A DNA stretch of 64,000 nt from contig NZ_UYYD01000012.1 of the NCBI RefSeq assembly GCF_900625105.1, forward strand, positions 1-64,000, read 5' to 3'. Both the position numbers and the translations under genes were made by a program. Position 1 is the stretch's first letter. Every line of letters begins with the position of its first letter. The stretch is from Agathobaculum sp. Marseille-P7918. Its GTDB lineage: Bacteria; Bacillota; Clostridia; Oscillospirales; Butyricicoccaceae. The notes below the pieces were generated by a model. That model searched no databases, had not been told where the DNA came from, and saw only the letters and a list, made by a program, of their open reading frames with translations. This document shows positions 1 through 64,000 of this stretch, piece by piece.

Positions 1-75
1 AGCGGACATACGAAGCCCAAGGGAGTGAACGTCAGCCAGTTGCTCCTCTTATTGTAGCTTAGGCACGAGATGGAG

Positions 76-104
76 GGAAAGCCGGACTGGCTGCCCGGCT
101 TTCC
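76..104. other. Inverted repeat upstream of relaxase
   Basis: A perfect 10-bp stem (GGAAAGCCGG at 76-85 with CCGGCTTTCC at 95-104) closes a 9-nt loop just upstream of the relaxase ribosome binding site. No T tract follows, so it is a poor terminator. It may belong to the oriT or to relaxase regulation. That role is inferred from position only. Confidence 0.4.
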
Positions 105-138
105 TGTCCAAATTTATTGTAATAGGGAGGGAAACTTT

Positions 139-1548
139 ATGGCAACCACACGCATCATGCCGCTGCATATCGGCAAGGGCCGGACCGAGAGCCGTGCCAT
201 TAGCGAGATTATCGACTATGTGGCCAATCCGCAAAAGACCGGCCACGGCAGGCTTATCACCGGCTATGAGTGTGATAGCCGTGTAGCCGACGCCGAGTTT
301 ATGCTGGCAAAGCGCCAGTATATCGCCGCCACCGGACGAGTCCGAGGCGCGGACGATGTGATCGCCTACCATGTCCGCCAGTCCTTTTGCCCTGGGGAGA
401 TCAATCCAGAGGAAGCCAACCGGCTCGGTGTAGAATTTGCCAAGCGGTTCACCAAGGGAAAACACGCCTTTATCGTCTGTACCCACATTGACAAGGCCCA
501 TGTCCATAATCATATCATTTGGAGTTCGGTCAACCTGGACTGTGACCGGAAGTTTCGCAACTTTTGGGGCAGCACAAAAGCCGTCCGTCGATTGAGCGAC
601 ACCATCTGCATTGAGAACGGACTGTCCATTATCGAGAACCCAAAGCCCCACGGCAAAAGTTACGACCAATGGCTGGGCGATCAGGCAAAGCCCTCCCATC
701 GGGAATTGCTTCGTGCTGCCATTGATAACGCCCTGGCACAAAAGCCTGCTGACCTGGACAAGCTGCTGAAGCTGCTTCGGGAATCCGGCTGTGAAGTATC
801 CAAGCGCGGCAAATCCTACCGTTTGAAGCTCCCCGGCTGGGGCAAAGTGTCCCGCCTGGACAGTCTGGGTGATGGCTACACCCTGGAGCATCTGCTGGCT
901 GTCCTCGCCGGTCAAAAGGAGCATACACCCCGTCAGAAGCCGATCAAGCAAGCAGATCCGCCAAAGGTCAATCTGCTGGTTGACATCCAGGCAAAGCTAC
1001 AGGCCGGAAAAGGTGCCGGGTATGTGCAGTGGGCCAAGGTCTTTAATCTGAAACAGATGGCACAGACCGTGAATTATCTCACAGAGCATAATCTACTGGA
1101 GTATGCTGTGCTGGAGGAAAAGGCGGCGGCGGCCACGGCTCACCATAATGAGCTATCAGCAAAAATTAAGGCAGCGGAGAACCGCATGGCGGAGATCGCC
1201 GTCCTGCGGACCCATATCATCAACTATGCCAAGACTCGTGACACCTATGTGGCCTACCGAAAAGCTGGCTATTCAAAGAAATTCCGCGAGGAACATGAGG
1301 AAGAAATTCTGCTCCATCAGGCGGCAAAAAATGCCTTTGATGATATGGGGGTCAAGAAGCTTCCCAAAGTTAAGGAACTGCAAGCTGAATATGCTCGGCT
1401 GCTGGAGGAAAAGAAAAAGACCTATGCCGAGTACCGGCGCTCCCGCGAGGAAATGCGGGAGCTGCTGGCGGCAAAGGCCAATGTGGATCGGCTCATGGGG
1501 ATGGCGGAAGATAGACAGGAAGATAAAGGCAAAGAGATGAACCGATAA
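139..1548 (+). CDS. MOBP-like relaxase/mobilisation nuclease
   Basis: This is a 469-residue relaxase that should nick oriT and pilot the transferred strand. The N-terminal nuclease domain (about residues 1-200) contains the three-histidine metal motif, seen as HIDKAHVHNHIIW near residue 120, and an upstream tyrosine-containing segment near residue 25. The C-terminal 200 residues are charged and helical, probably coiled coil. I chose the ATG at 139 because AGGGAGGG lies 8 nt upstream; an earlier in-frame ATG at 70 has no such site. It is the first gene seen in the element and is followed by a hairpin near 1621. It resembles PF03432 relaxases of Firmicutes mobilisable elements. Confidence 0.85.
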   Translation: MATTRIMPLHIGKGRTESRAISEIIDYVANPQKTGHGRLITGYECDSRVADAEFMLAKRQYIAATGRVRGADDVIAYHVRQSFCPGEINPEEANRLGVEFAKRFTKGKHAFIVCTHIDKAHVHNHIIWSSVNLDCDRKFRNFWGSTKAVRRLSDTICIENGLSIIENPKPHGKSYDQWLGDQAKPSHRELLRAAIDNALAQKPADLDKLLKLLRESGCEVSKRGKSYRLKLPGWGKVSRLDSLGDGYTLEHLLAVLAGQKEHTPRQKPIKQADPPKVNLLVDIQAKLQAGKGAGYVQWAKVFNLKQMAQTVNYLTEHNLLEYAVLEEKAAAATAHHNELSAKIKAAENRMAEIAVLRTHIINYAKTRDTYVAYRKAGYSKKFREEHEEEILLHQAAKNAFDDMGVKKLPKVKELQAEYARLLEEKKKTYAEYRRSREEMRELLAAKANVDRLMGMAEDRQEDKGKEMNR

Positions 1549-1620
1549 AACTCCATAAGTGTTGGAAAGTGTGTTGTACGACAGTCCCATTTTACGGACG
1601 AGTGATCTAAGCATAGCAAA

Positions 1621-1662
1621 GCGCCGGGCGCGGGGCTATATGCCTCTGCATCCGGCGCTGTT
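1621..1662 (+). terminator. Hairpin after relaxase, probable terminator
   Basis: GCGCCGG at 1621-1627 pairs with CCGGCGC at 1652-1658, with flanking A and T bases extending the stem slightly and a short TGTTT tail. The loop is long and the T tract weak, so termination is plausible but not strong. It sits 73 bp after the relaxase stop. Confidence 0.45.
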
Positions 1663-1781
1663 TATGTTCATGGTTAAAAGTATGTCCGTGCAAATTGTGG
1701 CATAGATTTGTTCAAATTCTTATGGTAAAATTTATAGTAAAAACAGGTGGAAAAGTAAAAGGGCAGGGAGGCGTTTGTTTT

Positions 1782-2201
1782 ATGTCGGAAAGAGAAAAAA
1801 TTGTGCGCTTATGGTTCAATATGTGGCTTACACAACAAGATTTAGGAATTGATAGTATTTTTGCGGAGGATGTAGTTTATACTGAAAGTTGGTGTCCCCA
1901 ATATTCTGATCGAGAAACAGTAAAGCACTGGTTTGAGGAATGGAATACCCGTGGGAAAGTGCTTGCATGGGATATTAAACAGTTTTTTCATCAGGGTAAT
2001 CAGACCGTTGTGGTATGGTACTTCAAAAACCAAATGGACAACGGGAAGATTGAAGAATTTGATGGGATTTCTTTAATTGAGTGGACACAAGATAATAAAA
2101 TTAAGACCTTAAAGGAATTTGGATGTAATCTTAATAACTACAATCCATATCAGAATGGTAATGCGCCTGAATTTAGGAATGAAAAAACAAACTGGTTTTA
2201 A
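1782..2201 (+). CDS. SnoaL/NTF2-like small protein
   Basis: A 139-residue soluble protein with the alpha+beta pattern of the SnoaL/nuclear transport factor 2 fold: an N-terminal helix (MSEREKIVRLWFNMWL), a short segment with acidic and aromatic residues (FAEDVVYTESWCPQ), then strands around VVVWYF and FDGISLIEW. Such cone-shaped proteins bind or isomerise small molecules, or are orphan proteins of unknown role. AGGGAGG lies 10 nt before the ATG at 1782; a longer frame from 1695 lacks a ribosome site. It stands alone between two hairpins. No substrate can be named. Confidence 0.7.
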   Translation: MSEREKIVRLWFNMWLTQQDLGIDSIFAEDVVYTESWCPQYSDRETVKHWFEEWNTRGKVLAWDIKQFFHQGNQTVVVWYFKNQMDNGKIEEFDGISLIEWTQDNKIKTLKEFGCNLNNYNPYQNGNAPEFRNEKTNWF

Positions 2202-2281
2202 GAGCTATAATTTGAAATGAATATAATGTAATTGCCATCTATGTAATCAATGTTGTTGTGCAGTTCCATTTAGAATAAAAA

Positions 2282-2310
2282 GCCATGCCCTAGACTGTCC
2301 TGGGCATGGC
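2282..2310 (-). terminator. Rho-independent terminator, leftward
   Basis: GCCATGCCC at 2282-2290 pairs perfectly with GGGCATGGC at 2302-2310. Read leftwards it is followed by TTTTT. Read rightwards it is followed by A residues, so it acts on the minus strand. No minus-strand gene precedes it, which suggests a relic or protection of the SnoaL-like gene from antisense transcription. Confidence 0.6.
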
Positions 2311-2331
2311 AAAAAAATTGTAAATTTATTT

Positions 2332-2379
2332 CTACAAGTCCGTAGAAGTATTGACTATTCTACAAATTTGTAGTAGAAT
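2332..2379 (+). promoter_or_regulatory. blaI/M56 operon promoter with two BlaI-type operators
   Basis: A sigma-A promoter is visible: TTGACT at 2351-2356, a 17-bp spacer, and TAGAAT at 2374-2379. Two dyads of the form CTAC-N6-GTAG flank the -35 box. One lies at 2332-2345 and the other, a perfect palindrome, at 2360-2373 in the spacer. BlaI/MecI repressors bind TACA/TGTA-type dyads in this arrangement, so the downstream regulator probably represses its own operon. Centres are 28 bp apart. Confidence 0.75.
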
Positions 2380-2424
2380 TAAATCATCCAAGGTAGACGT
2401 ACTTTGGGTAAGGAGGAAGTGTTT

Positions 2425-2802
2425 ATGGATCGATCCAAAAAACTATCAGAAACCGAATACGAAATCATGGAGGTGTTGTGGAAATCACAAGTTCCCATGT
2501 CTTCGGCGCAGCTTGCATCGTACTTTGCAGAACGCCACAACAAGGAGTGGAAGCCATCAACTCTTGCCACTTTTCTGTCTCGGCTGACGCAAAAGGGGCT
2601 TATCACTTCTCATCGAGAAGGCAGAGTTCATTATTACCGGCCTATCAAATCCCAGAAAGACTATGCGCGAGATGGCGCACAAGGAATTTTAGACGCACTC
2701 TATGATGGTTCGATCAAAAATTTCTTTGCGGCTTTATACGGTGGCTCTCAGATGTCAGAGGAAGATCGTGAATCTTTGAAAGAATGGTTGGACAATCAGT
2801 AA
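2425..2802 (+). CDS. BlaI/MecI/CopY-family winged-helix repressor
   Basis: A 125-residue repressor. The N-terminal winged helix (about residues 5-75) shows the family pattern ETEYEIMEVLWKS, then SAQLASYF, STLATFLSRLTQKGLI and REGRVHYY; the rest is a dimerisation helix region. In this family the partner membrane peptidase cleaves the repressor when it senses a cell-wall inhibitor. The ATG at 2425 is chosen over an upstream TTG at 2404 because AAGGAGG lies at 2410-2416. The start of the M56 peptidase gene follows after 16 bp, forming a two-gene operon under the operators at 2332-2373. Confidence 0.88.
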   Translation: MDRSKKLSETEYEIMEVLWKSQVPMSSAQLASYFAERHNKEWKPSTLATFLSRLTQKGLITSHREGRVHYYRPIKSQKDYARDGAQGILDALYDGSIKNFFAALYGGSQMSEEDRESLKEWLDNQ

Positions 2803-2818
2803 TAACGGAGGAATATGT

Positions 2819-4168
2819 ATGGTATCTTACTTGCTTAGTACTCTGTTTTTTCTGAATTTAATCGCCAGCAGTGTGTACCTGGTTTTTAAAGCCTTGCTCG
2901 TTTGGGCAAAAAACGGTGTAAATGAGCGTTTCCGCTATATTGGGTGCATCGCTGTCATGGTGTTGTTCTTAATCCCATTTTATCAGGCTTTGCCGATCTC
3001 CTCTACAATAAAAGATATGCCATTTCAAACAAGCGGATACTTGGAAGGCGTTAGTAGCGTTATCCCAAAAGACGAAGTAGTTCAAAAGAATACTTCCATC
3101 ACTGAAAGCAAGAGCACGAGAACGAGCGGTTTTTGCTTGGATGTTCAGGCACAGGAAAAGATTTTACTTGTTTGGTCTGTTGGTGTGTCAGCTCTTGCAT
3201 TATGGTATATTGCTGTATTGTTGAAATTCCGTAGGAAACTATCCCAAAAGCAAACACAGCCCGTTTGTGGTGAGCTACAGCGAATTGCAAATCACTGTGC
3301 AAGCGAATATGGAATTCGACAGACGCCAATCCTTAGAGCATCGCCACATGTGCAAAGTCCGGTGTTGATTGGTTTTTTCAAGCCAATTATCGCAGTACCT
3401 GCTGATGGACTTCCGCCAGCAGATGTACAAATGATCCTGAAGCATGAACTGGTGCATTTTAAGCGCCGTGATTTGTGGTGGAAACTTTTGGGCGTCGTAA
3501 TACAGACGATTCACTGGGCCAACCCTATTGTGTGGCTGCTTTGTAAGGACTTTGAATTTTGTGCCGAGACCTCCTGTGATGCTCAGGTGGTTCAGAATCT
3601 TGACCATGATGGGCGCAAAAGCTATGGATACCTTTTGATTTCGTATTCTCAATTTCAACACAAATTGAACTCTACGCCGGGGATTTCTTTTATATCCTCG
3701 CGCGAAAAACTGAAAAGGAGAATTTGCATTATGCTGAATGGAAATAAGTCCAAAAAACTGATTGTTGCTGCGCTTGTTTGCGTGTTAGGTGCAAGCAGTC
3801 TTGCACTGTCCGCATTTGCTGCCGAGGCGCACAGCGATACTCCCCAGACGATTGATGGAATTGTAGCTGGTAAGGATACACCTGCCACTTCCAGCGATGA
3901 ACTCCTCACCGGTGAAACACAAACAGATATTCCCTTTGCTCAAAGCATCAATCCGAACGACGGATATGATCTCAAGGCCAAGGAGGAGGTCTCTTTTTCC
4001 GATATGATTACCAGTATGTCAAAGGTCCCGCTTGAAATTCCTGATGAATTCAGGCAGGCTGTGGCAAACGGAGAAGTCACTCCTTTGCAACCGGAAGATG
4101 GAGTTGAAGTAGAGATTTTTGATGCTAATGGTGTTAAGGTAAGCGTCAACGCTAACACGGAACACTAA
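2819..4168 (+). CDS. BlaR1/MecR1-like M56 membrane metallopeptidase
   Basis: A 449-residue sensor/protease partner of the BlaI-like repressor. Several hydrophobic segments occupy the first 130 residues (MVSYLLSTLFFLNLIASSVYLVF and later ones). The zinc motif HELVHF follows near residue 212, with an ALWYIAVLLKF segment before it and a further membrane segment (KKLIVAALVCVLGASSLALS) near residue 315. The tail after about residue 335 is short and polar and is not a penicillin-binding sensor domain, unlike true BlaR1, so the signal is probably not a beta-lactam bound by that domain. CGGAGG precedes the ATG at 2819. Confidence 0.82.
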   Translation: MVSYLLSTLFFLNLIASSVYLVFKALLVWAKNGVNERFRYIGCIAVMVLFLIPFYQALPISSTIKDMPFQTSGYLEGVSSVIPKDEVVQKNTSITESKSTRTSGFCLDVQAQEKILLVWSVGVSALALWYIAVLLKFRRKLSQKQTQPVCGELQRIANHCASEYGIRQTPILRASPHVQSPVLIGFFKPIIAVPADGLPPADVQMILKHELVHFKRRDLWWKLLGVVIQTIHWANPIVWLLCKDFEFCAETSCDAQVVQNLDHDGRKSYGYLLISYSQFQHKLNSTPGISFISSREKLKRRICIMLNGNKSKKLIVAALVCVLGASSLALSAFAAEAHSDTPQTIDGIVAGKDTPATSSDELLTGETQTDIPFAQSINPNDGYDLKAKEEVSFSDMITSMSKVPLEIPDEFRQAVANGEVTPLQPEDGVEVEIFDANGVKVSVNANTEH

Positions 4169-4264
4169 AGTTTTGCGGCCAACAAATTACAAGATGTGGC
4201 CTCGTTTTTCAGGTCGCATTCTGCTTCTATTTGGTGTGATTTCAAATCCGCATATATAGAAAAA

Positions 4265-4400
4265 GATCATGGCCAGCTCAACGCTGGCCATGATCGAAAG
4301 CGTCAAATGGACGCGCAGCCGCAGAATGAAATTCTGCGTTCATGGGGGCTTGGGGGAATACCCTCAACAAGCAGCGCCGGAAGCCGAATGGCTATCCAGG
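4265..4400. other. Structured noncoding region, oriT-like
   Basis: No gene is seen from 4169 to 4436. The region contains a perfect 13-bp hairpin (4265-4277 with 4283-4295) followed leftwards by TTTTT, a second hairpin (CGCAGAAT at 4320-4327 with ATTCTGCG at 4331-4338), and a G-rich/C-rich pair with GCTTG and CAAGC arms around 4349-4372. Stacked hairpins ending in a GGGGG/CCCTC arm resemble origins of transfer of mobilisable elements. That is my inference; the nic site is not identified. The first hairpin could equally be a leftward terminator. Confidence 0.35.
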
Positions 4401-4436
4401 GGCATTGCTTGCCTCTTTCCCGCAGGAATAAAATAA

Positions 4437-4471
4437 GCCAGTGACGAAACCTTCAAATTTCGCTCACTGGC
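4437..4471 (-). terminator. Terminator of the XRE gene
   Basis: GCCAGTGACGAAA at 4437-4449 pairs with TTTCG-C-TCACTGGC ending at 4471. Leftwards it is followed by TTATTTTATT. It abuts the stop of the minus-strand XRE gene at 4472, so it should end that transcript. Confidence 0.75.
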
Positions 4472-4828
4472 CTACTTTGTTTCAAGTTTCTTGGAAAGTT
4501 CCTTTAGCTCCTCTGCAAATCCACGAGTGTGGTGCAACAAGGTTTCCCGCATCTCCGGCGGACAGTTCATATACAGCAGCTTCATCTCATTCTGTCCTGC
4601 TTCGTCCGGCGAGAGATCCGGGTACATAAGCGAGTCCAGTGAAAGATGAACTACCTTTGCCAATGCTTTCAAAATCAAATAGGAAGGATTTCTCCTGGCT
4701 TTCTCAATATCGGCAATCTGTTTGGTAGAAACATGGGATTCATCAGCCAACTGTTCCTGCGTCAGATTCTTTTCTTTTCGTGCTGCTCGGAGCGCATCTC
4801 CCAAGGCTGTCAAATCATCAATCGGCAT
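4472..4828 (-). CDS. XRE-family helix-turn-helix regulator
   Basis: A 118-residue DNA-binding protein. Residues 8-65 form a classic Cro/C1 helix-turn-helix (LGDALRAARKEKNLTQEQLAD, then STKQIADIEKARRNPS, then LILKALAKVVHLSLDSLM). The C-terminal part is a helical tail likely used for dimerisation. GAGGTG precedes the ATG at 4828. Inverted half-sites CRTTCCG lie just upstream, so autoregulation is likely. It faces the BlaI/M56 operon tail to tail. Regulators of this type commonly control element transfer or cargo; the target here is unknown. Confidence 0.85.
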   Translation of the reverse strand: MPIDDLTALGDALRAARKEKNLTQEQLADESHVSTKQIADIEKARRNPSYLILKALAKVVHLSLDSLMYPDLSPDEAGQNEMKLLYMNCPPEMRETLLHHTRGFAEELKELSKKLETK

Positions 4829-4854
4829 TATTGTTCACCTCAATAATATTGTAT

Positions 4855-4904
4855 CGTTCCGGTTTGAATTGCGGAATGACCTTATCATTCCGGCTTACCG
4901 GTAT
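4855..4904. promoter_or_regulatory. Candidate XRE operator, inverted CRTTCCG half-sites
   Basis: CGTTCCG at 4855-4861 faces CGGAATG at 4872-4878, and a further CATTCCG lies at 4886-4892, followed by CCGGTATG. The dyad is 27 bp upstream of the XRE start. The spacing suits a dimeric regulator. Binding by the adjacent XRE protein is inferred. Confidence 0.45.
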
Positions 4905-4987
4905 GATTATACTGATTTTTCTTATAACAGAATGATGACAGACTTGTTTTCATCGAGCAATAGAAATACAATGGAATAGGAATCAAT

Positions 4988-5143
4988 TCAATACGCATTT
5001 ATCACAGCGCCAGACGCATAGACGCAGAGCCAAACAGCATAAATAGGCAGCGACTTTGCAAAGACAAGGTTGCTGCTTTGTTTATTGATAGTCCGCGTTT
5101 GGTTGATACCCAAAGACGCGGAAAAGCCGATTGACGGGAGAAG
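4988..5143 (+). repeat. Intergenic repeat copy A with terminator
   Basis: First of four copies of a repeat of about 155 bp (others at 9119, 14631 and, truncated, 17613). Shared landmarks are AGACGCATAGACGCAGAGCC at 5012-5031, a hairpin at 5047-5076 followed by TTTGTTTA, and CCCAAAGACGCGGAAAAGCC at 5109-5128. The hairpin arms differ between copies but still pair through G-U changes, so the RNA stem is conserved. It ends module 1 (BlaI/M56/XRE). Confidence 0.85.
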
Positions 5144-5219
5144 AATAAGAAAATAATTTTTCAAAAAAGTTTGTAAGGTTTTTAGAATGAGGAAGTCTTA
5201 TAAGTGAGGAGGTGAAAAA

Positions 5220-5720
5220 GTGGCAGACTACGGAGAAGAATTTGAAAAAATATATATTCGATACTTTAATGATGTATTCCTTTTTCTCAAAAAGCTATCA
5301 AAAGACGAAAGTATTGCAGAAGAAATTACAAGTGAAACATTTTTCAAAGCAATGCGTTCAATAGATACTTTTCGCGGCGAAACAGACATCCGTGTTTGGC
5401 TTTGTCAAATTGCAAAAAACTGTTACTTTTCCCATCTGAAAAAGCAACAGAGGATTGTAGATATTGATAAAGTTGAATTATCAGATAACAAAAACACTAT
5501 TGAGGAACAAATATTAAATCGAAGTGAAGCCATGCGAATACATCACCTGCTGCATGATTTAGCTGAACCCTATAAGGAAGTTTTTATGCTGCGGGTTTTT
5601 GGTGAATTGAGTTTCAAGCAAATTGCAGACATTTTCCAAAAAACAGATAATTGGGCTTGTGTCACTTATCACCGAGCGAGAAATAAAATATTAAGGCAGA
5701 TGGAGGTAGAAAATGAGTAA
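5220..5720 (+). CDS. ECF-type sigma-70 factor
   Basis: A 166-residue sigma factor of group 4. Region 2 covers about residues 10-80 (FEKIYIRYFNDVFLFL, then AEEITSETFFKAM, then RVWLCQIAKN). Region 4 covers about residues 110-160 (LAEPYKEVFMLRVFGELSF, KQIADIF, WACVTYHRARNKI). It starts with GTG at 5220 behind AGGAGGTG. The next gene overlaps by 8 bp and encodes a zinc anti-sigma factor, so this is a sigma/anti-sigma pair controlling the envelope transporter genes downstream. The promoter it recognises was not identified. Confidence 0.88.
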   Translation: MADYGEEFEKIYIRYFNDVFLFLKKLSKDESIAEEITSETFFKAMRSIDTFRGETDIRVWLCQIAKNCYFSHLKKQQRIVDIDKVELSDNKNTIEEQILNRSEAMRIHHLLHDLAEPYKEVFMLRVFGELSFKQIADIFQKTDNWACVTYHRARNKILRQMEVENE

Positions 5721-6639
5721 TCAATGTAATTTGATCAAAGATATACTTCCTCTTTATGTGGAGGATATGGTCAGCACAGATACAAAAGAATTTGTGAACG
5801 CTCACCTTGAACATTGCGCGGAGTGCCGTGCAGAATTAGAGCGTATGCGAGGCCCCGCGAAATTTGTTCCTGATATTGATATTGATACTGATATTGTTCC
5901 GTTAAAAAGGATCAAAAAGGACTTATTTATTAGACGTCTGCAAACCATCTTTTTCACCGCGATTATAGCGTGTGCTGTGGTGATGATTGTTTTTGGGGTT
6001 TTGACATCACCGAAATTTTTCCCCTACTCTGATGACCTGCTGAATGTTGTTGACAATCATAGCGGGGAGATTATCGTAACTTTTGATGATCGAGTGACAG
6101 GTTATACCTGTACAAAAGAGTTTTATGAAGAAACAGAAATTTATCGGATCAATGCGTGGACGACAACATGGGACATATACTTCTCTAATCGCGGAAATCA
6201 AAATGTGGTAATACCTTTTAATGATGATAGCAACATTCAAATCTTCTTTACTCAAAATAATGGTTCCGAAGATGTGCTGATCTATGGAGAGAGGGATAAT
6301 CTTCCACAGGCTGTTATAACGCTGCCGCGGCAAATCTTACTGCCATATTTCCTTTTAGCCGCTCTTGCCCTGATTGTGCTTTCCGGCCTACGGCTTTTAT
6401 TGAAAAACAAGAAAGCAATCATTGTATGGATTGACAGAGCGATACTGCTCCCAATTTCCTATATGGCAGCTCAGCTTTGCACAAAAGGAATTAACTTTAC
6501 AACCTATTCTTCACAAAGAGATTTCTGCATTATTGTGTTGGTTGCTATACTGTTTTATCTTGCATTACTAACCGGAAAATCTATTTATCAGGAGAAGCGG
6601 GCAGATAAAAGCACAGAGCGTTTCAAGGAGTGGCCATGA
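5713..6639 (+). CDS. Zinc-binding anti-sigma factor, membrane-bound
   Basis: A 308-residue protein. The N-terminal zf-HC2/ZAS motif H31-X3-C35-X2-C38 (HLEHCAEC) binds and inhibits ECF sigma factors. A membrane segment follows near residues 78-96, then an external domain of about 120 residues that would sense the signal, then further hydrophobic segments near residues 212-230, 240-260 and 272-290. The 8-bp overlap with the sigma gene and a 4-bp ATGA overlap with the next gene show one operon. The external domain resembles nothing I recognise. Confidence 0.82.
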   Translation: MSNQCNLIKDILPLYVEDMVSTDTKEFVNAHLEHCAECRAELERMRGPAKFVPDIDIDTDIVPLKRIKKDLFIRRLQTIFFTAIIACAVVMIVFGVLTSPKFFPYSDDLLNVVDNHSGEIIVTFDDRVTGYTCTKEFYEETEIYRINAWTTTWDIYFSNRGNQNVVIPFNDDSNIQIFFTQNNGSEDVLIYGERDNLPQAVITLPRQILLPYFLLAALALIVLSGLRLLLKNKKAIIVWIDRAILLPISYMAAQLCTKGINFTTYSSQRDFCIIVLVAILFYLALLTGKSIYQEKRADKSTERFKEWP

Positions 6640-7082
6640 AAAAATCTTTATTTAGACTGGCAGATATTTTTGAATTGAGTGTTGCGTACGCTTTCTGCTT
6701 TTCGTTATGCTTGATGTTTGATTATGTAAAGACTTTAGAAATGACATCTGATATTCTGACCAGTTTTTTCCGAAACTTTTTGAAATATCAGACCATGATT
6801 GTTATATTGTCTACATTTCTCGTTGCGGTTTTTCACTATCAATTTTCATGCCGTAAAAAGATAGAAGTATTTTGCCGGATACTCGTTGGAGATACGCTAT
6901 TTAACATCACAGTTAGGTACTCTCTGAATTGCCTAATGGTATTGGGATTTGTCTACCTTGTATTTCTTGCGACAAATGCTTATTTGGGGTTTGACTTGAC
7001 CAAAAATCTGTATTTAGTCCTTATTTTCATTGTGTATATACTAATCAGCGCAAGGCAGGTGAGAAAATATGAAGCTCTTTAA
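6636..7082 (+). CDS. Integral membrane protein of unknown function
   Basis: A 148-residue protein with four predicted membrane helices (around AYAFCFSLCLMF, MIVILSTFLVAVF, LMVLGFVYLVFL and LVLIFIVYILIS). The ATG at 6636 is used, with AAGGAG six nt upstream; it overlaps the anti-sigma stop as ATGA. It ends inside the start of the permease gene (overlap 7069-7082), so it is translationally linked to both neighbours. A role as an accessory subunit of the ABC transporter is plausible but not shown. Confidence 0.72.
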   Translation: MKKSLFRLADIFELSVAYAFCFSLCLMFDYVKTLEMTSDILTSFFRNFLKYQTMIVILSTFLVAVFHYQFSCRKKIEVFCRILVGDTLFNITVRYSLNCLMVLGFVYLVFLATNAYLGFDLTKNLYLVLIFIVYILISARQVRKYEAL

Positions 7083-8292
7083 GTTCTTTGTTTCAAAAAT
7101 TTTTTTGAGAAGAATAATACCCGGAATAAGCATTATTCTCCTTATTTGCCTTTCAAACTATATAACTTTTACGGCTGTACGCACAGTTTTCTCAACTTAC
7201 CAAGGGTATCAGGAAATAAGGGGCTTGAATCAGGACGGCAACTATATTGCAAATTTAGACCCCAATAGCACCATTGACTTCGGCGCAATAGAGTTGGATA
7301 AAACAACGGAAGTGTATAACTATTTAAGCTCTAATTTCGATTACGCATTTTATGTAGACGGCTTTATGGTGTCCATACCGAACCGTGATGACATGGAAAT
7401 ATCCTTGTGCTATATGAACAAAGCGCATTATGATTTAACCCAATTTAATCTTTCCCAAGGAACGGGCTTGACCTTTGATTACCGCTTCGATGGAAATAGT
7501 GAAATTCCTGTCCTGATTGGAAAAGGATTGAGCAAAACATATCCTGTTGGCTCCACAATAGACCTTGAAGATCCTGCGCTGGGACAAGAGATTACTTTAA
7601 GAGTTCAGGGCGTGTTGGAACAAAACGCATACCACTCCAATTACTACACTCTTAACTCAAAGAGCTACTACAATTATTCGATTATTCTGCCCGTGAATGA
7701 GGAATTTCTCAATCATGCAAATCTTGATCTTCGAGTGAATGGCCTCATGGACATTGTAATTCTTCAAACCACAAACGAAAAAATCTCCGATCTAAGGGCG
7801 GTCATACAGAATACGCTTGGTTTGAAGTTGAACTTTTTTGGTCAGCAGGACAATAATGAATATTTCAACGAATACTATTTCCATTCCCTAAAAATTGTTG
7901 CTGTGACATCGGTGATTTTACTTCTCCTTATAACCTGCCTCTCTGTTTGGAACGCAATGGTTAGTATTCGGTTGATGCTGAAAGACCTCACGATCAATCT
8001 CTTGGTTGGTTTGAGCTATTCAAAGTTAAGGAAAATGTTTTATAGCTACTTTGGAATATTGTTTCTTATCAATCTGGTGATTGTATTCTCAATTACCGCT
8101 CTTAACAGATACGGCTGTTGGCTAAGAAAAGACACTACCTTTGTTACATACGGGCTATTCGGTTTAATTGGTATAGATTGGCTGTCCTTGCTGGCGGTGG
8201 TTGTCACTGACATTATAATCGGAGTTATTGTTGTTGAATGTATGTTGTGGAGGATTAAGAAAGTTCCAATTTCTTTGGGGGTACTGCAATGA
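7069..8292 (+). CDS. FtsX/MacB-like ABC transporter permease
   Basis: A 407-residue permease. One N-terminal membrane helix (IIPGISIILLICLSNYI) is followed by an extracytoplasmic domain of about 230 residues and three C-terminal helices (about residues 278-300, 328-348 and 370-390), the MacB/FtsX topology. The family uses ATP hydrolysis for mechanotransmission or export of peptides and lipids. It overlaps the gene before it by 14 bp and the ATPase gene after it by 4 bp. Control by the ECF sigma factor upstream suggests a role in envelope stress or antimicrobial peptide defence. Confidence 0.78.
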   Translation: MKLFKFFVSKIFLRRIIPGISIILLICLSNYITFTAVRTVFSTYQGYQEIRGLNQDGNYIANLDPNSTIDFGAIELDKTTEVYNYLSSNFDYAFYVDGFMVSIPNRDDMEISLCYMNKAHYDLTQFNLSQGTGLTFDYRFDGNSEIPVLIGKGLSKTYPVGSTIDLEDPALGQEITLRVQGVLEQNAYHSNYYTLNSKSYYNYSIILPVNEEFLNHANLDLRVNGLMDIVILQTTNEKISDLRAVIQNTLGLKLNFFGQQDNNEYFNEYYFHSLKIVAVTSVILLLLITCLSVWNAMVSIRLMLKDLTINLLVGLSYSKLRKMFYSYFGILFLINLVIVFSITALNRYGCWLRKDTTFVTYGLFGLIGIDWLSLLAVVVTDIIIGVIVVECMLWRIKKVPISLGVLQ

Positions 8293-8960
8293 CGAAAATC
8301 ATTGATTTAAGCATTAAAGAAAAAATATATAGGAGTAAGGAATCTCGGATTTCCATATTAAACGATTTCAACCTTGAAGTTGTTGCTGGTGAAAAGATTG
8401 CCATTGTGGGAGAATCGGGCGCAGGAAAAAGCTCCTTGCTTAATATTATTGGGCTGCTTGATAGAAATTATGACGGTGAATATACACTCTTTGGATTGCC
8501 GACAAATCATTCTGATGCAAGTAAATTGGCCCAATGGAGAAACCAAAAAATCGGCTTTGTACTCCAAGAATCGGCGCTAATCAACTCATTGATAATAGAA
8601 GATAACATTAAGCTGCCGTTTCTATATGCAGGTGCGGGGAAAAAGGGCCAGAAAGAAATGAAGGATTTTGAGAGTATCGTTGATGCGATTGAAATCCGCT
8701 CTATCTTAAAAAAGAAACCGCTTGAATGTTCCGGCGGAGAAAAGGCCAGAGCCGTATTCGCCAGAGGGATCATTATGAAACCTCAAATTATTTTAGCTGA
8801 TGAACCTACGGCATCTTTGGATGTGGAGAACAGAGAAAGAATTGTAGCATTGCTGTTTAGAATGAACAAGGAATTTAATACTACAATCATCACGGTAACT
8901 CATGACTTGGAAATGGCTAATCGTCATGACAGAATAATTCATCTTGAAAGGAGAAAATAA
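8289..8960 (+). CDS. ABC transporter ATP-binding subunit (MacB/LolD-like)
   Basis: A 223-residue ATPase. Walker A GESGAGKSS is at residues 41-49, the signature is CSGGEKARA, and Walker B is IILADEPTASLD, with the H-loop in VTHDLEMA. The signature reads SGGEK rather than SGGQ. It starts with ATGA overlapping the permease and should pair with it. It is the last large gene of the sigma-controlled operon; a 51-residue membrane protein gene follows at once. Confidence 0.9.
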   Translation: MTKIIDLSIKEKIYRSKESRISILNDFNLEVVAGEKIAIVGESGAGKSSLLNIIGLLDRNYDGEYTLFGLPTNHSDASKLAQWRNQKIGFVLQESALINSLIIEDNIKLPFLYAGAGKKGQKEMKDFESIVDAIEIRSILKKKPLECSGGEKARAVFARGIIMKPQIILADEPTASLDVENRERIVALLFRMNKEFNTTIITVTHDLEMANRHDRIIHLERRK

Positions 8961-8961
8961 C

Positions 8962-9117
8962 ATGGGATTTTTCGCAATGATCGCATCGCTGCTGCTGGGG
9001 ATATTTTTTGTTATCATGGGGATTTCTCGTAGAAAACAAAAGGGATGGCCTATCATCCTGATTGTGTTGGGGATTGTATTTGTTCTGATCGCGGTTTATT
9101 TGGGGTGGCCTAAATAA
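8962..9117 (+). CDS. 51-residue two-helix membrane protein
   Basis: A short frame with AAAGGAG eight nt upstream of ATG at 8962, one base after the ATPase stop. The product has two hydrophobic helices (MIASLLLGIFFVIMGI and IILIVLGIVFVLIAVYL) joined by a basic turn (SRRKQKGW), giving a helical hairpin with its loop probably inside the cell. It ends three bases before repeat copy B. It may be a small subunit or regulator of the transporter, or act as an independent microprotein. I know of no family for it. Confidence 0.7.
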   Translation: MGFFAMIASLLLGIFFVIMGISRRKQKGWPIILIVLGIVFVLIAVYLGWPK

Positions 9118-9118
9118 A

Positions 9119-9275
9119 TGAATACATCAGTTACCAAAGAGCCAGACGCATAGACGCAGAGCCGAACAGCATAAATAGGCAGCGACTTTGCAAAGGCAAA
9201 GTCGCTGCTTTGTTATTGAACGCCCGCATTTAGTTTATGCTCAAAGACGGGGAAACCCTTTAACAGAAGAAAAAA
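9119..9275 (+). repeat. Intergenic repeat copy B with terminator
   Basis: Second copy of the repeat also seen at 4988 and 14631. The hairpin is perfect here: GCAGCGACTTTG at 9179-9190 pairs with CAAAGTCGCTGC at 9197-9208, followed by TTTGTTATT. It closes the sigma/anti-sigma/ABC operon. Confidence 0.85.
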
Positions 9276-9319
9276 CAACTTTTATCTTAAATAATGCGTA
9301 AAAACAATGCGAGTCCAAC

Positions 9320-9370
9320 CTTACAACGACTGTAAGTATTTTTGGAGGGCTACACATGTTATCATATAGA
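9320..9370 (+). promoter_or_regulatory. Promoter and dyad of the BceAB-like operon
   Basis: An inverted repeat CTTACA-N5-TGTAAG at 9320-9336 precedes a possible promoter, TTGGAG at 9342-9347, 17 bp, TATAGA at 9365-9370. BceR-type regulators bind TTACA/TGTAA-like dyads just upstream of the -35 box, so the response regulator at 12275 is the likely ligand. The binding is inferred. Confidence 0.55.
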
Positions 9371-9394
9371 TAAGACATATAAGGAGGTAGCGAT

Positions 9395-10162
9395 ATGGAA
9401 CCAATTTTGAATATAGAAAATCTGACAAAGGTATATGGGAACGTTCCCAACCAAACAAGAGCATTAAATGGGATTACATTTCAGGTTATGCCCGGAGAGT
9501 TTCTCGGTATTATGGGAAGTAGTGGTTCCGGAAAATCCACACTTCTCAACTGTATTGCAACCGTTATTCAGCCAAGCAGCGGAAGTATTGTGATGGGTGG
9601 AAAAGATCTTGCTTCTCTTAACGGAAAATCATTAGCAAATTATCGAGGAAAAAATATCGGATATTTGTTCCAGAACTTTGAACTATTAGATAATCTGACA
9701 GGTAGTGAAAATATTTTGTTGCCTACTTCGCTCCATAATGTATCTGAAAAAGAAAGCAGACTTCGTTTGAAACAACTTGCCGAGTATTTGGAAATTACTG
9801 ATGTTTTGAATAAGTTTCCTATGCAAATGTCCGGTGGACAGCGGCAACGTGTTGCAACTGCCAGAGCATTGATTCTTCACCCTAAAATGATTCTTGCTGA
9901 TGAACCTACGGGAGCTTTGGATTCAAAAAATGCAAAAAATGTTATGGAGAAACTTTCTGGACTAAACCGGGACGATCAAGCAACAATTCTTATGGTAACA
10001 CATGATTCTAATGCCGCTAGTTTTTGTAAACGAATACTGTTTATCCAAGATGGTATTATTTTTCACGAACTTCGGCGGGGTGATGAAAGCCAGCGAGAGT
10101 TTTACGAGCGTATCTTAAAAGTTATGGCACAGTTGGGAGGTGGCAGCTATAATGTTCTTTAA
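9395..10162 (+). CDS. BceA-like ABC transporter ATPase
   Basis: A 255-residue ATPase of the peptide-antibiotic detoxification group. Walker A GSSGSGKST lies at about residues 43-51, followed by the Q-loop (GYLFQNFELLDNLTG), the signature MSGGQRQRVATARAL, and Walker B MILADEPTGALD. AAGGAGG precedes the ATG at 9395. The permease gene starts within its last 11 bp. BceAB systems remove bacitracin, lantibiotics or similar peptides from lipid II intermediates and also act as the sensor for BceRS. Which drug is handled here cannot be told. Confidence 0.9.
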   Translation: MEPILNIENLTKVYGNVPNQTRALNGITFQVMPGEFLGIMGSSGSGKSTLLNCIATVIQPSSGSIVMGGKDLASLNGKSLANYRGKNIGYLFQNFELLDNLTGSENILLPTSLHNVSEKESRLRLKQLAEYLEITDVLNKFPMQMSGGQRQRVATARALILHPKMILADEPTGALDSKNAKNVMEKLSGLNRDDQATILMVTHDSNAASFCKRILFIQDGIIFHELRRGDESQREFYERILKVMAQLGGGSYNVL

Positions 10163-12257
10163 TTTGATCGTACGGAATAGCAAGCGCAGCCGAAAAGAAA
10201 ATGGACTGTTTTTCAGCTCTCTTGTAATATCAATAGTTGCCTTTTATATCATTCTCTCTATTTCTAATCAAGACATCATGCGCTTTCTGCAAGAAATGGA
10301 AAGCGACGCAGTTGATAAGCTGCTGCTACTGATTCCGATTTTTTATATTGTAACTTTGTGCATTCTATTTTTCTTAATTTATTTTGCATGTAAATATCAA
10401 CTTCAACGGCGCAAGCACGAGTTTGGCGTATATTTAATGCTGGGAATGCGTAGAGGTAAACTCTTTTCCATGTTGATGGCTGAGGATTTTATTAGTAGTA
10501 TTTTTGCTTTGGTAATTGGACTTCCCATAGCAATTATACTTTCTGAAATGATTAGCTTAATTACTGCAAAATTAGTTGGAATGGGTATTATAGGGCACCG
10601 CTTTACACTATCTCTTTCAGCAGTGCTTTTTACTATTTTGGGTTTTCTAGTAATTAAACTATTTGCTTTCCTAATTTTGAGTGGAAATATCACTCGGCAA
10701 GAAATTGGTTCACTTATGGCTCCTATATCAAACAATGCCCAAAGACAGAAACCCACATTCATTTATGTTTTTTCTGCTATTTTCGGAATTGCTATGTTAG
10801 TAGCAGCGTATTTATTGGCAATTCAAGGGATTGCATGGCAAAAATCCTCAATGATGTTGCTTACATTATCCCTCGGAATATTAGGAACGATACTTCTTTT
10901 TTATGGTATGCGGGCACTCATTTCATTGCTTATAGCGGTGGGAAAATCAAATGTTCCACTTCGTGTTTTTAATTTTCGGCAGATTCAAGAGAATGTGGTT
11001 CAGCAGTCTACTTCTTTGGCAATAAGTTCTATGCTTATTTTAGCAGCATTATGTTGTTTTGGTGCTGGAATTGGAATTGCAAATACAAGCTCTAAACTTA
11101 ACGCGCACATATTAGACTATACTTTTGCGGTAAGTACAAATATCGTACTAGATAAAGAACCAGAGCCAGAACTTGTTTTCCCGTCCGTACAGTCTTTGTT
11201 AAAAGAAAACGGACTTGAAGATCAGTTTGCAAAATTATTTCAAATACGAGAAGGTCGTATCAATACAACCGAGAAAACAGACGAGGTTTTTGTATTGGAT
11301 TCTGTAATTGATGAAATTAGTAGGTTACCACAATCCAAAGATAGAGATGTTCTTCTGAATAATCTCGGTTATGCAGGTTTCCCTCATGTGATTTGCCTAT
11401 CAGACTATAATAACCTCTTAGAGTTAGCTGGTGAACCGACTTTGGAACTTGCCTCTGACGAGGCAGCAATTTATCGCGATTCCAGCAGCACTAACGAAGT
11501 GAGAAATGCTATGCTCAATGAGATACTTGCAAAACACCCAAAAGCTGAATTAGACGGAAAGACCATTTTTCTTACAGGTGAAGTACAATCAATCCCTTTG
11601 GTAACCGATTCTTCTATTACCCTAGATATTGCTTTAATTGTACCTGATGAGCAATTTTTCTACTATACACAAGGAAACTATAATGTGTATGTAAACGGTA
11701 TCCTAGATCAAAATATTACAAATGAAATGGGGTTAATGGGCGCATATTCTACAATCAATGAAGTGTTAGATATGATTGATCTGGACGCACTTGGTCTTGA
11801 ATATGAAAGCTATCTCCAAAGCATGGGCCGTCAGCTTTTCTATATGGTAGCTGCCAGCTATATCACAAGCTATCTTGCTATTATCTTTCTAGTGGTATCT
11901 AATACTATAATTGGTGTGCAGTTCTTAATGAACCAGCAACGAACGGGACGCAGGTATCAAACTTTGGTACGGCTTGGAGCCACATATCATGCTTTGTGCG
12001 GTTCAGCTAGAAAACAGATTACTTGGTTTATGGGACTTCCCGTAATAGTTGCAGCTATCAGCAGTTTGTTTGGTGTTAAATCACTATTTGCCGGTATTTT
12101 GTCCTCGGAAGTAAAGAATGCACAGGGTGAAATGCTTGTCATTGCAGCCATTATTATTCTAATACTTTGTGTCGTAGAATGTATCTATATGACTGTTATA
12201 AAGCGTTCTAGTGATAGATACTTACTAACACTAATGCAGCCGCAAAGGGAAGAATAA
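10152..12257 (+). CDS. BceB-like ABC permease with large extracellular domain
   Basis: A 701-residue permease. The topology follows BceB: two helices near the N-terminus, a cluster of helices up to about residue 300, a large external domain of about 230 residues (roughly 310-535), then three or four C-terminal helices. The RRKHEFGVYLMLGMRRGKL motif of FtsX domains is present after helix 2. The ATG at 10152 is taken, with GGGAGG about 12 nt upstream; a GTG at 10140 is also possible. It forms one operon with the ATPase and the two-component genes that follow. Confidence 0.87.
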   Translation: MFFNLIVRNSKRSRKENGLFFSSLVISIVAFYIILSISNQDIMRFLQEMESDAVDKLLLLIPIFYIVTLCILFFLIYFACKYQLQRRKHEFGVYLMLGMRRGKLFSMLMAEDFISSIFALVIGLPIAIILSEMISLITAKLVGMGIIGHRFTLSLSAVLFTILGFLVIKLFAFLILSGNITRQEIGSLMAPISNNAQRQKPTFIYVFSAIFGIAMLVAAYLLAIQGIAWQKSSMMLLTLSLGILGTILLFYGMRALISLLIAVGKSNVPLRVFNFRQIQENVVQQSTSLAISSMLILAALCCFGAGIGIANTSSKLNAHILDYTFAVSTNIVLDKEPEPELVFPSVQSLLKENGLEDQFAKLFQIREGRINTTEKTDEVFVLDSVIDEISRLPQSKDRDVLLNNLGYAGFPHVICLSDYNNLLELAGEPTLELASDEAAIYRDSSSTNEVRNAMLNEILAKHPKAELDGKTIFLTGEVQSIPLVTDSSITLDIALIVPDEQFFYYTQGNYNVYVNGILDQNITNEMGLMGAYSTINEVLDMIDLDALGLEYESYLQSMGRQLFYMVAASYITSYLAIIFLVVSNTIIGVQFLMNQQRTGRRYQTLVRLGATYHALCGSARKQITWFMGLPVIVAAISSLFGVKSLFAGILSSEVKNAQGEMLVIAAIIILILCVVECIYMTVIKRSSDRYLLTLMQPQREE

Positions 12258-12274
12258 GAGGAAGGAGGGTTGTT

Positions 12275-12946
12275 ATGAAAAAAATAGCTGTTGTAGAAGA
12301 TGAAGAATATATGCGCGATGAACTTTGCACAATGCTTAAAAGAGCAGGATATGCTACATTGGAGATTACTGCATTTGAAAATGCGGTGGAACAGATAACA
12401 GCCCTCTCTCCTGACCTTGTTCTTTTAGACCTTAATTTACCAAAAATCAGCGGATTTCAGATATGTCAAAATCTGAAACAAAAAACACCAATCCCCGTTT
12501 TGGTTTTGACATCACGAGATCAGTTACAAGATGAATTGCAGGCTCTCAAGTTGGGGGCAGATGAATATTTGACAAAACCTTGCCGAAAAGAACGATTACT
12601 TGCAAGGATAAACAATATTCTAAAAAGGTACGAAGGGCGGTCCAATCTCTTAGAGGGACCAGGCTTCCTTTTAGATAGGGAAAGCTATACTATCTATATT
12701 CACAATACTTCAATGATACTTCCTAAAAATCAAGGGAAATTACTTGAAGCACTTATGACTGCTGAACTTGTGTCGGCGGAGGAACTTTGTAAAATCCTAT
12801 GGGGAACAACGGAGTATATTGATGAAAATGCCTTGCAAGTCAATTTATCTCGTCTGAAAAAAACTTTAGCTACATTAGGAATGAAGCAACGAATTGTAGC
12901 AATCCGGGGCGTAGGCTATCGGCTGGAAAGGTCGATGGAACCATGA
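12275..12946 (+). CDS. BceR-like OmpR-family response regulator
   Basis: A 223-residue regulator. The receiver domain has the acidic pair ED at 8-9, phospho-acceptor D52 (VLLDLNLP) and the lysine of YLTKP. The C-terminal winged helix (about residues 130-220) ends in the typical RGVGYRLE. It starts 18 bp after the permease behind GGAAGGAGGG and overlaps the kinase gene by 4 bp. It should activate the transporter operon, probably at the dyad 9320-9336. Confidence 0.9.
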   Translation: MKKIAVVEDEEYMRDELCTMLKRAGYATLEITAFENAVEQITALSPDLVLLDLNLPKISGFQICQNLKQKTPIPVLVLTSRDQLQDELQALKLGADEYLTKPCRKERLLARINNILKRYEGRSNLLEGPGFLLDRESYTIYIHNTSMILPKNQGKLLEALMTAELVSAEELCKILWGTTEYIDENALQVNLSRLKKTLATLGMKQRIVAIRGVGYRLERSMEP

Positions 12947-13947
12947 ATTGTTTTTGGAAAAGTATAAAAAGAAATGCCCTATGGTTGTTTGCATTGTTAA
13001 TTATGGACATCTTTTCTGCATTACTTCTTTGGCTTACCGATGTGCAGGCATTTTGGACATTGCTAATTTTAATCTTGTTATGGAGTTTCATGTTTTTTGT
13101 GGTGGTTTTAGCTTATGTCAATATAAAAGAAAAGAAGAAGCAAAAAATATTTCAGACGTTCATTAGCGATCCAGATGTTGTAAATGAAGAAAAACTACTA
13201 CAAGTAGTGAGCCAACAAGAGAGAGAGCAGATACAACTATTGGCTCTTGTTCTAAGGGACAATAGATTAAGATTGTGTAATCTTTCAGAAGAACTACGAG
13301 ATTACGAAGAATATGTTGAAAGTTGGGTGCATGAAGCTAAAACGCCATTGGCTTTGCTTACAATGATTATGGACAACCGAGCAGATGAATTACCATTTGA
13401 GATTCAAACCAAGTTGGATTATGTATGCAACCAATTACAGGAAGATATTACACAAATGCTCTACTATGCAAGATTAAAAAGTAGCACAAAAGATTACCGT
13501 TTTGAAGAACTTGATTTGCAATCCTTATTGAAAGATGTTTTAGCAGATTATGAGCCGCTTCTTGAAGAAAAACATTTTGTTATAAAAAACGAAGTTAAAG
13601 AAGAACAAGTTTTTACAGACCGTCGAGGGCTTCAATTCATGTTAGGGCAAATTATAAGCAATGTTATTAAATATAGTACAGACAATCCTATGCTTACCAC
13701 CTCAACACAGCATACCACTAGAGAAATTATACTTTCAATTACTGACAACGGTAGCGGTGTGAAAAGCTATGATCTTCCTTATATATTCCAAAAAGGCTTT
13801 ACCGGTGATTCAGCAAACAATCGAAATAAGGCGACAGGAATGGGACTATATTTGACTAAAAAAATGGCAGATGACCTTAATCTCAAATTAGATGTTCAGT
13901 CCGAATATAATAGTTTCTTCAAAATATCAATACGATTCCCAATATAA
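12943..13947 (+). CDS. BceS-like intramembrane-sensing histidine kinase
   Basis: A 334-residue kinase. Two N-terminal membrane helices (about residues 12-31 and 37-58) are joined by only a few residues, the mark of intramembrane-sensing kinases that detect peptides through their BceAB partner rather than directly. The phospho-acceptor is H130 in SWVHEAKTP. The ATPase part shows the N-box region QIISNVIKYS, DNGSGV and GMGLYL. It overlaps the regulator gene by 4 bp. Confidence 0.9.
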   Translation: MNCFWKSIKRNALWLFALLIMDIFSALLLWLTDVQAFWTLLILILLWSFMFFVVVLAYVNIKEKKKQKIFQTFISDPDVVNEEKLLQVVSQQEREQIQLLALVLRDNRLRLCNLSEELRDYEEYVESWVHEAKTPLALLTMIMDNRADELPFEIQTKLDYVCNQLQEDITQMLYYARLKSSTKDYRFEELDLQSLLKDVLADYEPLLEEKHFVIKNEVKEEQVFTDRRGLQFMLGQIISNVIKYSTDNPMLTTSTQHTTREIILSITDNGSGVKSYDLPYIFQKGFTGDSANNRNKATGMGLYLTKKMADDLNLKLDVQSEYNSFFKISIRFPI

Positions 13948-14013
13948 ACCACAGGTGAATTTTTATGTAAGGAAGTATCAAATGAATGGAGGTGGCGCAT
14001 TGGAAAAAGAAAA

Positions 14014-14127
14014 GTGAGTAATGACCTTTCTGAAAATGAACAGTTATCCGTAAGAGCCATTTCCTCGTATTTGTTGGAGGAACGTGGGATTTTCATTGCC
14101 GAGGACACAGGAACAACAAATAATTGA
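14014..14127 (+). CDS. Possible 37-residue protein, doubtful
   Basis: A short frame from GTG at 14014 encodes a mostly helical peptide (SENEQLSVRAISSYLLEER, then GIFIAEDTGT). No good ribosome site precedes it. A strong GGAGGTGG at 13988-13995 instead serves a TTG at 14000 that reads only five codons before a stop, so a frameshift in a once longer gene is possible. It sits between the kinase and the HTH protein. Confidence 0.3.
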   Translation: MSNDLSENEQLSVRAISSYLLEERGIFIAEDTGTTNN

Positions 14128-14147
14128 TAGTGATTTAGGTGATCGGT

Positions 14148-14570
14148 ATGATTGTGATAGAAAATATATCTGAAAAAGTCAAAACATTACTCGAAAAGTA
14201 TGAATTTAATGTAAATACCCTTGCAAAATATTTGGGGTTATCTGTGGAGCAGATCAATAATATTGCCAATGGAAATTTGCAATGTGTTTTAGGGAAACAC
14301 ACGACAATAGATAAGATAATGTTTCTCTATGTTATTACTTGTGAAGAAGCCGATTTGAAAGCAAGTGCCTTTTTGGAAGTGCTTATATCCTACCATCACC
14401 TATCTAAAGCTACGATAGCAAAAATGGCAAAAGTTAAAGTTGGCGATATTGAAAAAATGATGGAAGGCTTGACCGATGAGGTCGATACAGAAACAAAATA
14501 TAAAATTACGACCACTGTTATGTCATTGAGGTTTTTCCTAAAGGATTGTGAACCACCCATTGAAGAATAA
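14148..14570 (+). CDS. Helix-turn-helix domain protein linked to Bce module
   Basis: A 140-residue protein with two HTH-like segments: LAKYLGLSVEQINNIANG near residue 22 and LSKATIAKMAKVKVGDIEKMM near residue 85. The tail ends RFFLKDCEPP. The ATG at 14148 is taken because AGGTGA lies 6 nt upstream; a GTG at 14139 is in the same frame. Proteins of this build often accompany BceRS operons in Clostridia, and it may tune the operon. Its DNA target is unknown. Confidence 0.68.
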   Translation: MIVIENISEKVKTLLEKYEFNVNTLAKYLGLSVEQINNIANGNLQCVLGKHTTIDKIMFLYVITCEEADLKASAFLEVLISYHHLSKATIAKMAKVKVGDIEKMMEGLTDEVDTETKYKITTTVMSLRFFLKDCEPPIEE

Positions 14571-14630
14571 TCCTCTACGCCTATTATTTCTCGATAATCT
14601 GTTTGCGTCACCTTTATCATTTTCAAAATT

Positions 14631-14788
14631 CAATACATCAGTTATCACAGAGCTAGACGCATAGACGCAGAGCCAAACAAAATAAACGGGCAGCGGCTTT
14701 GCAAAGGTAAGGTCGCTGCTTTGTTTTTTGATAGCCTGCGTTTGGTTGATACCCAAAGACGCGGAAAAGCCCTTTGATAGAAGAAAAT
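14631..14788 (+). repeat. Intergenic repeat copy C with terminator
   Basis: Third copy of the repeat. The hairpin spans 14690-14719 (GCAGCGGCTTTG with TAAGGTCGCTGC, using G-U pairs) and is followed by TTTGTTTTTT. It shares with copy A the motif TTTGGTTGATACCCAAAGAC at 14741-14760. It closes the BceAB/RS module. Confidence 0.85.
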
Positions 14789-14858
14789 ATATAAAACTTT
14801 GTAAATTATTTAGATGGCATAGTTACTATTATTATGTGAGCAGGGAATGTTTTGTGTG

Positions 14859-14892
14859 ATTTCATATACACTCCATAAGCAAATGGTAGACT
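14859..14892 (+). promoter_or_regulatory. Promoter of second two-component operon
   Basis: An extended -10 element TGGTAGACT (14884-14892) lies downstream of TTTCATATA, with no good -35 box. The whole stretch matches the region 16757-16790 upstream of the lipoprotein gene at about 24 of 32 positions. An activator-dependent promoter shared by both genes is the simplest reading. Confidence 0.55.
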
Positions 14893-14910
14893 GCACAAGG
14901 AGGTGTTTTT

Positions 14911-15576
14911 ATGGCAGTAATCATGATTGTGGAAGATGATAGGCAAACGAATGATGCGGTTTCTGAATATCTAAAATCTTTAGGACATCGAATGTTTTCA
15001 GCCTATGATGGCGATGAAGCATTGCAGATTTTTGAGTGCAGTAGCATTGACCTGGTTATTCTGGATATTATGCTCCCCAAAAAGACGGGACTTGCTGTAT
15101 TACATACGATCAGAGCAAAAAGCTCTGTACCAATTCTCATGCTGACCGCAATTAGTGATGAATATACTCAGGTTACAAGTTTCGATGAACAGGCGGATGA
15201 CTACATTACAAAACCGTTTTCAATGGTTCTACTTGGGCGGCGGGTTACTGCCCTCCTGCGGAGAAGCGGACAAACGGTTTCACCTGATACTATGACCTTT
15301 GGGGATGTGACAGTTGATTTCTCTGGATACACAGCTAAAGGACCCGAAGGAAAAATTGATATTACCCCAAAAGAAATTGATTTGCTGAAGCTCTTGGTTG
15401 AACATAAAGGTTTAGTGCTTACCCGATCTCAAATGCTGGATAGTCTATGGGGGGTCGATTACCCTATTATTGATCGTACCATTGATACATACATTAAGAA
15501 CTTACGCAAAAAACTTCGTCTTGATTGTATTGTTACGGTAAAAGGGATAGGGTATAAATTCGAGGTAGAAACATGA
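14911..15576 (+). CDS. OmpR-family response regulator (VanR-like)
   Basis: A 221-residue regulator with the receiver acidic pair ED at 8-9, D52 (LVILDIMLP) and a K in DYITKPF, then a winged helix ending KGIGYKFE. AAGGAGGTG precedes the ATG at 14911. The kinase gene overlaps by 4 bp. The same promoter motif precedes this operon and the lipoprotein gene at 16839, so the regulator likely controls both. It resembles VanR/YycF-type regulators but no specific signal can be named. Confidence 0.88.
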   Translation: MAVIMIVEDDRQTNDAVSEYLKSLGHRMFSAYDGDEALQIFECSSIDLVILDIMLPKKTGLAVLHTIRAKSSVPILMLTAISDEYTQVTSFDEQADDYITKPFSMVLLGRRVTALLRRSGQTVSPDTMTFGDVTVDFSGYTAKGPEGKIDITPKEIDLLKLLVEHKGLVLTRSQMLDSLWGVDYPIIDRTIDTYIKNLRKKLRLDCIVTVKGIGYKFEVET

Positions 15577-16703
15577 AAAAATTAAAGCTCTTTCCCAAAA
15601 TATTTATTTATACCTTGGCGCTATTATTGCTCATAACAACGCTTGCCAGCGGAACTATTTATCTTCTCGCCCCGATGATGGGAGAAAATTCAGTCTTATC
15701 AGAGGGAACTTATGTCGATGGAATGTCATCAGCGATTAAGACTGCTGCCATTCCGAGAAATACAGAAATAGCCCACACAATATTGCGCTCATTACCCTAT
15801 ACCGTAGTAATTTGTATTGTAGTTTCACTTTTATGTGCCTACTTTTTTTCAAAAGCAATAACAAATCCCATCAAGGGTATTTTAGACACAACAAGTCAAA
15901 TGGCTGTTTTGGACCGCAAAGCGGTGTGTAAGACTGACGCTAACGACGAGATCGGAATATTAGCCAACCAAATCAACCAACTATATCAAAATTTATTGAG
16001 TACGATTGAACATCTGCAAGAGGAAAAGGATAAAGTTAGTGAAGCTGAAAAGCAAAAAATTGACTTTCTACGCTCGGCATCCCATGAACTGAAAACTCCG
16101 GTTACAGCATTGAATGCCATGCTGGAAAATATGATCTTAAAAGTCGGTAAATACGGCGATTATGAAGAATATCTACCTCTGTGCAAAGAACGAACAGAAC
16201 AACTCAGCAAAATGATTTCAGAGGTATTAGACGCATCCAAACTTGGCTCAACGGTGGCGGAAAAACCACAAACATTAGCTGTGGACTGCTATTTATCAGG
16301 GTTGTGTAAACAATATCGCTTGATTGCTCAGGCAAATGGAATTTCCTTTCAAGAGGATTTCTCTGAAACCTTTACAATTTCCTTGCCCCCAAAAACATTT
16401 GCAAGAGCATTTTCAAATATTCTCTCCAATGCCGTTGCCTACACCTTGCCCGGTAGCTCTATTTTTGTCCGCATTGATAACCGTAAATTGATAGTCGAAA
16501 ATGAATGTGAGCCAATTCCGGCAGAGCATCTAAAACATATATTTGAACCATTTTATCGCCCCGACTATGCTCGCAATCAAAATGATGGTGGTAATGGTCT
16601 TGGGTTATACATAGTGGCCTCGGTTTTAGATTCTTTGAAACTTGCCTACTCACTGGAACCCATGCAAAAACCATTGGGAATGCGGTTTACTATTACTTTT
16701 TGA
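15573..16703 (+). CDS. Sensor histidine kinase with HAMP domain
   Basis: A 376-residue kinase. Membrane helices lie near residues 8-33 and 74-92, with only about 40 residues outside the cell. HAMP covers about 93-145, and the phospho-acceptor is H171 in SASHELKTP. The ATPase domain has the N-box NILSNAVAYT and GNGLGLYI. It overlaps the regulator gene by 4 bp. The short external loop suggests sensing of the membrane or cell wall. Confidence 0.88.
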   Translation: MKKLKLFPKIFIYTLALLLLITTLASGTIYLLAPMMGENSVLSEGTYVDGMSSAIKTAAIPRNTEIAHTILRSLPYTVVICIVVSLLCAYFFSKAITNPIKGILDTTSQMAVLDRKAVCKTDANDEIGILANQINQLYQNLLSTIEHLQEEKDKVSEAEKQKIDFLRSASHELKTPVTALNAMLENMILKVGKYGDYEEYLPLCKERTEQLSKMISEVLDASKLGSTVAEKPQTLAVDCYLSGLCKQYRLIAQANGISFQEDFSETFTISLPPKTFARAFSNILSNAVAYTLPGSSIFVRIDNRKLIVENECEPIPAEHLKHIFEPFYRPDYARNQNDGGNGLGLYIVASVLDSLKLAYSLEPMQKPLGMRFTITF

Positions 16704-16756
16704 TGATCCTGATGTCATCCCTTTGCTATGAGAAAATAAAACATACTTCCATATTG

Positions 16757-16790
16757 GTTTCATATATGCTCCACATACAGATGGTAGATT
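16757..16790 (+). promoter_or_regulatory. Lipoprotein gene promoter, copy of regulator promoter
   Basis: TTTCATATA is followed 20 bp later by the extended -10 TGGTAGATT (16782-16790), the same layout as 14859-14892. The matching CTCCA and ATGGTAGA blocks suggest one regulator-binding site used twice. Confidence 0.55.
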
Positions 16791-16838
16791 ATCATTGCAC
16801 AGAGGAATATGTGTAATTACCAATATGGAGGTCATGTT

Positions 16839-17525
16839 ATGAAAACATTGCTGAAAAAAAGTATGTTTATAGCCATCTCACTTGCCTTGTTTAGCTGCTT
16901 GACCTTGGCCGCGTGTACTGCAAACGCCACTTCCACACAAGAGATACCGAGTAATTCGGGAGAGGATCAAGCTGCTCCTATGAACACCAGTACCCAAGTT
17001 TCATCTGACGTGATAGCAGATGAAAACTGCTTGCCAGGAGGCCCGTCCGATACCCAACTGGAGTATTGGGAGATTGATGAATTTGAAGATTGGATGGAGC
17101 AACAGCGAGACCAAATTCAAAAGTTGGCGGACAATAAGGATAAATCCTTTTATTACAAAGATGACAACGGCAGCTATGTGTGTCGTGAATGGACACAGGA
17201 GGATGTAGATAGTCTGTATGAAAGCTGGCAGGATCAGCTTGCGCTTATGAAAGAGGGCTATCACTTTACTAAATCCATGGAATTGTCGGACGGAAGTATC
17301 ATTTCCGGAGCGTTTGACCCTGAAACATGGAACGCTGCACCAGCGTCTGCCCACGGATCAACAATCATTACTTTACCTGACGGTTCGACAGTTGATTTGG
17401 GCCATTTTGATACCGTAGATGCTGCTACAAAAGCTGTGCAGGAATACTTGGAGCAGCAAGTTTCATCGGGAAATATGACACAGGCAGAAGCAGACAATTT
17501 GCTCAACAATGGTTCCATCGAGTAA
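16839..17525 (+). CDS. Secreted lipoprotein of unknown function
   Basis: A 228-residue protein with a lipoprotein signal: MKTLLKKSMFIAISLALF, then the lipobox LAAC near residue 25. The mature part is acidic, rich in Ser/Thr near the lipid anchor, then helical, with two segments resembling short helical pairs (WTQEDVDSLYESWQDQL; MTQAEADNLLNNG). No enzyme motif is seen. TGGAGGTC precedes the ATG at 16839. It follows the kinase and has its own copy of the promoter motif, so it is probably the output of this system. Confidence 0.75.
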   Translation: MKTLLKKSMFIAISLALFSCLTLAACTANATSTQEIPSNSGEDQAAPMNTSTQVSSDVIADENCLPGGPSDTQLEYWEIDEFEDWMEQQRDQIQKLADNKDKSFYYKDDNGSYVCREWTQEDVDSLYESWQDQLALMKEGYHFTKSMELSDGSIISGAFDPETWNAAPASAHGSTIITLPDGSTVDLGHFDTVDAATKAVQEYLEQQVSSGNMTQAEADNLLNNGSIE

Positions 17526-17612
17526 CAAATTTCTCAACTTGGCGGAGTTTCATTTCAAGAACCAATCATTTCATGTGAACTACATCTGTTCGCTCCAAGG
17601 CAAGTGGGAAAC

Positions 17613-17650
17613 TCAATAAATCAGTCATCACAGAGCCAGACGCAGAGCTA
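17613..17650 (+). repeat. Truncated intergenic repeat copy D
   Basis: Only the left end of the repeat is present (TCAATAAATCAGTCATCACA, then GAGCCAGACGCAGAGC), with one internal deletion of the GACGCATA unit. The hairpin is missing. It follows the lipoprotein gene, in the same place relative to its module as copies A to C. Confidence 0.7.
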
Positions 17651-17923
17651 ATAACACAAGATAATTTGTCTGGTAGGTATCGGCTTCTTTTTATCATATA
17701 CAGAACAACAGCCTGCCCCATTCAACGGGGAAAGAAAAAAACCGTTGCCGGGCAGGTTGGTTCTGTGCGTCCATTCTATATCCCAGCGGCGGTTTTGAGA
17801 AATCAAGGCCGCCGCTCTTATTTTTTCTATATCTAAAGGAATGTGATACTCGGATTGGCGGCCCAGGGAGAGAGCTGCCATGAAATCAATAATATGTAGT
17901 TTATCAAAAAAAGCCTTGCTCAC
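17648..17923 (-). CDS. Possible 91-residue protein, unrecognised
   Basis: A leftward frame opening with GTG at 17923. The peptide has a helical start (KAFFDKLHIIDFMAALSLG), a central basic part (NRRWDIEWTHRTN) and a cysteine pair (GAGCCS). No clear ribosome site precedes it, and nothing is known to me of this family. It lies between the lipoprotein and the sigma-like gene. It could be a decayed element gene or a chance frame. Confidence 0.3.
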   Translation of the reverse strand: MSKAFFDKLHIIDFMAALSLGRQSEYHIPLDIEKIRAAALISQNRRWDIEWTHRTNLPGNGFFLSPLNGAGCCSVYDKKKPIPTRQIILCY

Positions 17924-17999
17924 ACCCTGGCACCTTGCGCACCACCACCGGTATTATTCTGCCGGTTAATCGGCATTCAGAGAATATGGAGTTGGTATG

Positions 18000-18034
18000 A
18001 CGCCAGTTTTCCTTTACGGAAGACTGGCGTTTTT
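18000..18034 (+). terminator. Strong terminator before the sigma-like gene
   Basis: ACGCCAGTTTTCC at 18000-18012 pairs with GGAAGACTGGCGT at 18018-18030, one mismatch, followed by TTTTTG. It separates the cargo from the recombination module. Confidence 0.8.
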
Positions 18035-18139
18035 GTTTGTCGTTTTTTGTTGAATGGACTCGGATTATTTCGGTGCCGTTCTCCACCTCATTTCGGCTCA
18101 CCCGTCAACTGGACTTGTGAACCGAAATGGAGGTACATA

Positions 18140-18553
18140 ATGCAGAAAATCAATCTTCGGGATCTGTATCCCGATATATATAAAACAGACATTTTTTTGG
18201 AAGTGACCGATGAAGTACACGCTGTGTTTTTGGCAGACAAACGAGCTGACGCTGCCTATGAGCGCCAGATGTATCGCTATAAGGCATACTATTCTCTGGA
18301 CCATGACAATGGCATTGAAAATGCCGTAATAAATCGCCCACTTACCCCGGAGGAAATCTTGGAGGACAAACAACGGCGGGAACAGCTCTACGCTGCGGTG
18401 ATGGCGTTGCCGGACAAGCAGGCCAAGCGGATCTATGCCCGGTTCTACCTGGGCATGACGCCAACTGAAATTGCTAAGGCTGAGGGAGTGGATGTCAGCC
18501 GTGTCCGAGATAGCATTCGCCGGGGATTGAAACACCTTGCTAAACTTTTTTGA
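18140..18553 (+). CDS. Sigma-70 region 4-like regulator of the element
   Basis: A 137-residue protein. The C-terminal half is a sigma region 4 helix-turn-helix (LPDKQAKRIYARFYLGMTPTEI, AKAEGVDVSRVRDSIRRGLKHL). The N-terminal half lacks region 2. Such proteins sit before xis and int in Tn916/Tn1549-like elements and are thought to control excision. The ATG at 18140 follows ATGGAGGT. The gene is set off from the cargo by the terminator at 18000-18034. Confidence 0.82.
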   Translation: MQKINLRDLYPDIYKTDIFLEVTDEVHAVFLADKRADAAYERQMYRYKAYYSLDHDNGIENAVINRPLTPEEILEDKQRREQLYAAVMALPDKQAKRIYARFYLGMTPTEIAKAEGVDVSRVRDSIRRGLKHLAKLF

Positions 18554-19124
18554 TAAGTCCTTCTTACACGCGCCCGTTTTGCGGCTTTTTTGTCAGCGTA
18601 ATTAGAAGGACAATTCTTCCCCTTCATTGGCACATTGACAACTGAATAGACGGCATTTCTGGTACATAACCCATGTATGAGCGAATCAGGCGCGCCGCCA
18701 CGAAGGACAAGCCAAGGAGGTGATGAATCGGCTGTCCTGAGCGATCAACGTAAGCCTGGAACCTGGAGGTGGCACTTCAGGGCGCGGTGACTGCATGGGG
18801 GCTTAAAGATACTTCCTCACGGCCTCCTAAAGACTTGGGAGGAACCCTGCGGCGCACGAGTAAAACGACGCTGCGGAGTTATGACAGCCGCGCCAGCGGA
18901 GACCAGAAGTGTCCCCATCGTCAGGGGTGCGTGGCAAATGTGGCGAAAAATAACCAATTAGATCAGGAGAGCTGTACCCATTTACTGTTAGCAACAGCAG
19001 ATCGCAATGTGGATACAGCTTTCTTTTCAAAGTCAGATACCATGCGCTGGCAGCCTCGGTTGCCAGCGCATTCATGTGATTTTGAAAGCCACAACCACAT
19101 TCTTGACAGAAAGGGGGAACACCT
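18554..19124 (+). other. Long untranslated leader between regulator and xis
   Basis: I see no convincing gene in these 570 bases. Three structures stand out. AAGGAGGTGATG at 18714-18725 lies in the loop of a hairpin with arms GGACA-A-GCC and GGC-T-GTCC. CCTCC and GGGAGG can pair around 18826-18842. A perfect 11-bp hairpin covers 19042-19052 with 19061-19071. Sequestered ribosome sites suggest a regulatory RNA that controls xis/int expression. Frames read here are short or lack start signals. Confidence 0.45.
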
Positions 19125-19355
19125 ATGGAAAAATTGATTTCTCGGAAAGAGGCTGCCAAATTACTGGGGATCAGCATTGCCACTTTGGATGCAGCACGAA
19201 ACAGCGGGCTGATTTCCTATGTTCAGTATGTGCAAAATGGTTGCGTGTACTTTACGGATGCTGGCCTTCAAGAGTATATCGCAAAATGTACCCATCGTGC
19301 AAAGCCGATGGAAAAAAGCACTACATATCGTAAGCCGCGAAGCGCAGGAGTTTGA
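19125..19355 (+). CDS. xis: Excisionase-type winged-helix protein
   Basis: A 76-residue DNA-binding protein. The HTH is EAAKLLGISIATLDAARNSG and is followed by a short wing (ISYVQYVQNGCVYFTD), the MerR/Xis-like fold used by recombination directionality factors. GGGGGAA precedes the ATG at 19125. It lies directly before two integrase genes. By position and fold it should bias the integrase towards excision. The basic tail after residue 60 is probably disordered. Confidence 0.8.
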   Translation: MEKLISRKEAAKLLGISIATLDAARNSGLISYVQYVQNGCVYFTDAGLQEYIAKCTHRAKPMEKSTTYRKPRSAGV

Positions 19356-19439
19356 GCTATTCCGTATCCTTGCTGGAATCTAAAATGTCTGATAAAACAA
19401 AGGTACAGCGCTGGAGATTATTCTTAGGAGGTGACGGAA

Positions 19440-20654
19440 TTGGCCAAACGGCAAACAATAATTCCTCAATATGGCACCGTCATGAAAAAGGGTGTCCTGT
19501 ATTATAGGACCAGAATCAAAGATGCGAACGGAAAGCTCATTGCTCTTTACGCAAAAACACCTGAAGAACTTTACAAAAGAGAAACGATTGCGTTGGAGCA
19601 GATTGAAAATGCTACTTTCCATCGGAAAACGCCCACGGTGGCCGAGTATTGTGAAAAGTGGCTGCTGATGCAATCGGTCCATGTGCGAGCAACCACCTTG
19701 ACGGACTATACTTCAAAGGTCAGACGGCATATCATTGCGGAACTGGGAGATAAGCGGATGGGAGAGGTTAGCCTGGACGATATTCAGCTTGCTCTCGTTC
19801 CAGTTTCTAAGAAATCCGTATCGGTTTACAAGTCCGTGGTGATTCTTTATAAGTCTATCTTTCGTTCAGCAATGGAAAGCCGGATTATCGACCACAACCC
19901 GACAATTCATCTAACGACAAAAGGAGGCGGCGTTCCTCAAGAGGATCGGCAGGCTTTGACAGACGAACAGGTAGAACGTCTTTTAGATGCTATCCGAGGT
20001 TTGCCACCTTATGTGTTTGTCATGATCGGCTTGTATGCTGGCCTGCGACGAGAAGAAATTCTTGCACTGCAATGGGATTCTGTATATCTGGATACGGATA
20101 CCCCATACCTGACTGTAAGGCGGGCATGGCACACAGAGCATAACAGACCGGTCATCCTGGATGAATTGAAAACAAAGGCTGCGGAGAGAAATATCCCTCT
20201 CCCTGTTTGTTTAGCAGAGTGCTTGAAAGCGGCAAAAGCAACCTCGACTTCGGAGTATGTAGTTTCAAACCGGGATGGCGAACCGCTGTCTTACACACAG
20301 TTTAAGCGGCTCTGGCAGTATATTGTTACCAGAACCGTTAAAGAACGGTCGTATTATCGGTACGAAGATGGAAAGCGTGTAAAACATACGGTTACCCCTG
20401 TTCTTGGAGAAAAGGCAGCCCATAATGGTAAGGTGATTTACAGCTTGGATTTTGAGGTTACTCCACATCAGCTGCGGCATACCTACATCACCAACCTCAT
20501 TCATGCGTCGGTAGATCCCAAAACAGTTCAATACCTGGCAGGTCATGAAAGCAGCAAGATTACCATGGACATCTATGCAAAGGTCAAATACAACAGGCCG
20601 GACGAGCTGGTGAGGTCAATGAGCGGCGCATTTGCAAGCTGGGAAGCAGTATAA
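19440..20654 (+). CDS. int: Tyrosine integrase, first of two
   Basis: A 404-residue site-specific recombinase. An N-terminal arm-binding domain is followed by a SAM-like core-binding domain (about 70-165) and the catalytic domain, with R in GLRREEILAL, HQLRHTY (the HxxR box), and the H and Y of LAGHESSK and MDIYAK. I take TTG at 19440, 8 nt after AGGAGG (19426-19431). It gives MAKRQTIIPQYGT, matching the start of the second integrase; the GTG at 19431 overlaps the ribosome site. Confidence 0.9.
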   Translation: MAKRQTIIPQYGTVMKKGVLYYRTRIKDANGKLIALYAKTPEELYKRETIALEQIENATFHRKTPTVAEYCEKWLLMQSVHVRATTLTDYTSKVRRHIIAELGDKRMGEVSLDDIQLALVPVSKKSVSVYKSVVILYKSIFRSAMESRIIDHNPTIHLTTKGGGVPQEDRQALTDEQVERLLDAIRGLPPYVFVMIGLYAGLRREEILALQWDSVYLDTDTPYLTVRRAWHTEHNRPVILDELKTKAAERNIPLPVCLAECLKAAKATSTSEYVVSNRDGEPLSYTQFKRLWQYIVTRTVKERSYYRYEDGKRVKHTVTPVLGEKAAHNGKVIYSLDFEVTPHQLRHTYITNLIHASVDPKTVQYLAGHESSKITMDIYAKVKYNRPDELVRSMSGAFASWEAV

Positions 20655-20677
20655 CAATAAAATAGGAAGTGAAACAG

Positions 20678-20709
20678 GAGCGAGGCAAGGATGTCTCGCT
20701 CTTTGTTTT
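20678..20709 (+). terminator. Terminator between the two integrases
   Basis: GAGCGAG at 20678-20684 pairs with CTCGCTC at 20695-20701, followed by TTTGTTTT. The two integrase genes are therefore probably separate transcripts. Confidence 0.7.
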
Positions 20710-20802
20710 GCCCAGGCCGTATCTTTGATTAAATTAGGGCTTTCTGATAAAAAGAGAGTGTAGATACGGAAACTGCACATTATCAGGAAAGGAAGATCGA
20801 AG

Positions 20803-22014
20803 ATGGCTAAAAAGAAACCAGAGGTCCCGAAGTATGGAACCATTACATTAAAAGGAATCCAGTATTACAGGACCCGGATTATGGACGCAGATGGCAAGCA
20901 GGTGAGTCTGTACGCCACTACTTGCGAGGAATTATATGAGAAGGAATTAGAGGCGCGACGGCAGGTGGAGGAGATCATCTTTCATCGTCAGCATCCAACG
21001 GTGGCAGAGTATTGCGAAAAGTGGCTGTTGATGCAGTCGGCAAAGGTTTCTGCCTCTACGCTCAGAGGTTATACGAGGGACATGAAAAACTATATCATCA
21101 AACCCTTGGGCGAGATGTATATGGAGGAGGTCACTTCGGATGATATTCGATTGGCGCTTGTTCCGCTGTCGAAAAAATCAGAGGGACTGTATAATAAGGT
21201 AAATATGCTCCTAAAATGTGTTTTTTACACGGCAGAACGGAGCCAAATTCTCGAACACAATCCCTGTGAGGGAATATCGGGCAAGGGCGGAAAGCCAGCA
21301 AAAAAGAGGGAGGCATTGACAGATCAACAGGTAGCCGTGCTTCTGGATACAGTCAAAGGGCTTCCGCCCTACCTATTTGTTATGCTTGGATTGTATTCCG
21401 GTTTGCGCCGAGAAGAAATCCTCGCGCTGCAATGGGACTGTGTATTTCTGGACGAGCCTACACCTTATCTATCGGTAAGGCGAGCATGGCGTACGGAGCA
21501 TAACAGACCCGTGGTTTCTACGGTACTAAAGAGTAAAGCAGCCAAAAGGGATATTCCGATTCCCAAGTGTCTGGTGGATTGTCTGCGGGAAGCCAAGGAA
21601 ACTTCCCATTCGGACTATGTGGTTGCAGACAGCAACGGAGAGCCGTTGGCTGCATCCCAGTTTCAGCGAGTATGGAAGTACGTAGTTGTCCGGTCCACCA
21701 AGCCCCGCAACTATTATAAGTATGTGAATGGTCAGAGTATCAAATACACGGTTACCCCAACGCTGGGCATGACCCAGAAAAATCAACCCAAAATCAGATA
21801 TACGCTGGACTTTGATGTAACCCCGCATCAGCTGCGACATACCTACATCACCAATCTTCTCTATGCTGGTGTTGATCCAAAGACCGTCCAATACCTTGCT
21901 GGACATGAAAACAGCAAAACAACTATGGACATCTACGCCAAGGTGAAGTACAATAAACCAGAGGAGCTGTTTGGGGTGGTAAACGGTGCTTTCCATCAGG
22001 CTCCAGCTCAATGA
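20803..22014 (+). CDS. int: Tyrosine integrase, second of two
   Basis: A 403-residue recombinase similar along its whole length to the one at 19440, roughly two-thirds identical by eye. It keeps the catalytic arginine (GLRREEILAL), HQLRHTY, LAGHENSK and MDIYAK, so both copies look active. The ATG at 20803 follows AAAGGAAGATCGAAG. It lies 149 bp after the first copy and is the last gene before the presumed att site. Which copy drives integration is not known. They could have different targets or act as a pair. Confidence 0.9.
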   Translation: MAKKKPEVPKYGTITLKGIQYYRTRIMDADGKQVSLYATTCEELYEKELEARRQVEEIIFHRQHPTVAEYCEKWLLMQSAKVSASTLRGYTRDMKNYIIKPLGEMYMEEVTSDDIRLALVPLSKKSEGLYNKVNMLLKCVFYTAERSQILEHNPCEGISGKGGKPAKKREALTDQQVAVLLDTVKGLPPYLFVMLGLYSGLRREEILALQWDCVFLDEPTPYLSVRRAWRTEHNRPVVSTVLKSKAAKRDIPIPKCLVDCLREAKETSHSDYVVADSNGEPLAASQFQRVWKYVVVRSTKPRNYYKYVNGQSIKYTVTPTLGMTQKNQPKIRYTLDFDVTPHQLRHTYITNLLYAGVDPKTVQYLAGHENSKTTMDIYAKVKYNKPEELFGVVNGAFHQAPAQ

Positions 22015-22099
22015 AAACCCCCTGTTTTTTGTGGTTACCACATAGGATAACCGAGAGCTAAAAAGCCGGAAAAGCCCGGAATATCAAGGAAAATCGGCT

Positions 22100-22162
22100 C
22101 TAAAACTCGCGCAGTACGGCCTCAAAGCCGCTCGTCGCGCTCCGCAGTTCAGCAAGCGCTAA
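22100..22162 (-). pseudogene. Possible 3' fragment of the disrupted or restored host gene
   Basis: Read leftwards, the bases encode ALAELRSATSGFEAVLREF and then TAG, with a stop just upstream. The peptide looks like a protein C-terminus rather than random sequence and lies right at the integrase end, where an element that targets a gene's 3' end would leave such a fragment. The parent gene is not recognised. This is an inference from position and composition. Confidence 0.3.
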
Positions 22163-22181
22163 ATTTTATCAAAAGCGTACC

Positions 22182-22213
22182 AAAACCCCGGAAACCGTAT
22201 GGTTCCGGGGTTT
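22182..22213. terminator. Bidirectional terminator
   Basis: AACCCCGGAA and TTCCGGGGTT form a strong stem around ACCGTATGG, with TTTTTC to the right and TTTTGG when read leftwards. It ends the minus-strand oxidoreductase gene and shields it from the element. Confidence 0.8.
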
Positions 22214-22259
22214 TTCTTTTTCAATGGGCAGGTACAGTCCAAGGTCGCGGATTTTTTGG

Positions 22260-22805
22260 TCAGATTTTGTTTGCCAGTGCGGCGGCTTGCCGGCAGCCGT
22301 CGGTCTTGTCGATATCGCCGGGGTTCAGCACGCCGGGAACGAGCACTTCGCCTACCATGGTCCACTTGTTCAAAGCAGCGGTGCGTTCCATGGGAATGCG
22401 CACTCCATCGAGCACGGACAGATCTGCTTCCTCGCAGCAGGCAATCAGAGCGCATTCTTTTCCGGCAATGTCCTTGCCGCCGACCACAAGGGAGTAGATT
22501 CGGTCGATCACTCCTTTGATCTGGGCCGGGATGGAATACCAGTAGACCGGCATGGTAAAGACCAGAACGTCAGCTTCGAGAATGGCCGGAGCAATCTGAT
22601 TGAAATCATCATCAAAAGAGCAGGCCTTGCCGGTTTTGAAGCAGGTTTCACACGCGTGGCAGCCGCCGATCTGCATCATCGCGGCATCAAAGCGGGTGAC
22701 AGAGTGGCCTTTCTGTTCTGCCGCCCGGATAAAGCTGTCCGTCATAGCAAAGCTGTTGCCGTTTTTGCGGGGGCTGCCGGTGATGACAACGATTTTCTTA
22801 CTCAT
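22260..22805 (-). CDS. Flavodoxin-fold NAD(P)H-dependent oxidoreductase
   Basis: A 181-residue FMN enzyme. The FMN-binding loop GSPRKNGNSFAM is at residues 10-21, CHACETC near residue 49 is the cysteine motif common in clostridial iron-sulfur flavoprotein-like reductases, and MPVYWYSIPAQIKGVIDR follows. Family members reduce quinones, azo compounds or act in redox stress. AAGGAGG precedes the ATG at 22805. It is divergent from an HxlR regulator gene with overlapping promoters, so redox or electrophile-responsive control is likely. Confidence 0.85.
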   Translation of the reverse strand: MSKKIVVITGSPRKNGNSFAMTDSFIRAAEQKGHSVTRFDAAMMQIGGCHACETCFKTGKACSFDDDFNQIAPAILEADVLVFTMPVYWYSIPAQIKGVIDRIYSLVVGGKDIAGKECALIACCEEADLSVLDGVRIPMERTAALNKWTMVGEVLVPGVLNPGDIDKTDGCRQAAALANKI

Positions 22806-22830
22806 TTGAATCCTCCTTATTTGACCAAGG

Positions 22831-22911
22831 TTGACACAACCTGTATTTGATATTACAATCATAGCAGGAATGGGAAAAAGAGCAAGTACGCACATTTTAG
22901 TGCGATACTTG
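22831..22911. promoter_or_regulatory. Divergent promoters with HxlR-type palindrome
   Basis: Rightward: TTGACA (22831-22836), 17 bp, TACAAT (22854-22859), for the HxlR gene. Leftward: TTGCTC (22880-22885), 16 bp, TATGAT (22858-22863), for the oxidoreductase. An imperfect palindrome with outer arms CAAGTA/TACTTG and inner arms GCAC/GTGC covers 22883-22911 and overlaps the leftward -35 box. It is a likely HxlR operator. Confidence 0.65.
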
Positions 22912-22947
22912 CATAAAGGTATTGTACTTACCGGGAGGAAAGTATCT

Positions 22948-23295
22948 ATGAAGGACACCGAGCAATATCAGGCTTGTATTTCCAGCGCAAATTTGGCAGA
23001 TACAGGGTTCAGCTATACGCTATCCCTCATCAACGGCAAGTATAAGATGACAATTCTGTATGCGCTGATGTGTTTTGGCGTGGTGCGGTTCAACGAGATG
23101 AAAAAATATATCGGCGGCATTTCTTATAAGACGCTCAGTTCCACGCTGAAGGAACTGGAAGCGGATCAGTTGGTGCATCGGGAGGAATATCCTCAGATCC
23201 CGCCCAAGGTAGAGTACAGCTTGACAGCGCGCGGGAAATCGCTGATTCCGATTTTGGATCAGATGTGTGAGTGGGGCGAACAAAACAGGTTGTGA
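22948..23295 (+). CDS. HxlR-family regulator
   Basis: A 115-residue winged-helix regulator. Family hallmarks are SLINGKYKMTILYAL, RFNEMKKYIGGISYKTLSSTLKELEADQLV and the PPKVEYSLTARGKSL wing. HxlR members such as HypR or YodB sense electrophiles through N-terminal cysteines; here the only early cysteine is near residue 9. GGGAGGAAA precedes the ATG at 22948. It probably controls the divergent oxidoreductase gene. Confidence 0.88.
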   Translation: MKDTEQYQACISSANLADTGFSYTLSLINGKYKMTILYALMCFGVVRFNEMKKYIGGISYKTLSSTLKELEADQLVHREEYPQIPPKVEYSLTARGKSLIPILDQMCEWGEQNRL

Positions 23296-23302
23296 AAAGA
23301 CA

Positions 23303-23338
23303 CAAAGCGCCTGATTGCAATTGCAATCAGACGCTTTG
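23303..23338. terminator. Bidirectional terminator
   Basis: A near-perfect 36-bp palindrome centred between GATTGCAA and TTGCAATC, with outer AAAGCG/CGCTTT arms, lies between the convergent HxlR and amidohydrolase genes. T tracts are short on both sides, but the stem is very stable. Confidence 0.65.
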
Positions 23339-23432
23339 CGTTAATATATAGAGAAAAAGGAGTGGTGGCAGAATTTAAGTTTGCCTAAAAGGAGCGTTTC
23401 GTCCATCTTTACGGCAGAGAGCTCGAACTCGT

Positions 23433-24692
23433 TTAATTAAGCGACTGCATATTGGCCAAGTGGAGCAATGCATTGGCCAGAACATCTACGCCGCAGGCAA
23501 TCTCTGCGATGCTGGTGTATTCTGCCGGATCGTGGCTGATGCCGTCTTTGCTGGGCACGAAGATCATCGCCATTGGGGCAAATTCGGCAACCAGAAGAGA
23601 GTCGTGATATGCGCCGCTGGTCATCTTGTGATAGGGGATTTGCAGGGACTGGCAGGTATCCTCCAGCACATGGAGCACTTTGGGGTCGGACATATGCGGC
23701 AGATCATCTGTATCTACGCTGTATTTTGCATCCAGATGCCGCAATTTTGCGACCACTTGGATATAATTGCAGATGTTTTTGGTCAATTCCTGCTTGGTTT
23801 CCTTGCTGATGTCCCGGATGTCGATCGTAAAACGGATCTCGCCTGCAATCACATTGGAGGCGTTGGGGAAAACCTGAATTTTGCCCACAGTTGCAACCGT
23901 GTGGGTGTTGCCGTAGGAGCGGGCCAGATGTTCCAGCTGTAGGATGATGTCCGCGGCTGCGGGGACAACGTCGTGTCGGGCGTTCATCGGAGTAGAACCG
24001 GCGTGCTTTTGTTCGCCCTTGAGTGTGACATGGATATAGGTCGGCGCGCAGATTCCGGTGACCAGCCCGATGGGGATGCCGAGCTGCTCCAGCACAGGCG
24101 CCTGTTCGATGTGCAGTTCCACACTGGCAAATACATCGCCCTTATGCTTGCGGACAGCGTCATAGTCCAGTTTGGTATATCCCAGACGTTCCAGTTCGCT
24201 GTACAGGGAGATGCCGTTATCATCATACAGCTCTTTGGTCTGTTCCAATGATAAATGACCGGCCATAGCGCGGCTGCCGATGCAACCAGTGCCGAATCGG
24301 GTGGGTTCTTCGGAGGCAAAAACCACGACCGTGATCGGGCGCTGATGCGCCTCACCCGATGCACGGATCATCCGGCAGGCTTCGATGGCGCCGATGACAC
24401 CGGCCATACCATCATACATGCCTGCGTTGATCACCGTGTCGATATGCGAACCGCTCCAGACCGGTGCGGCATCCGGATCATTTCCAGCCAGCGTGCCGAA
24501 GATGTTGCCGATGGCATCTTCCTGTACGGTCATACCGGTTTGCTGCATCAAATCTTTGATATAGGAACGGGCTTTGTTCTCTTCGTCGGAAAACAGAACG
24601 CGGGTGGTACCTGCCTGTTCGGGTGCGCTGTCGAATTGGGCGAGCGTTTGCAGACCGGTGCGAATGTTGTTTTTGTCTGCTTGGGGCAGCAT
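23433..24692 (-). CDS. M20-family N-carbamoyl amino acid hydrolase/ureidohydrolase
   Basis: A 419-residue zinc amidase of the hydantoinase/carbamoylase group (allantoate amidohydrolase, N-carbamoyl-L-amino acid or beta-ureidopropionate hydrolase). Metal ligands are seen in GSHIDTV, YDGMAG, EEPTRFG and HIEQAP, with a late histidine in SHDPAEY. It should hydrolyse the N-carbamoyl product made by the hydantoinase/dihydropyrimidinase at 27021, releasing ammonia, CO2 and an amino acid or beta-alanine. It is divergent from the PucR-type regulator gene, which fits nitrogen scavenging. The exact substrate is unknown. Confidence 0.85.
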   Translation of the reverse strand: MLPQADKNNIRTGLQTLAQFDSAPEQAGTTRVLFSDEENKARSYIKDLMQQTGMTVQEDAIGNIFGTLAGNDPDAAPVWSGSHIDTVINAGMYDGMAGVIGAIEACRMIRASGEAHQRPITVVVFASEEPTRFGTGCIGSRAMAGHLSLEQTKELYDDNGISLYSELERLGYTKLDYDAVRKHKGDVFASVELHIEQAPVLEQLGIPIGLVTGICAPTYIHVTLKGEQKHAGSTPMNARHDVVPAAADIILQLEHLARSYGNTHTVATVGKIQVFPNASNVIAGEIRFTIDIRDISKETKQELTKNICNYIQVVAKLRHLDAKYSVDTDDLPHMSDPKVLHVLEDTCQSLQIPYHKMTSGAYHDSLLVAEFAPMAMIFVPSKDGISHDPAEYTSIAEIACGVDVLANALLHLANMQSLN

Positions 24693-24989
24693 GGAAAATC
24701 CCTCCCATCGTGCAGTCCGGCTGTTCCGCCTGCACTGATTTTTGTCTCATTATAGCATTGCGGGAGGAGATGACACAGTGCAATCTGCCCAATTCTTGTA
24801 ATATAATTCAGCAATCCGCACAAAATCATGCAATTGCTTCATTGCGATACGGGGGCGCACATGATAAAATAATAGTATCAAAAACGCATTTTGCCCCGCG
24901 GCTCTGTCGGGCAACCGGCCAGTTTCCATGCAAAACGGCTTACAGACAAAATGCGTCGCCGGAGGATCAAACGAAAGGGGATTACGGAT

Positions 24990-26693
24990 ATGGTATTGAC
25001 ACTGGAGCAATTCTCCGCGCAGTCGGAATGCTGCAAAATGACCTGCGTTGCAGGGTTTCGCGGGTTGCAGCGTGAAGTCAACTCGTTCAGCATTGTTGAT
25101 ACCCCGGAAATCATCTCGTGGTTGCGCGGCGGCGAGCTGGTAGTGGACGCGGGATTTATCACAAGCAAGCATCCGGAAATGCAGAAGACGCTGGTCGCGG
25201 AGCTGAACCGCCGCGGCTGTGCCGGTTTGGGCATCAAGCTGCATCGGTATTATGATGCGATTCCGGCCGCATTCATTGAGGCGGGCAACGAATTGGATTT
25301 TCCGGTCTTTGCCCTGCCGTATGAAGTGCGCTTTTGCGACCTTGCCTATGAAATCCACAAACAGGTGTTTGAGCAGCGGCTGACGGAGACCCAGCGCCTT
25401 TGCGAGGTATACAGCAAACTGGTGCATACGTTTTCCACCCATCAGGATCTCAATCGCACGCTGTATGACGTCAGCCGGATTTTGAACAATCCGGTCTTGC
25501 TGGCCAATGCTGGCGGGGAACTGCTCGCCATGGAGAACCTTGTGGACAATCCGGATCATTTGGCCGAGTTCTTCCAGCTTTCGTTTGGCAAACCCCTGTT
25601 CCATGCCGAGCGCATGCAGGAGATCGAGCAGTGCTGGCGCCAGAAACTGCGCACGCATCGCATGACGCTGACGGTGCAGGGCCGCACCTTGGCTGTCGTC
25701 CTTGCAGCCATCCGCACCGGGGAGCAGCTTTGGGGATTTTTTGTGGTGCCCGAATGCATGCAGCCGCTCGGCAAGGAGCAGTATCACATTCTGGAAAGCA
25801 TTTGTCCGCTGCTTGCGCTGCATTTTGCATGGAATCACCTGTCGCATAACGAGCCGCAGGAGGAAACAAGTGAGTTTGTCAACAAGGTGCTGCTCTCTTC
25901 TACAACACCGCTTGAAAGCATACAGACCTTGTGCACGGTCAATGGGTTTGATTATACACGCAAGCGGGTGTGCATCAATGTCACGTTGGAGCATTTCGAA
26001 AATCTGACGTTCAGCCGGCGCAATGTGCTGCGCGATCTGCTGCAGTCCGAGTGCGACCGCCTGGCCGAGCAGCAGGGATATCTGTGTTATTGCACCTCGT
26101 TCCGAAGCTGTGTTACCATCTTTCTGCTGGCCGCGCCGCAGACCAATTCGCGCACACTGTCTGCGGATGCGCAGCAGATTGCGCAGGCGCTTGCCGCATT
26201 GCTGCTGCAATATGAAGCGCCGGTCCGGATTGGGATCAGTGATTGCAGTACGGAGCCGGAAAAAATCTCGGTGGCGTTCAGCCAGACACTCAGCTGCATT
26301 CAGATGGGCAGCCGCTTGGCGCCGGACGAGCGGCTGTATACGTTTGATGAGTACCAGATCTATTATCTGTTGTCTACCACAATGAGTGAATCGGATATCC
26401 GGGCGCTATATGAAGAGACCATCGCGCCGCTGCACCGATTTGATTTGGAAAACCAATGCAACTATGTCAACGCGTTGGAAAGCTATGTCAAGAATCGCTT
26501 CAATGTCAGCAAAACGGCGACTGAAATTCATGTGCACCGAAATACGCTGTTGTATCAGCTGGACAAGATCCGAGAGATCCTCTCTCTGGATATGGATGAT
26601 TATGAAAATATGCTGAAATTGCAGATGGGCATTCATGCCATGCGTTTGTTGGAGCATCCGGAGCTGCATGCGGCGGAGCCGGACAGGGCATAA
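24990..26693 (+). CDS. PucR-family transcriptional regulator
   Basis: A 567-residue regulator. The N-terminal PucR domain (about residues 5-125) senses purine or related metabolites, and a GGDEF-like CdaR middle region follows. The C-terminal PucR HTH ends with VNALESYVKNRFNVSKTATEI and HVHRNTLLYQLDKIREI. Family members activate purine, allantoin or other nitrogen catabolic genes. The ATG at 24990 follows AAAGGGG. Flanked by a carbamoylase gene (divergent) and the hydantoinase/ABC operon, it is the likely regulator of both. Confidence 0.88.
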   Translation: MVLTLEQFSAQSECCKMTCVAGFRGLQREVNSFSIVDTPEIISWLRGGELVVDAGFITSKHPEMQKTLVAELNRRGCAGLGIKLHRYYDAIPAAFIEAGNELDFPVFALPYEVRFCDLAYEIHKQVFEQRLTETQRLCEVYSKLVHTFSTHQDLNRTLYDVSRILNNPVLLANAGGELLAMENLVDNPDHLAEFFQLSFGKPLFHAERMQEIEQCWRQKLRTHRMTLTVQGRTLAVVLAAIRTGEQLWGFFVVPECMQPLGKEQYHILESICPLLALHFAWNHLSHNEPQEETSEFVNKVLLSSTTPLESIQTLCTVNGFDYTRKRVCINVTLEHFENLTFSRRNVLRDLLQSECDRLAEQQGYLCYCTSFRSCVTIFLLAAPQTNSRTLSADAQQIAQALAALLLQYEAPVRIGISDCSTEPEKISVAFSQTLSCIQMGSRLAPDERLYTFDEYQIYYLLSTTMSESDIRALYEETIAPLHRFDLENQCNYVNALESYVKNRFNVSKTATEIHVHRNTLLYQLDKIREILSLDMDDYENMLKLQMGIHAMRLLEHPELHAAEPDRA

Positions 26694-26836
26694 GAGGGTA
26701 CTGCATGGACATTGGTGAAAATGACAGTTCGGTTTGTGCAGAGTGTTGTGCCATGCCATTGATTTTTGTGCACATTGATGTATCCATGTGGGGTGCAAAT
26801 CCGTATAATAGAAAGCGTTCAAAGGGAAACGCAATG
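26694..26836 (+). other. Short spacer after PucR with possible promoter
   Basis: No gene is seen. TATAAT at 26804-26809 is a perfect -10 box but has no good -35 partner at 17 bp; TTGATG at 26775 is 23 bp away. An activated promoter for the hydantoinase operon would fit, but the terminator at 26837-26876 would then act as an attenuator. Confidence 0.3.
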
Positions 26837-26876
26837 ACGCGAATGAAGTCAAATTTGGCTTCATTCGCGTTTTTTT
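26837..26876 (+). terminator. Terminator upstream of the hydantoinase operon
   Basis: ACGCGAATGAAG at 26837-26848 pairs with CTTCATTCGCGT at 26859-26870 followed by seven T residues. It ends the PucR transcript, or works as an attenuator if the -10 box at 26804 is used. Confidence 0.8.
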
Positions 26877-26928
26877 ATTTGCGGCATTCCGATACAGCGC
26901 ATGGCTTTGACCGCAAGGAGAATTTTTG

Positions 26929-27015
26929 ATGCGCGCGATCGGGGAAACATGCCGTACGCGTGAAAAGCCCTTGGAGAGGGGCTCTAATAACTACTACTCT
27001 ATCATGCAAAGGTGA
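26929..27015 (+). CDS. 28-codon upstream ORF before hydantoinase gene
   Basis: AAGGAG at 26915-26920 is placed 8 nt before ATG at 26929. The peptide is basic at first (GETCRTREKPLERG), then polar/aromatic (SNNYYSIMQR), and ends at 27015, five bases before the hydantoinase ATG. The hydantoinase ribosome site lies inside the last codons. This layout suggests a leader peptide that couples or attenuates translation of the next gene. I know of no family for it. A chance frame cannot be excluded. Confidence 0.5.
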   Translation: MRAIGETCRTREKPLERGSNNYYSIMQR

Positions 27016-27020
27016 TTTTC

Positions 27021-28412
27021 ATGAGCAAAACGCTGATCAAAAACGGAACGATCGTTACCACGTCCAACGAGTTTGTCGGCGACATTCTGATCGACGGCGA
27101 AAAGATTGCAGCGGTTGGACAGAATCTCGATGTGGCTGCTGACGAAGTGATCGATGCAAGTGGCGAATATGTTCTGCCCGGCGGCATTGATCAGCATGTG
27201 CATTTTTCCTTTACCTTCAAGGGCACTTGCACAAGAGGCTTTGAAACATCCAATGCCGCTGTGGCAGGCGGTACGACAACGGTGATCGAGTTTGTCAATC
27301 AGGTCAAGGATAAGGGACTGATCGAGTCGATCGAAAATTACCGCAAAGAAAAGGCGGACGGCATCGCAATGGCGGACTATGCGTTCCACATTGTCATGAC
27401 CGACCCGCGCCCCGAAGTGATCGACGAGATTCCGTCGCTGGTCGAGGCGGGCTATCCGACCATGAAGCTGTTTATGGCATACAAAGGTCAGTTCTTCCAT
27501 GCGGATGATGAAGCAATTCTGAAGGCGCTGATGAAGGCAAAGGATTGCGGCATCACCGTGATGGTGCATGCGGAGAATGCGGATGCCGTTGACATTCTGG
27601 AAAAGCGCAACATCGCGCTGGGCCATACCGAGCCGTTTGGACATGTCCTGTCCCGTCCGCCGATGGTCGAAGCGGAAGCCACGGCACGCGCCATCCACTT
27701 GGCGAAGATCGCGGAAGCGCCGATCTATATTGTACATGTCACCTGCAAGGAGGCGCTCGAGGAAGTGGCGCGCGCAAGAGAGGCAGGCCAGCGGGTATGC
27801 GGCGAAACCTGCACGCACTATCTGACGCTGGATGCTTCCAATCTGGCAAAGCCGGATTTTGAGGGCGCGAAGTATGTTTGCTCGCCGGCACTGCGCACGG
27901 CCGAACATCGGGAAGCGCTGTGGAAGGGCCTGAATTTGGGCACGATCAACGCGGTTTCGTCCGACCACTGCGGCTTTGACTGGGCGCATGACAAGCATGT
28001 TGGCATCGATGATTTCCGCAACATTCCGAACGGCGCACCCGGTCTGCAGAACCGCTTGGCTGTCCTTTGGACCTATGGCGTCGAAGCAGGCCGTATCACG
28101 CGGCAGAAGCTGGTTGATTTGTTTGCGGCATCCCCGGCGCGCAATGCCGGTTTGGATCATCGCAAAGGCTTCCTCAGCGCAGGGTATGACGCGGATATCG
28201 TCCTGTATGATCCGCGCGGCAAGTCGGTGATCACCAATGCGGATATGCTGCACGGTGTAGACTACTGCTCTTATGAAGGCATGGAGCAGATCGGCCATGT
28301 GGATAAGGTGTTCCTGCGCGGGCAGCTGGCCGTGAAGGATGGCAAGTACATCGGAGAGAAGGGACAGGGCGAATTCATTCCCCGCAAGCCCTTTGGAACG
28401 ATGTATCGTTAA
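27021..28412 (+). CDS. hydA: Dihydropyrimidinase/hydantoinase
   Basis: A 463-residue cyclic amidohydrolase that opens dihydropyrimidine or hydantoin rings to N-carbamoyl compounds. The binuclear metal site is visible: H59 and H61 in QHVHF, the carbamylated lysine K149 in TMKLFMAYKG, H183 in VMVHAEN, a later histidine in YIVHVTC, and D in VSSDHCGF. Length is normal for the family. AAAGGTG precedes the ATG at 27021. It leads an operon with an ABC importer and pairs with the carbamoylase at 23433. Confidence 0.9.
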   Translation: MSKTLIKNGTIVTTSNEFVGDILIDGEKIAAVGQNLDVAADEVIDASGEYVLPGGIDQHVHFSFTFKGTCTRGFETSNAAVAGGTTTVIEFVNQVKDKGLIESIENYRKEKADGIAMADYAFHIVMTDPRPEVIDEIPSLVEAGYPTMKLFMAYKGQFFHADDEAILKALMKAKDCGITVMVHAENADAVDILEKRNIALGHTEPFGHVLSRPPMVEAEATARAIHLAKIAEAPIYIVHVTCKEALEEVARAREAGQRVCGETCTHYLTLDASNLAKPDFEGAKYVCSPALRTAEHREALWKGLNLGTINAVSSDHCGFDWAHDKHVGIDDFRNIPNGAPGLQNRLAVLWTYGVEAGRITRQKLVDLFAASPARNAGLDHRKGFLSAGYDADIVLYDPRGKSVITNADMLHGVDYCSYEGMEQIGHVDKVFLRGQLAVKDGKYIGEKGQGEFIPRKPFGTMYR

Positions 28413-28475
28413 TTCGTTTCGTATACAGGCCGGAACAGGGTTTGCTGTTCTTGCCTTTTCAGGGAGGTTTTCAAC

Positions 28476-29252
28476 ATGAGCACAGCGGAGATTTCAGCAA
28501 AAAACGTCGGCATGGTCTATCGGGACCGCAAAGGTCAGGAGATCACTGCGCTGCAGGATGTTTCTTTCGATATTGAGAAGGGGGAATTCATCTCCCTGCT
28601 GGGACCGTCCGGCTGCGGCAAAACCACACTGCTTCGCATCATCGCGGATCTGCTCGCGCCGACATCGGGTGAGATCAGCATTGGCGGCGAAACGCCCGCA
28701 CAGGCGCGCAAAAAACTGAAATACGGTATGGTGTTCCAGAGCCCGGTGCTCTATGACTGGCGCACGGTGCGCGAAAATGTGCGCCTGCCGCTCCAGATCA
28801 TGCACTTATCCCGCGCAGAGCAGGAGAGCCGCATCAGTGAGATGCTGGAGCTGGTCGGCCTGACCTCATTTGCAAACCATTATCCGAAGCAACTTTCCGG
28901 CGGCATGCAGCAGCGCGTCGGCATTGCGCGGGCGCTGGCCATCCAGCCGGATATCCTGCTGATGGATGAACCCTTTTCCGCATTGGATGAGTTCACCAAG
29001 GAAAAACTGCATAACGACCTGCTGCACATCTGGCGCAAAACCAACAAAACCATTGTTTTTGTCACCCACAGCATTGCCGAAGCGGTGTATCTGTCCGACC
29101 GCGTCTTCGTTCTCTCTCCGCATCCCGGCCGTCTGACGGCGATCGAACCGATCACGCTGACGCGTCCGCGGACGGACAGCATGCGCAATTCGGAGCAGTT
29201 TTTCGAATTGGTTGGCCGCATCCGGAACGATTTTGAAGGGGGATCGATCTGA
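28476..29252 (+). CDS. NitT/TauT-type ABC transporter ATPase
   Basis: A 258-residue ATPase of the SsuB/TauB/ThiZ group. Walker A GPSGCGKTT lies near residue 43, the signature is LSGGMQQRVGIARAL, and Walker B is LLMDEPFSALDEFT. AGGGAGG precedes the ATG at 28476, 63 bp after hydA. Two permeases and a binding lipoprotein follow, making a complete importer. The substrate is probably the hydantoin, pyrimidine or related ring opened by HydA; this is inferred from the operon. Confidence 0.9.
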   Translation: MSTAEISAKNVGMVYRDRKGQEITALQDVSFDIEKGEFISLLGPSGCGKTTLLRIIADLLAPTSGEISIGGETPAQARKKLKYGMVFQSPVLYDWRTVRENVRLPLQIMHLSRAEQESRISEMLELVGLTSFANHYPKQLSGGMQQRVGIARALAIQPDILLMDEPFSALDEFTKEKLHNDLLHIWRKTNKTIVFVTHSIAEAVYLSDRVFVLSPHPGRLTAIEPITLTRPRTDSMRNSEQFFELVGRIRNDFEGGSI

Positions 29253-29253
29253 T

Positions 29254-30048
29254 ATGGCAGGACGCAAAAAAACGCTGAATACCGTCTGTTGGATCATCGG
29301 CTTTTTTGTCCTGTGGGAAGCGGTGGCGGACATCATGCTGTACTTGCTGCATGATCCGAACGCAGAGAAAAAGCTGACGGCGCCCTCGCTGATTTTGCAG
29401 CAGTTTGTGGCCGATGCACCACATCTGCTGACCGAAGCAGGAATCACCTTCTCGCGGGCGGCGATCGGCTTTGCCATTGGCGCGGCATTCGCCTTCCTTC
29501 TGGCGGTATTGATGAGCTTGTCGCGTTTGATTGAGACCACGCTTTTGCCGTATCTTCTGCTCAGCCAGATGATCCCAATCCTCGGATTGGCGCCGATCAT
29601 TTTCAGCCTGGTCAAAGATCTGGACACAGCGCGCATTGTCATCGCGGCGTATATGTCGTTTTTCCCGATTTCGATCAATCTGCTCAGCGGATTCAAAGCG
29701 GTCCGCACCGACCAGCAGACACTCATGTATTCCTATGCGTGCAGTAAGTGGCAGCTATACCGGTTCCTGATCCTGCCCAGTGCGCTGCCGTATCTGTTTG
29801 CCGGCATGAAGATTGCTGCGCCGCTTGCGGTCACAGCCTCCATTCTGGTGGATACGCTCAGCGTGCAGGACGGTATCGGACAAATCATTGTGTATTCTCT
29901 GGCCGGCGGCGGTGCACTGGGTGCGTTCTGGCCCGCGGTTGTGCTGGGCGCGCTGCTGGGCGTGATCTCCTATAACATTGTGACGCTCGCCGAGTTTATT
30001 CTGGTGCCTTGGGACCGCGGCGAGGCAGGAAAGGAGAAATCAGCATGA
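29254..30048 (+). CDS. ABC transporter permease, first
   Basis: A 264-residue permease of the BPD_transp_1/SsuC type with about six membrane helices and the EAA loop region near YACSKWQLYRFLILPSALPYL. The ATG at 29254, behind GGGGGA, is preferred to an in-frame start at 29212 inside the ATPase gene. It overlaps the second permease by 4 bp (ATGA). Confidence 0.88.
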   Translation: MAGRKKTLNTVCWIIGFFVLWEAVADIMLYLLHDPNAEKKLTAPSLILQQFVADAPHLLTEAGITFSRAAIGFAIGAAFAFLLAVLMSLSRLIETTLLPYLLLSQMIPILGLAPIIFSLVKDLDTARIVIAAYMSFFPISINLLSGFKAVRTDQQTLMYSYACSKWQLYRFLILPSALPYLFAGMKIAAPLAVTASILVDTLSVQDGIGQIIVYSLAGGGALGAFWPAVVLGALLGVISYNIVTLAEFILVPWDRGEAGKEKSA

Positions 30049-30830
30049 AAGCACGGACTCAAACGCTGCGGTGGCGGATGCTTTCGGTGCTGTTGCCGGT
30101 GGCTTTTCTGGTGCTGATTATCGCATTGCTGCAAACAAAGGCGATCCACCAGATTTTTGGGTTCACGACGGCGCAGCTTCCGCTGCCGACGCAGATCTGT
30201 ACGCAGTTCGCACGGAATCTGGATAAAATCGTGGAAAACGGTTGGACGACCGTCTCGGTTGCGCTGCTTGGCTTGATCCTGGGTTCGTTCCTCGGATTCC
30301 TTTCTGCGGCGATCGCATCCGTTAAACCCAGAATCTTTCAGGGCATGCTGCCGCTCCTGGTCGCAATCAATTCGATCTCGGTCGTCGCGATGGCGCCGAT
30401 CATGAACCGTTGGTTCGAGTCCAGCTTCTGCGCCAAAGCGGCTGTGGTCACCATTGCCTGCATCGGCGCGATGTCGGTCAATGCCTATAAGGGAATGAAC
30501 GATCTGCCGGTGTTTTCACGGGATCTGATGTATTCCTATGCGGCGTCGGATTCAGTACAGTTCTTTTTCTTGCAACTGCCCAATTGTTTGCCGCGCCTGT
30601 TCGTGGGCTTGCGGACAAACGTGGTGACGGCAATGATCTCCGCCATCATCAGCGAGTTCTTTTCGACTGAGTCGCAGGGCCTGGGCTATATGATCAAGAC
30701 GTCCCTCAAGATCGGCAATCAGAAGGTACTCGGCTGGGCCTATATCATTGCCGCAGCTGCGGTCAGTATTTTTATTTATTTCGTTATCACATTGATTGAG
30801 CGGCGCGCACTCAAAGAGCGCAGCCGGTGA
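30045..30830 (+). CDS. ABC transporter permease, second
   Basis: A 261-residue paralogue of the first permease, again with about six helices and an EAA loop (YAASDSVQFFFLQLPNCLPRLFVGL). Two different permeases instead of a homodimer are seen in RibXY/ThiXY-like NMT1-type importers. The ATG at 30045 overlaps the previous stop and has AAGGAG 8 nt upstream. Confidence 0.88.
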   Translation: MKARTQTLRWRMLSVLLPVAFLVLIIALLQTKAIHQIFGFTTAQLPLPTQICTQFARNLDKIVENGWTTVSVALLGLILGSFLGFLSAAIASVKPRIFQGMLPLLVAINSISVVAMAPIMNRWFESSFCAKAAVVTIACIGAMSVNAYKGMNDLPVFSRDLMYSYAASDSVQFFFLQLPNCLPRLFVGLRTNVVTAMISAIISEFFSTESQGLGYMIKTSLKIGNQKVLGWAYIIAAAAVSIFIYFVITLIERRALKERSR

Positions 30831-30849
30831 TGAAAAGGAGGAAATAAAG

Positions 30850-31893
30850 ATGAAACACAAAAAGAGATGGCTTTCTGCGGCACTGCTCGGTGCTGTGATG
30901 TGCAGCCTGCTGACAGGCTGCGGCGGCGGAAACGATGAGACGGCACAGGCGGAAACCGCGGGAGAAGACGGCCTGACGCATCTGAGCTTGCAGCTTTCCT
31001 GGCTGCCGCAGGGCGAATTCATGGGCTATTATGTCGCGCAGTCCAAGGGTTATTATGAGGACGAGGGGCTGGAAGTCGAAATCCTGCCCGGTTCTTCCGA
31101 TGTCTCCCCTGCGGAGCAGGTGGAAAACGGCGTTGTGCAGCTCGGCAACGGCTTTTACACGGATATTCTCTCCTACCGTGAAGCCGACTATGATCTGATC
31201 AACGTCGCCCAGTGGTATCAGGACAGCCCGCTATACCTTGTCTCCAAAAAGTCGGCCGGCATCAACTCTCCGGCCGATCTGAAGGGCAAGCGTATCGGCA
31301 GCTGGTTTGGCGGACAACAGTATGAAATCTATGCGCTGCTTGGCAAATACGGCATCGACCGTGATAACGACGTCGAATGGGTGCAGCAGGACTTCACGAT
31401 GGATGCGTTTTACAACGATCAGCTCGATGCGGCATCTGCCATGAGCTATAACGAATATCATTTGGTTCTGGACAACGGTTACAGCGCGGACGATCTCAAC
31501 GTCATCAACATGAACGATGAGGGCGTCAATATGTATGAGGATTGCCTGTTTGTTGATCGCGAATGGGCAGAGGCCAACAGCGACACCCTGACCGCTTTTA
31601 TTCGTGCAACGGTCAAGGGCTGGCGGGATGCATGCGCGGATCCGGAGGAAGCCGGTCAGATTTGCTGGGATGCCGGCCAGAGCGTATCGCTCCAGCACCA
31701 GATCGATATGTGCACGGAAGCGGCCAAGGCGGTTTGCCCGGAAGACATTGGTCCGGACAAAATCGGCTGGATCGATCCCGAGGAAGCACAGAAAACGATT
31801 GACCTCGGCTGCGAATACACGTTGCTCAATGAGAAGGTGGATTATACCGAATCGGTCGATACCTCTTACTGGGAAGCTGCGGTAGCGGAATAA
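30850..31893 (+). CDS. NMT1/THI5-like substrate-binding lipoprotein
   Basis: A 347-residue solute-binding protein. The signal peptide ends in the lipobox LLTGC. The mature protein has the NMT1-like hallmarks LSWLPQGEFMGYYVAQSKGYY and the following EGLEVEILPGSSD. Relatives bind pyrimidine precursors of thiamine, riboflavin or other small heterocycles, which agrees with a pyrimidine/hydantoin operon. GGAGG precedes the ATG at 30850. It completes the importer. Confidence 0.88.
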   Translation: MKHKKRWLSAALLGAVMCSLLTGCGGGNDETAQAETAGEDGLTHLSLQLSWLPQGEFMGYYVAQSKGYYEDEGLEVEILPGSSDVSPAEQVENGVVQLGNGFYTDILSYREADYDLINVAQWYQDSPLYLVSKKSAGINSPADLKGKRIGSWFGGQQYEIYALLGKYGIDRDNDVEWVQQDFTMDAFYNDQLDAASAMSYNEYHLVLDNGYSADDLNVINMNDEGVNMYEDCLFVDREWAEANSDTLTAFIRATVKGWRDACADPEEAGQICWDAGQSVSLQHQIDMCTEAAKAVCPEDIGPDKIGWIDPEEAQKTIDLGCEYTLLNEKVDYTESVDTSYWEAAVAE

Positions 31894-31911
31894 TCGGAAA
31901 GGAAGCATGAC

Positions 31912-32325
31912 ATGAGCAGGAAGATAGCCTATGGCGAAGCGCCGCATGTTCAGTTGAGCGATCTGATGGACTATACCAAAGTTCGGACGATTCCGGTTGA
32001 ATGCCGTACGCTGCGCTATGATGCAGGCGAATGGCCGGTGATTCTCGAGTTGGAAAAAGACTCTGCGCTACGCAGTCTGCTGCCGCCGATGCTTCGAAAT
32101 GCTATGTTCATCTACGCTTATGTACGCGGCGGAAAAGCGGTGCAGCAGCTGTTTCACGGACATACCCGCCACGAGCGGAATGAAGCGATCCGCCTCAATG
32201 AGTTCAGCGGCGGATTTCTGATGATCGTGCGTCAGGCAGACAACAAGGAAGAACCCATCTATCTGGTTGATGCAAGCGATGTCCGGGATATGCTGCAGAA
32301 TGCCCGTCATCCTTCTCCCAAGTGA
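31912..32325 (+). CDS. Unknown 137-residue protein of the hydantoinase operon
   Basis: The last gene of the operon, 18 bp after the binding protein, with GGAAAGGAAG before the ATG at 31912. It is soluble, mixed alpha/beta, with VRTIPVECRTLRYDAGEWPVILELE and a HGHTRHERNEAIRLNEFSGG stretch containing three histidines. No family is recognised. By position it may be an accessory enzyme or regulator of heterocycle catabolism. Confidence 0.7.
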   Translation: MSRKIAYGEAPHVQLSDLMDYTKVRTIPVECRTLRYDAGEWPVILELEKDSALRSLLPPMLRNAMFIYAYVRGGKAVQQLFHGHTRHERNEAIRLNEFSGGFLMIVRQADNKEEPIYLVDASDVRDMLQNARHPSPK

Positions 32326-32408
32326 GGATGCAGCAATCCGAAGGGAGACTACTTTTCAGACACTAACATGCGGGTTCCGATCCTTCGGGAACCATACTTG
32401 CGGTAAGA

Positions 32409-32449
32409 GGAAAGAGGCACACGGCCCATTGGACCGTGCGCCTCTTTCC
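32409..32449 (+). terminator. Hairpin after the hydantoinase operon
   Basis: GGAAAGAGGC at 32409-32418 pairs with GCCTCTTTCC at 32440-32449, with an inner CACGG/CCGTG stem. The T tract is weak (CTATTTG), but the hairpin is long and sits between two convergent genes. Confidence 0.65.
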
Positions 32450-32498
32450 CTATTTGAATAGTGTTGTATGTTTATGCGTTGGGCAAATTCCAAAGAGG

Positions 32499-33263
32499 TT
32501 ATTGCAGGCCTATAATAAAGAGTGCCAGCGCCAGAATGGGCAAAACGATCCAGCTGATATACCGTTGTGCGATTTCCCAATCCGATGGCTCTGCCTGCTC
32601 GACATCCCGAATGCGGAAGGATAGATTCCAACGGAACAGTTCGTCTGCAAACAAAATGGAAAGTACGGTGACCGCGCAGATCAATACGCCGCCGATCCAT
32701 GGCGGCCATGAACCTTTATGTGTCAACGTGGGGCCGGCCATTATCTCAAGTATGGTAGAGGCGGAAGGCTCCATGGGGTCGATCCTATCCCCGTTTTCAT
32801 CGATGACAATTCCGTTGCTCCCTGTCACCGTAATTCCGAGATCGTATAAACTGTCATCCTCTCGAAACAGTGTCAAGTAATCGCTATGCTCTAATACACC
32901 TCCGCGGAACAGAACTTCATTTCCGCAGAAAAGCTCGATACCGGTCATGTATTCACGGAGTTCGTTGTCCTGAGGGATGGCGGAAGGATCTTCCTGCGCA
33001 GTATAGGGCCCATAGGTTTTGTCACCGTATTGGAACGTCACTGCCTTGTCGGCGGATACCGTAAAATGAGCCTCTGTCCCTTGGATCTTGCCGGAATAGA
33101 CGGTGCTGCCATTTTCTTGATTGGGGATAAGAATTGCGTCGTGGTAGGCAAACCCTACACGGGAAATCGTCAGCGGATAGAGTACCGTAAACACGATCAC
33201 GATTGCAGTCATCAGAATCAAGATTGCTTTTTGAAATCGGTTCAAAGAGCGGAGCCTTTCCAT
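32499..33263 (-). CDS. Membrane protein of unknown function
   Basis: A 254-residue protein with one N-terminal membrane helix (AILILMTAIVIVFTVLYPL), an external domain of about 160 residues, and two C-terminal helices (around IGGVLICAVTVLSILFA and YISWIVLPILALALFIIGL). It opens with a basic segment, MERLRSLNRFQK. The external part has beta-rich segments but no known motif. It stands alone, convergent with the hydantoinase operon. Confidence 0.72.
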   Translation of the reverse strand: MERLRSLNRFQKAILILMTAIVIVFTVLYPLTISRVGFAYHDAILIPNQENGSTVYSGKIQGTEAHFTVSADKAVTFQYGDKTYGPYTAQEDPSAIPQDNELREYMTGIELFCGNEVLFRGGVLEHSDYLTLFREDDSLYDLGITVTGSNGIVIDENGDRIDPMEPSASTILEIMAGPTLTHKGSWPPWIGGVLICAVTVLSILFADELFRWNLSFRIRDVEQAEPSDWEIAQRYISWIVLPILALALFIIGLQ

Positions 33264-33494
33264 AGCGACACCTCCGTTGTGGATGGGAGTAATGGAGATG
33301 GATTTTTATTATTAATTCTATCATAAAAAAAGAAATCATCCAACTACAAAACAAGGTAGGATGTAGATAAATGCATTAGCAAATTCTATTGCATTAACGG
33401 TTGAACCTCCAACTCGCAAAAGTTCCGTAGAAAAACGAGAGTATTTGCTAGAAGTCGCATGAGTTTCGACTTTCCTGAGAGCGTTTATGAAAAA

Positions 33495-33526
33495 ACGCGA
33501 AAGATCCCTTTCGTAATCTTTCGCGT
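33495..33526 (-). terminator. Leftward terminator of the tRNA-Arg locus
   Basis: ACGCGAAAGAT at 33495-33505 pairs perfectly with ATCTTTCGCGT at 33516-33526 and is followed leftwards by TTTTTCAT. It lies 9 bp beyond the tRNA 3' end, where a tRNA terminator belongs. Confidence 0.8.
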
Positions 33527-33534
33527 AGTCAAAT

Positions 33535-33579
33535 TGGCACCCCTGACCAGACTCTAACTGGTGGCCTACCGCTTAGGAG
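33535..33579 (-). pseudogene. 3' half of tRNA-Arg(CCU), att scar
   Basis: On the minus strand these 45 bases align without gaps to the anticodon-loop-to-CCA part of tRNA-Arg(CCU): CTCCTAA anticodon loop, GCGGT 3' anticodon stem, T arm ACCAG-TTAGAGT-CTGGT, acceptor strand CAGGGGT, discriminator G and CCA. The 5' half is missing; bases beyond 33579 do not pair with the stem. Tyrosine integrases often recombine in the anticodon loop and leave such a 3' half. The T loop has A where C is normal, so this copy may have decayed. Confidence 0.6.
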
Positions 33580-33740
33580 TACGGCGAACCATTTCGTAAA
33601 TTGTCCATATAGTAACTTCCCTTACCATATCTTTTCAAGTTGTGATGCCCGGCGGCTGGTCAACTTGCACAATTTTCCTTGAAATACAACGGCTTACCAT
33701 GGCTTTTCAAAAGTCAAATTAGCAAGAAATTAGCAAGGAG
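33576..33740 (+). repeat. Element end 1: att-adjacent repeats
   Basis: From the anticodon position rightwards the sequence (AGGAGTACGGCGAACC, then ATTTCGTAAATTGTCCATAT) is repeated at 40328-40365. Two 20-bp direct repeats at 33621-33640 and 33693-33712 (CTTACCAT..CTTTTCAA) differ at four positions. A perfect tandem repeat of AAATTAGCAAG covers 33716-33737. These look like integrase or Xis arm sites at an element end. Confidence 0.55.
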
Positions 33741-33816
33741 AGTTGGATAAGGCCGATTTTCCGATGGAAAATCCCGCGGGCTTCGTCAAAATGACGATGG
33801 AAAACAGGAGGTTATT

Positions 33817-34029
33817 ATGAACACATCGAACGAAAAACGGACGCCCCAGAACAGAACTTACACCGTGGACGACATTGCATCCATTCTCGGCGTCGGCCGC
33901 ACAACGGCTTATAAGCTGGCAAACTCCGGTCTCTTCAAGACTGTTCGCGTCGGCAACATGATCCGCATTTCCCGCAAGTCCTTCGAGGACTGGTTGGGCA
34001 TGGAGCCGCCGGAGGATGAAATCGAATGA
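33817..34029 (+). CDS. Excisionase-like winged-helix protein, copy 1
   Basis: A 70-residue DNA-binding protein. The HTH YTVDDIASILGVGRTTAYKLANSG is followed by a wing with TVRVGNMIRISRKSFEDWL, the fold called excisionase-family. ACAGGAGG precedes the ATG at 33817. It stands next to an att-like end without an integrase gene, and a shorter paralogue with its own end lies at 40546. A role in excision or in control of the neighbouring cargo is inferred. Confidence 0.8.
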   Translation: MNTSNEKRTPQNRTYTVDDIASILGVGRTTAYKLANSGLFKTVRVGNMIRISRKSFEDWLGMEPPEDEIE

Positions 34030-34063
34030 TCGGATGCAGATGAAAAATATAAATTGGAAAAAC

Positions 34064-34104
34064 AGAAATCCCAGACTACCCGTGGTTGGTGGTTTGGGAT
34101 TTCT
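34064..34104 (+). terminator. Terminator after HTH copy 1
   Basis: AGAAATCCC at 34064-34072 pairs with GGGATTTCT at 34096-34104, followed by GCTTTTCC. An AGAC/GTTT extension strengthens the stem. Confidence 0.6.
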
Positions 34105-34178
34105 GCTTTTCCTGTACCGCACAGCATTGTGTCGGGCAATCAAATAAAATACAGCTTCCGGGCAGGGGAGCACCGTGC

Positions 34179-34210
34179 AAAAAACCGCGTGGATTATCAC
34201 GCGGTTTTTT
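34179..34210. terminator. Strong bidirectional terminator
   Basis: AACCGCGTG and CACGCGGTT pair around GATTAT, with A residues on the left and TTTTTT on the right (34205-34210). It separates the HTH gene from the surface protein gene. Confidence 0.82.
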
Positions 34211-34319
34211 CTATATAACAAAATTCCTGGAAGGGAGGTGATACCGCTGCGCTTTGGCGCAGCAAGATGCAGCGGTCAAACCGATGGGAGAACAAAACTA
34301 CAAAGAAAGGGATGAGAAA

Positions 34320-37300
34320 ATGGAATTTTTGAAAAAACGCTTCAAGCGGGTAACTTCTATGGGGCTCGCGCTGCTGTTGGCGGTGTCAGCGTTCCCGTCT
34401 GCGGCCTTCGCCGCATCGGAAAGCACACTGGCCGAGGTCACGGCCAAGTTCCTTGACGCGGAAAACGGCAAGGAGATCACCGCGCCGGAAACCTACCGTG
34501 TCACGCATGAAGAAAAGTCGCCGCAGGAGATTGAGAACTACACCTACGTCGATTACACCGAGAGTGTCGAGTACGTCTACTCGCACAAGGACCTGACCTA
34601 TATTGTCGGCTACCCGGACGAAAGTGTCCGCGCGGACGCATCTATGACCCGTGCGGAAGCCGCAACCGTGTTCTACCGTTTGTATGACGGCGATTATCCG
34701 GCGTTTCAGCGGCGTATGTCCGGCAGCACGTTTGAGGACGTACAAACCGGCCATTGGTTCTACAAGGAAGTCGAAACGCTGTACAACAGCGGTATTGTGG
34801 ACGGCACGGGCGAACACAAATTCTCGCCGGACGAGCCGGTGACCCGCGCTGAGTTCGCGGTCATGGCCGCGCGTTTTGCTGGTCTGGACTATGAGGGTGG
34901 CAACGTCTTTGATGATGTTCCGGTCGGTCACTGGGCGTACAGCTATATCAATGCCGCAGCCAATGCAGGCTGGGTGGAAGGTTACCTGGACGGCAGTTTC
35001 CGGCCGGACGAGCCGATCAGCCGCGCCGAAGTTGTGCGTCTGGTAAACGGCATGATTAACCGCAGCGTAACGCTGGACAAGCTGAAAGCGCTCGGTGTCA
35101 AATGTCCGTACAACGATCTGCCCGAAACCCATTGGGGCTATTGTGACCTGATGGAAGCGACGGTTTCGCACAGTGCAGAGGAATGGCACGGCCTGTCTTA
35201 CCGCGACGGCAAGTACAATATCATCATCGAGAAGTTTGTGGATGCCAGCGGTAAGGAGCTGGCCGAGACTGTGACGACGGAAGGCAAGGCCGAGACCGCA
35301 CCCAAGACGATTCCGGCCTATGAGTACCGCGGCTATATCCGCACAGTCACCTATCAGTACACGAACGGTGATGCGATTCCATCCATCGAAAAGACGGTGA
35401 ACGTCAAAACCGCGAACGTGGGTGATGCCTTGACCTATACGGTCAAGCTGTCCAACAATAAAGCTGCTTCGTCTGCGTGGAAAGAAGTCGTGCTGACCGA
35501 TGCAAACCCGGACGGCCTGACGTTTGTAGACAGCAGCGTGTATGTCGATGGCAAGTCCGCGGAACACAGCTTCAAGGATGGCGTGCTGTCCGTGCCGGTG
35601 GGCGATATTGCCGCTGGTCAGACGGTCACGGTGACCTTCAAAGCTAAGGTGAATGCGGATATGTATAACCAGATGATCTACAACACCGCCGTTGCCGAAG
35701 GGACAAACGGCATCATCAAGGATGAGGACAGCAACGAAACTGGCAAGTATGAGGACACGGACGACGGCGTGTATATCAACAAGGGCGACACCGCGCCCTA
35801 CGTCACCAAGGAAGCGGACAAGTCTTCTGCCAAGGTTGGCGATAAGTTGACCTACACAGTCACGCTCGGCAACGCGGAAGGTGCGGTCTACGAGATCGAG
35901 AACGCCGCTATGAGTGATATCATTCCGGTTGGGCTGGATTTTGTGGACGGCAGTGTGCAGCTTGATGGAGCGACAACGAAGTATTCTTTTGACACTGCAA
36001 GTCGAACCCTGACGGTGCCGCTGGACAGCATCGCCCCGGCGAAAGAAAAGACAGTCACGTTCTCTGTGACGGTCAATGATGCCGCTTACGGCCAGACGAT
36101 TTACAATACGGCCATTATGACGGGCGACAATATCCCGGACACCGAGGGTAAGGACAACGGCGTTTCGGTTGGCGACGGCAAAGCCCGTCCCAGCATCGAA
36201 AAGACAGCGGACAAGGCCGCTGCCAGCGTGGGCGACAAGATCACCTACACGCTGACGCTGTCCAACAGTGAAACGGCGACTGTGCCGGTGCAGAACGCGG
36301 TGGTGAGCGATGTGCTCCCGGATGGCCTGACGTTCGAGTACGGTTCTGTTATGCTGGACGGTGTGAATACGTCGGATTACACCTATGAGCAAGGAAGCCG
36401 CCTGCTGACTGTGAATGTCGGCAGCATCGAGCCGGACACCAGCCGCACGGTATCTTTCGTGGCGACGGTCAACGAGGACGCCTACAACACCACAATCCAG
36501 AACCTTGCGACCCTGACCGCCGACAACACCGAGTCGGTGCAGGACAAGGACGACGGCGTTGTGGTCGCAGACGGCCGCACCGACCTGACGATCACCAAGT
36601 CGGTCAACACGGCGACGGCCAAGGTGGGCGACAAGCTGACCTACACGGTGCAGGTATCCAACGGCGCGGGCGCGCAGGTCAATATCCGCGATGCTAAGGT
36701 GACTGATGCTATCCCGGACGGATTGACCTTCTACGGCAATGTAACAGTGGACGGCTACTCCGCTGCCTATCAGTACGACAATGCCAGCGGCACACTGACC
36801 GTTCCGTTGGACAGCATCGCGCCCGGCCAAACCAAGACGGTCTGCTTTGATGTGCTGGTGAACAGCAATGCCTACGGTATGACGATCGAGAACACTGCGG
36901 TTGCTTCCGGCAGCAACGCGCCGGATGGTGAAGCAACAGACGAGGGCGTTACCATCGAGGAAGGTCGTGCCGATGGCCGCGCGGGCGCAAAGTCGGCTAA
37001 CAAGACGACGGCGCGCGTGGGCGATACGATCACCTACACGATCACGCTGCAAAACGGCGCGTTGGCAACGGCGGACTGGACGGACGTGACCGTACTCGAT
37101 GTGCTCCCCGAGGGCGTGACCTTCACGGGAAACGTCCAGAAGGACGGGCAGGCGACGACGGAATATTCCTATGACGCTGCGTTGCGTACGCTGACGCTCA
37201 CGCCTTACGCGATCGCGCCGGACACGCAGGTGGTGTATACCTTTGACGTGACGGTGGACGAGGGCATGCAGGGCGAGTTCATCGTCAATACGGCGGTGCT

Positions 37301-38744
37301 ACATGACGGCGAGGACACCACACCGCTGCCGGACGCGGGCGTGCAGATTGACGAGGGCGAAGCTGACCCGGTCGTCAGCAAGTCCGCAAATGTAGCCGAA
37401 GCCGAAGTAGGCGATATCATTGCTTACACTATTACCGTGAAAAACGGTGATAAGGCCACAGCACCTTGGCGGAACGTTGTGGCGTATGACACGCTTCCGG
37501 CTGGTGTGAAACTGGTTGGCAACGTATATCTGGACGGCAAAGTTGCACTGCACAAGCTGAGCGGCAATGCGCTGTCCGTGCTGGTGGGCGATCTCGCAGC
37601 AGGCGAGAGCATGGCCGTAACCTTTGATGTACAGGTGCTTGACGAAGCAGCCGGTACGACGCTGCAAAACAGTGTCACCGTGTCTGGTGACAACGGCAGC
37701 GGCACGGCGACCGATGACGGCGTGACCGTCCCGGAGGTGGAGCCGCAAAACCCTACTGACCCCACCGGCTTCTATATCACGAAGGACGTAGATAAGACGG
37801 TGGTGAATGTCAGCAAGGGCGCGGCCGATGAGCAGAAAATAGCGACTTTTACGATCATTGTTGGCAACAACGGCAAGGAGCCGTGGAAGAATGTCGTACT
37901 GAAAGACACGCTGGACACGTTGGTGGTGACGCCTGTATTGCAGGATAACGTCTATGTGGACGGCGTACTGAACAATAAGTGGAGCTTTGCAAACAAGGTG
38001 TTCACCTTGGAGCTGGGCGATATTGCGCCTGGCGCGTTCCACGAGGTTAAGCTGACCGTGCAGTTCAAAGCGGACGCGGGCGGCAAAACCTATGTCAACT
38101 ACGCGACCGGTGCAGGCGATAACGGCAATGCGACCGGCCAGTCCCCGGAGGTTGAGATCGTCAGCGCAGTCCGCGAACCGGTGACGGATATTCATTATCA
38201 GCTATTCAATGGCTACGGCGATGGCAACTGGCGGCCGGGCGACCGCATTTCCTTGCAGGAAGCGTGCACCGTGGCGTACCGCCTGATTGCCAACGGCGGC
38301 AATACTTGGCTGGAGCGTGGCACGGTGACGGTGCCGGACTATGAGTACACCATCCCGGAGGAAGCGAAGTATTTCGTTTCCATCGGTGTGCTGCCTGCCA
38401 GTGTATTCGACACGACGCAAATGACCGAGGATACCGACTATGAGGTGAACTATGAGATCACGGATAAAGGTTATCTTCGCATTTGGGCGACGGCGGCGCA
38501 GCTGAATACGCTGGTGAAGTACGTTACGGGTGCGAACGCCGGTGTAAGCGGCGATGTGTCCCGACTGACGTTTGCCAAGGTGATCTGCCAGCTCACCGGA
38601 CGCGACACCAGCCCGGATACCACGGACTACAGCGGCAATGTTCAGTATTTCCCGGACGTCACTTCGTCTGTCGATCTGGTGACCGAGGTTTCGCATGAGC
38701 ATGATTATGTGCTGGATGTGGACGGCAACGAGTATTGGATTTAA
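34320..38744 (+). CDS. Large surface protein: SLH domains and DUF11-type repeats
   Basis: A 1,474-residue secreted protein. The signal peptide (KKRFKRVTSMGLALLLAVSAF to AFA) precedes three SLH-like segments (about residues 85-260; GYPDESVRADASMTRAEA, FSPDEPVTRAEFAVMAARF, FRPDEPISRAEV) that should bind secondary cell-wall polymer. Seven repeats of about 115 residues follow (about 355-1300), each with a KTxxVGDxLTYTVxLSN start and a DGLTFVxGSVxxDG middle: the DUF11/conserved-repeat beta-sandwich type. The C-terminus has another SLH-like half (FRPG-type GNWRPGDRISLQEA). No LPXTG is present. AAAGAAAGGGA precedes the ATG. It is probably an adhesin or S-layer-attached stalk. Confidence 0.82.
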   Translation: MEFLKKRFKRVTSMGLALLLAVSAFPSAAFAASESTLAEVTAKFLDAENGKEITAPETYRVTHEEKSPQEIENYTYVDYTESVEYVYSHKDLTYIVGYPDESVRADASMTRAEAATVFYRLYDGDYPAFQRRMSGSTFEDVQTGHWFYKEVETLYNSGIVDGTGEHKFSPDEPVTRAEFAVMAARFAGLDYEGGNVFDDVPVGHWAYSYINAAANAGWVEGYLDGSFRPDEPISRAEVVRLVNGMINRSVTLDKLKALGVKCPYNDLPETHWGYCDLMEATVSHSAEEWHGLSYRDGKYNIIIEKFVDASGKELAETVTTEGKAETAPKTIPAYEYRGYIRTVTYQYTNGDAIPSIEKTVNVKTANVGDALTYTVKLSNNKAASSAWKEVVLTDANPDGLTFVDSSVYVDGKSAEHSFKDGVLSVPVGDIAAGQTVTVTFKAKVNADMYNQMIYNTAVAEGTNGIIKDEDSNETGKYEDTDDGVYINKGDTAPYVTKEADKSSAKVGDKLTYTVTLGNAEGAVYEIENAAMSDIIPVGLDFVDGSVQLDGATTKYSFDTASRTLTVPLDSIAPAKEKTVTFSVTVNDAAYGQTIYNTAIMTGDNIPDTEGKDNGVSVGDGKARPSIEKTADKAAASVGDKITYTLTLSNSETATVPVQNAVVSDVLPDGLTFEYGSVMLDGVNTSDYTYEQGSRLLTVNVGSIEPDTSRTVSFVATVNEDAYNTTIQNLATLTADNTESVQDKDDGVVVADGRTDLTITKSVNTATAKVGDKLTYTVQVSNGAGAQVNIRDAKVTDAIPDGLTFYGNVTVDGYSAAYQYDNASGTLTVPLDSIAPGQTKTVCFDVLVNSNAYGMTIENTAVASGSNAPDGEATDEGVTIEEGRADGRAGAKSANKTTARVGDTITYTITLQNGALATADWTDVTVLDVLPEGVTFTGNVQKDGQATTEYSYDAALRTLTLTPYAIAPDTQVVYTFDVTVDEGMQGEFIVNTAVLHDGEDTTPLPDAGVQIDEGEADPVVSKSANVAEAEVGDIIAYTITVKNGDKATAPWRNVVAYDTLPAGVKLVGNVYLDGKVALHKLSGNALSVLVGDLAAGESMAVTFDVQVLDEAAGTTLQNSVTVSGDNGSGTATDDGVTVPEVEPQNPTDPTGFYITKDVDKTVVNVSKGAADEQKIATFTIIVGNNGKEPWKNVVLKDTLDTLVVTPVLQDNVYVDGVLNNKWSFANKVFTLELGDIAPGAFHEVKLTVQFKADAGGKTYVNYATGAGDNGNATGQSPEVEIVSAVREPVTDIHYQLFNGYGDGNWRPGDRISLQEACTVAYRLIANGGNTWLERGTVTVPDYEYTIPEEAKYFVSIGVLPASVFDTTQMTEDTDYEVNYEITDKGYLRIWATAAQLNTLVKYVTGANAGVSGDVSRLTFAKVICQLTGRDTSPDTTDYSGNVQYFPDVTSSVDLVTEVSHEHDYVLDVDGNEYWI

Positions 38745-38765
38745 GTGGAAGTAAAATAAGGAAAC

Positions 38766-38790
38766 CCCCCGTTTTTGCAAACGGGGGATT
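38766..38790. terminator. Shared terminator between convergent genes
   Basis: CCCCCGTTT at 38766-38774 pairs perfectly with AAACGGGGG at 38779-38787 around TTGC. T tracts are short on both sides. It lies between the surface protein and the ATPase gene. Confidence 0.75.
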
Positions 38791-38802
38791 TCAGTTGGTT
38801 GC

Positions 38803-40155
38803 TTATATAGAGTGTTCACCATTTTTCTGCTGTAGGGCTACCCCAATCAACCGGTCTATCTGATCTGCCATAAAAAGCGGGATGTTCAACACATCATCAT
38901 CCAGTTTCAGATTATCCAGCGAGAACCGGATACGGAGTTTAACTTGATCCGGAAACAATTCTTTAAATTTCTTGAGGCTCTTGCTGGTAGTATTGGATTC
39001 GGACTTGACTTCAATGGGGAAAATATCGTTTTCACGCTGAATCAGGAAATCCACTTCATAAGGAGGATTTGTCTGTGCCCAGTATCGGGGAGTCACTTCA
39101 AACTGTGTAAGCAAAGTCTGAAGTACAAAATTTTCGGTTAACGCACCCTTGAATTCGGTAAATAACCGATTGCCCTCGCCGAAGGCGGTCGGCGCGAGCT
39201 GCGCCAGTCGGCGGAGCAGTCCCACATCTACCAGATAAATCTTAAAAGCAGAGAGGTCATCATAAGCAGACATCGGCAGGCCGGGGGCAGTGCTGCGGTA
39301 GATCTTATGCACCAGACGGGCATCTACCAGCCATTGCAAGGCATCCTCATATTCACGGGCCCGTGCCCCTTCTTTGACGACCTTGTAGATAAACTTTTTG
39401 TTTTCCCTTGCCAGCTGGGACGGTATGGACTTCCAGATCATCGAAATCTTGGGGAATTCGCTGATATTGGGGTGTTTGGCAAAGTCACGTTCATAGGCGC
39501 CAATGATCCCGGACAAGGCTTCCTGCATGGCCTCTACATCCCGTGCCTCCGTCCACATCTTGACGGGTTCGGGCATACCGCCGGTCACATAGTACATCTT
39601 CAGCTTCTCATACAGGGGGTTGAAGAAGGCATCAGGGATCGGTTCGATGGTGTTTACTGTCTCCAGATATTTTGCAAGATTCGCATCCCCGTTGGCAAGC
39701 AGGAACTCGGTAAAGGTCATGGGGTCGATCTGCATGAAGTTGACTTTGCCGACAGGGAAAGAAGAAGGCTTTGCCAAGGCAATCCCCAAGAGAGAGCCGG
39801 CGCAGGCGATGTGATACTGCGGCGCATTCTCGCAGAAATACTTCATGGAATTGATGACCTTGGGGCAGTCCTGTACCTCGTCAAAAATAATGAAGGTCTT
39901 TTCCGGCAGAATTTTCTGACCACTTGCTAGCATCAGATTCTGCAAAATCCGGTCTACATCTTTTGTGGTTTCAAAAAACTGTTTGTATTCTTCGTTTTCA
40001 TCAAAGTTAAAATAAGCAGTGTTTTCGTAGTAGCGTTTGCCGAACTCTTTCAGAATCCAGGTCTTGCCCACTTGACGCACGCCTTTCAAAATCAGGGGCT
40101 TGCGATAGGGGGAATCCTTCCAGTGCAGCAGCTTGTTCAAAATCAATCGTTCCAT
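38803..40155 (-). CDS. DUF4143-type AAA ATPase
   Basis: A 450-residue ATPase of the archaeal/bacterial AAA_14-DUF4143 class. Walker A GVRQVGKTW is at residues 25-33 and Walker B is FIIFDEVQDCP, followed by the sensor CAGSLLG. The DUF4143 half includes YYVTGGMPEPV and the PD-(D/E)xK nuclease-like end EVDFLIQRENDIFPIEVKSE. Such proteins are common in gut anaerobes and their function is unsettled, with suggestions of defence or toxin roles. The ATG at 40155 is taken with GGTGG upstream; an ATG at 40176 is possible. Confidence 0.85.
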   Translation of the reverse strand: MERLILNKLLHWKDSPYRKPLILKGVRQVGKTWILKEFGKRYYENTAYFNFDENEEYKQFFETTKDVDRILQNLMLASGQKILPEKTFIIFDEVQDCPKVINSMKYFCENAPQYHIACAGSLLGIALAKPSSFPVGKVNFMQIDPMTFTEFLLANGDANLAKYLETVNTIEPIPDAFFNPLYEKLKMYYVTGGMPEPVKMWTEARDVEAMQEALSGIIGAYERDFAKHPNISEFPKISMIWKSIPSQLARENKKFIYKVVKEGARAREYEDALQWLVDARLVHKIYRSTAPGLPMSAYDDLSAFKIYLVDVGLLRRLAQLAPTAFGEGNRLFTEFKGALTENFVLQTLLTQFEVTPRYWAQTNPPYEVDFLIQRENDIFPIEVKSESNTTSKSLKKFKELFPDQVKLRIRFSLDNLKLDDDVLNIPLFMADQIDRLIGVALQQKNGEHSI

Positions 40156-40327
40156 ATACGCACCACCATCACACAATTATACGAGATTTAGCGTTTTTCA
40201 TCACACTTTTATTATATGCAAAAATGATGGAAAATACAAGCCGAATCACATAATTATATGCTTTGGGGGTGGTTTGGGCACATGATTCTTGATAGTCTGG
40301 GAAAATTCAAAGATGCAACTGTATCGA

Positions 40328-40373
40328 AAGGGGTACGGCGTACCATTTCGTAAATTGTTCATATCATATCTTC
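40328..40373 (+). repeat. Element end 2: copy of the att-adjacent sequence
   Basis: GGGGTACGGCGTACC, then ATTTCGTAAATTGTTCATAT, repeats the sequence right of the tRNA scar at 33576. The match starts at the anticodon position, so both copies are ends of related elements. The tRNA part itself is not present to the left here. ATTAGCAAGGAG before the HTH gene is also shared. Confidence 0.6.
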
Positions 40374-40545
40374 CCGTGTTGTTTCTTCGCAAATTGTGTC
40401 GTCTAGAGGTAGGACGATTTGTATAAATTCCCCCGAAATATGCTGCCTTACAACCGTTTTTCAAATGCCGTATGAGCAGGAACCCCTTGTGACAGGGGGC
40501 TTTCAGGGGCCATTTCAAAATGCTATTAGCAAGGAGGATCGTTTT

Positions 40546-40722
40546 ATGAGCACCAACGAAAAAGGGACGCCCCAAAGCAGAACATACACCGTGAATGACA
40601 TCGCAGCCATTCTCGGTATCGGCCGCGCTACAGCCTATAAGCTCGCCAACTCTGGATTGTTCAAGACGATCCGCATCTCCAGAAAGGCCTTTGAGGATTG
40701 GCTGAAGATGGAGGAAGAATAA
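40546..40722 (+). CDS. Excisionase-like protein, copy 2 with shortened wing
   Basis: A 58-residue paralogue of the protein at 33817, identical over most of the HTH (TYTVNDIAAILGIGRATAYK). It lacks six wing residues (VGNMIR in copy 1), which corresponds to an 18-bp in-frame deletion between LFKT and ISRK, and it ends earlier. AAGGAGG precedes the ATG at 40546. The wing contacts DNA in this fold, so binding may be altered or lost. Confidence 0.75.
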   Translation: MSTNEKGTPQSRTYTVNDIAAILGIGRATAYKLANSGLFKTIRISRKAFEDWLKMEEE

Positions 40723-40723
40723 T

Positions 40724-40757
40724 TTATAGGAGCGTCATATATATGACGCTCCTATAA
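40724..40757. terminator. 34-bp perfect palindrome, probable bidirectional terminator
   Basis: TATAGGAGCGTCATAT at 40725-40740 is followed directly by its exact reverse complement to 40756, and one more base pair extends it. It lies between two converging genes, 1 bp after the HTH stop and 18 bp before the ATPase stop. A hairpin with almost no loop is expected; T tracts are weak. Confidence 0.6.
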
Positions 40758-40774
40758 TTAATACTAGATTTCGA

Positions 40775-42307
40775 TTAATACATTATTGATAGCTCATTAC
40801 AAAGTGCGTAATGTATTACCAATTCCCACCCGTTGTTTGTAAGCACTCCGGTATCGCCTTTGTGGTTCCAGCGCCACTGGAAATGTTCGCCATTCCGGTT
40901 AACATTTCCCCAAAAACCAACTCTGTAGAAATCCTCAAGAATATCTTCACATCTTTCATCCCAAAATGCCCTAGCTTTACTCCCTTTTGCTGCATTTTTC
41001 CGGATTTGCTCAGGCGTTGTAATTTTGGAACCACCTCGTAATAATCTAATCACCATTTCAATTTCTTCACTAGAGTATAGCGACTGTAATTCTTGACGTA
41101 TCTCAGTAAGACTATTTTTAGAGTATTCCTTCCGCAACGTATCAAATGCCGCTTGCGTAAACGAAGTATCATTGCAATGTAGGCTATCATTTTGCGCCGC
41201 AATAAGAAGTCGAACAATATCTCGTGGCTTATTCCATCCTTGGTCAAGTATATAAGCGACGGCATCTTTCCCATGAATTTCTTTTGGAAACCAGTCATAA
41301 AATTGGGGAGATTGTTCTGGAGCAGCAATCGATATTCGCTTCATAAGTATTTTAATAATTGGATGATCCAGCGAAGTAGTATTGCTGTAATACCATCTGA
41401 TAGGGGCACTATATCCATCTATTATTTTATTTAGCTCTCTGGTCTGAATAAATCGATCCATTGCGTATATGATTTCATTTCGAATGGCAGCAATAATTCT
41501 TACCTTACCATAACCATTTATTCTATGAATGGTAAATAATATATCTCGGATTAATGTCAGATCTCTTTTAAATAATTCCGAGTCGCCATAATAAGCTTCC
41601 ATTTCATCAACAAAAATGTAATATGGGATGTCTGTTTTGTTAAGTTTCTGAAATAGTTGCTCACAATGCTCGACAATAGATATTAATTCTCTATAAGCAG
41701 CCTCACTTTTTGCAACTTTATCAAATTTGGCATTTGCTTCTGCAGAAAGGCCAGCGGTTTGAGATGCTTGTATAGAAACACTTAGTGATGACAAGGAAAG
41801 AACTCGTTTATCTTGAGATGAAAAGCTGATTTTATTGACCTCTTTTACAAACTTATCCCAATTATCGTCATTTTCAAATAGATTATTCGAATTTTCTTCA
41901 CTGTCATCTACTATCTTTTTAAAAAATACCCATCGCCATATATGCAGGAACTCCACTTTGTTCGGCTGTATTTCCCCGCTTATGTCAATTAGTGCAGTCA
42001 TTTTTTTTGCAACAGCATCCATATTGCTCTTCTTTATTTCTTCAAAATCGCTTTTGAAATAAATAAATGAAGTGCATGAAACGGGATCGCGTTGCTGAAT
42101 AAGATTCTGCAAATAATATAATATGGATGTTTTTCCTACACCTTTATATCCTGAAACCAAAAATTTCCGTCCATCAAGCAGACTATCAATTGGCAATTCT
42201 GGAGGAATAATAAAACTCTCAAAAAATTTTTTGCCTTGGTTTGTAGCAATTTCGTCTTTTGCATCAGGCATTCCTGCATAAATGTCTTTTATAGAAATAT
42301 TTTGCAT
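40775..42307 (-). CDS. P-loop ATPase of Sll1717-like type, unknown role
   Basis: A 510-residue NTPase. Walker A GYKGVGKTS lies at residues 53-61 and Walker B is YYIFVDEMEAYYGD, with a STAND/Orc-like arrangement of a C-terminal helical and winged region (LRGGSKITTPEQIRK, then FWDERCEDILEDFYRVGF). It resembles the P-loop ATPase group named after cyanobacterial Sll1717. GGAGGG precedes the ATG at 42307. The gene is much richer in A+T than its neighbours, so it was probably acquired separately. Lone ATPases of this kind in islands are candidates for phage defence, but no effector domain is visible. Confidence 0.75.
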   Translation of the reverse strand: MQNISIKDIYAGMPDAKDEIATNQGKKFFESFIIPPELPIDSLLDGRKFLVSGYKGVGKTSILYYLQNLIQQRDPVSCTSFIYFKSDFEEIKKSNMDAVAKKMTALIDISGEIQPNKVEFLHIWRWVFFKKIVDDSEENSNNLFENDDNWDKFVKEVNKISFSSQDKRVLSLSSLSVSIQASQTAGLSAEANAKFDKVAKSEAAYRELISIVEHCEQLFQKLNKTDIPYYIFVDEMEAYYGDSELFKRDLTLIRDILFTIHRINGYGKVRIIAAIRNEIIYAMDRFIQTRELNKIIDGYSAPIRWYYSNTTSLDHPIIKILMKRISIAAPEQSPQFYDWFPKEIHGKDAVAYILDQGWNKPRDIVRLLIAAQNDSLHCNDTSFTQAAFDTLRKEYSKNSLTEIRQELQSLYSSEEIEMVIRLLRGGSKITTPEQIRKNAAKGSKARAFWDERCEDILEDFYRVGFWGNVNRNGEHFQWRWNHKGDTGVLTNNGWELVIHYALCNELSIMY

Positions 42308-42446
42308 GCTAACCCTCCATGATGAGATATTATATAATTATTTGCCCAACAACAATTAAAATTTCACCACTATTAACATACATATTATAATACCATTGTT
42401 TTCAAATTTCGGCAACAAACAATCTGTCTATAGCGGCTTCATTTTG

Positions 42447-42477
42447 TGCCATAGGTTTATTGCCTATGGCATTTTTT
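42447..42477 (+). terminator. Rightward terminator
   Basis: TGCCATAGG at 42447-42455 pairs with CCTATGGCA at 42463-42471, followed by six T residues. Confidence 0.75.
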
Positions 42478-42789
42478 GCACCCTAAACCACCCTGAAAGG
42501 AGTTGGAAATCCCATGTATTTTCTTTTCTAATCAGCCGGAGTGTCACCGCCCATAGGTTTTCCCTCCGGGCTATCCAGACGGCATAGAGGCTGCCTTTTC
42601 TCTAAAAATCAACACTTTTTCAAACCGCCGAAAGTCCAATGGTATGAAGTCAAGCAGGTGATGCAAGAAAAAGTTTCGAGAAAACGAGAAAAAACACAGC
42701 ATAGATGGCAAAAAGGCAACACCAACCAAAGCCCTGCCTCTGAGAAATTTTGAAACAGAGCCTAATTGTCAGAGTGATAAGCGATATGC
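42478..42789. other. Noncoding stretch left of the IS110 copy
   Basis: I see no gene here. GAAAGGAG at 42496-42503 is a good ribosome site, but the ATG after it reads only five codons. The stretch is probably the 5' region of the conjugation module that the insertion sequence has separated from the gene at 44356. Confidence 0.4.
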
Positions 42790-44016
42790 TTAGCCCTCTG
42801 GCGGGATATACAGGCGGTTGTCCTTCAGCAGTCGAAAGACCAACCTAACCAGTTTTCTGGCAGTAAAAGCGAGTGCACGTTTATGCTAGTACTTGTTGAC
42901 TTCTTTGAATTTGAGGTCATAGTAGCGTCGAAACTCGGAGTCGCATCTTCTCACAGAGTTGGCGGCTTCCATCAGGTAGTAGCGGAGATAGCGGTTGCCA
43001 GATTTAATCATTTGGGAATGTTCGGCCTCAAAGTTACCGGACTGGTTCTTATGCCAGACAAGACCGGCAAATTTGGCAACAGAGGCCTGGGAGTCAAAGC
43101 GTTGAATATTTCCAATTTCAGCGATGATACCAGCGGAGTAGGCCTTGCCAATGCCAGGAATAGAAGTGAGGGTGTTGGGAACGATTTCAAACTGCTGTTC
43201 AATGGCTTTGTCCAAAACTTTGACCTGTTCTTTTAATGCTCGCATAGCGGCAATCGAAACAGACATAGCCTGATTTACAGTGTCGTTCACGGTCTTGGGC
43301 AGACGGTAAGATCCTCTGGCGGCAGCTTGTACCGCTTTTGCGGTAGCGTCCGGGTCAGTGAATCTTCCTCGGCCTATTTCGGTGATAAAGGCAGTCAGTT
43401 GATCTAGATCAGCGTTTGCCAGATCGTCTACTGTCTCAAAGTGCTCCATAAGTGCAATGGTGGTGGCGCTGGTGTTCTTAATGTCCTTGTCCTGAGCCAT
43501 GACAGAACATTTGAGGAATAGGTAGTTGGCAAATCTCTGCTTTTCACGGGTCAGGTTCTGAATGACATCAAATCTGGCTCTGGTAAGCGTTCTGAGTGCC
43601 TGATAGCGATAGTCGTCCATATAGACCTCCTTAGTGATTCTGCCAAAACGGAGATGGTCGGCAATCACAAAGGCGTCCACCCAGTCGTTCTTCGGCAGGT
43701 CTTGATAGACTTCCTTGAACTTTTTGACCTGCTTGGGATTGAGGACATGGATTTTTCGCTGAAACCGGCCAAGGCTGCCATCTTCCCGGAGTGCATAAAC
43801 CAAGCTGTTCCCGTAGATGGAGGTGGCCTCCAGACCAATCACCACGTCACAAAGCTGCAAGGAACTGAGCGCTGACACAATTCTCTCTGACAACAATTTA
43901 GCACCGCCAAGGTTGTTCTGCATGGAGAAACTGGAATGTTTGGTGCCGTCGGGCTTCATCAAGTAGGCAACATTGTTTTTGCTGCTCACATCAATGCCAA
44001 CGAATAATGGATTCAT
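42790..44016 (-). pseudogene. IS110-family transposase with in-frame amber codon
   Basis: The DEDD/RuvC-like domain opens with FVGIDVSSKNNVAYLM, GLEATSIYG and KNDWVDAFVIADHL. The C-terminal transposase_20 domain has IPGIGKAYSAGIIAEIG and the serine motif SGNRYLRYYLMEAA. The frame stops at TAG (42886-42888) after residue 376, yet the same frame continues for 31 more codons (HKRALAFTARKLVRL to RLYIPPEG) to TAA at 42790. IS110 proteins normally continue with such a tail, so a CAG-to-TAG change is likely. GGGGAGGTG precedes the ATG at 44016. It may be inactive or need readthrough. Confidence 0.8.
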
Positions 44017-44019
44017 AAA

Positions 44020-44278
44020 TTTCACCTCCCCGCATGGAGATTTCAGATCAGCAGGCTTTGAGATACCCATGATAGCCGGAGCATCTGCAACCTCGCGTAT
44101 CAGAATCATTCCGGAGAAGTCCAATGCGATATCCCTTACTGCTGAAAGGGCGGCCTTACCTCCGGCAAACAGCCAATGAGTTTGCAGCTATCTTCCGGCT
44201 CAGGGGAACAGACTTACCGTGAAGCAGCCTTTCGGCTCAACTGGAGGTGGTTGAACTTGACCCTGCTGTCCTACAGCT
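44020..44278 (-). ncRNA. Candidate bridge RNA region of the IS110 copy
   Basis: The 5' leader of IS110 elements encodes a structured bridge RNA that pairs with target and donor DNA. Here an extended -10 TGATACAAT (minus strand, 44279-44287) is followed by about 240 bases with several hairpins, including AGCC-GAAA-GGCT. The loops that would pair with target DNA were not worked out. The call rests on position, promoter and folding potential. Confidence 0.4.
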
Positions 44279-44355
44279 ATTGTATCACGGGCATCCTAAA
44301 GCCTGCTGTTATCTGATTATTTACTTTAAAACTTATTATACGAGGAGGTGATACC

Positions 44356-45249
44356 ATGGCAGTATTTCGTATTGAGAAAACCCGCGACTATACGGTGATG
44401 TCCAACCACCACCTGCGCAACGTGGGGCTGTCGCTGAAATCCAAAGGGCTGCTCTCCATGATGCTCTCTTTGCCGGAGGACTGGAACTACACTACCAGAG
44501 GCTTGGCTAAAATCTGTAAGGAGGGTACGGACAGCATTGGATCAGCCTTGAAGGAGTTGGAACGGGCCGGATACATAGTCCGCAATCGGCTGCGGGACAG
44601 CAAGGGCAAGATCGTGGATGTGGAGTATGTCATCTATGAGACGCCCCATCCCCCGGACACGGGCCAGCCGTGTGAGGACGAGCCGGATACGGCTTGTCCA
44701 GATACGGAAAACCCGGATATGGATAACCCATGTCTGGAAAACCAGCCGCAATTAAATAAAGAGAAAAGAAATCCTGAAGAACAAAATACTGATTCATCAA
44801 GTACAGAAGGATCAAATCCTATCCAATCAAGCCCCCAAACCCCCGTAGGGGCCAAACGGACCGGACGGGACTGGATGCGGGAGCGAGAGAGTTATCGGGA
44901 ACTGATTTTGGAGAACATCGAGTATGACATCCTCGTACAGAATGAGCGCCTGGACCGTGACCGTCTGGATGAACTGGTGGAGCTCATGGTGGACACAGTC
45001 TGCTCCCACCGGGAGATGATTCGCATTGCCGGGGACGACTATCCGGTGGAGGTGGTCAAATCCCGGTTCCTGAAACTGAACAGCTCCCACATCGAGTATG
45101 TGCTGGACCGTATGCGGGAGAACACCACCTATGTCCGCAACATCAAGAAATATCTGCTGGCTGCCCTGTATAACGCCCCGGCCACCATCGACAGCTACTA
45201 TGCGTCCCTGGTAAACCACGATCTGTACGGCAGCGGAGAAAGGAGATGA
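44356..45249 (+). CDS. RepA_N/DUF6017-like helix-turn-helix protein
   Basis: A 297-residue protein found at the start of Tn1549-like conjugation modules. The N-terminal winged helix (about residues 1-95) has FRIEKTRDYTVMSNHHLRN, LKSKGLLSMMLSLPEDWNY and LKELERAGYIVR, typical of replication initiator A/DnaD-like proteins. A linker rich in Pro, Asp and Ser follows, then a C-terminal domain (SYRELILENIEYDIL to YVRNIKKYLLAALYNAP). CGAGGAGGTG precedes the ATG at 44356. It probably supports replication of the excised circle. Confidence 0.85.
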   Translation: MAVFRIEKTRDYTVMSNHHLRNVGLSLKSKGLLSMMLSLPEDWNYTTRGLAKICKEGTDSIGSALKELERAGYIVRNRLRDSKGKIVDVEYVIYETPHPPDTGQPCEDEPDTACPDTENPDMDNPCLENQPQLNKEKRNPEEQNTDSSSTEGSNPIQSSPQTPVGAKRTGRDWMRERESYRELILENIEYDILVQNERLDRDRLDELVELMVDTVCSHREMIRIAGDDYPVEVVKSRFLKLNSSHIEYVLDRMRENTTYVRNIKKYLLAALYNAPATIDSYYASLVNHDLYGSGERR

Positions 45250-45255
45250 TGACTT

Positions 45256-45744
45256 ATGCAGGAAGAAGTCACCCAGCGCACCGTTGCCCTCTGTGTGGAG
45301 GCCACCAAGCTCTCCGCCGGAATGCTGCAACAGACCATGAAAAAAGTGCTGGACGAGATGCAGAAAGGAGTGACCGGCCACAAGACCAAGCTGCACCACG
45401 GCAAGCAGACCCTCCGGCAACTTATGAAGCACAACACCGGCGTTTCCAACATTGAGATCACCGACCAGAACATCCGGGCCTTTTCCGCCACCGCCAAGAA
45501 GTACGGCATTGACTTAGCGCTGAAAAAGGACACCAGCGGCGAGATACCCCGCTACCTGGTGTTCTTCAAGGGCCGGGATGCCGACGTCATCACGGCGGCC
45601 TTCCGGGAGTTCTCTGCAAAGAATCTGGCGAAAGAGAAAAAGCCCTCCATCCGTAGGGAGCTGGACCGGGCAAAGCAGCAGGCCAAAGCCCAGCACCGCC
45701 AGCGGGAGAAGGTCAAGACCAAAGACCGGGGTGTGGAATTATGA
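45256..45744 (+). CDS. PcfB-family conjugation protein
   Basis: A 162-residue relaxosome/coupling accessory protein. The PcfB core has VALCVEATKLSAGMLQQTM, LHHGKQTLRQLMKHN and FSATAKKYGIDLALKKD; the C-terminus is highly basic (DRAKQQAKAQHRQREKVK). GGAGATGATG lies before the ATG at 45256, 6 bp after the previous stop. It ends in a 4-bp overlap with the coupling protein gene, as in Tn1549 relatives. Confidence 0.85.
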   Translation: MQEEVTQRTVALCVEATKLSAGMLQQTMKKVLDEMQKGVTGHKTKLHHGKQTLRQLMKHNTGVSNIEITDQNIRAFSATAKKYGIDLALKKDTSGEIPRYLVFFKGRDADVITAAFREFSAKNLAKEKKPSIRRELDRAKQQAKAQHRQREKVKTKDRGVEL

Positions 45745-47378
45745 CCGCTACCTGGAAAAAAGTCCTCATCCTCAACCTCCCGTATCTGCTGTTTGTGTAT
45801 CTCTTTGATAAGCTCTGCCAAGCGGTACGCCTCGCGCCCGGCCTTGACGCCTCTGAAAAGTTCCTGCATTTGAGTCAGGGCTTTACGGAGGCGTTTTCTT
45901 CTGGGCTGCCCAGCCTGCATCCGCTGGACCTGCTGGTGGGCATCGCGGGGGCGGTCATCGTCCGGCTGGCGGTCTACGCCAAAGGAAAAAACGCCCACAA
46001 ATACCGCAAGGGCATTGAGTACGGCAGCGCCCGATGGGGCACGGCAGTGGATATTGCCCCCTATGTCGATCCGGTCCCTGACTGGAACATCCCTCTGACC
46101 CAGACGGAAAAGCTCACCATGTCCAGCCGCCCGAAAAATCCCAAGTACGCCCGGAACAAAAACATTCTGGTCATCGGCGGCAGTGGCAGCGGCAAGACCC
46201 GCTTTTTCGTCAAGCCCTCCCTCATGCAGATGCACAGTTCCTATGTGGTCACCGATCCCAAAGGACAGCTTTTGTCGGAGGTAGGGACCATGCTGAGGCG
46301 GGGCGCCCCCAAGCTGGACGAGAACGGAAAGCCCATGCGGGACACCCGCGGGAAGGTCATCTATGAGCCGTACCGCATCAAGGTCCTCAACACCATCAAC
46401 TTCAAAAAGAGCATGAAATACAATCCCTTCGCCTATATCCGCAGCGAAAAAGATATTTTGAAGCTGGTCAATGTCATCATTGCCAACACCAAAGGCGACG
46501 GAGAAAAATCCTCGGAAGATTTTTGGGTGAAGGCCGAGCGCCTTTTGTACTGCGCTCTGATCGGGTACATCTGGTACGAGGCGGAGCCGGAGGAGCGAAA
46601 CTTCCTCACGCTGCTGGAGCTCATCAACGCATCGGAGGCCAGAGAGGACGACGAGGAATTTCAGTCACCCGTGGATATTCTGTTTGCCAAGTTGGAGAAG
46701 GAACACCCGGACCACTTCGCCGTGAAGCAGTACCGCAAATTCAAATTGGCTGCCGGCAAGACCCTGAAATCCATCCTGATTAGCTGCGGCGCCCGCCTTG
46801 CCCCCTTCGATATTGCGGAGCTGCGGGAGATCATGTCGGACGACGAACTGGAGCTGGACACCCTGGGCGACCGGAAAACGGCGCTGTTCCTCATTATGAG
46901 CGACACGGACACCACCTTCAACTTCGTCATTGCCATGCTGCAAAGTCAACTATTCAACCTCCTTTGCGACAAGGCGGACGACGTGTACGGCGGCAGGCTG
47001 CCCGTCCATGTGCGGTGTCTCCTGGACGAGTTCGCCAATATCGGGCAGATACCCAATTTTGACAAGCTGATTGCCACCATCCGGAGCCGGGAAATCTCGG
47101 CTTCTACTATTTTGCAGTCCCAAAGCCAGTTAAAGACCATCTACAAGGACGCCGCAGATACCATTGTGGGCAACTGCGACACCACCTTGTTTTTGGGAGG
47201 CAAGGAGAAATCCACCCTGAAAGAAATCTCGGAGCTGCTGGGCAAGGAGACCATCGACAGCGTGGGTCAATCCGAGAACCGGGGCAGCCAGATTTCCCAT
47301 GGCCTCAACTATCAGAAATTAGGAAAGGATGTGCCATACTTGTTCGTGAAGAGTTCAGTTGCCTTGAATTTATCATGA
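45741..47378 (+). CDS. VirD4/TraG coupling protein, C-terminus replaced
   Basis: A 545-residue type IV coupling ATPase. Two N-terminal membrane helices (near residues 8-22 and 62-80) are followed by Walker A GGSGSGKT at 146-153, YVVTDPKGQL, Walker B VRCLLDEFANIG and QSQSQLKTIYKD. After HGLNYQKLGK (about residue 526) the sequence no longer follows the family: full-length homologues continue for some 70 residues, while here a short foreign tail (DVPYLFVKSSVALNLS) ends at 47378. The break coincides with the left end of the serine-recombinase element, so transfer by this module is probably lost. Confidence 0.85.
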   Translation: MTATWKKVLILNLPYLLFVYLFDKLCQAVRLAPGLDASEKFLHLSQGFTEAFSSGLPSLHPLDLLVGIAGAVIVRLAVYAKGKNAHKYRKGIEYGSARWGTAVDIAPYVDPVPDWNIPLTQTEKLTMSSRPKNPKYARNKNILVIGGSGSGKTRFFVKPSLMQMHSSYVVTDPKGQLLSEVGTMLRRGAPKLDENGKPMRDTRGKVIYEPYRIKVLNTINFKKSMKYNPFAYIRSEKDILKLVNVIIANTKGDGEKSSEDFWVKAERLLYCALIGYIWYEAEPEERNFLTLLELINASEAREDDEEFQSPVDILFAKLEKEHPDHFAVKQYRKFKLAAGKTLKSILISCGARLAPFDIAELREIMSDDELELDTLGDRKTALFLIMSDTDTTFNFVIAMLQSQLFNLLCDKADDVYGGRLPVHVRCLLDEFANIGQIPNFDKLIATIRSREISASTILQSQSQLKTIYKDAADTIVGNCDTTLFLGGKEKSTLKEISELLGKETIDSVGQSENRGSQISHGLNYQKLGKDVPYLFVKSSVALNLS

Positions 47379-47391
47379 ACAGGGACACGAT
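47375..47391. repeat. 17-bp inverted copy of the recombinase promoter arm
   Basis: ATGAACAGGGACACGAT at 47375-47391 is the exact reverse complement of 54127-54143, which forms one arm of the hairpin upstream of the serine recombinase. One copy is at the left junction and the other beside the recombinase gene, so it may be a recombinase-binding or end-recognition site. Confidence 0.55.
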
Positions 47392-47430
47392 CAACTGGAT
47401 TCTAAAAAAACTGAATACAGGAGGTCAAAC

Positions 47431-47808
47431 ATGGAGCATTTACCAAAGGAAATCCATCAAAACGGCATCAGCTACACGCTGATGGGAGACTACTACATTC
47501 CTGACCTGAAGTTACCGGAGGAAAGCCGCCCCATCGGGCGGTGGGGTAGGATGCACAAGGCGTTTCTGCAAGAACACCGCCCCAGCCAGTACAATGAACT
47601 GCTTCTGTCGGGAAAACTCTGGACGTATCTTGCCGATCTGAACGGGCAGGCCGATGACCGGCTGGCGCGTATTATCTCGCAGATGCAGACAGCAGAGGGC
47701 GTCACCGAGGAACTGAAAGCCCGTGACCAGCTTGCCTGGGTCGGAGCCATGAACAGCATCCGCATCCGGGCAGAGGAAATCATCGTGGCAGATATGATTT
47801 TGGTCTGA
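47431..47808 (+). CDS. tnpV: TnpV-family element protein
   Basis: A 125-residue protein like TnpV of Tn4451/Tn4453 elements: YTLMGDYYIPDLKLPEE, RPIGRWGRMHKAFLQEHRP and LSGKLWTYLADLN are recognisable. The role is not established. AGGAGG precedes the ATG at 47431. It lies at the left end of the nested element, opposite the large serine recombinase gene. Confidence 0.8.
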   Translation: MEHLPKEIHQNGISYTLMGDYYIPDLKLPEESRPIGRWGRMHKAFLQEHRPSQYNELLLSGKLWTYLADLNGQADDRLARIISQMQTAEGVTEELKARDQLAWVGAMNSIRIRAEEIIVADMILV

Positions 47809-47822
47809 AAGAGGTGGGGCGC

Positions 47823-48104
47823 ATGATTCTGGAAGAAATATATAACGGCAGGTTTTATCCCTGTGAAACGGTGGTCGCTGATTCCCCGGAGTACAAACGG
47901 GCGATCAAAGCCAGTTCAGACCTGATGGAGACATTATCTGAGCGGCTGAGCAAGGAGGACTATAAACTGGTCGAGGAACTGCGAGAGCAGGTGTCGATAG
48001 CCCAGTGCGAGGAAAACGAAAGCCACTTCAAATACGGCTTTTCAGCTGGGTTACTTGTCCAGCAGGAGGCCCATGAACAGGTGCAGCGGGGCGAAAATAA
48101 ATAG
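47823..48104 (+). CDS. DUF6809-like small helical protein
   Basis: A 93-residue mostly helical protein (MILEEIYNGRFYPCE start; ESHFKYGFSAGLLVQQEA end). The ATG at 47823 is used with GAGGTGG upstream; a GTG at 47814 is in frame. Proteins of this size and end motif follow TnpV genes in clostridial elements. The function is unknown. Confidence 0.65.
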   Translation: MILEEIYNGRFYPCETVVADSPEYKRAIKASSDLMETLSERLSKEDYKLVEELREQVSIAQCEENESHFKYGFSAGLLVQQEAHEQVQRGENK

Positions 48105-48130
48105 TCCCTGTTGTATAGCGCAAAAACATG

Positions 48131-48165
48131 AAAGCCATTCACTTTTTACGGTGGATGGCTTTTTT
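48131..48165. terminator. Bidirectional terminator
   Basis: AAAGCCATTCAC at 48131-48142 pairs with GTGGATGGCTTT at 48151-48162 (one mismatch), with TTTTTT to the right. It separates the convergent DUF6809-like and XRE genes. Confidence 0.8.
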
Positions 48166-48166
48166 G

Positions 48167-49015
48167 TTACCTGCGTTTCTTACGCTTGGGCGCATAGTAC
48201 GGCTGTGGCTTGGCCTTCCCTCTCATGTTGTTGGGATTTTTGAGCATCTTGGACAGGCTCAGAATCCGAAGGAATGCCGAGAAGTCCTCCGAGGAGATCT
48301 TCTCGAAGGGTATCTGCATCCTGTCGCAAAATTCGTGGATTACCATTTCCTCCTGGCTGCCCTGTTCGAGTGCCTGCTCAAACTTTTTCTTCACATCATC
48401 CAGCGTGGGCTGCGGGTCGGCAGTGGTTTTGTCTTTGAGATGTGCCTCCCGAATATCCCGAACGATGCTGTCCATGTCATCGTGTATGACGTGGCTGTAA
48501 AAGTCGCTTTCCTGCACCTGACCCAGCTCCAGTGTCCGCACATAGAGGTCATCTTCTCTGGGCGCATATTTGCTGAGGACGGTCTGCCGGGTGGCCTCCA
48601 TCACCAGATTCATCTGCTCCACCCGCATATTGGCGATCCGGTCGATACAGATTTCCATATCCACCATCAGTCGCCGGAAGTTTGGGTGCGTAGCCAGTTC
48701 GCAGAGAAGTCGGTTGTTGATCCTGCCGCTGCTCAAAAGTTCAACCATATCGTCACTCAGATGCAGAGCCTGAAGGTCTGTGTTTGGGTGATTTTTATTT
48801 TCGGACAGCCCCATCAGATAATCGGTGGACACGCCGTAAAATTCCGCCAGCGTAGCAATCGCAAACGGGCTGATGTCCTTATAATCATCGCTTTCATATT
48901 TTCCCAACGCCGATCTGGACAGACCGGTCTGCTCCGCAAGCTGTTCCAGTGTCAGGTGCTTGTCCATCACCCGCAGGTCTTTGAGCCGCTCCGGGATTGA
49001 CAGCTTTGTGTACAT
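48167..49015 (-). CDS. XRE-family regulator with long C-terminal domain
   Basis: A 282-residue regulator. The HTH is near the N-terminus (RLKDLRVMDKHLTLEQLAEQ, GLSRSALGKYESDD, IATLAEFYGVSTDYLMG). A long helical domain follows, and the C-terminus is basic (PYYAPKRKKRR). It lies alone on the minus strand between the tnpV genes and the mobilisation genes, the position of a master repressor of element functions. Its operator was not identified. Confidence 0.85.
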   Translation of the reverse strand: MYTKLSIPERLKDLRVMDKHLTLEQLAEQTGLSRSALGKYESDDYKDISPFAIATLAEFYGVSTDYLMGLSENKNHPNTDLQALHLSDDMVELLSSGRINNRLLCELATHPNFRRLMVDMEICIDRIANMRVEQMNLVMEATRQTVLSKYAPREDDLYVRTLELGQVQESDFYSHVIHDDMDSIVRDIREAHLKDKTTADPQPTLDDVKKKFEQALEQGSQEEMVIHEFCDRMQIPFEKISSEDFSAFLRILSLSKMLKNPNNMRGKAKPQPYYAPKRKKRR

Positions 49016-49376
49016 TCAATGCCCCCTCTCATTATCGTTTTTTCAATGAATACACCCATTATAGCACGATTCCATAAGCGTGGAAATATGCGGATTTCGA
49101 GCATTTTTCCAACGTCTTGGACATACGGGAGCAGTCCCCTTTTTTCGATAGAATGGTTCTTGCAAACAGGCACTGAACCTTGAAAATTGAATGACCGGCT
49201 GCAAGGGATATGACCTCCGGGGAAGTGACGCCATGACAAGAATCGAGCGCACCAAAGAGGCCGATACGCCGGGAGAAATTCCGGGCAGGAGCGTCTTGCA
49301 GGCAGACCGGCGGACAGAAACAAGTTTATCATGCGGGGCGCATGACACCGCAGCAAAGAAATGGAGGAACATCATT
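49016..49376 (+). other. Intergenic control region of the nested element
   Basis: I see no convincing gene. A frame runs through the right part, but its only good ribosome site (AATGGAGGAAC) serves the ATG at 49377. GCCGGGAGAAATTCCGGGC near 49268 can form a short hairpin. The region probably holds the divergent promoters for the XRE gene and the operon beginning at 49377. Confidence 0.4.
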
Positions 49377-49670
49377 ATGAAACTGAGTATGAAGGAAAAG
49401 AAGATTCTCTATGCTTTCGCCTGTCCCAGCCACCACAACACGGTGACACGCCTGAAATGGCTGACGGCCCTGACGGTTGACCCAGAGGCCAAACGCCGGA
49501 TGCTGGGTCTGGCTCGGAAGATGGAGGCAAAGGTGGATGAAAACTGGTACGAGGGTTTTTACCATCATCTGCGCATGGAGATGGACGAGTATCGCCGTCT
49601 CAAGCGTAGCCTGCGTGTGCTAAAATCTTACACCGATTATGAGGAGGATTTGTATGACGATGCTGTCTAA
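49377..49670 (+). CDS. Small element protein, possibly transposon-transfer assisting type
   Basis: A 97-residue basic helical protein (LSMKEKKILYAFACPSHHN, then EAKRRMLGLARKMEAKVD). Its size and early placement recall the transposon-transfer assisting (TTRAP-like) group, but the match is weak by eye. TGGAGG precedes the ATG at 49377. It overlaps the next gene by 17 bp, so both are expressed together. Confidence 0.6.
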   Translation: MKLSMKEKKILYAFACPSHHNTVTRLKWLTALTVDPEAKRRMLGLARKMEAKVDENWYEGFYHHLRMEMDEYRRLKRSLRVLKSYTDYEEDLYDDAV

Positions 49671-49959
49671 GTATGAGAAAGAAACCATCATCAACTGGAA
49701 CGAGGCGGAGAACCTTGCCAGCATCTATACCTTTAACGCCAGCTTGAAACGCAGGCTGGCCGATTTCAGCCGGAAGTATCCGCTGCTGTGCCGGTTGGAG
49801 CGCAGCACGCCGGAGGGCAGCGTGACCTATGTGCTGGACAAGTCCCGGCTGTCGATCCGGCTCATCCCGCCGTACAGCGAGGAACGAAAAGCCGCTGCCA
49901 GCGCCTACGCCAAAGAGCATGGCTTTCAGGTGGTGACGACAGAAGAAAAAATAGCCTGA
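49654..49959 (+). CDS. Unknown 101-residue element protein
   Basis: A small mixed protein opening MTMLSKYEKETIINWNEAE, with YTFNASLKRRLADFSRKYP and a beta-rich SVTYVLDKSRLSIRLIPPYS. GAGGAGG precedes the ATG at 49654, inside the previous gene's end. It is seen next to mobilisation genes, so it may be a DNA-processing accessory. No family is named. Confidence 0.6.
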   Translation: MTMLSKYEKETIINWNEAENLASIYTFNASLKRRLADFSRKYPLLCRLERSTPEGSVTYVLDKSRLSIRLIPPYSEERKAAASAYAKEHGFQVVTTEEKIA

Positions 49960-50385
49960 AATGGGGTGATTACGGCGAAAATGCCGGGTCTGCACCCGGT
50001 GTTTAGAACGTCAATCCCCGCAGGCGTATTCCGTATCCACTTCCTGCTGATAGGCGTAAATGTGTGGATGCGGAGCCGGTGAAGCTGGCGGAAACCGCTT
50101 TGGCGGTGGAAGCCAGCTTCGCCGGTACGGGAGTACAGAGGGCAGCCAGCCCTTTGTGCCGGGGTGCAGGGGCGGCAGCGCACTGATGGGGTCAAGGGGC
50201 AACGCCCATTGGCGGGTTGAGGGCAGCCGCCCCATCGGGTCAAGGGTGAAACGTCTTGCCCAGGGAGAGTTGATGCCTTGCGTCAATTCGTACTGGGTAT
50301 TACCTGACGCAGACTATCGCAGGATTTGCGGCTTCGCCGCCCTTCCCCGGCACCGGAACATCTTCACAGAAAGGAGGGAAAGTGT
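49960..50385 (+). other. Noncoding, structured region before the MobV relaxase
   Basis: No gene is seen. GAAGCTGGC at 50081-50089 pairs with GCCAGCTTC at 50112-50120, with an inner ACCGC/GCGGT stem at 50094-50107. GCCGGGT/ACCCGG pairs lie near 49983-50000, and several GGGGC/GCCCC runs follow. MobV relaxases nick an oriT just upstream of their own gene, so this region is the best oriT candidate. The nic site is not identified. Confidence 0.45.
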
Positions 50386-51630
50386 TTGAAACTGACACGA
50401 CACAATGGGCGCTCCGGCAAGCATGGCACCTACAATCCCCGCCACAATGACCGCCGGTTCGATGTGGAGAACAGCGAACACATTGACGCTGAGCGAGCCA
50501 GGCAAAATATCTACTGGGATTGCTACCGGGGCTTCACGACACACGAGTTCCGGGAGAACCCGGAACAGCCGGATTTCAGCTTCGAGGAAATTGAGCGGAT
50601 GTACTACTATGAGCATTACGGCGGCCATGTGGAGGCCCAGAACGCCCGGAATGAGAAAACCCGGCACACCGAGCGCAACCGCACCGTGGAGGACTTGCTG
50701 AAAAACAATAAGACCTGCCCGGAGGAAAGCATCTACCAGATCGGCACGATGGGAGAATCCGTCTCGCCGGAAACGCTCTTTCGTATCGTCAACGAGTTCT
50801 ATGAGGAATTCGAGCGCCGCTTCGGGTCCCATATTCACATCTTAGATTGGGCGCTCCATCTGGACGAGGGGACGCCCCATATCCACGAGCGCCATGTGTT
50901 CGACTGTGAGAACCGCTACGGGGAACTGTGTCCCCAGCAGGAGAAGGCGCTGGAGGAACTGGGCATCCCTCTCCCGAACCCGGACAAGCCGAAAGGCAGG
51001 CATAATAACCGGAAACAGACCTTCGATGCGGTCTGCCGGACGATCCTGTTTGACATCACAAAGCGGCATGGGCTGCATCTGGATCAGGAGCCGTCCTACG
51101 GCGGGCGGGAGTATCTGGAAAAACAGGACTATATCTTGATGAAGCAGAAGGAGCAGCTGGTGGCGCAGGAGAAGAAACTGGAAGAACTGACGCTCAAAAT
51201 CGAGGACGTGGAGACGCTGCTGGATGATGTTTCCGATGCGGCCTATGACAAGGCGGTGGAGGTGGTGACCGATACCGTCCGGCAGGAGACACACAAAGAA
51301 GATATTCGCCTGATTGAGGAAACGAAAAAGTGGGTGCTTTCGCCGGAGCGGAAGGCCCCGCAGAAGGAGCGTGACTACGCTGCCGCCCGGCTGGATGGAG
51401 TGATTTCCAAAATCAAGCGCGTCATGCAGAACGCCCTGGCAAAAATCCAGAAAACGCTTATGCAGCCGGAGGTCAAGAAGGCCGGTAAGGAGCAGATTAA
51501 GGAGAAAGCCAGAGAATCCATCAAGGACAAAATGGCAAGGGCAAGACAAAGCGCTGACCGGAATAACCGGGAACGCTGGAAACGTGAGGGGCGGATCGCT
51601 CCGACTAAGAAACACGATATGGAATTATGA
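50386..51630 (+). CDS. MobV-type relaxase (Mob/Pre family)
   Basis: A 414-residue mobilisation relaxase. The N-terminal domain has KLTRHNGRSGKHGTYNPRHN and the metal motif HLDEGTPHIHERH near residue 160, matching the HxDExxPHxH box of Mob/Pre proteins. A long coiled-coil region (about residues 240-300) and a very basic end follow. The start is TTG at 50386, 7 nt after AAAGGAGGG. It overlaps none of its neighbours; the primase follows. Confidence 0.85.
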   Translation: MKLTRHNGRSGKHGTYNPRHNDRRFDVENSEHIDAERARQNIYWDCYRGFTTHEFRENPEQPDFSFEEIERMYYYEHYGGHVEAQNARNEKTRHTERNRTVEDLLKNNKTCPEESIYQIGTMGESVSPETLFRIVNEFYEEFERRFGSHIHILDWALHLDEGTPHIHERHVFDCENRYGELCPQQEKALEELGIPLPNPDKPKGRHNNRKQTFDAVCRTILFDITKRHGLHLDQEPSYGGREYLEKQDYILMKQKEQLVAQEKKLEELTLKIEDVETLLDDVSDAAYDKAVEVVTDTVRQETHKEDIRLIEETKKWVLSPERKAPQKERDYAAARLDGVISKIKRVMQNALAKIQKTLMQPEVKKAGKEQIKEKARESIKDKMARARQSADRNNRERWKREGRIAPTKKHDMEL

Positions 51631-51678
51631 GGCACCTGATTTTCTGTGGAAACCGGGTGCCTTTTTCTCTGTCTGGAG

Positions 51679-52416
51679 GTGAGAAAATCGAATGTTTTTG
51701 AAGCGGTGAAGGAGTCTGTCACCACAAGGCAGGCTGTGGAAATTTATGGAGTTCCGGTGGGCAGAAACGGGATGGTCTGCTGTCCCTTCCATGATGACAA
51801 ACATCCCAGCATGAAGGTTGACCGCCGGTTCCACTGCTTCGGCTGTCAGGCGGACGGGGATGTGATTGATTTTACCGCCCGTCTGTTCGGGCTGAGCAGC
51901 AAGGAAGCGGCTCTGAAGCTGGCGGAGGATTTCTCTGTCAGTTTTGACGCCAAAGGCCATGACCCGCCCCGCAGGAGGCCGGTCAAACGGAAAATCAGCG
52001 AGGAACTGCGCTACCGGCAGGCGGAGCAGAAATGTTTCCGGGTGCTGTGCGATTATCTGCATCTGCTGGAACGATGGGAACAGGAATACGCCCCGCAGAC
52101 ACCGGAAGAAGCGTGGAACCCGCTGTTCGTGGAGGCCCTGCAAAAGAAACCGTATACGGAGTATCTGCTGGATATTTTCTTGTCCGGCAGCATGGAGGAA
52201 CGGGCCAGCGTGATTGCCGAGTATGGAAAAGAGGTGAGGAAGATTGAGCAGCGAATATCAGAGTTTACCGCCAGCCACCCGGCAGGCCGCCATGAGCGCA
52301 GCCGAAGCCTTAGCGCCGGAGCAGGGCGCCCTCGAGGTTCGGGAAAGCCTCTCCGTCACCGACAAAGGCCAGCCCGCCAACACCATCGGCAACTGCCGGA
52401 CGGTGTTCTGCCATGA
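51679..52416 (+). CDS. CHC2 zinc-finger DNA primase-like protein
   Basis: The N-terminal CHC2 zinc finger is clear: VCCPFHDDKHPSMKV, then FHCFGCQADGDVIDF, with a DnaG-like ribbon. The rest is helical, and no TOPRIM catalytic half is present, so it may work as a zinc-finger subunit with the VapE-type ATPase. The start is uncertain: GTG at 51679 overlaps GGAGGTG, and an in-frame GTG at 51646 exists. The last 170 bp overlap the next gene in another frame; the tail there is Arg/Ser-rich and probably not conserved. Confidence 0.75.
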   Translation: MRKSNVFEAVKESVTTRQAVEIYGVPVGRNGMVCCPFHDDKHPSMKVDRRFHCFGCQADGDVIDFTARLFGLSSKEAALKLAEDFSVSFDAKGHDPPRRRPVKRKISEELRYRQAEQKCFRVLCDYLHLLERWEQEYAPQTPEEAWNPLFVEALQKKPYTEYLLDIFLSGSMEERASVIAEYGKEVRKIEQRISEFTASHPAGRHERSRSLSAGAGRPRGSGKPLRHRQRPARQHHRQLPDGVLP

Positions 52417-53650
52417 CCCTCTCCTGCGTGGGGCAATCCGCCTAAACCTCCTGACTGACCGGGTGGACATTGTGAGGGATCTGGGCTGGCGCAGGAATAC
52501 CAGTGCCATGACGGATACGGACGTGAAGTATCTGCTTCTCTATTTTGAGCAGAATTATGGCCTGACCAGCGAGAAAAAGATGACGGCGGCCCTCTCCATC
52601 GTGGCGAATGAGAACTGCTACCATCCCATACAGGACGTGCTGAATAGCCTTGTGTGGGACGGGACGCCCCGTATCCGCTCCTGTCTCCATCACTTCTTAG
52701 GTGCGGAGATTAGCGACTATGTGGAGGAAATGCTGAAACACTTCCTGCTGGGTGCCATCCGGCGGGTGTTTTCTCCCGGCTCCAAATACGAGGAAATGCT
52801 CTGTCTGGTGGGCGGTCAGGGGGCTGGAAAGTCCAGCTTCTTCCGATTGCTGGCAATCCGGGACGAGTGGTTTTCCGATGATCTGAAAAAGCTGGACGAT
52901 GACCGGGTGTTTTTGAAGCTGCAAGGCCACTGGATCATTGAAATGTCGGAGATGCTGGCGACCAGCAGCGCCAAAAGCATTGAGGAAATCCGCTCGTTCA
53001 TTAGCCGCCAGAAGGAAACCTACCGGACGCCCTACGAGGCTCAGCCTAAAGACCGGCTGCGGCAGTGCGTGTTCGGCGGTTCGTCCAACACACTGGACTT
53101 TTTGCCCCTTGACCGGGCCGGGAACCGGCGTTTCCTTCCCATCATGATTTACCCGGAGAATGCGGAGGTTCACATTTTGGAGGACGAGGACGCCTCCAGA
53201 GCCTATCTTTTGCAGGTCTGGGCAGAGGCCATGACGATTTACCGCAGCGGCCATTATTCCATGAAATTCAGCAAGTCCATCCAGCGTCAGCTTGTGGAGG
53301 TGCAAAAGGATTTCATGCCGGAGGATACGGAGGCCGGGCAGATACAGGGCTTTCTAGAACACTACACCGGCAGCATGGTCTGTTCCAAACAACTTTTCAA
53401 GGAGGCGCTGGGCCACACCTATGACGAGCCGAAGCGGTGGCAGCTACACAATATCAACGAGATCATGAACACGGTGGTGACCGGCTGGAAACCCTTCTCC
53501 AATCCGAGGATGTTCGCCGGATATGGCAGGCAGAGGGGCTGGGAACGGGACGTTTCCGGCAACGAACTGCCCGGCAACGAAGATGGATTTGTGGAGCTAA
53601 CGGAGGAAGAATGCCGCCAGCTGGAACTTCCGAAGGAGTGGATCGCCTGA
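52244..53650 (+). CDS. VapE-family P-loop ATPase/helicase
   Basis: A 468-residue VapE/primase-helicase-like protein. It contains Walker A GGQGAGKSSFFRLL near residue 190 and a Walker B-like WIIEMSEMLA. KSIEEIRSFISRQKETYR and CVFGGSSN (sensor) follow, with LDRAGNRRFLPI marking the family. It probably helps the excised element replicate, together with the CHC2 protein upstream. The TTG at 52244 follows GAGGTGAGG and overlaps the primase gene. Confidence 0.85.
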   Translation: MSSEYQSLPPATRQAAMSAAEALAPEQGALEVRESLSVTDKGQPANTIGNCRTVFCHDPLLRGAIRLNLLTDRVDIVRDLGWRRNTSAMTDTDVKYLLLYFEQNYGLTSEKKMTAALSIVANENCYHPIQDVLNSLVWDGTPRIRSCLHHFLGAEISDYVEEMLKHFLLGAIRRVFSPGSKYEEMLCLVGGQGAGKSSFFRLLAIRDEWFSDDLKKLDDDRVFLKLQGHWIIEMSEMLATSSAKSIEEIRSFISRQKETYRTPYEAQPKDRLRQCVFGGSSNTLDFLPLDRAGNRRFLPIMIYPENAEVHILEDEDASRAYLLQVWAEAMTIYRSGHYSMKFSKSIQRQLVEVQKDFMPEDTEAGQIQGFLEHYTGSMVCSKQLFKEALGHTYDEPKRWQLHNINEIMNTVVTGWKPFSNPRMFAGYGRQRGWERDVSGNELPGNEDGFVELTEEECRQLELPKEWIA

Positions 53651-53880
53651 AATTGGCGGTCTGTTGCCGGGATGGTTGTCAGCCCGTTGCCGGGGTCGTT
53701 GCCGGGAATTTTCCGGCCTGGATACGGAAAAAGCCTGTAAATATGGCATTTTCTAATATCTATCTCTACCTCCGGCAACGAAAGCAACGAGATTTTTCAA
53801 GAAAATTTATAAAGTAAGATTTGCAGGTCAGACGATAGTTTACAGGTTTTCAGAGGTTCGTTGCCGGACTTCGTTGCCGG
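53556..53880. repeat. Eight GTTGCCGG/CCGGCAAC octamers
   Basis: GTTGCCGG occurs at 53663, 53686, 53698, 53860 and 53873, and its reverse complement at 53556, 53571 and 53772, eight copies in 325 bp at the end of and after the VapE gene. Such clusters can serve as iterons for an origin or as binding sites. No gene is seen from 53651 to 53917 apart from these repeats. Confidence 0.55.
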
Positions 53881-53917
53881 TGCTGCCGTCCGGCCTGTCT
53901 CTCTATGGAGGTAGCCT

Positions 53918-54085
53918 ATGGGAAAAAGCAAACAGCAGAAAAATAAAGTCCGTTTTGTGGTGGTGCGGGAGTTCTCCGGGGAGAAGTCCATGCGGGAAGC
54001 CTTTGAGCAGCTCATTGAGCGCCAGACCTGCGAACATTTTGAGGAATGGTTGGAACGGCGGGAAATGGCAGAGAACGCTGCGTAA
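53918..54085 (+). CDS. 55-residue charged element protein
   Basis: A short frame with TGGAGGTAG upstream of ATG at 53918. The product is basic at first (GKSKQQKNKVRF), then helical and acidic (SMREAFEQLIERQ, EWLERREMAENAA). Small proteins of this type lie just upstream of large serine recombinases in clostridial elements; the function is unknown. It ends immediately before the recombinase promoter. Confidence 0.6.
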   Translation: MGKSKQQKNKVRFVVVREFSGEKSMREAFEQLIERQTCEHFEEWLERREMAENAA

Positions 54086-54091
54086 AAACGG

Positions 54092-54143
54092 TTGATTCAG
54101 TGACAGGGACATGGTACTATAATGGTATCGTGTCCCTGTTCAT
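54092..54143 (+). promoter_or_regulatory. Serine recombinase promoter within a palindrome
   Basis: A perfect -10 TATAAT (54118-54123) lies in the loop of a dyad with arms ACAGGGACA-TG-G-TAC and GTA-T-C-GTGTCCCTGT (about 54103-54140). TTCAGT at 54095-54100 is a weak -35, 17 bp upstream. A regulator or the recombinase itself binding the dyad would shut off transcription. Confidence 0.55.
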
Positions 54144-54157
54144 AGAAGGAGAACGCT

Positions 54158-55807
54158 ATGAGCAGGAAAAAACAAGTCTATGAGAAAATCACTGCTCTCT
54201 ACTGCCGCATCTCTCTGGATGACGGCGGCGATAATGAGAGCATGAGCATCAGCAACCAGAAAATCATGCTTCGGGACTTTGCTGAAAAGCATGGGATGTT
54301 CCAGTATGAGTATTACGTGGATGACGGCTATACGGGCCGTAATTTCAACCGCCCTGCCTTTCAGCGCATGATCGCTGACATTGAGGCGGGGAAAATTGGC
54401 TGCGTCATCACGAAAGACCTATCCAGACTTGGTAGGAATTATATCGAAGCTGGCAGCTATATCGAAATCTTTTTCCCCAAACACAATGTACGCTATATTG
54501 CCATCACGGACGGCGTGGACAGCCTGACCCGTCAGGAGATGGACATTACGCCCTTTAAGAATATCCTGAACGATATGTACAGCCGGGATATTTCCAAAAA
54601 GGTGCTGGCGGGCATCAGCACCCGCTCCCGGCAGGGAAAGTTCTGCGGCGGGACGCCGCCCTTCGGCCTGATGCGTGACCCGGAGGACAAAGGGCATCTC
54701 ATCATTGACCCGGAGACAGCGCCCATCATCCGCAAAATCTATGATTACGCCCTTGACGGGCTGGGCTGCATGAGAATTTCCAAACGGCTGATGGAAGAAA
54801 AAACTCCCATCACCCATGTGAAAGCCAACACGGAGTTTGACGCTAACTACTATTCCTGGGGTGGAGCCAGAATCAGCCACATCCTGCGAAATCCCTTCTA
54901 TAAGGGCGCACATCTGGTTTTTCGGACACACCAGAAGGGCATCCGTTCCAACACCTATGACATTATTCCCCGTGACCAGTGGGAAGTGATCGAGGGCTGC
55001 CATGAGGCCATTGTGACGCCGGAAGAATGGGAACAGGTACAGGAACTCATGGACCGCAGGCCGATCATTAAGGAAAATTCCTGCCCTTTCTACAACCTGT
55101 TCCACGGTCTGGTCTACTGTGCCACCTGCGGGAAGTCCATGCAGCTGCGGTATGAGAAAGTAGGACGAACCGGCAAGAACCGCTTCACCGGCGAGATGCG
55201 GGAACCGATTGATAAAGCATACTATATCTGCCAGACCTACAACCGCATGGGCTGCAAGGTCTGCTCCAGCCACAAGATTGAGGCCAGGGATTTATACAAT
55301 CTGGTACTGAAAGACATTCAGGAACTGGCGGCGCAGGCCATGAAGGACGCCGATGCGTTCTACCAGCGGCTCAGCAGCCGGATGGAGCGCCGGTATCTGG
55401 TGGACGCTTCTCAGACCGAGAAGGAACGTCAGCGGCTGGAAGCCCGAAATCAGGAAATTGACGGGATGTTTTTGAGCTTGTACACGGACAAGGCCAAAGG
55501 CATCCTGACCGAGCAGCGGTTTGTGAAGCTGACGGCGGCGCTGGAACAGGAGCAGGAATCCAACCAGAAGCGCCTGCATGACCTGGCAATGATGCAAAGC
55601 CGGGCTGACGCTCAGGAAAGCGAAGTCCGCACCTTTATCAAGGAAATCCGGCGCTATTCCGCCATCGAGGAACTGGACGAGGCGGTGCTGAACCGGCTCA
55701 TCAGCCGGATTCTGATCGGCGAGGTCAAGAAGGTGGACGGACAAAAGGTGCAGGAAGTCAAGATCGTTTACAACTTTGTCGGGGAAATCCCGGAGATTGC
55801 AGCATAA
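54158..55807 (+). CDS. Large serine recombinase (TnpX-like)
   Basis: A 549-residue recombinase. The resolvase domain has the catalytic serine S19 in LYCRISLDDG and the ITKDLSRLGRNYIEAG motif. A recombinase domain (about 165-290; TPPFGLMRDPEDKG) follows, then a zinc ribbon (YCATCGKSM; YICQTYNRMGCKVCSSHKIE) and a coiled coil. AGAAGGAG precedes the ATG at 54158. It should excise and integrate the nested element as in Tn4451. The last 54 bp recur at 59144. Confidence 0.9.
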   Translation: MSRKKQVYEKITALYCRISLDDGGDNESMSISNQKIMLRDFAEKHGMFQYEYYVDDGYTGRNFNRPAFQRMIADIEAGKIGCVITKDLSRLGRNYIEAGSYIEIFFPKHNVRYIAITDGVDSLTRQEMDITPFKNILNDMYSRDISKKVLAGISTRSRQGKFCGGTPPFGLMRDPEDKGHLIIDPETAPIIRKIYDYALDGLGCMRISKRLMEEKTPITHVKANTEFDANYYSWGGARISHILRNPFYKGAHLVFRTHQKGIRSNTYDIIPRDQWEVIEGCHEAIVTPEEWEQVQELMDRRPIIKENSCPFYNLFHGLVYCATCGKSMQLRYEKVGRTGKNRFTGEMREPIDKAYYICQTYNRMGCKVCSSHKIEARDLYNLVLKDIQELAAQAMKDADAFYQRLSSRMERRYLVDASQTEKERQRLEARNQEIDGMFLSLYTDKAKGILTEQRFVKLTAALEQEQESNQKRLHDLAMMQSRADAQESEVRTFIKEIRRYSAIEELDEAVLNRLISRILIGEVKKVDGQKVQEVKIVYNFVGEIPEIAA

Positions 55808-55818
55808 GGACAGTATAG

Positions 55819-55846
55819 CCCTCCCCATGTCGGGGAGGGTTAATTT
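55819..55846 (+). terminator. Terminator after the serine recombinase
   Basis: CCCTCCCC at 55819-55826 pairs with GGGGAGGG at 55832-55839, followed by TTAATTTA. It is 11 bp after the recombinase stop. Confidence 0.75.
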
Positions 55847-55912
55847 ATGTACCAAATCGCAAAATGACAACTTCTGATCAATCTCGGAAACAAGATGAAA
55901 TTCAAAAAAAGG

Positions 55913-55942
55913 TTGACAAAGGATATTCCTATATAGTATAAT
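55913..55942 (+). promoter_or_regulatory. Strong promoter of the radical SAM pair cassette
   Basis: TTGACA (55913-55918), 18 bp, TATAAT (55937-55942): both boxes are perfect consensus. AAGGAGG and the flavin reductase-like gene follow. The MarR regulator encoded in the same operon may act here. Confidence 0.8.
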
Positions 55943-55974
55943 ATTAAATGAAATCAAATAAGGAGGTTCCTACA

Positions 55975-56478
55975 ATGAAAAAAATTGATATTGGCAATGC
56001 GCCTGCTTACACTTCCCCCAATTCCATGACTCTGATCTGTACAGAGAAACCGGATGGCAGCACCAATCTTGCGACTCTGGCATTTTGGGCTTTTGCGTCC
56101 ACCAATCCCGGAAAGATCATGTTCTCCCTGAACAAAGGGGCTTACAGCTTGGAACTGCTGGCTGAGAAGAAAGAAGTTGTTCTCGCCATTCCTGGAGTTG
56201 AACTGACCGGCGCTCTGATAGGCTGTGGCACCTGTTCCGGACGTGATACGGATAAGGCTGCTAAGGTCGGTCTGACGATGCAGGAAGTGGAGGGCACAAA
56301 CATCAAGGCTCCTGTTCCCTGCAAGCTGCTCATTCATGCGACTGTTGCCCAGACGATGGATGCGGACGATCATGTTGTCCACCTCTGCGATATCAAGGGT
56401 GTTTACGGCGATGAAGATGTGGATGCTGTATTTGGCTGGAAAGGTTACGCTGAATTTGCGGCTGCGCAGCAGAAATAA
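55975..56478 (+). CDS. Flavin reductase-like FMN-binding protein
   Basis: A 167-residue split-barrel flavoprotein of the flavin reductase (DIM6/NTAB-like) family. ICTEKPDGSTNLATLAFWAF, KIMFSLNKGAYSLELLAEKK and the RDTDKAAKVGLTMQEVEGTN stretch are characteristic, with CGTCSGRD as a cysteine pair. It may supply reduced flavin or bind FMN for redox chemistry. AAGGAGG precedes the ATG at 55975. It opens the cassette with a MarR regulator and the radical SAM pair. Confidence 0.8.
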   Translation: MKKIDIGNAPAYTSPNSMTLICTEKPDGSTNLATLAFWAFASTNPGKIMFSLNKGAYSLELLAEKKEVVLAIPGVELTGALIGCGTCSGRDTDKAAKVGLTMQEVEGTNIKAPVPCKLLIHATVAQTMDADDHVVHLCDIKGVYGDEDVDAVFGWKGYAEFAAAQQK

Positions 56479-56485
56479 GAAAGGA

Positions 56486-56515
56486 CAAGGCGACTGTCTG
56501 CGGATGGTCGCCTTG
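56486..56515 (+). other. Hairpin between flavin reductase and MarR genes
   Basis: CAAGGCGAC at 56486-56494 pairs with GTCGCCTTG at 56507-56515. No T tract follows. It may stabilise the upstream message or partly reduce readthrough into the MarR gene. Confidence 0.5.
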
Positions 56516-56532
56516 CGGTTTGAGGTGGCAAT

Positions 56533-56964
56533 ATGAAAACACAAGGCGGATTTTTGATAACCCGGATCAAACAGGTCGGTGGACGTGTTTTTGAACGCAT
56601 ATTGAGCGAAAAAAACATTGATGCTTTTAATGGCTCCCAGGGAAGGATTCTATATATCCTCTGGCAGAAGGATGGCGTTCCCATCAGTGAGTTGTCAAAG
56701 GAGACCGGTCTTGCCACGACCACGCTGACCAGTATGCTCGACCGCATGGAGGCGGCGAACCTGATCTATCGGGACAGAGGCGACAAAGACCGGAGAAAGA
56801 TCCTCATTTTTCTGACAGAAGAAGCCAAAGGTTTGGAGCAGGAATATAATGAAGTAACGGAAGAAATCAGCAACATTTATTACAAGGGATTTTCCGAGGC
56901 GGAAATCGAGCAGCTGGAGAACTATCTCCACCGCATCCTGAAAAATGTGGAGGATGTTCTCTGA
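56533..56964 (+). CDS. MarR-family regulator of the radical SAM pair
   Basis: A 143-residue MarR protein. The winged helix has SQGRILYILWQKDGVPISELSK, ETGLATTTLTSMLDRMEAANLI and the wing YRDRGDKDRRKILIFLTEEA. TTGAGGTGG precedes the ATG at 56533. It overlaps the first radical SAM gene by one base. A MarR protein accompanies this mobile radical SAM pair elsewhere in Firmicutes and presumably senses the pair's substrate or a drug. Confidence 0.85.
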   Translation: MKTQGGFLITRIKQVGGRVFERILSEKNIDAFNGSQGRILYILWQKDGVPISELSKETGLATTTLTSMLDRMEAANLIYRDRGDKDRRKILIFLTEEAKGLEQEYNEVTEEISNIYYKGFSEAEIEQLENYLHRILKNVEDVL

Positions 56965-57653
56965 TGAGCGTCTGCATTAAGGACAATATTCAAAACATGA
57001 ATCTGGTCATCGGCTGTACAGTGGGCTGTCCCTACTGTTATGCCCGGAATAATGTAAAGCGGTATCATATGATAGATGACTTCAGCAGGCCGGAGTTTTT
57101 TCCGAATAAGCTTCGGCTGATGGAAAAGAAGCGCCCGCAGAATTTCCTGCTGACCGGTATGAGCGATTTGGCGGGATGGCAGCCGGAGTGGCGGGATAAG
57201 GTATTCGCAAAGATTCGGGAAAACCCGCAGCATCAATTCCTGTTTTTGTCAAAGCGTCCCGACCTGCTGGATTTTGAGACAGACTTGGAAAACGCATGGT
57301 TTGGCGTCACTGTCACAAGGAAATCAGAGCTGTGGCGCATCGACACGCTGAAGGCCAATATCCGGGCAAAGCACTATCATGTTACATTTGAGCCGCTATT
57401 TGATGATCCCGGCGAAGTGAATCTATCCGGTATCGACTGGATCGTGGTCGGGACGATGACCGGGGCACAAGGTAAAAAAACACGAACAGACCCGGCATGG
57501 GCGTTTTCCCTTGTGGAACAGGCCCACGCTTTCGGCATCCCTGCTTTTATGAAAGAAGACCTTGTTCCCATTGTGGGCGAAACAAACATGGTACAGCAGT
57601 TCCCGGAAGCATTCAACCAGGTGCTGGAGGTACAGAGGAAATGGCACAGATAG
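56964..57653 (+). CDS. Radical SAM mobile pair protein A-like (DUF5131)
   Basis: A 229-residue protein of the DUF5131/phage Gp37-like radical SAM group. The cluster motif C18-X3-C22-X2-C25 (GCTVGCPYCYARN) has the usual radical SAM spacing. FLLTGMSDLAGWQPEW, FLFLSKRPDLL and the GTMTGAQGK loop follow. It starts one base inside the MarR gene and overlaps protein B by 13 bp, so the two are made together. The pair is recognised on mobile elements, but its reaction is unknown. Confidence 0.85.
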   Translation: MSVCIKDNIQNMNLVIGCTVGCPYCYARNNVKRYHMIDDFSRPEFFPNKLRLMEKKRPQNFLLTGMSDLAGWQPEWRDKVFAKIRENPQHQFLFLSKRPDLLDFETDLENAWFGVTVTRKSELWRIDTLKANIRAKHYHVTFEPLFDDPGEVNLSGIDWIVVGTMTGAQGKKTRTDPAWAFSLVEQAHAFGIPAFMKEDLVPIVGETNMVQQFPEAFNQVLEVQRKWHR

Positions 57654-58552
57654 AGATGGGCGGCGTCCTGCTCGGAGAAGTTGAAACGAAAAATATCATG
57701 ACCAAATCCAGTCTGCCGGTGGGCGGATATTCTGTCAACCCCTATGTGGGCTGCACCCATGCCTGCAAATACTGCTATGCATCTTTTATGAAGCGATTCA
57801 CCGGACACTCGGAGGAATGGGGCACGTTCCTTGATGTGAAGCATTGGCCGAAAATCAAAAATCCGAAGAAATATGCGGGACAGCGTATCGTGATTGGCTC
57901 CGTGACCGATGGCTATCTACCGCAGGAGGAGCAGTTTGGCAATACCAGAAAACTGCTGGAGCAGCTTAAAGGCAGTGGTGCGGATATTTTGATTTGTACC
58001 AAATCCGACCTTGTGGTGCGTGACATTGATCTTCTGAAGGAGCTGGGGCAGGTTACAGTGTCGTGGTCGATCAATACGCTGGATGAGGATTTCAAAGATG
58101 ATATGGACAGTGCTGTAAGCATCAAACGGCGGCTTGCGGCTATGAAGCAGATTTATGATGCAGGCATTCGCACCGTCTGTTTTGTTGCGCCGGTTTTTCC
58201 GGGCATCACGGATTTTGAAGCAATCTTTGAACGAGTGAAGGATCAGTGCGACCTATTCTGGCTGGAAAACCTGAACCTGCGCGGCGGTTTCAAAAAGACG
58301 ATTATGGATTACATAGCAGAGAAGCATTCTGACCTTGTGCCGCTTTATGACGAAATCTATAACAAACACAACCGCAGCTATTTCAAAACTCTGGAAGAAA
58401 AAGCCGAAGAAATGGCAAAGCAATATGACTGTCCCTTTGTTGATAATGAAATGCCCTACGGCAGGGTGCCGCAGGGACATCCAATCATCGTAGATTATTT
58501 CTATCATGAGGAAGTCCGTGGAACAGAGAATACAGGAAAACGGAACAAATAA
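57641..58552 (+). CDS. Radical SAM mobile pair protein B-like (SPL-like)
   Basis: A 303-residue radical SAM enzyme of the spore photoproduct lyase/Rv2578c-like group. The cluster motif is C38-X3-C42-X2-C45 (GCTHACKYCYASFM). KRFTGHSEEWGTFLDVK, IVIGSVTDGYLPQE, ILICTKSDLVVRD and VSWSINTLDEDFK follow. AGAGGAA precedes the ATG at 57641 inside gene A. SPL-like proteins repair or modify nucleic acids. With A it may form a two-enzyme modification system; this is an inference. Confidence 0.85.
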   Translation: MAQIEMGGVLLGEVETKNIMTKSSLPVGGYSVNPYVGCTHACKYCYASFMKRFTGHSEEWGTFLDVKHWPKIKNPKKYAGQRIVIGSVTDGYLPQEEQFGNTRKLLEQLKGSGADILICTKSDLVVRDIDLLKELGQVTVSWSINTLDEDFKDDMDSAVSIKRRLAAMKQIYDAGIRTVCFVAPVFPGITDFEAIFERVKDQCDLFWLENLNLRGGFKKTIMDYIAEKHSDLVPLYDEIYNKHNRSYFKTLEEKAEEMAKQYDCPFVDNEMPYGRVPQGHPIIVDYFYHEEVRGTENTGKRNK

Positions 58553-58575
58553 TATATTTAAGGAGAGGTAAAGAA

Positions 58576-58886
58576 ATGAAAAAGTAAAGATTACAGTATT
58601 AAAGACAACTTTAGACAAAGATTTAGCAAAAGAATATGGAGTGAACGGCTTGGGCGTATGTCCTTTCTTTAAAGAGGGCCAGGTATTTGTCACGGACATT
58701 TCAAAACCAGATGGATTTTGCGATGAGGCATGGAAAGCAATTTCTCATTATGCATTTGCGTTATCTCATGGTCACACGGAACCGTTTTTTGGCGGAAGCT
58801 GGATTGAAAACCCTGAAGTAGCAATAACTTGCTGTAATGATGGAATTCGCCCGGTAGTTTTCAAAATGGAAACTGTAAATGAATAA
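58576..58886 (+). pseudogene. TIGR04076-like protein with frameshift after start
   Basis: The ribosome site AGGAGAGGTA precedes ATG at 58576, but that frame reads ATG AAA AAG TAA. Deleting one base fewer from the A run would join it to the long frame beginning GTA at 58584, which reads KITVLKTTLDKDLAKEYGV, then CPFFKEGQVFV, DEAWKAISHYAFALSHGH and ITCCNDGIRPVVFK. This is the TIGR04076 family of small proteins of unknown role. Either the gene is broken, or slippage on AAAAA or a GTG start at 58641 allows expression. Confidence 0.65.
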
Positions 58887-59143
58887 ATCAATAACTGTAT
58901 ATCAAAGACAGTTGGAATAGTCACCGGCGCCGCTTTTTCATCACTGGTGACAGCACCGCCTGCCTTTGCAGGCAGACAATCACAGGTGACAGTATAGAGT
59001 GCTACCGCACCCTCCACTATCATTCAAAACTGAATACCAGCCACCCAATAGCGGTCAGCGACAGCAGCAAGTCTGAAAAGATTTGCTGCTTTTTTTATTG
59101 TCCGATTAACCATTTTAAATTCATCACTTGACATTGTGGCAAA
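58887..59143. other. Noncoding remnant region
   Basis: No intact gene is seen. A short frame just after 58900 (KTVGIVTGAAFSSLVTAPPAF, a signal-like peptide) lacks a start, so it looks like a gene fragment. A terminator lies at 59063-59096. Confidence 0.4.
59063..59096 (+). terminator. Rightward terminator
   Basis: AGCAGCAA at 59063-59070 pairs with TTGCTGCT at 59083-59090 with an inner TCT/AGA stem, followed by six T residues. Confidence 0.75.
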
Positions 59144-59197
59144 GAGGTCAAGATTATTTATAACTTTGTCGGGGAAATCCCGGAGATTGCAGCATAA
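59144..59197 (+). repeat. Copy of the serine recombinase 3' end
   Basis: These 54 bases encode EVKIIYNFVGEIPEIAA and TAA, matching the last 54 bases of the recombinase gene (55754-55807) at about 50 of 54 positions. The recombinase gene itself is absent upstream. The copy flanks the radical SAM pair cassette (55808-59143), so it marks either a second, lost recombinase gene or an end of a mobile cassette. Confidence 0.75.
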
Positions 59198-59213
59198 GAA
59201 CAATACAATGGAA

Positions 59214-59257
59214 AAACAGACAAGTTTTACTAATAGTGCAAAACTTGTCTGTTTTTT
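59214..59257. terminator. Bidirectional terminator
   Basis: AAACAGACAAGTTTT at 59214-59228 pairs with AAAACTTGTCTGTTT at 59240-59254, with T residues on both sides. It ends the minus-strand HxlR gene. Confidence 0.85.
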
Positions 59258-59585
59258 ATTGCCGTCCTTCTTTTTTATATGCGCTTCCCCACTGCTCCAT
59301 TGCAATGATGATGGGACGCATGGATTCTCCCAATTCACTCAAAGCGTATTCGACTCGTGGAGGCACTTCTGGATAAACTGTCCGGGTGATAATACCATCT
59401 GCTTCCATAGACCGTAGGCTGTCCGTCAATACCTTTTGGCTGATACCTGCTAAGTCCTTTTTCAATTCGTTAAATCTCCAGGGGCGCAGGAGCAGATTTC
59501 GCAGAATCAGAAGTTTCCATTTACTCCCAATGATTGAAACGGTCGTAGCTACCGGGCAGGCAGGCATTTCTTCTTTTGTCAGCAT
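59256..59585 (-). CDS. HxlR-family regulator
   Basis: A 109-residue winged-helix protein with CPVATTVSIIGSKWKLLILR (the family cysteine near residue 11), LRPWRFNELKKDLAGISQKVLTDSL and PPRVEYALSELGESM. The ATG at 59585 is preceded by GAGGTG. It is divergent from the cysteine-repeat peptide gene, and a GTCAC-N6-GTGAC dyad lies between them. It is the likely regulator of the peptide/maturase cluster and may sense redox or electrophile stress through its cysteine. Confidence 0.85.
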   Translation of the reverse strand: MLTKEEMPACPVATTVSIIGSKWKLLILRNLLLRPWRFNELKKDLAGISQKVLTDSLRSMEADGIITRTVYPEVPPRVEYALSELGESMRPIIIAMEQWGSAYKKEGRQ

Positions 59586-59662
59586 ATTTTCACCTCATTC
59601 CTATAGTTCAAAATCAAATGTTATATTTAAATTATAATGTAGTATGCGATTGTTTTCAAGTG

Positions 59663-59678
59663 GTCACAAAAAGGTGAC
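59663..59678. promoter_or_regulatory. Candidate HxlR operator
   Basis: GTCAC at 59663-59667 and GTGAC at 59674-59678 form a dyad in the divergent region between the HxlR gene and the cysteine-repeat peptide gene. A TACAAT -10 box for the peptide gene lies at 59724-59729 with no clear -35. Confidence 0.45.
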
Positions 59679-59779
59679 TAAGTAATAGATTTGTGCGTAC
59701 TTTTTTTTACTTTCTTTATCCAATACAATAAAAATCAAGAACCGAAAAGGTTCTAAAATCTAAAATGGAGGTAATAACA

Positions 59780-60052
59780 ATGGCACTTTCTAATCTGTCC
59801 GGATGGAGCAAAAAGGCTGAAGCGGCTCCTGCCTCTGCCTGTGGCTCTGCTTGCGGTGCAGCCGATAAGCCGGAAGAAAAGCCCGCTGCCTGCGGTGCGG
59901 CTGATAAGCCGGACGAGAAGCCCAGCGCCTGTGGTTCTGCTTGCGGTGCAGCCGATAAGCCGGAAGAAAAGCCCGCTGCCTGCGGTGCGGCTGATAAGCC
60001 GGACGAGAAGCCCAGCGCCTGTGGTTCTGCTTGCGGTGCTGGCGACAAGTAA
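59780..60052 (+). CDS. Cysteine-repeat peptide (ACGX type), likely RiPP precursor
   Basis: A 90-residue peptide. The first 20 residues (MALSNLSGWSKKAEAAPASA) act as a leader. The rest is two copies of a 30-residue unit (SACGSACGAADKPEEKP, then AACGAADKPDEKP) and a final partial unit, giving eight cysteines at 21, 25, 38, 51, 55, 68, 81 and 85. ATGGAGGT precedes the ATG at 59780. A radical SAM/SPASM maturase follows after a hairpin. Peptides with ACG repeats next to such enzymes are ribosomally made and modified, probably at Cys or neighbouring residues. The product is unknown. Confidence 0.85.
   Translation: MALSNLSGWSKKAEAAPASACGSACGAADKPEEKPAACGAADKPDEKPSACGSACGAADKPEEKPAACGAADKPDEKPSACGSACGAGDK
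59840..60049 (+). repeat. 90-bp tandem repeat inside the peptide gene
   Basis: Bases 59840-59929 and 59930-60019 are identical except for one silent change (GGC/GGT), and a third copy is cut off at 60049. Near identity shows recent duplication and suggests that copy number varies between strains. Confidence 0.9.
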
Positions 60053-60073
60053 TCTTTTCCATCCCCCAAAACC

Positions 60074-60103
60074 ATTCCCGGCGGACGTGTTCCCGCCGGG
60101 AAT
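60074..60103 (+). terminator. Attenuator between peptide and maturase
   Basis: ATTCCCGGCGG at 60074-60084 pairs perfectly with CCGCCGGGAAT at 60093-60103 around ACGTGTTC. The T tract is poor (TCTTG), so partial readthrough is expected: much precursor, little enzyme, as is usual for RiPP operons. Confidence 0.7.
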
Positions 60104-60156
60104 TCTTGAATACTTTCTCGGTAAATCCGATTTGATATAAAGTGAGGTTATCACAG

Positions 60157-61188
60157 ATGAAACAGTATTTTTCTTTTCAGTGGCACATTACAGATGAATG
60201 TGACCAGCGTTGCAAGCACTGCTACATTTTTTCCGAAGACACCTGTAAACATCTGGACTCCATGACATGGGAGCAGATGCGGGACACTTTCTATAACTGC
60301 CTGGATTTCTGCCAGGTGTATGATCGGCTGCCCTACTTCTACATCACCGGCGGCGATCCCATCCTGCATCCCGATTTTTGGAAGCTGCTGGCTCTCATGA
60401 AAGAGCATGACATTCCCTTCACCATCCTGGGCAACCCCTTCCACCTGAACGATGAGGTCTGCCGCAGGCTGAAAGAATACGGCTGTGAGAAATATCAGCT
60501 GTCCCTGGACGGTATGCGGGAAACTCATGACTGGTTCCGCAAGCCGGGCAGCTTTGACATCACGCTGGAGAAGGTCGGCTGCATCAACCGGGCGGGCATC
60601 CGTAGTGTAATTATGACCACCGTCTCCGGCACCAACATCGACCAGGTACCCGACATCATTGATGCGGCGGTCGAGGCCGGAGCCAATGTCTTTGCCTTTG
60701 CCCGCTATTGCCCCACCAGCGAGGAAAAGGACGTGGGGATCACGCCCCAGCGTTACCGCCAACTGCTAGCGGACTGCGACAAAAAGTTCAAGGCGTATGA
60801 GGCGGCGGGCTGCCAGACTTACTTTAACAAGAAGGATCATCTCTGGACGCTGTACGAATACGAAACCGGTGCGTTCAAAATCCCGGAAGCGGTGGGAAAA
60901 GGGATGATTTACGGTGGCTGCAACTGTGGCAACTGCCATCTGACCATTCTGCCCACCGGTGATATTTACGCCTGCCGCCGGGTTCAGAACAGCAAGGTGG
61001 GCAACGTATTTGAAGATCGTCTGGCTGATGTCTGGATCTGTCAGATGGAGGCATACCGGGATTACTCGAAATTTGAAAAATGCTCCAAATGCGAACTGCT
61101 GGCCTTCTGCCGGGGTTGTCCTGCGGTTGCCAGCGGCAAGGACGGCAATTTCTATGCGGCTGATCCGCAGTGCTGGAAGGAGGTCTAA
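60157..61188 (+). CDS. Radical SAM/SPASM peptide maturase
   Basis: A 343-residue enzyme. The radical SAM cluster motif is C15-X3-C19-X2-C22 (DECDQRCKHCYIF), followed by FYITGGDPILHPDF and QLSLDGMRETHDWFR. The C-terminal SPASM part carries the auxiliary cluster cysteines GGCNCGNCHLTILPTGDIYACRR and CSKCELLAFCRGCP. Such enzymes make thioether or other cross-links in peptides. It follows the cysteine-repeat peptide, the presumed substrate. GTGAGGT precedes the ATG at 60157. Three nitroreductase-type genes follow closely. Confidence 0.88.
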   Translation: MKQYFSFQWHITDECDQRCKHCYIFSEDTCKHLDSMTWEQMRDTFYNCLDFCQVYDRLPYFYITGGDPILHPDFWKLLALMKEHDIPFTILGNPFHLNDEVCRRLKEYGCEKYQLSLDGMRETHDWFRKPGSFDITLEKVGCINRAGIRSVIMTTVSGTNIDQVPDIIDAAVEAGANVFAFARYCPTSEEKDVGITPQRYRQLLADCDKKFKAYEAAGCQTYFNKKDHLWTLYEYETGAFKIPEAVGKGMIYGGCNCGNCHLTILPTGDIYACRRVQNSKVGNVFEDRLADVWICQMEAYRDYSKFEKCSKCELLAFCRGCPAVASGKDGNFYAADPQCWKEV

Positions 61189-61190
61189 TG

Positions 61191-61769
61191 ATGGAGTTAT
61201 TTGAACTCATGAAATACCGTCGATCAATCCGCAAGTATCAGAACAGACAGATTGACCGGGAGAGCTTACAAAAAATCATTGAAGCAGGGCTATATGCTCC
61301 GAACGCTGGAGGTGGACAGAGAACATTCATCTGTGCCATTCACGATAAAGACCTGTGTGAAAAAATCGGAAAACTCAATATCATCCGGTTTGATAGATCA
61401 AAGCTGGCAGGTTCCTATGTCTCAGAGGATCAGCCCAGCATTATTGATAACCCTGCTATTAAGAGCGGTTTTTACGGTGCCCCTACGGTTTGCGCAATTT
61501 TTGCTCCGAAGAATTTTTTATATAGTATTCCCGACGCTTTTTGCTGTGCTGAAAATATGGTGCTGGAAGCAACTGCACTTGGTATTTCTTCTTGTATTAT
61601 TGCAAGGGGTGAGGAAACCTTTGATAACGAAATCGGCAGCCAACTTTTAGAAAGATGGGAAATTCCAAAAAACTATATTGCCAGATGTTTTGTGCTGCTT
61701 GGTTACTGTAATGGTGAATATCCTCAAGTGAAAGCCAGAAAAAAAGGACGATATAAAATTATTGGCTAA
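61191..61769 (+). CDS. Nitroreductase-family FMN protein 1
   Basis: A 192-residue flavoprotein. KYRRSIRKYQNRQI, the EAGLYAPNAGGGQRTFI FMN loop, and the GAPTVCAIFAPK and ENMVLEATALGISSCII segments are typical of the nitroreductase fold. The ATG at 61191, 8 nt after AAGGAGG, is used; an ATG at 61188 overlaps the maturase stop. In RiPP clusters, such enzymes oxidise azolines or form dehydro residues, but that role is inferred here. Confidence 0.85.
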   Translation: MELFELMKYRRSIRKYQNRQIDRESLQKIIEAGLYAPNAGGGQRTFICAIHDKDLCEKIGKLNIIRFDRSKLAGSYVSEDQPSIIDNPAIKSGFYGAPTVCAIFAPKNFLYSIPDAFCCAENMVLEATALGISSCIIARGEETFDNEIGSQLLERWEIPKNYIARCFVLLGYCNGEYPQVKARKKGRYKIIG

Positions 61770-61783
61770 GGGAGAAATGTACG

Positions 61784-62662
61784 ATGGGAGCAGAACAAAA
61801 AGCTCATTTTAAGGTTGATAAATCAAAATGTATTCAGTGCGGAAAATGTATTAACACTTGTACTGGCATGGTGCTTGCCTTTGGCAAAGATGGACACCCG
61901 GAAATGAAAGAATTTGAACGCTTCGGATGGCGTGGCTGCTGGAAATGTCAGCACTGTCTTGCGGTATGTCCCCAGGGGGCAATCTCCATTTTTGATAAAA
62001 GAGCGGAAGATTCTCTGCTTCCCCCTCCGTCCGAAATGGGAAACTATATGGAGCGCCTCATTGTAAACCGCCGTTCCTGCCGCCGGTATCTGGACAAAAA
62101 TGTAGACCCGCAGGTTATCAGTAGAGTTTTAGAGGCAATGTCGGCTGCCCCGACCGGGGGGAATTCCTGCAATGTGGAATACACGGTCATTGACGATAAG
62201 GAGCGTGTCAAGGAAATCTGGCGGCTTGCTTACTCCAAAATGGAATCGGATGCAAAGCAGCATATTTACACCCGTAGCTTCAGTGATTTTTATTATGGGA
62301 AGATGAAGCAGTCAGAAAGAACCGTGAGGAAAAACGATCTGCTGTTCTGCGGCGCACCGCATCTGTTCATCGCTCATGAAAAGTGTGCGGGAAAATGGGC
62401 CGAGGATTCTAAGGTGAACTGCAACATTGCAACGGCATATTTTGAACTTCTTGCAAATGCGTTTGGCCTGGGAACTGTGATTATGAGTTATCCGGCGGAG
62501 GTGTTGGAGGAACTCGCTCCAAAGGCCAGAGAGCTGCTGAATATCCCCCAAAACCACTATATGAAACTGATGGTTGGATTTGGTTATCCGGAGATTCCTT
62601 ATGCAAGAGGTGTCCAAAAGGATCGGGGACGTAAAATCCACCGGTATACAGAGAGCAGATAG
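61784..62662 (+). CDS. Ferredoxin-nitroreductase fusion
   Basis: A 292-residue protein. Residues 10-80 form a two-cluster ferredoxin domain: C16-X2-C19-X2-C22-X3-C26 (CIQCGKCINTC) and CWKCQHCLAVCPQ. The nitroreductase domain follows, with NRRSCRRYLDKNV, SAAPTGGNSCNVEYTV and FELLANAFGLGTVIMSYP. The clusters can pass electrons to or from FMN. GGGAGAAATG precedes the ATG at 61784, 14 bp after the previous gene. Confidence 0.88.
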   Translation: MGAEQKAHFKVDKSKCIQCGKCINTCTGMVLAFGKDGHPEMKEFERFGWRGCWKCQHCLAVCPQGAISIFDKRAEDSLLPPPSEMGNYMERLIVNRRSCRRYLDKNVDPQVISRVLEAMSAAPTGGNSCNVEYTVIDDKERVKEIWRLAYSKMESDAKQHIYTRSFSDFYYGKMKQSERTVRKNDLLFCGAPHLFIAHEKCAGKWAEDSKVNCNIATAYFELLANAFGLGTVIMSYPAEVLEELAPKARELLNIPQNHYMKLMVGFGYPEIPYARGVQKDRGRKIHRYTESR

Positions 62663-62675
62663 GAGGGGATACTCT

Positions 62676-63275
62676 ATGGACTTTATGGAAATATCCAAAA
62701 AGCGGGTCACCGTGCGTAAATTCGCACAAACGCCTGTGGAAAAAGAAAAGATACAGAAGATACTGGAGGCAGGACGCTGGTCTCCCACAGCGGTCAATGG
62801 CCAGCCCCAGCGAATCCTTGTGCTGAATACCCCGGAGAGTTTGGAAAAGGTTCGGGAATTTTGTTCCTTTGGTTACGATCAGAAATATGTGGATTTGGCA
62901 GAGGAATGTAACGATAAATCCCAGGGCAAACTTAACTTCTACTACGGCGCACCGCTGGTTCTGTTTGTGACCTATGACAAAACGGCCTGCTGGACAAACC
63001 CGCACAGCGGAGAAAGTAGCGGCCAGACGGATGCCACGATTGTGGCCACCCATATGATGCTGGAAGCGGCCAGTCTGGATCTGGGGACCGTTTGGATCAG
63101 CTACTTCGACAAGGACAAGGCCAGAGAATTGCTCTGTCTGCCGGAAAATTGGCAGCCGGTCTGTATGCTCTACATCGGTTATCCGGCAGTGGATTTTGTC
63201 CCCAACACCAAACTGGGATGCCAAAGGAAGCCGTTAGAAGAAACCTGCTTTTTTCATGAGGTTCCTGTGCAGTAA
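62676..63275 (+). CDS. Nitroreductase-family FMN protein 2
   Basis: A 199-residue flavoprotein with ISKKRVTVRKFAQTPVEKE, EAGRWSPTAVNGQPQRIL, YYGAPLVLFVTYDKTACW and MMLEAASLDLGTVWISYFD, the standard nitroreductase pattern. AGGAGGGG precedes the ATG at 62676, 13 bp after the fusion gene. It is the third flavoenzyme gene of the cluster in a row, all three probably expressed with the maturase. Confidence 0.87.
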   Translation: MDFMEISKKRVTVRKFAQTPVEKEKIQKILEAGRWSPTAVNGQPQRILVLNTPESLEKVREFCSFGYDQKYVDLAEECNDKSQGKLNFYYGAPLVLFVTYDKTACWTNPHSGESSGQTDATIVATHMMLEAASLDLGTVWISYFDKDKARELLCLPENWQPVCMLYIGYPAVDFVPNTKLGCQRKPLEETCFFHEVPVQ

Positions 63276-63287
63276 GGAGGCAGCCGC

Positions 63288-64000
63288 ATGAATCAGACAG
63301 AACGAAGATTATTTTTAATCAAAAAGCTGCTCTCAGAGCAGTCGAGGTATCACGACATGGGAATACCAGAAGAGGAACCGGAACAAAAGAGACTGCTGCG
63401 TTCTCTCCTGAATATTCGTATGCCAGAGCCGGTCAGTGATGAATTTTTAGCGGTACAGGATGCCTATTTGCAGGAAGAACTCCGGTGCAAAAAAATTACG
63501 GAGCTTTCCAACCTATCTCCTGTGCAGGAAGGTATTTATCTCTGGCAAGGGGATATTACCACACTTGCCTGTGATGCGATTGTCAATGCGGCGAACAGCC
63601 AGATGCTGGGCTGCTTCTGCCCTTGTCACGGTTGCATCGACAATGCGATCCACACCTATGCAGGCGTTCAGCTTCGCCTCGCCTGCGCCGAACTGATGGA
63701 ACAGCAAGGCCACGAAGAAGAGACCGGCAAAGCAAAAATTACACCGGCCTTTAACCTGCCCTGCCGCTATGTTCTGCATACGGTTGGGCCTATTGTTCAG
63801 GGAGGGCTTACAAAGAAAGACAAAGAACTTCTTGCGTCCTGCTACCGTTCCTGTTTGGCATTGGCGGAGAAAAATAATCTGAGAAATATTGCGTTTTGCT
63901 GCATCTCGACCGGGGAATTTCATTTTCCGAATGATAAAGCAGCGGAGATTGCCGTTCAGACCGTAAAGGAATACCGGCAGGAAACGCATACCAATATGGA
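63288..64000 (+). CDS. Zinc-type macrodomain (protein-ADP-ribose hydrolase-like), partial
   Basis: The frame is open to the window end after 237 codons. A helical N-terminal part (about 1-75) precedes a macrodomain: GDITTLACDAIVNAANSQML, then the cysteine/histidine segment GCFCPCHGCIDNAIH that binds zinc in the Zn-macro class, and VLHTVGPIV and ISTGEFHFPNDKAAEIAV. Such enzymes remove ADP-ribose from proteins and often pair with a SirTM-type ADP-ribosyltransferase and a lipoylated carrier. GTAAGGAGG precedes the ATG at 63288. The gene continues beyond 64000. Confidence 0.85.
   Translation, partial: MNQTERRLFLIKKLLSEQSRYHDMGIPEEEPEQKRLLRSLLNIRMPEPVSDEFLAVQDAYLQEELRCKKITELSNLSPVQEGIYLWQGDITTLACDAIVNAANSQMLGCFCPCHGCIDNAIHTYAGVQLRLACAELMEQQGHEEETGKAKITPAFNLPCRYVLHTVGPIVQGGLTKKDKELLASCYRSCLALAEKNNLRNIAFCCISTGEFHFPNDKAAEIAVQTVKEYRQETHTNM

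Follow-up and report, generated by a model that had tools for sequence, protein, structure and literature searches.

The window analyzed here, a stretch of 64,000 nucleotides, carries near its end an HxlR/DUF24-family regulator gene (59256..59585, minus strand; PF01638, 2.5e-32) whose product has one cysteine, Cys10, and, divergent from it, a run of plus-strand genes. This run opens with a precursor peptide of 90 residues and eight cysteines, AcgA (59780..60052), and continues with AcgM, a SPASM radical SAM peptide maturase (60157..61188), and three nitroreductase-fold flavoenzymes: NR1 (61191..61769; PF00881, 2.7e-21), FdNR2 (61784..62662; PF00881 and Fer4 families), which fuses a ferredoxin with two 4Fe-4S motifs to a nitroreductase, and NR3 (62676..63275; PF00881, 7.1e-34). 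The first-pass annotation had recognized all of these genes, including the ferredoxin fusion, and we confirmed each of them. It had also called the cluster undescribed. AcgA matched TIGR04341 (target_ACGX; 1.6e-31, 108.7 bits, cut-off 28) and AcgM, encoded 104 nt downstream of acgA, matched TIGR04340 (rSAM_ACGX; 602.5 bits, cut-off 400), so that the core pair is the catalogued ACGX system of NCBIfam; a RefSeq plasmid record from Roseburia, with a similar gene order, uses the names acgA and acgM. As far as we saw, the NCBI models name the peptide and the maturase only; the regulator with its site, the interchangeable redox genes and the class M sirtuin (SirTM)/macrodomain genes described below lie outside the named pair. 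A literature search, with most subscription papers outside its reach, found no study of ACGX (TIGR04340/TIGR04341, acgA/acgM) and no paper joining SirTM with radical SAM.

The six genes between 59256 and 63275 probably form a single operon, as judged from their arrangement: RBS-like sequences precede every gene and the gaps from acgM onward are 2 to 14 nt, from which we infer a single transcript. The unit very probably runs beyond 63275, where the first-pass annotation had ended it, into a plus-strand gene for a Zn-macrodomain of the protein-ADP-ribose hydrolase type (63288..64000 in the window, ending at contig position 64067) and a SirTM-like sirtuin outside the window (contig 64012-64902). 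The first-pass annotation had missed that half of the locus, as well as the operator-like motif and the setting among mobile elements. The spacer between acgA and acgM contains a plus-strand hairpin (60074..60103) with an 11-bp stem and an 8-nt loop, which had been read as an attenuator. The hairpin exists, but it has no T-run and the terminator scan called none; we dropped the terminator-type attenuator and use the safer name intercistronic hairpin. The spacer folds at -30 kcal/mol (z -3.6), and 57 of the 63 spacers scored, this one included, had z below -2 against mononucleotide shuffles, one further spacer of 17 nt being too short. No Rfam family reached its gathering score in 58500-63998.

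To place the locus among its relatives, the best 80 of 457 were kept (L001-L004 were excluded from this census), so the census is weighted toward sequences close to the window; clusters of these 80 loci also supplied its family models. The upstream sequence reached 1.5 kb or more in 66 loci and the downstream sequence 4.5 kb or more in 52. Of the 66, 61 yielded a target peptide call and 55 had a divergent HxlR gene no more than 3.5 kb away, none being found near the cassette in the other 11. Peptide, maturase and regulator thus form a true linked unit, a core steadier than any single redox gene. Of the clusters shared by at least four of the 80 loci, none was a peptidase, and transport-type clusters, named by eye (ABC ATPase in 9 loci, MATE-like in 10, EamA-like in 4, P-type ATPase in 4), were scattered in position or strand. 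The surroundings (TraG, a serine recombinase, TrbL) suggest that the ACGX system travels on mobile elements. An archaeal plasmid is among the ACGX relatives.

AcgA starts with the leader MALSNLSGW, arranges its eight cysteines in CX3C and CX3D steps and ends in ACGAGDK. Its gene repeats a 90-nt unit in 2.3 copies at 99% match (TRF), a repeat that a simple period scan over 60-119 nt did not return above its 80% threshold. Candidate precursors came from 77 of the 80 loci, and 65 of them plus the window passed by a recognized leader; these 66 peptides hold 459 cysteines, with Asp (238), Cys (211) or another residue (10) at position +4, so that only 10 fall outside CX3C or CX3D steps. Where the cysteine was not part of CX3C (248 cases), the +4 residue was Asp in 238 and Glu in 1. 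A further set of 21 precursors gave 20 distinct ones, two of which (L120 and L132) repeat L032 and L064, leaving 18 new. In the 17 bacterial ones the +4 residue was acidic after 65 of 69 non-CX3C cysteines (Asp 60, Glu 5), or 65 of 76 once the archaeal precursor, in which an acidic residue sits at +3, was added. The acidic +4 residue was retained even in L117-L119, whose leader and linkers differ. It does not stand alone: Gly+1, Ala+2 and Lys+5 were about as conserved in close relatives, and Ala+2 occurred in 63 of 69 cases in the further bacterial set, compared with 65 for Asp/Glu+4. The peptides of this type have 2 to 15 cysteines in acidic, Lys-rich repeats of variable number. The CX3D register is a new observation here, and it matches the site at which PapB links Cys to Asp or Glu by a thioether in CX3D/E (PMC9413430, PMC10470005).

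We predict that AcgM probably ties AcgA into rings. Its CxxxCxxC motif and nine C-terminal cysteines are each conserved in 87-90 of 89-90 rows. Like PapA/PapB, a ranthipeptide system whose product we take to be freyrasin, the locus sets repeated CX3D motifs beside a SPASM radical SAM enzyme; unlike it, CX3C lies between the CX3D steps, the setting is a redox operon and the maturase falls outside the PapB family (NF047865, 64.9 bits, cut-off 340). PapB also takes Glu (PMC9413430). AcgM scored higher with AhbD (118 bits) and with SbtM of the selenobiotic system (TIGR04082), its second-best NCBIfam match at 163 bits but under that model's cut-off of 350. Because of these scores and its place outside the PapB family, its chemistry may be unlike that of PapB. 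Moreover, CX3D chemistry by itself leaves the CX3C cysteines, nearly half of all, unexplained. Two other ideas about the enzyme were set aside: PADLOC viperin models matched it at 51.9 and 36.2 bits, which we take as distant radical SAM kinship and not as an anti-phage viperin, and a phage location was dropped since the phage collection held no AcgM match at 1e-40.

The redox genes proved exchangeable. Nitroreductase (NR) genes were present in 34 of the 52 relatives with sufficient downstream sequence (best 80 of 457), as one gene in 32, two in 2 and three in none, and an unrelated quinone reductase (QOR) held the NR position, that of NR1 in the window, in 16. The two never occurred together there, and all 52 loci had a redox gene, whether NR, QOR or a PNPOx/4Fe-4S protein, the names quinone reductase and PNPOx each resting on one scanned representative (L070 and L048). 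FdNR2 has relatives in L035, L041 and L061, and in L064 in two frames. Thus, three nitroreductases are not a conserved part of the cassette. The first-pass annotation had proposed stepwise thioether or azole-like chemistry on a repeated unit. The CX3D register favors the thioether part. The azole part, as an oxidation by the nitroreductases, we dropped: the alternation of NR and QOR argues against it; the azoline-dehydrogenase model SagB reached NR3 with 17 bits against a cut-off of 78.4, and neither NR1 nor the nitroreductase domain of FdNR2 was listed for it at E values up to 1; and the hits listed for the operon proteins included no cyclodehydratase, which is expected of an azole RiPP (TOMM). 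In sum, the earlier interpretation is partly supported: linkage is borne out and the thioether gains ground, while the label undescribed and azole-like oxidation find no support.

The regulator is likely a redox-sensing repressor, as predicted by analogy with DUF24 regulators, in which an N-terminal cysteine senses quinones, HOCl and diamide (PMC6943732). Cysteine occupied the corresponding column in all 70 rows having a residue there (71 aligned, the window counted twice), and a stricter recount found PxCP close to the N-terminal end in 57 of the 61 adjacent HxlR homologues (exceptions L010, L013, L038 and L054). A conserved N-terminal cysteine and control of nitroreductase-type genes are shared with the YodB/CatR/HypR/RrpB regulons of Bacillus, and the nitroreductase YodC acts on diamide and quinones (PMC6943732); in contrast, the RrpB model reached 115 bits, below its cut-off of 175, and the target genes are different ones. 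A formaldehyde sensor was set aside, since HxlR of B. subtilis has a Cys-X-Lys pair, Cys11 and Lys13 (PMC7835342), whereas the window protein reads PAC10PVATT, with Val where Lys belongs.

Upstream of acgA lies a conserved operator/promoter-like element (59677..59702, plus strand) ending in GTGCGTACTT, preceded by an inverted repeat read from the sequence, GTCAC-N6-GTGAC (59663..59678). Among the 22 promoter regions viewed, many showed similar repeats to the eye, uncounted. The 9-mer GTGCGTACT was present in 45 of 49 promoter regions, a number that no 9-mer approached in 20 shuffles (maximum 5), and GTGCGTACTT in 59 of the 70 ACGX loci having at least 900 bp upstream. A longer pattern built from these sites matched once genome-wide, at this locus (reversed control, 0). 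The motif also preceded some SirTM operons lacking the cassette: among 30 SirTM loci not adjoining ACGX, four of which (L094, L106, L114 and L115) are in genomes with ACGX elsewhere, GTGCGTACTT was found in 6 and the reversed strict pattern in none. The looser GTGC[GT]TACTT occurred in 12 of the 30 and is no independent test, as this form was picked after those loci had been viewed; the strict form is. The GTGCGTACTT motif may be a promoter element instead of an HxlR site.

The continuation with a Zn-macrodomain and SirTM was seen in many relatives too. The macrodomain scored 377.6 bits with NF003163 (cut-off 272), and its closest solved structure was 8RSI, aligned over residues 3-259 of 262. 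It carries CFCPCHGCIDNAIH, that is Cx4HxC plus Dx3H, together with NAAN and the N-terminal extension, all features of Zn-macrodomains (PMC11490716); the three motifs were all present in 53 of 60 homologues. The sirtuin at L085:6013-6900 aligned with 5A3A (E 2.1e-74) and has the residues of SpySirTM Asn118, Gln137 (replacing His) and Arg192, residue numbers of the 5A3A chain being assumed to exceed those in PMC4518038 by 10. The Asn pattern and the Gln pattern were both present in 72 of 76 sirtuins, a rough Arg pattern in 38.

The pairing with ACGX is frequent and not constant. SirTM was missing from 22 of the 52 loci with at least 4.5 kb downstream (best 80 of 457), and 13 of the 30 SirTM-bearing loci had no macrodomain gene in the stretch examined. 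Counting matches down to E 1e-20, with fragments and copies under 40% identity included, a sirtuin was found in 8 of 9 ACGX genomes versus 38 of 188 others in the order sample and in 8 of 10 versus 13 of 388 in the phylum sample; at 50% identity or more, the counts were 8/9 versus 33/188 and 7/10 versus 7/388. Distances of AcgM and SirTM from the same loci correlated weakly (rho 0.22). On the SirTM tree, which covers 70 of 71 sirtuins, one having been too short, the pairing was scattered (16 changes, at least 9 forced) and still clustered relative to shuffled labels (mean 22.8; 1 of 500 shuffles as low). A single origin of the pairing is unsupported by this tree; transfer and loss can also give many changes.

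The extended SirTM operons of staphylococci and streptococci encode GcvH-L, LplA2, OYE and LLM proteins and have in common with this locus the Asn/Gln/Arg set, the Zn-macrodomain, flavin oxidoreductases and a proposed redox role (PMC4518038, PMC11490716). Here, in contrast, the operon contains a radical SAM-linked cysteine peptide, with an HxlR gene beside it, and the hits listed for those operon proteins that were scanned included neither the GcvH-L carrier nor the LplA2 ligase.

Nitroreductase-fold dehydrogenases act in azole RiPPs, and a SPASM maturase adjoining a repetitive precursor, set apart from the enzymes by a hairpin, recalls a classical RiPP in which maturase and nitroreductases would in turn modify a secreted natural product by thioether formation and azole-like oxidation. 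We regard this as very unlikely given the SagB score, confined to NR3, the lack of a cyclodehydratase among the listed hits, the replacement of nitroreductase by quinone reductase and the want of a peptidase or a consistently placed transporter in the clusters described above. A peptide acting as it stands, unmodified or lightly modified, as a metallothionein-like molecule or thiol buffer would fit the acidic, Lys-rich repeats of varying cysteine content, the inconstant exporters and the likely redox regulator; AcgM would then act mainly elsewhere or build a metal centre from the CX3C pairs. The steady position of the peptide upstream of AcgM, the full radical SAM and SPASM cysteine set of that enzyme and the acidic +4 residue kept in L117-L119 speak against this reading, which we consider unlikely. 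Detoxification of quinones, nitro compounds or aldehydes by NR or QOR under HxlR control, with the peptide system and SirTM as passengers brought under a shared promoter by gene transfer, agrees with YodB/CatR-type logic (PMC6943732), the mobile setting and the weak AcgM-SirTM correlation, but less well with a core steadier than any one redox gene and a pairing scattered as if recurring, which transfer and loss could also produce; we judge it distinctly unlikely.

Our preferred reading, to which we give even chances, sees in the locus a mobile thiol/electrophile stress operon under HxlR control, with AcgA as an intracellular, thioether-crosslinked peptide. The likely redox-sensing repressor and the frequent ADP-ribosylation switch nearby suggest a stress-response peptide and not an exported antibiotic. 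Family membership, linkage, the common operator-like motif, the CX3D register and the conserved catalytic residues are observed; the workings that follow are a proposal. By analogy with YodB/CatR, the HxlR protein would bind at the GTGCGTACTT region to keep hold of the divergent promoter, and would release it once its conserved cysteine is oxidized or alkylated. AcgA would be made in excess over the enzymes, the hairpin protecting or separating its message, and AcgM would join Cys to the Asp or Glu four residues on, so that small thioether rings line the repeat, with the first Cys of each CX3C step free or also linked. The product may remain intracellular and serve in redox or metal handling, which would fit an operon with no constant exporter or peptidase gene. 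The flavoenzymes or quinone reductase could clear quinone-like electrophiles and/or, through the ferredoxin domains, pass electrons to AcgM; to our knowledge, a QOR is not expected to supply electrons to a radical SAM enzyme. Where present, SirTM would add, and the Zn-macrodomain remove, ADP-ribose on an operon member.

A bolder version, which we hold to be rather unlikely, is that in such a SirTM/Zn-macrodomain operon the thiol redox carrier is no longer lipoyl-GcvH-L but the radical-SAM-crosslinked Cys/Asp repeat of AcgA, served by exchangeable flavin or quinone reductases and switched by ADP-ribosylation, for example on Asp/Glu. If so, AcgA would be a SirTM substrate of a second kind and would answer a question left open in PMC11490716, the target of SirTM outside GcvH-L operons. 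More generally, a catalogued peptide system that was unstudied in the literature searched becomes testable, with the CX3D register pointing to a specific bond, the operator-like motif to a regulator and a stimulus, and the recurring SirTM/Zn-macrodomain neighborhood to a candidate substrate for ADP-ribosylating sirtuins where GcvH-L is absent. The stress operon would tie radical SAM peptide maturation to redox stress, not antibiotics, in gut Clostridia and on an archaeal plasmid.

The gene of a 90-residue peptide with eight Cys residues, a SPASM radical SAM gene and three nitroreductase-fold genes lie beside a divergent HxlR-type regulator gene at 59256-63275. The genes of the operon are separated by small gaps, each is preceded by an RBS-like sequence, the middle nitroreductase-fold gene carries a fused two-cluster ferredoxin (FdNR2), and a 90-nt unit is tandemly repeated within the peptide gene (99% match). 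The contig, of which the window is G000:C21:1-64000 in the host genome, extends to 67166, and a macrodomain gene (contig 63288-64067) and then a sirtuin gene (contig 64012-64902) follow closely downstream in the same orientation. The first-pass annotation was right about the genes that it named within 59256-63275, but these coordinates thus truncate a probable operon. Right after the sirtuin gene, outside the window, comes a DUF5131 protein gene (contig 64859-65776, equal to L085:6860-7777), whose product is matched by two PADLOC models for candidate defence systems, PDC-M30B and PDC-M41B.

The cluster had been called undescribed, but its core pair is already catalogued. The peptide scores 108.7 bits against TIGR04341 (ACGX-repeat peptide; cut-off 28) and the maturase 602.5 bits against TIGR04340 (cut-off 400), and the pair is named acgA and acgM in a RefSeq plasmid of Roseburia, in the order divergent helix-turn-helix regulator, acgA, acgM, nitroreductase, 4Fe-4S protein, protein-ADP-ribose hydrolase, and Sir2. 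The Methanosphaera plasmid pNP174 encodes a maturase that is 60% identical and annotated as two adjacent genes (L127:6001-7025); with it are a helix-turn-helix gene in divergent orientation and genes for a Cys-repeat peptide and a zinc-binding dehydrogenase. A quinone-reductase-like gene lies downstream at this ACGX-like locus, and BREX genes are nearby. No paper on the ACGX system was found in the literature searched. The peptide-maturase pair is thus known by name; as far as our searches show, there is no earlier description of its redox/SirTM (class M sirtuin) setting, of the operator-like motif, or of the CX3D register.

We compared 66 distinct precursors, from the window and from 65 loci among the best 80 of 457 relatives. 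They contain 2 to 15 Cys each, 459 in total, and Gly follows 457 of these. The residue at +4 is Asp for 238 Cys, Cys for 211, and another residue for 10. AcgA is therefore a chain of CX3C and CX3D steps, in which the last Cys of a unit faces an Asp. The C-terminal CGA-X-DK is present in 52 of the 65 nonwindow peptides, and in close relatives the positions beside the Asp are conserved equally well. A second set of 18 further distinct precursors, from plasmids and from genomes that the first set does not cover, contains 114 Cys, of which 76 fall outside CX3C, 69 of them bacterial; these 69 have Asp (60) or Glu (5) at +4, Ala at +2 (63), and Lys at +5 (47). The peptides of loci L117-L119 differ in leader and linkers and retain CX3D/E, and all 7 Cys of an archaeal peptide have Glu at +3. 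In the acgA-acgM spacer, many loci carry one of two hairpin types of unrelated sequence in the same place (GTTCCCGGCGGG...CCCGCCGGGAAC versus GCCTGATGAACCGGT...ACCGGTTCATCAGGC), and a further small hairpin frequently lies closer to the start of acgM.

The SPASM enzyme PapB acts on CX3D motifs, where it joins Cys to the Asp beta carbon or, with Glu, to the gamma carbon, and it also accepts other spacings (PMC9413430; PMC10470005). The AcgM system resembles PapB in having CX3D substrate sites, whereas AcgM itself falls outside the PapB family: it reaches 64.9 bits with the PapB model (cut-off 340), less than the 163 bits with the SbtM model and the 118 bits with that of AhbD. Because of these scores, we propose that AcgM, by analogy, probably works like PapB on its substrate without being a PapB.

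The neighborhood was surveyed in the best 80 of 457 relatives. Of the 66 loci with at least 1.5 kb upstream, 61 have a called target peptide and 55 have a divergent HxlR gene within 3.5 kb. Four loci (L025, L034, L039, and L052) have, by eye, an Rrf2-like regulator gene upstream of the cassette and no HxlR found there. All 52 loci with at least 4.5 kb downstream contain at least one redox gene: a nitroreductase in 34, a quinone oxidoreductase in 16, both in 0, and neither in 2. A PNPOx/4Fe-4S protein is encoded in 34 of these 52, a sirtuin in 30, and a macrodomain in 18. Loci L035 and L061, both with less than 4.5 kb downstream, have a quinone reductase followed by an FdNR2 relative. A single nitroreductase reading frame is present in 31 of the 34 nitroreductase loci; in L038 the one gene is split in two, L041 carries two genes, and L064 also carries two, the second of them spread over two frames, so none of the 34 has three as in the window. 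The first-pass annotation had considered thioether or azole-like chemistry, and a reading of AcgA as an azole or antibiotic peptide is unlikely. No peptidase was recognized by eye in clusters found in at least 4 of the best 80 loci, and the transport-type clusters seen there by eye (ABC ATPase, 9 loci; MATE-like, 10; EamA-like, 4; P-type ATPase, 4) are scattered in position or strand.

Cassette-adjacent HxlR homologues share a single N-terminal Cys: all 70 aligned rows that have a residue at this position carry it, and a stricter recount places it within PxCP in 57 of 61. Bacillus DUF24 regulators of this kind sense quinones, HOCl, and diamide via an N-terminal Cys and control genes including the nitroreductase gene yodC (PMC6943732). 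The 9-mer GTGCGTACT occurs in 45 of 49 intergenic regions of related sequence, whereas in 20 shuffles no 9-mer was found in more than 5. Upstream of ACGX loci, GTGCGTACTT is found in 59 of 70, or in 60 if G/T is allowed at one place (reversed pattern, 0), and a longer pattern drawn from these sites has a single match in the window's genome, at 59677-59702. We infer that the motif is the HxlR operator rather than another promoter element. Of 30 SirTM loci not adjoining ACGX, 6 contain the strict form, and the reversed form has 0 matches in 302,810 bases. A relaxed form, picked after viewing these loci, lies no more than 2.6 kb upstream and on the strand of the operon in 12 of the 30 (8 of the 30 had less upstream sequence than this); of the 12 loci with an HxlR gene in the fetched stretch, 10 have it. 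Thus, ACGX cassettes and some SirTM operons seem to be controlled by one kind of regulator and site. Nine SirTM operons without ACGX (L086, L089, L093, L098, L100, L105-L107, and L110) lie beside HxlR genes and also adjoin PNPOx-like, metallo-beta-lactamase-like, or NAD-binding genes (partly by eye); they mostly bear GTGCTTACTT or GTGCGTACTT, and L107 bears neither. Perhaps a wider HxlR-SirTM redox regulon extends across non-ACGX SirTM operons.

The sirtuin matches the SpySirTM structure 5A3A (2.1e-74), whose Asn and Arg it retains, along with the Gln that stands where deacylases have His. For the macrodomain, the structural match is the Zn-macrodomain 8RSI, with Cx4HxC, NAAN, and Dx3H all present. 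We counted sirtuin matches at E values up to 1e-20. In the order sample (197 genomes; ACGX in 9, sirtuin in 46), 8 of 9 ACGX genomes have a sirtuin versus 38 of 188 others (Fisher, 4e-5; 1.5e-4 without the host genome), and in the phylum sample (398 genomes; ACGX in 10, sirtuin in 21), 8 of 10 versus 13 of 388 (6e-10; 9e-9 without the host genome), P values that overstate independence, as the genomes are related and the samples overlap in G000 and G027. At 50% identity or more, the counts are 8/9 versus 33/188 (1.5e-5) and 7/10 versus 7/388 (1.3e-9). The sirtuin gene is adjacent, on the same strand, and downstream in 4 of 9 order-sample (G000, G027, G055, and G112) and 6 of 10 phylum-sample ACGX genomes (G000, G027, G260, G404, G491, and G571); the G571 copy has an internal stop, and the G491 copy is cut by the contig end. 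Stop codons lie inside the aligned SirTM stretch in several genomes among G571, G500, G415, G327, G115, G182, G157, G058, G108, G054, and G113, and the sirtuin may be decaying where they occur.

Membership of SirTM is not fixed: among the best 80 of 457 relatives, it is missing from 22 of 52 loci with at least 4.5 kb downstream, and in 13 of 30 SirTM-bearing loci no macrodomain gene accompanies it within that stretch. Mapping linkage to ACGX on a tree of 70 sirtuins requires 16 changes, at least 9 on well-supported branches, so the pairing arose or disappeared on many occasions, although the linked sirtuins cluster more than they do when the labels are shuffled. AcgM and sirtuin show a weak correlation of pairwise identities (rho, 0.22; a value reached in 6 of 300 permutations), compared with 0.57 for macrodomain and sirtuin and 0.40 for HxlR and AcgM. 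One study gives GcvH-L, the lipoyl carrier in staphylococcal and streptococcal operons, as the only known SirTM target, with targets elsewhere unknown (PMC11490716). That AcgA is a SirTM substrate is a bold reading, which we consider improbable.

The cassette is flanked by genes for an IS110 transposase (42886-44124), a TraG-type coupling protein (45741-47378), a serine recombinase (54158-55807), and a TrbL-like protein (contig 66451-67116), and "radical SAM mobile pair" proteins A and B (56964-58552; TIGR04471 and TIGR04470) are encoded directly upstream. With these flanks, the cassette is probably cargo of an integrative conjugative element, which fits the spread of closely similar maturases over many genera among the best 80 of 457 relatives. 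The mobile pair, preceded by a flavin-reductase-domain gene (55948-56478) and a MarR-like gene (56533-56964; named by eye), forms a second, separate redox-looking cargo block.

Overall, we give about even chances to a thiol/electrophile stress operon, in which the HxlR regulator would control expression, AcgM would crosslink AcgA at CX3D sites, and the crosslinked peptide would remain inside the cell. The type of bond is the weaker half of this proposal, and the electrophile-response setting is the firmer.
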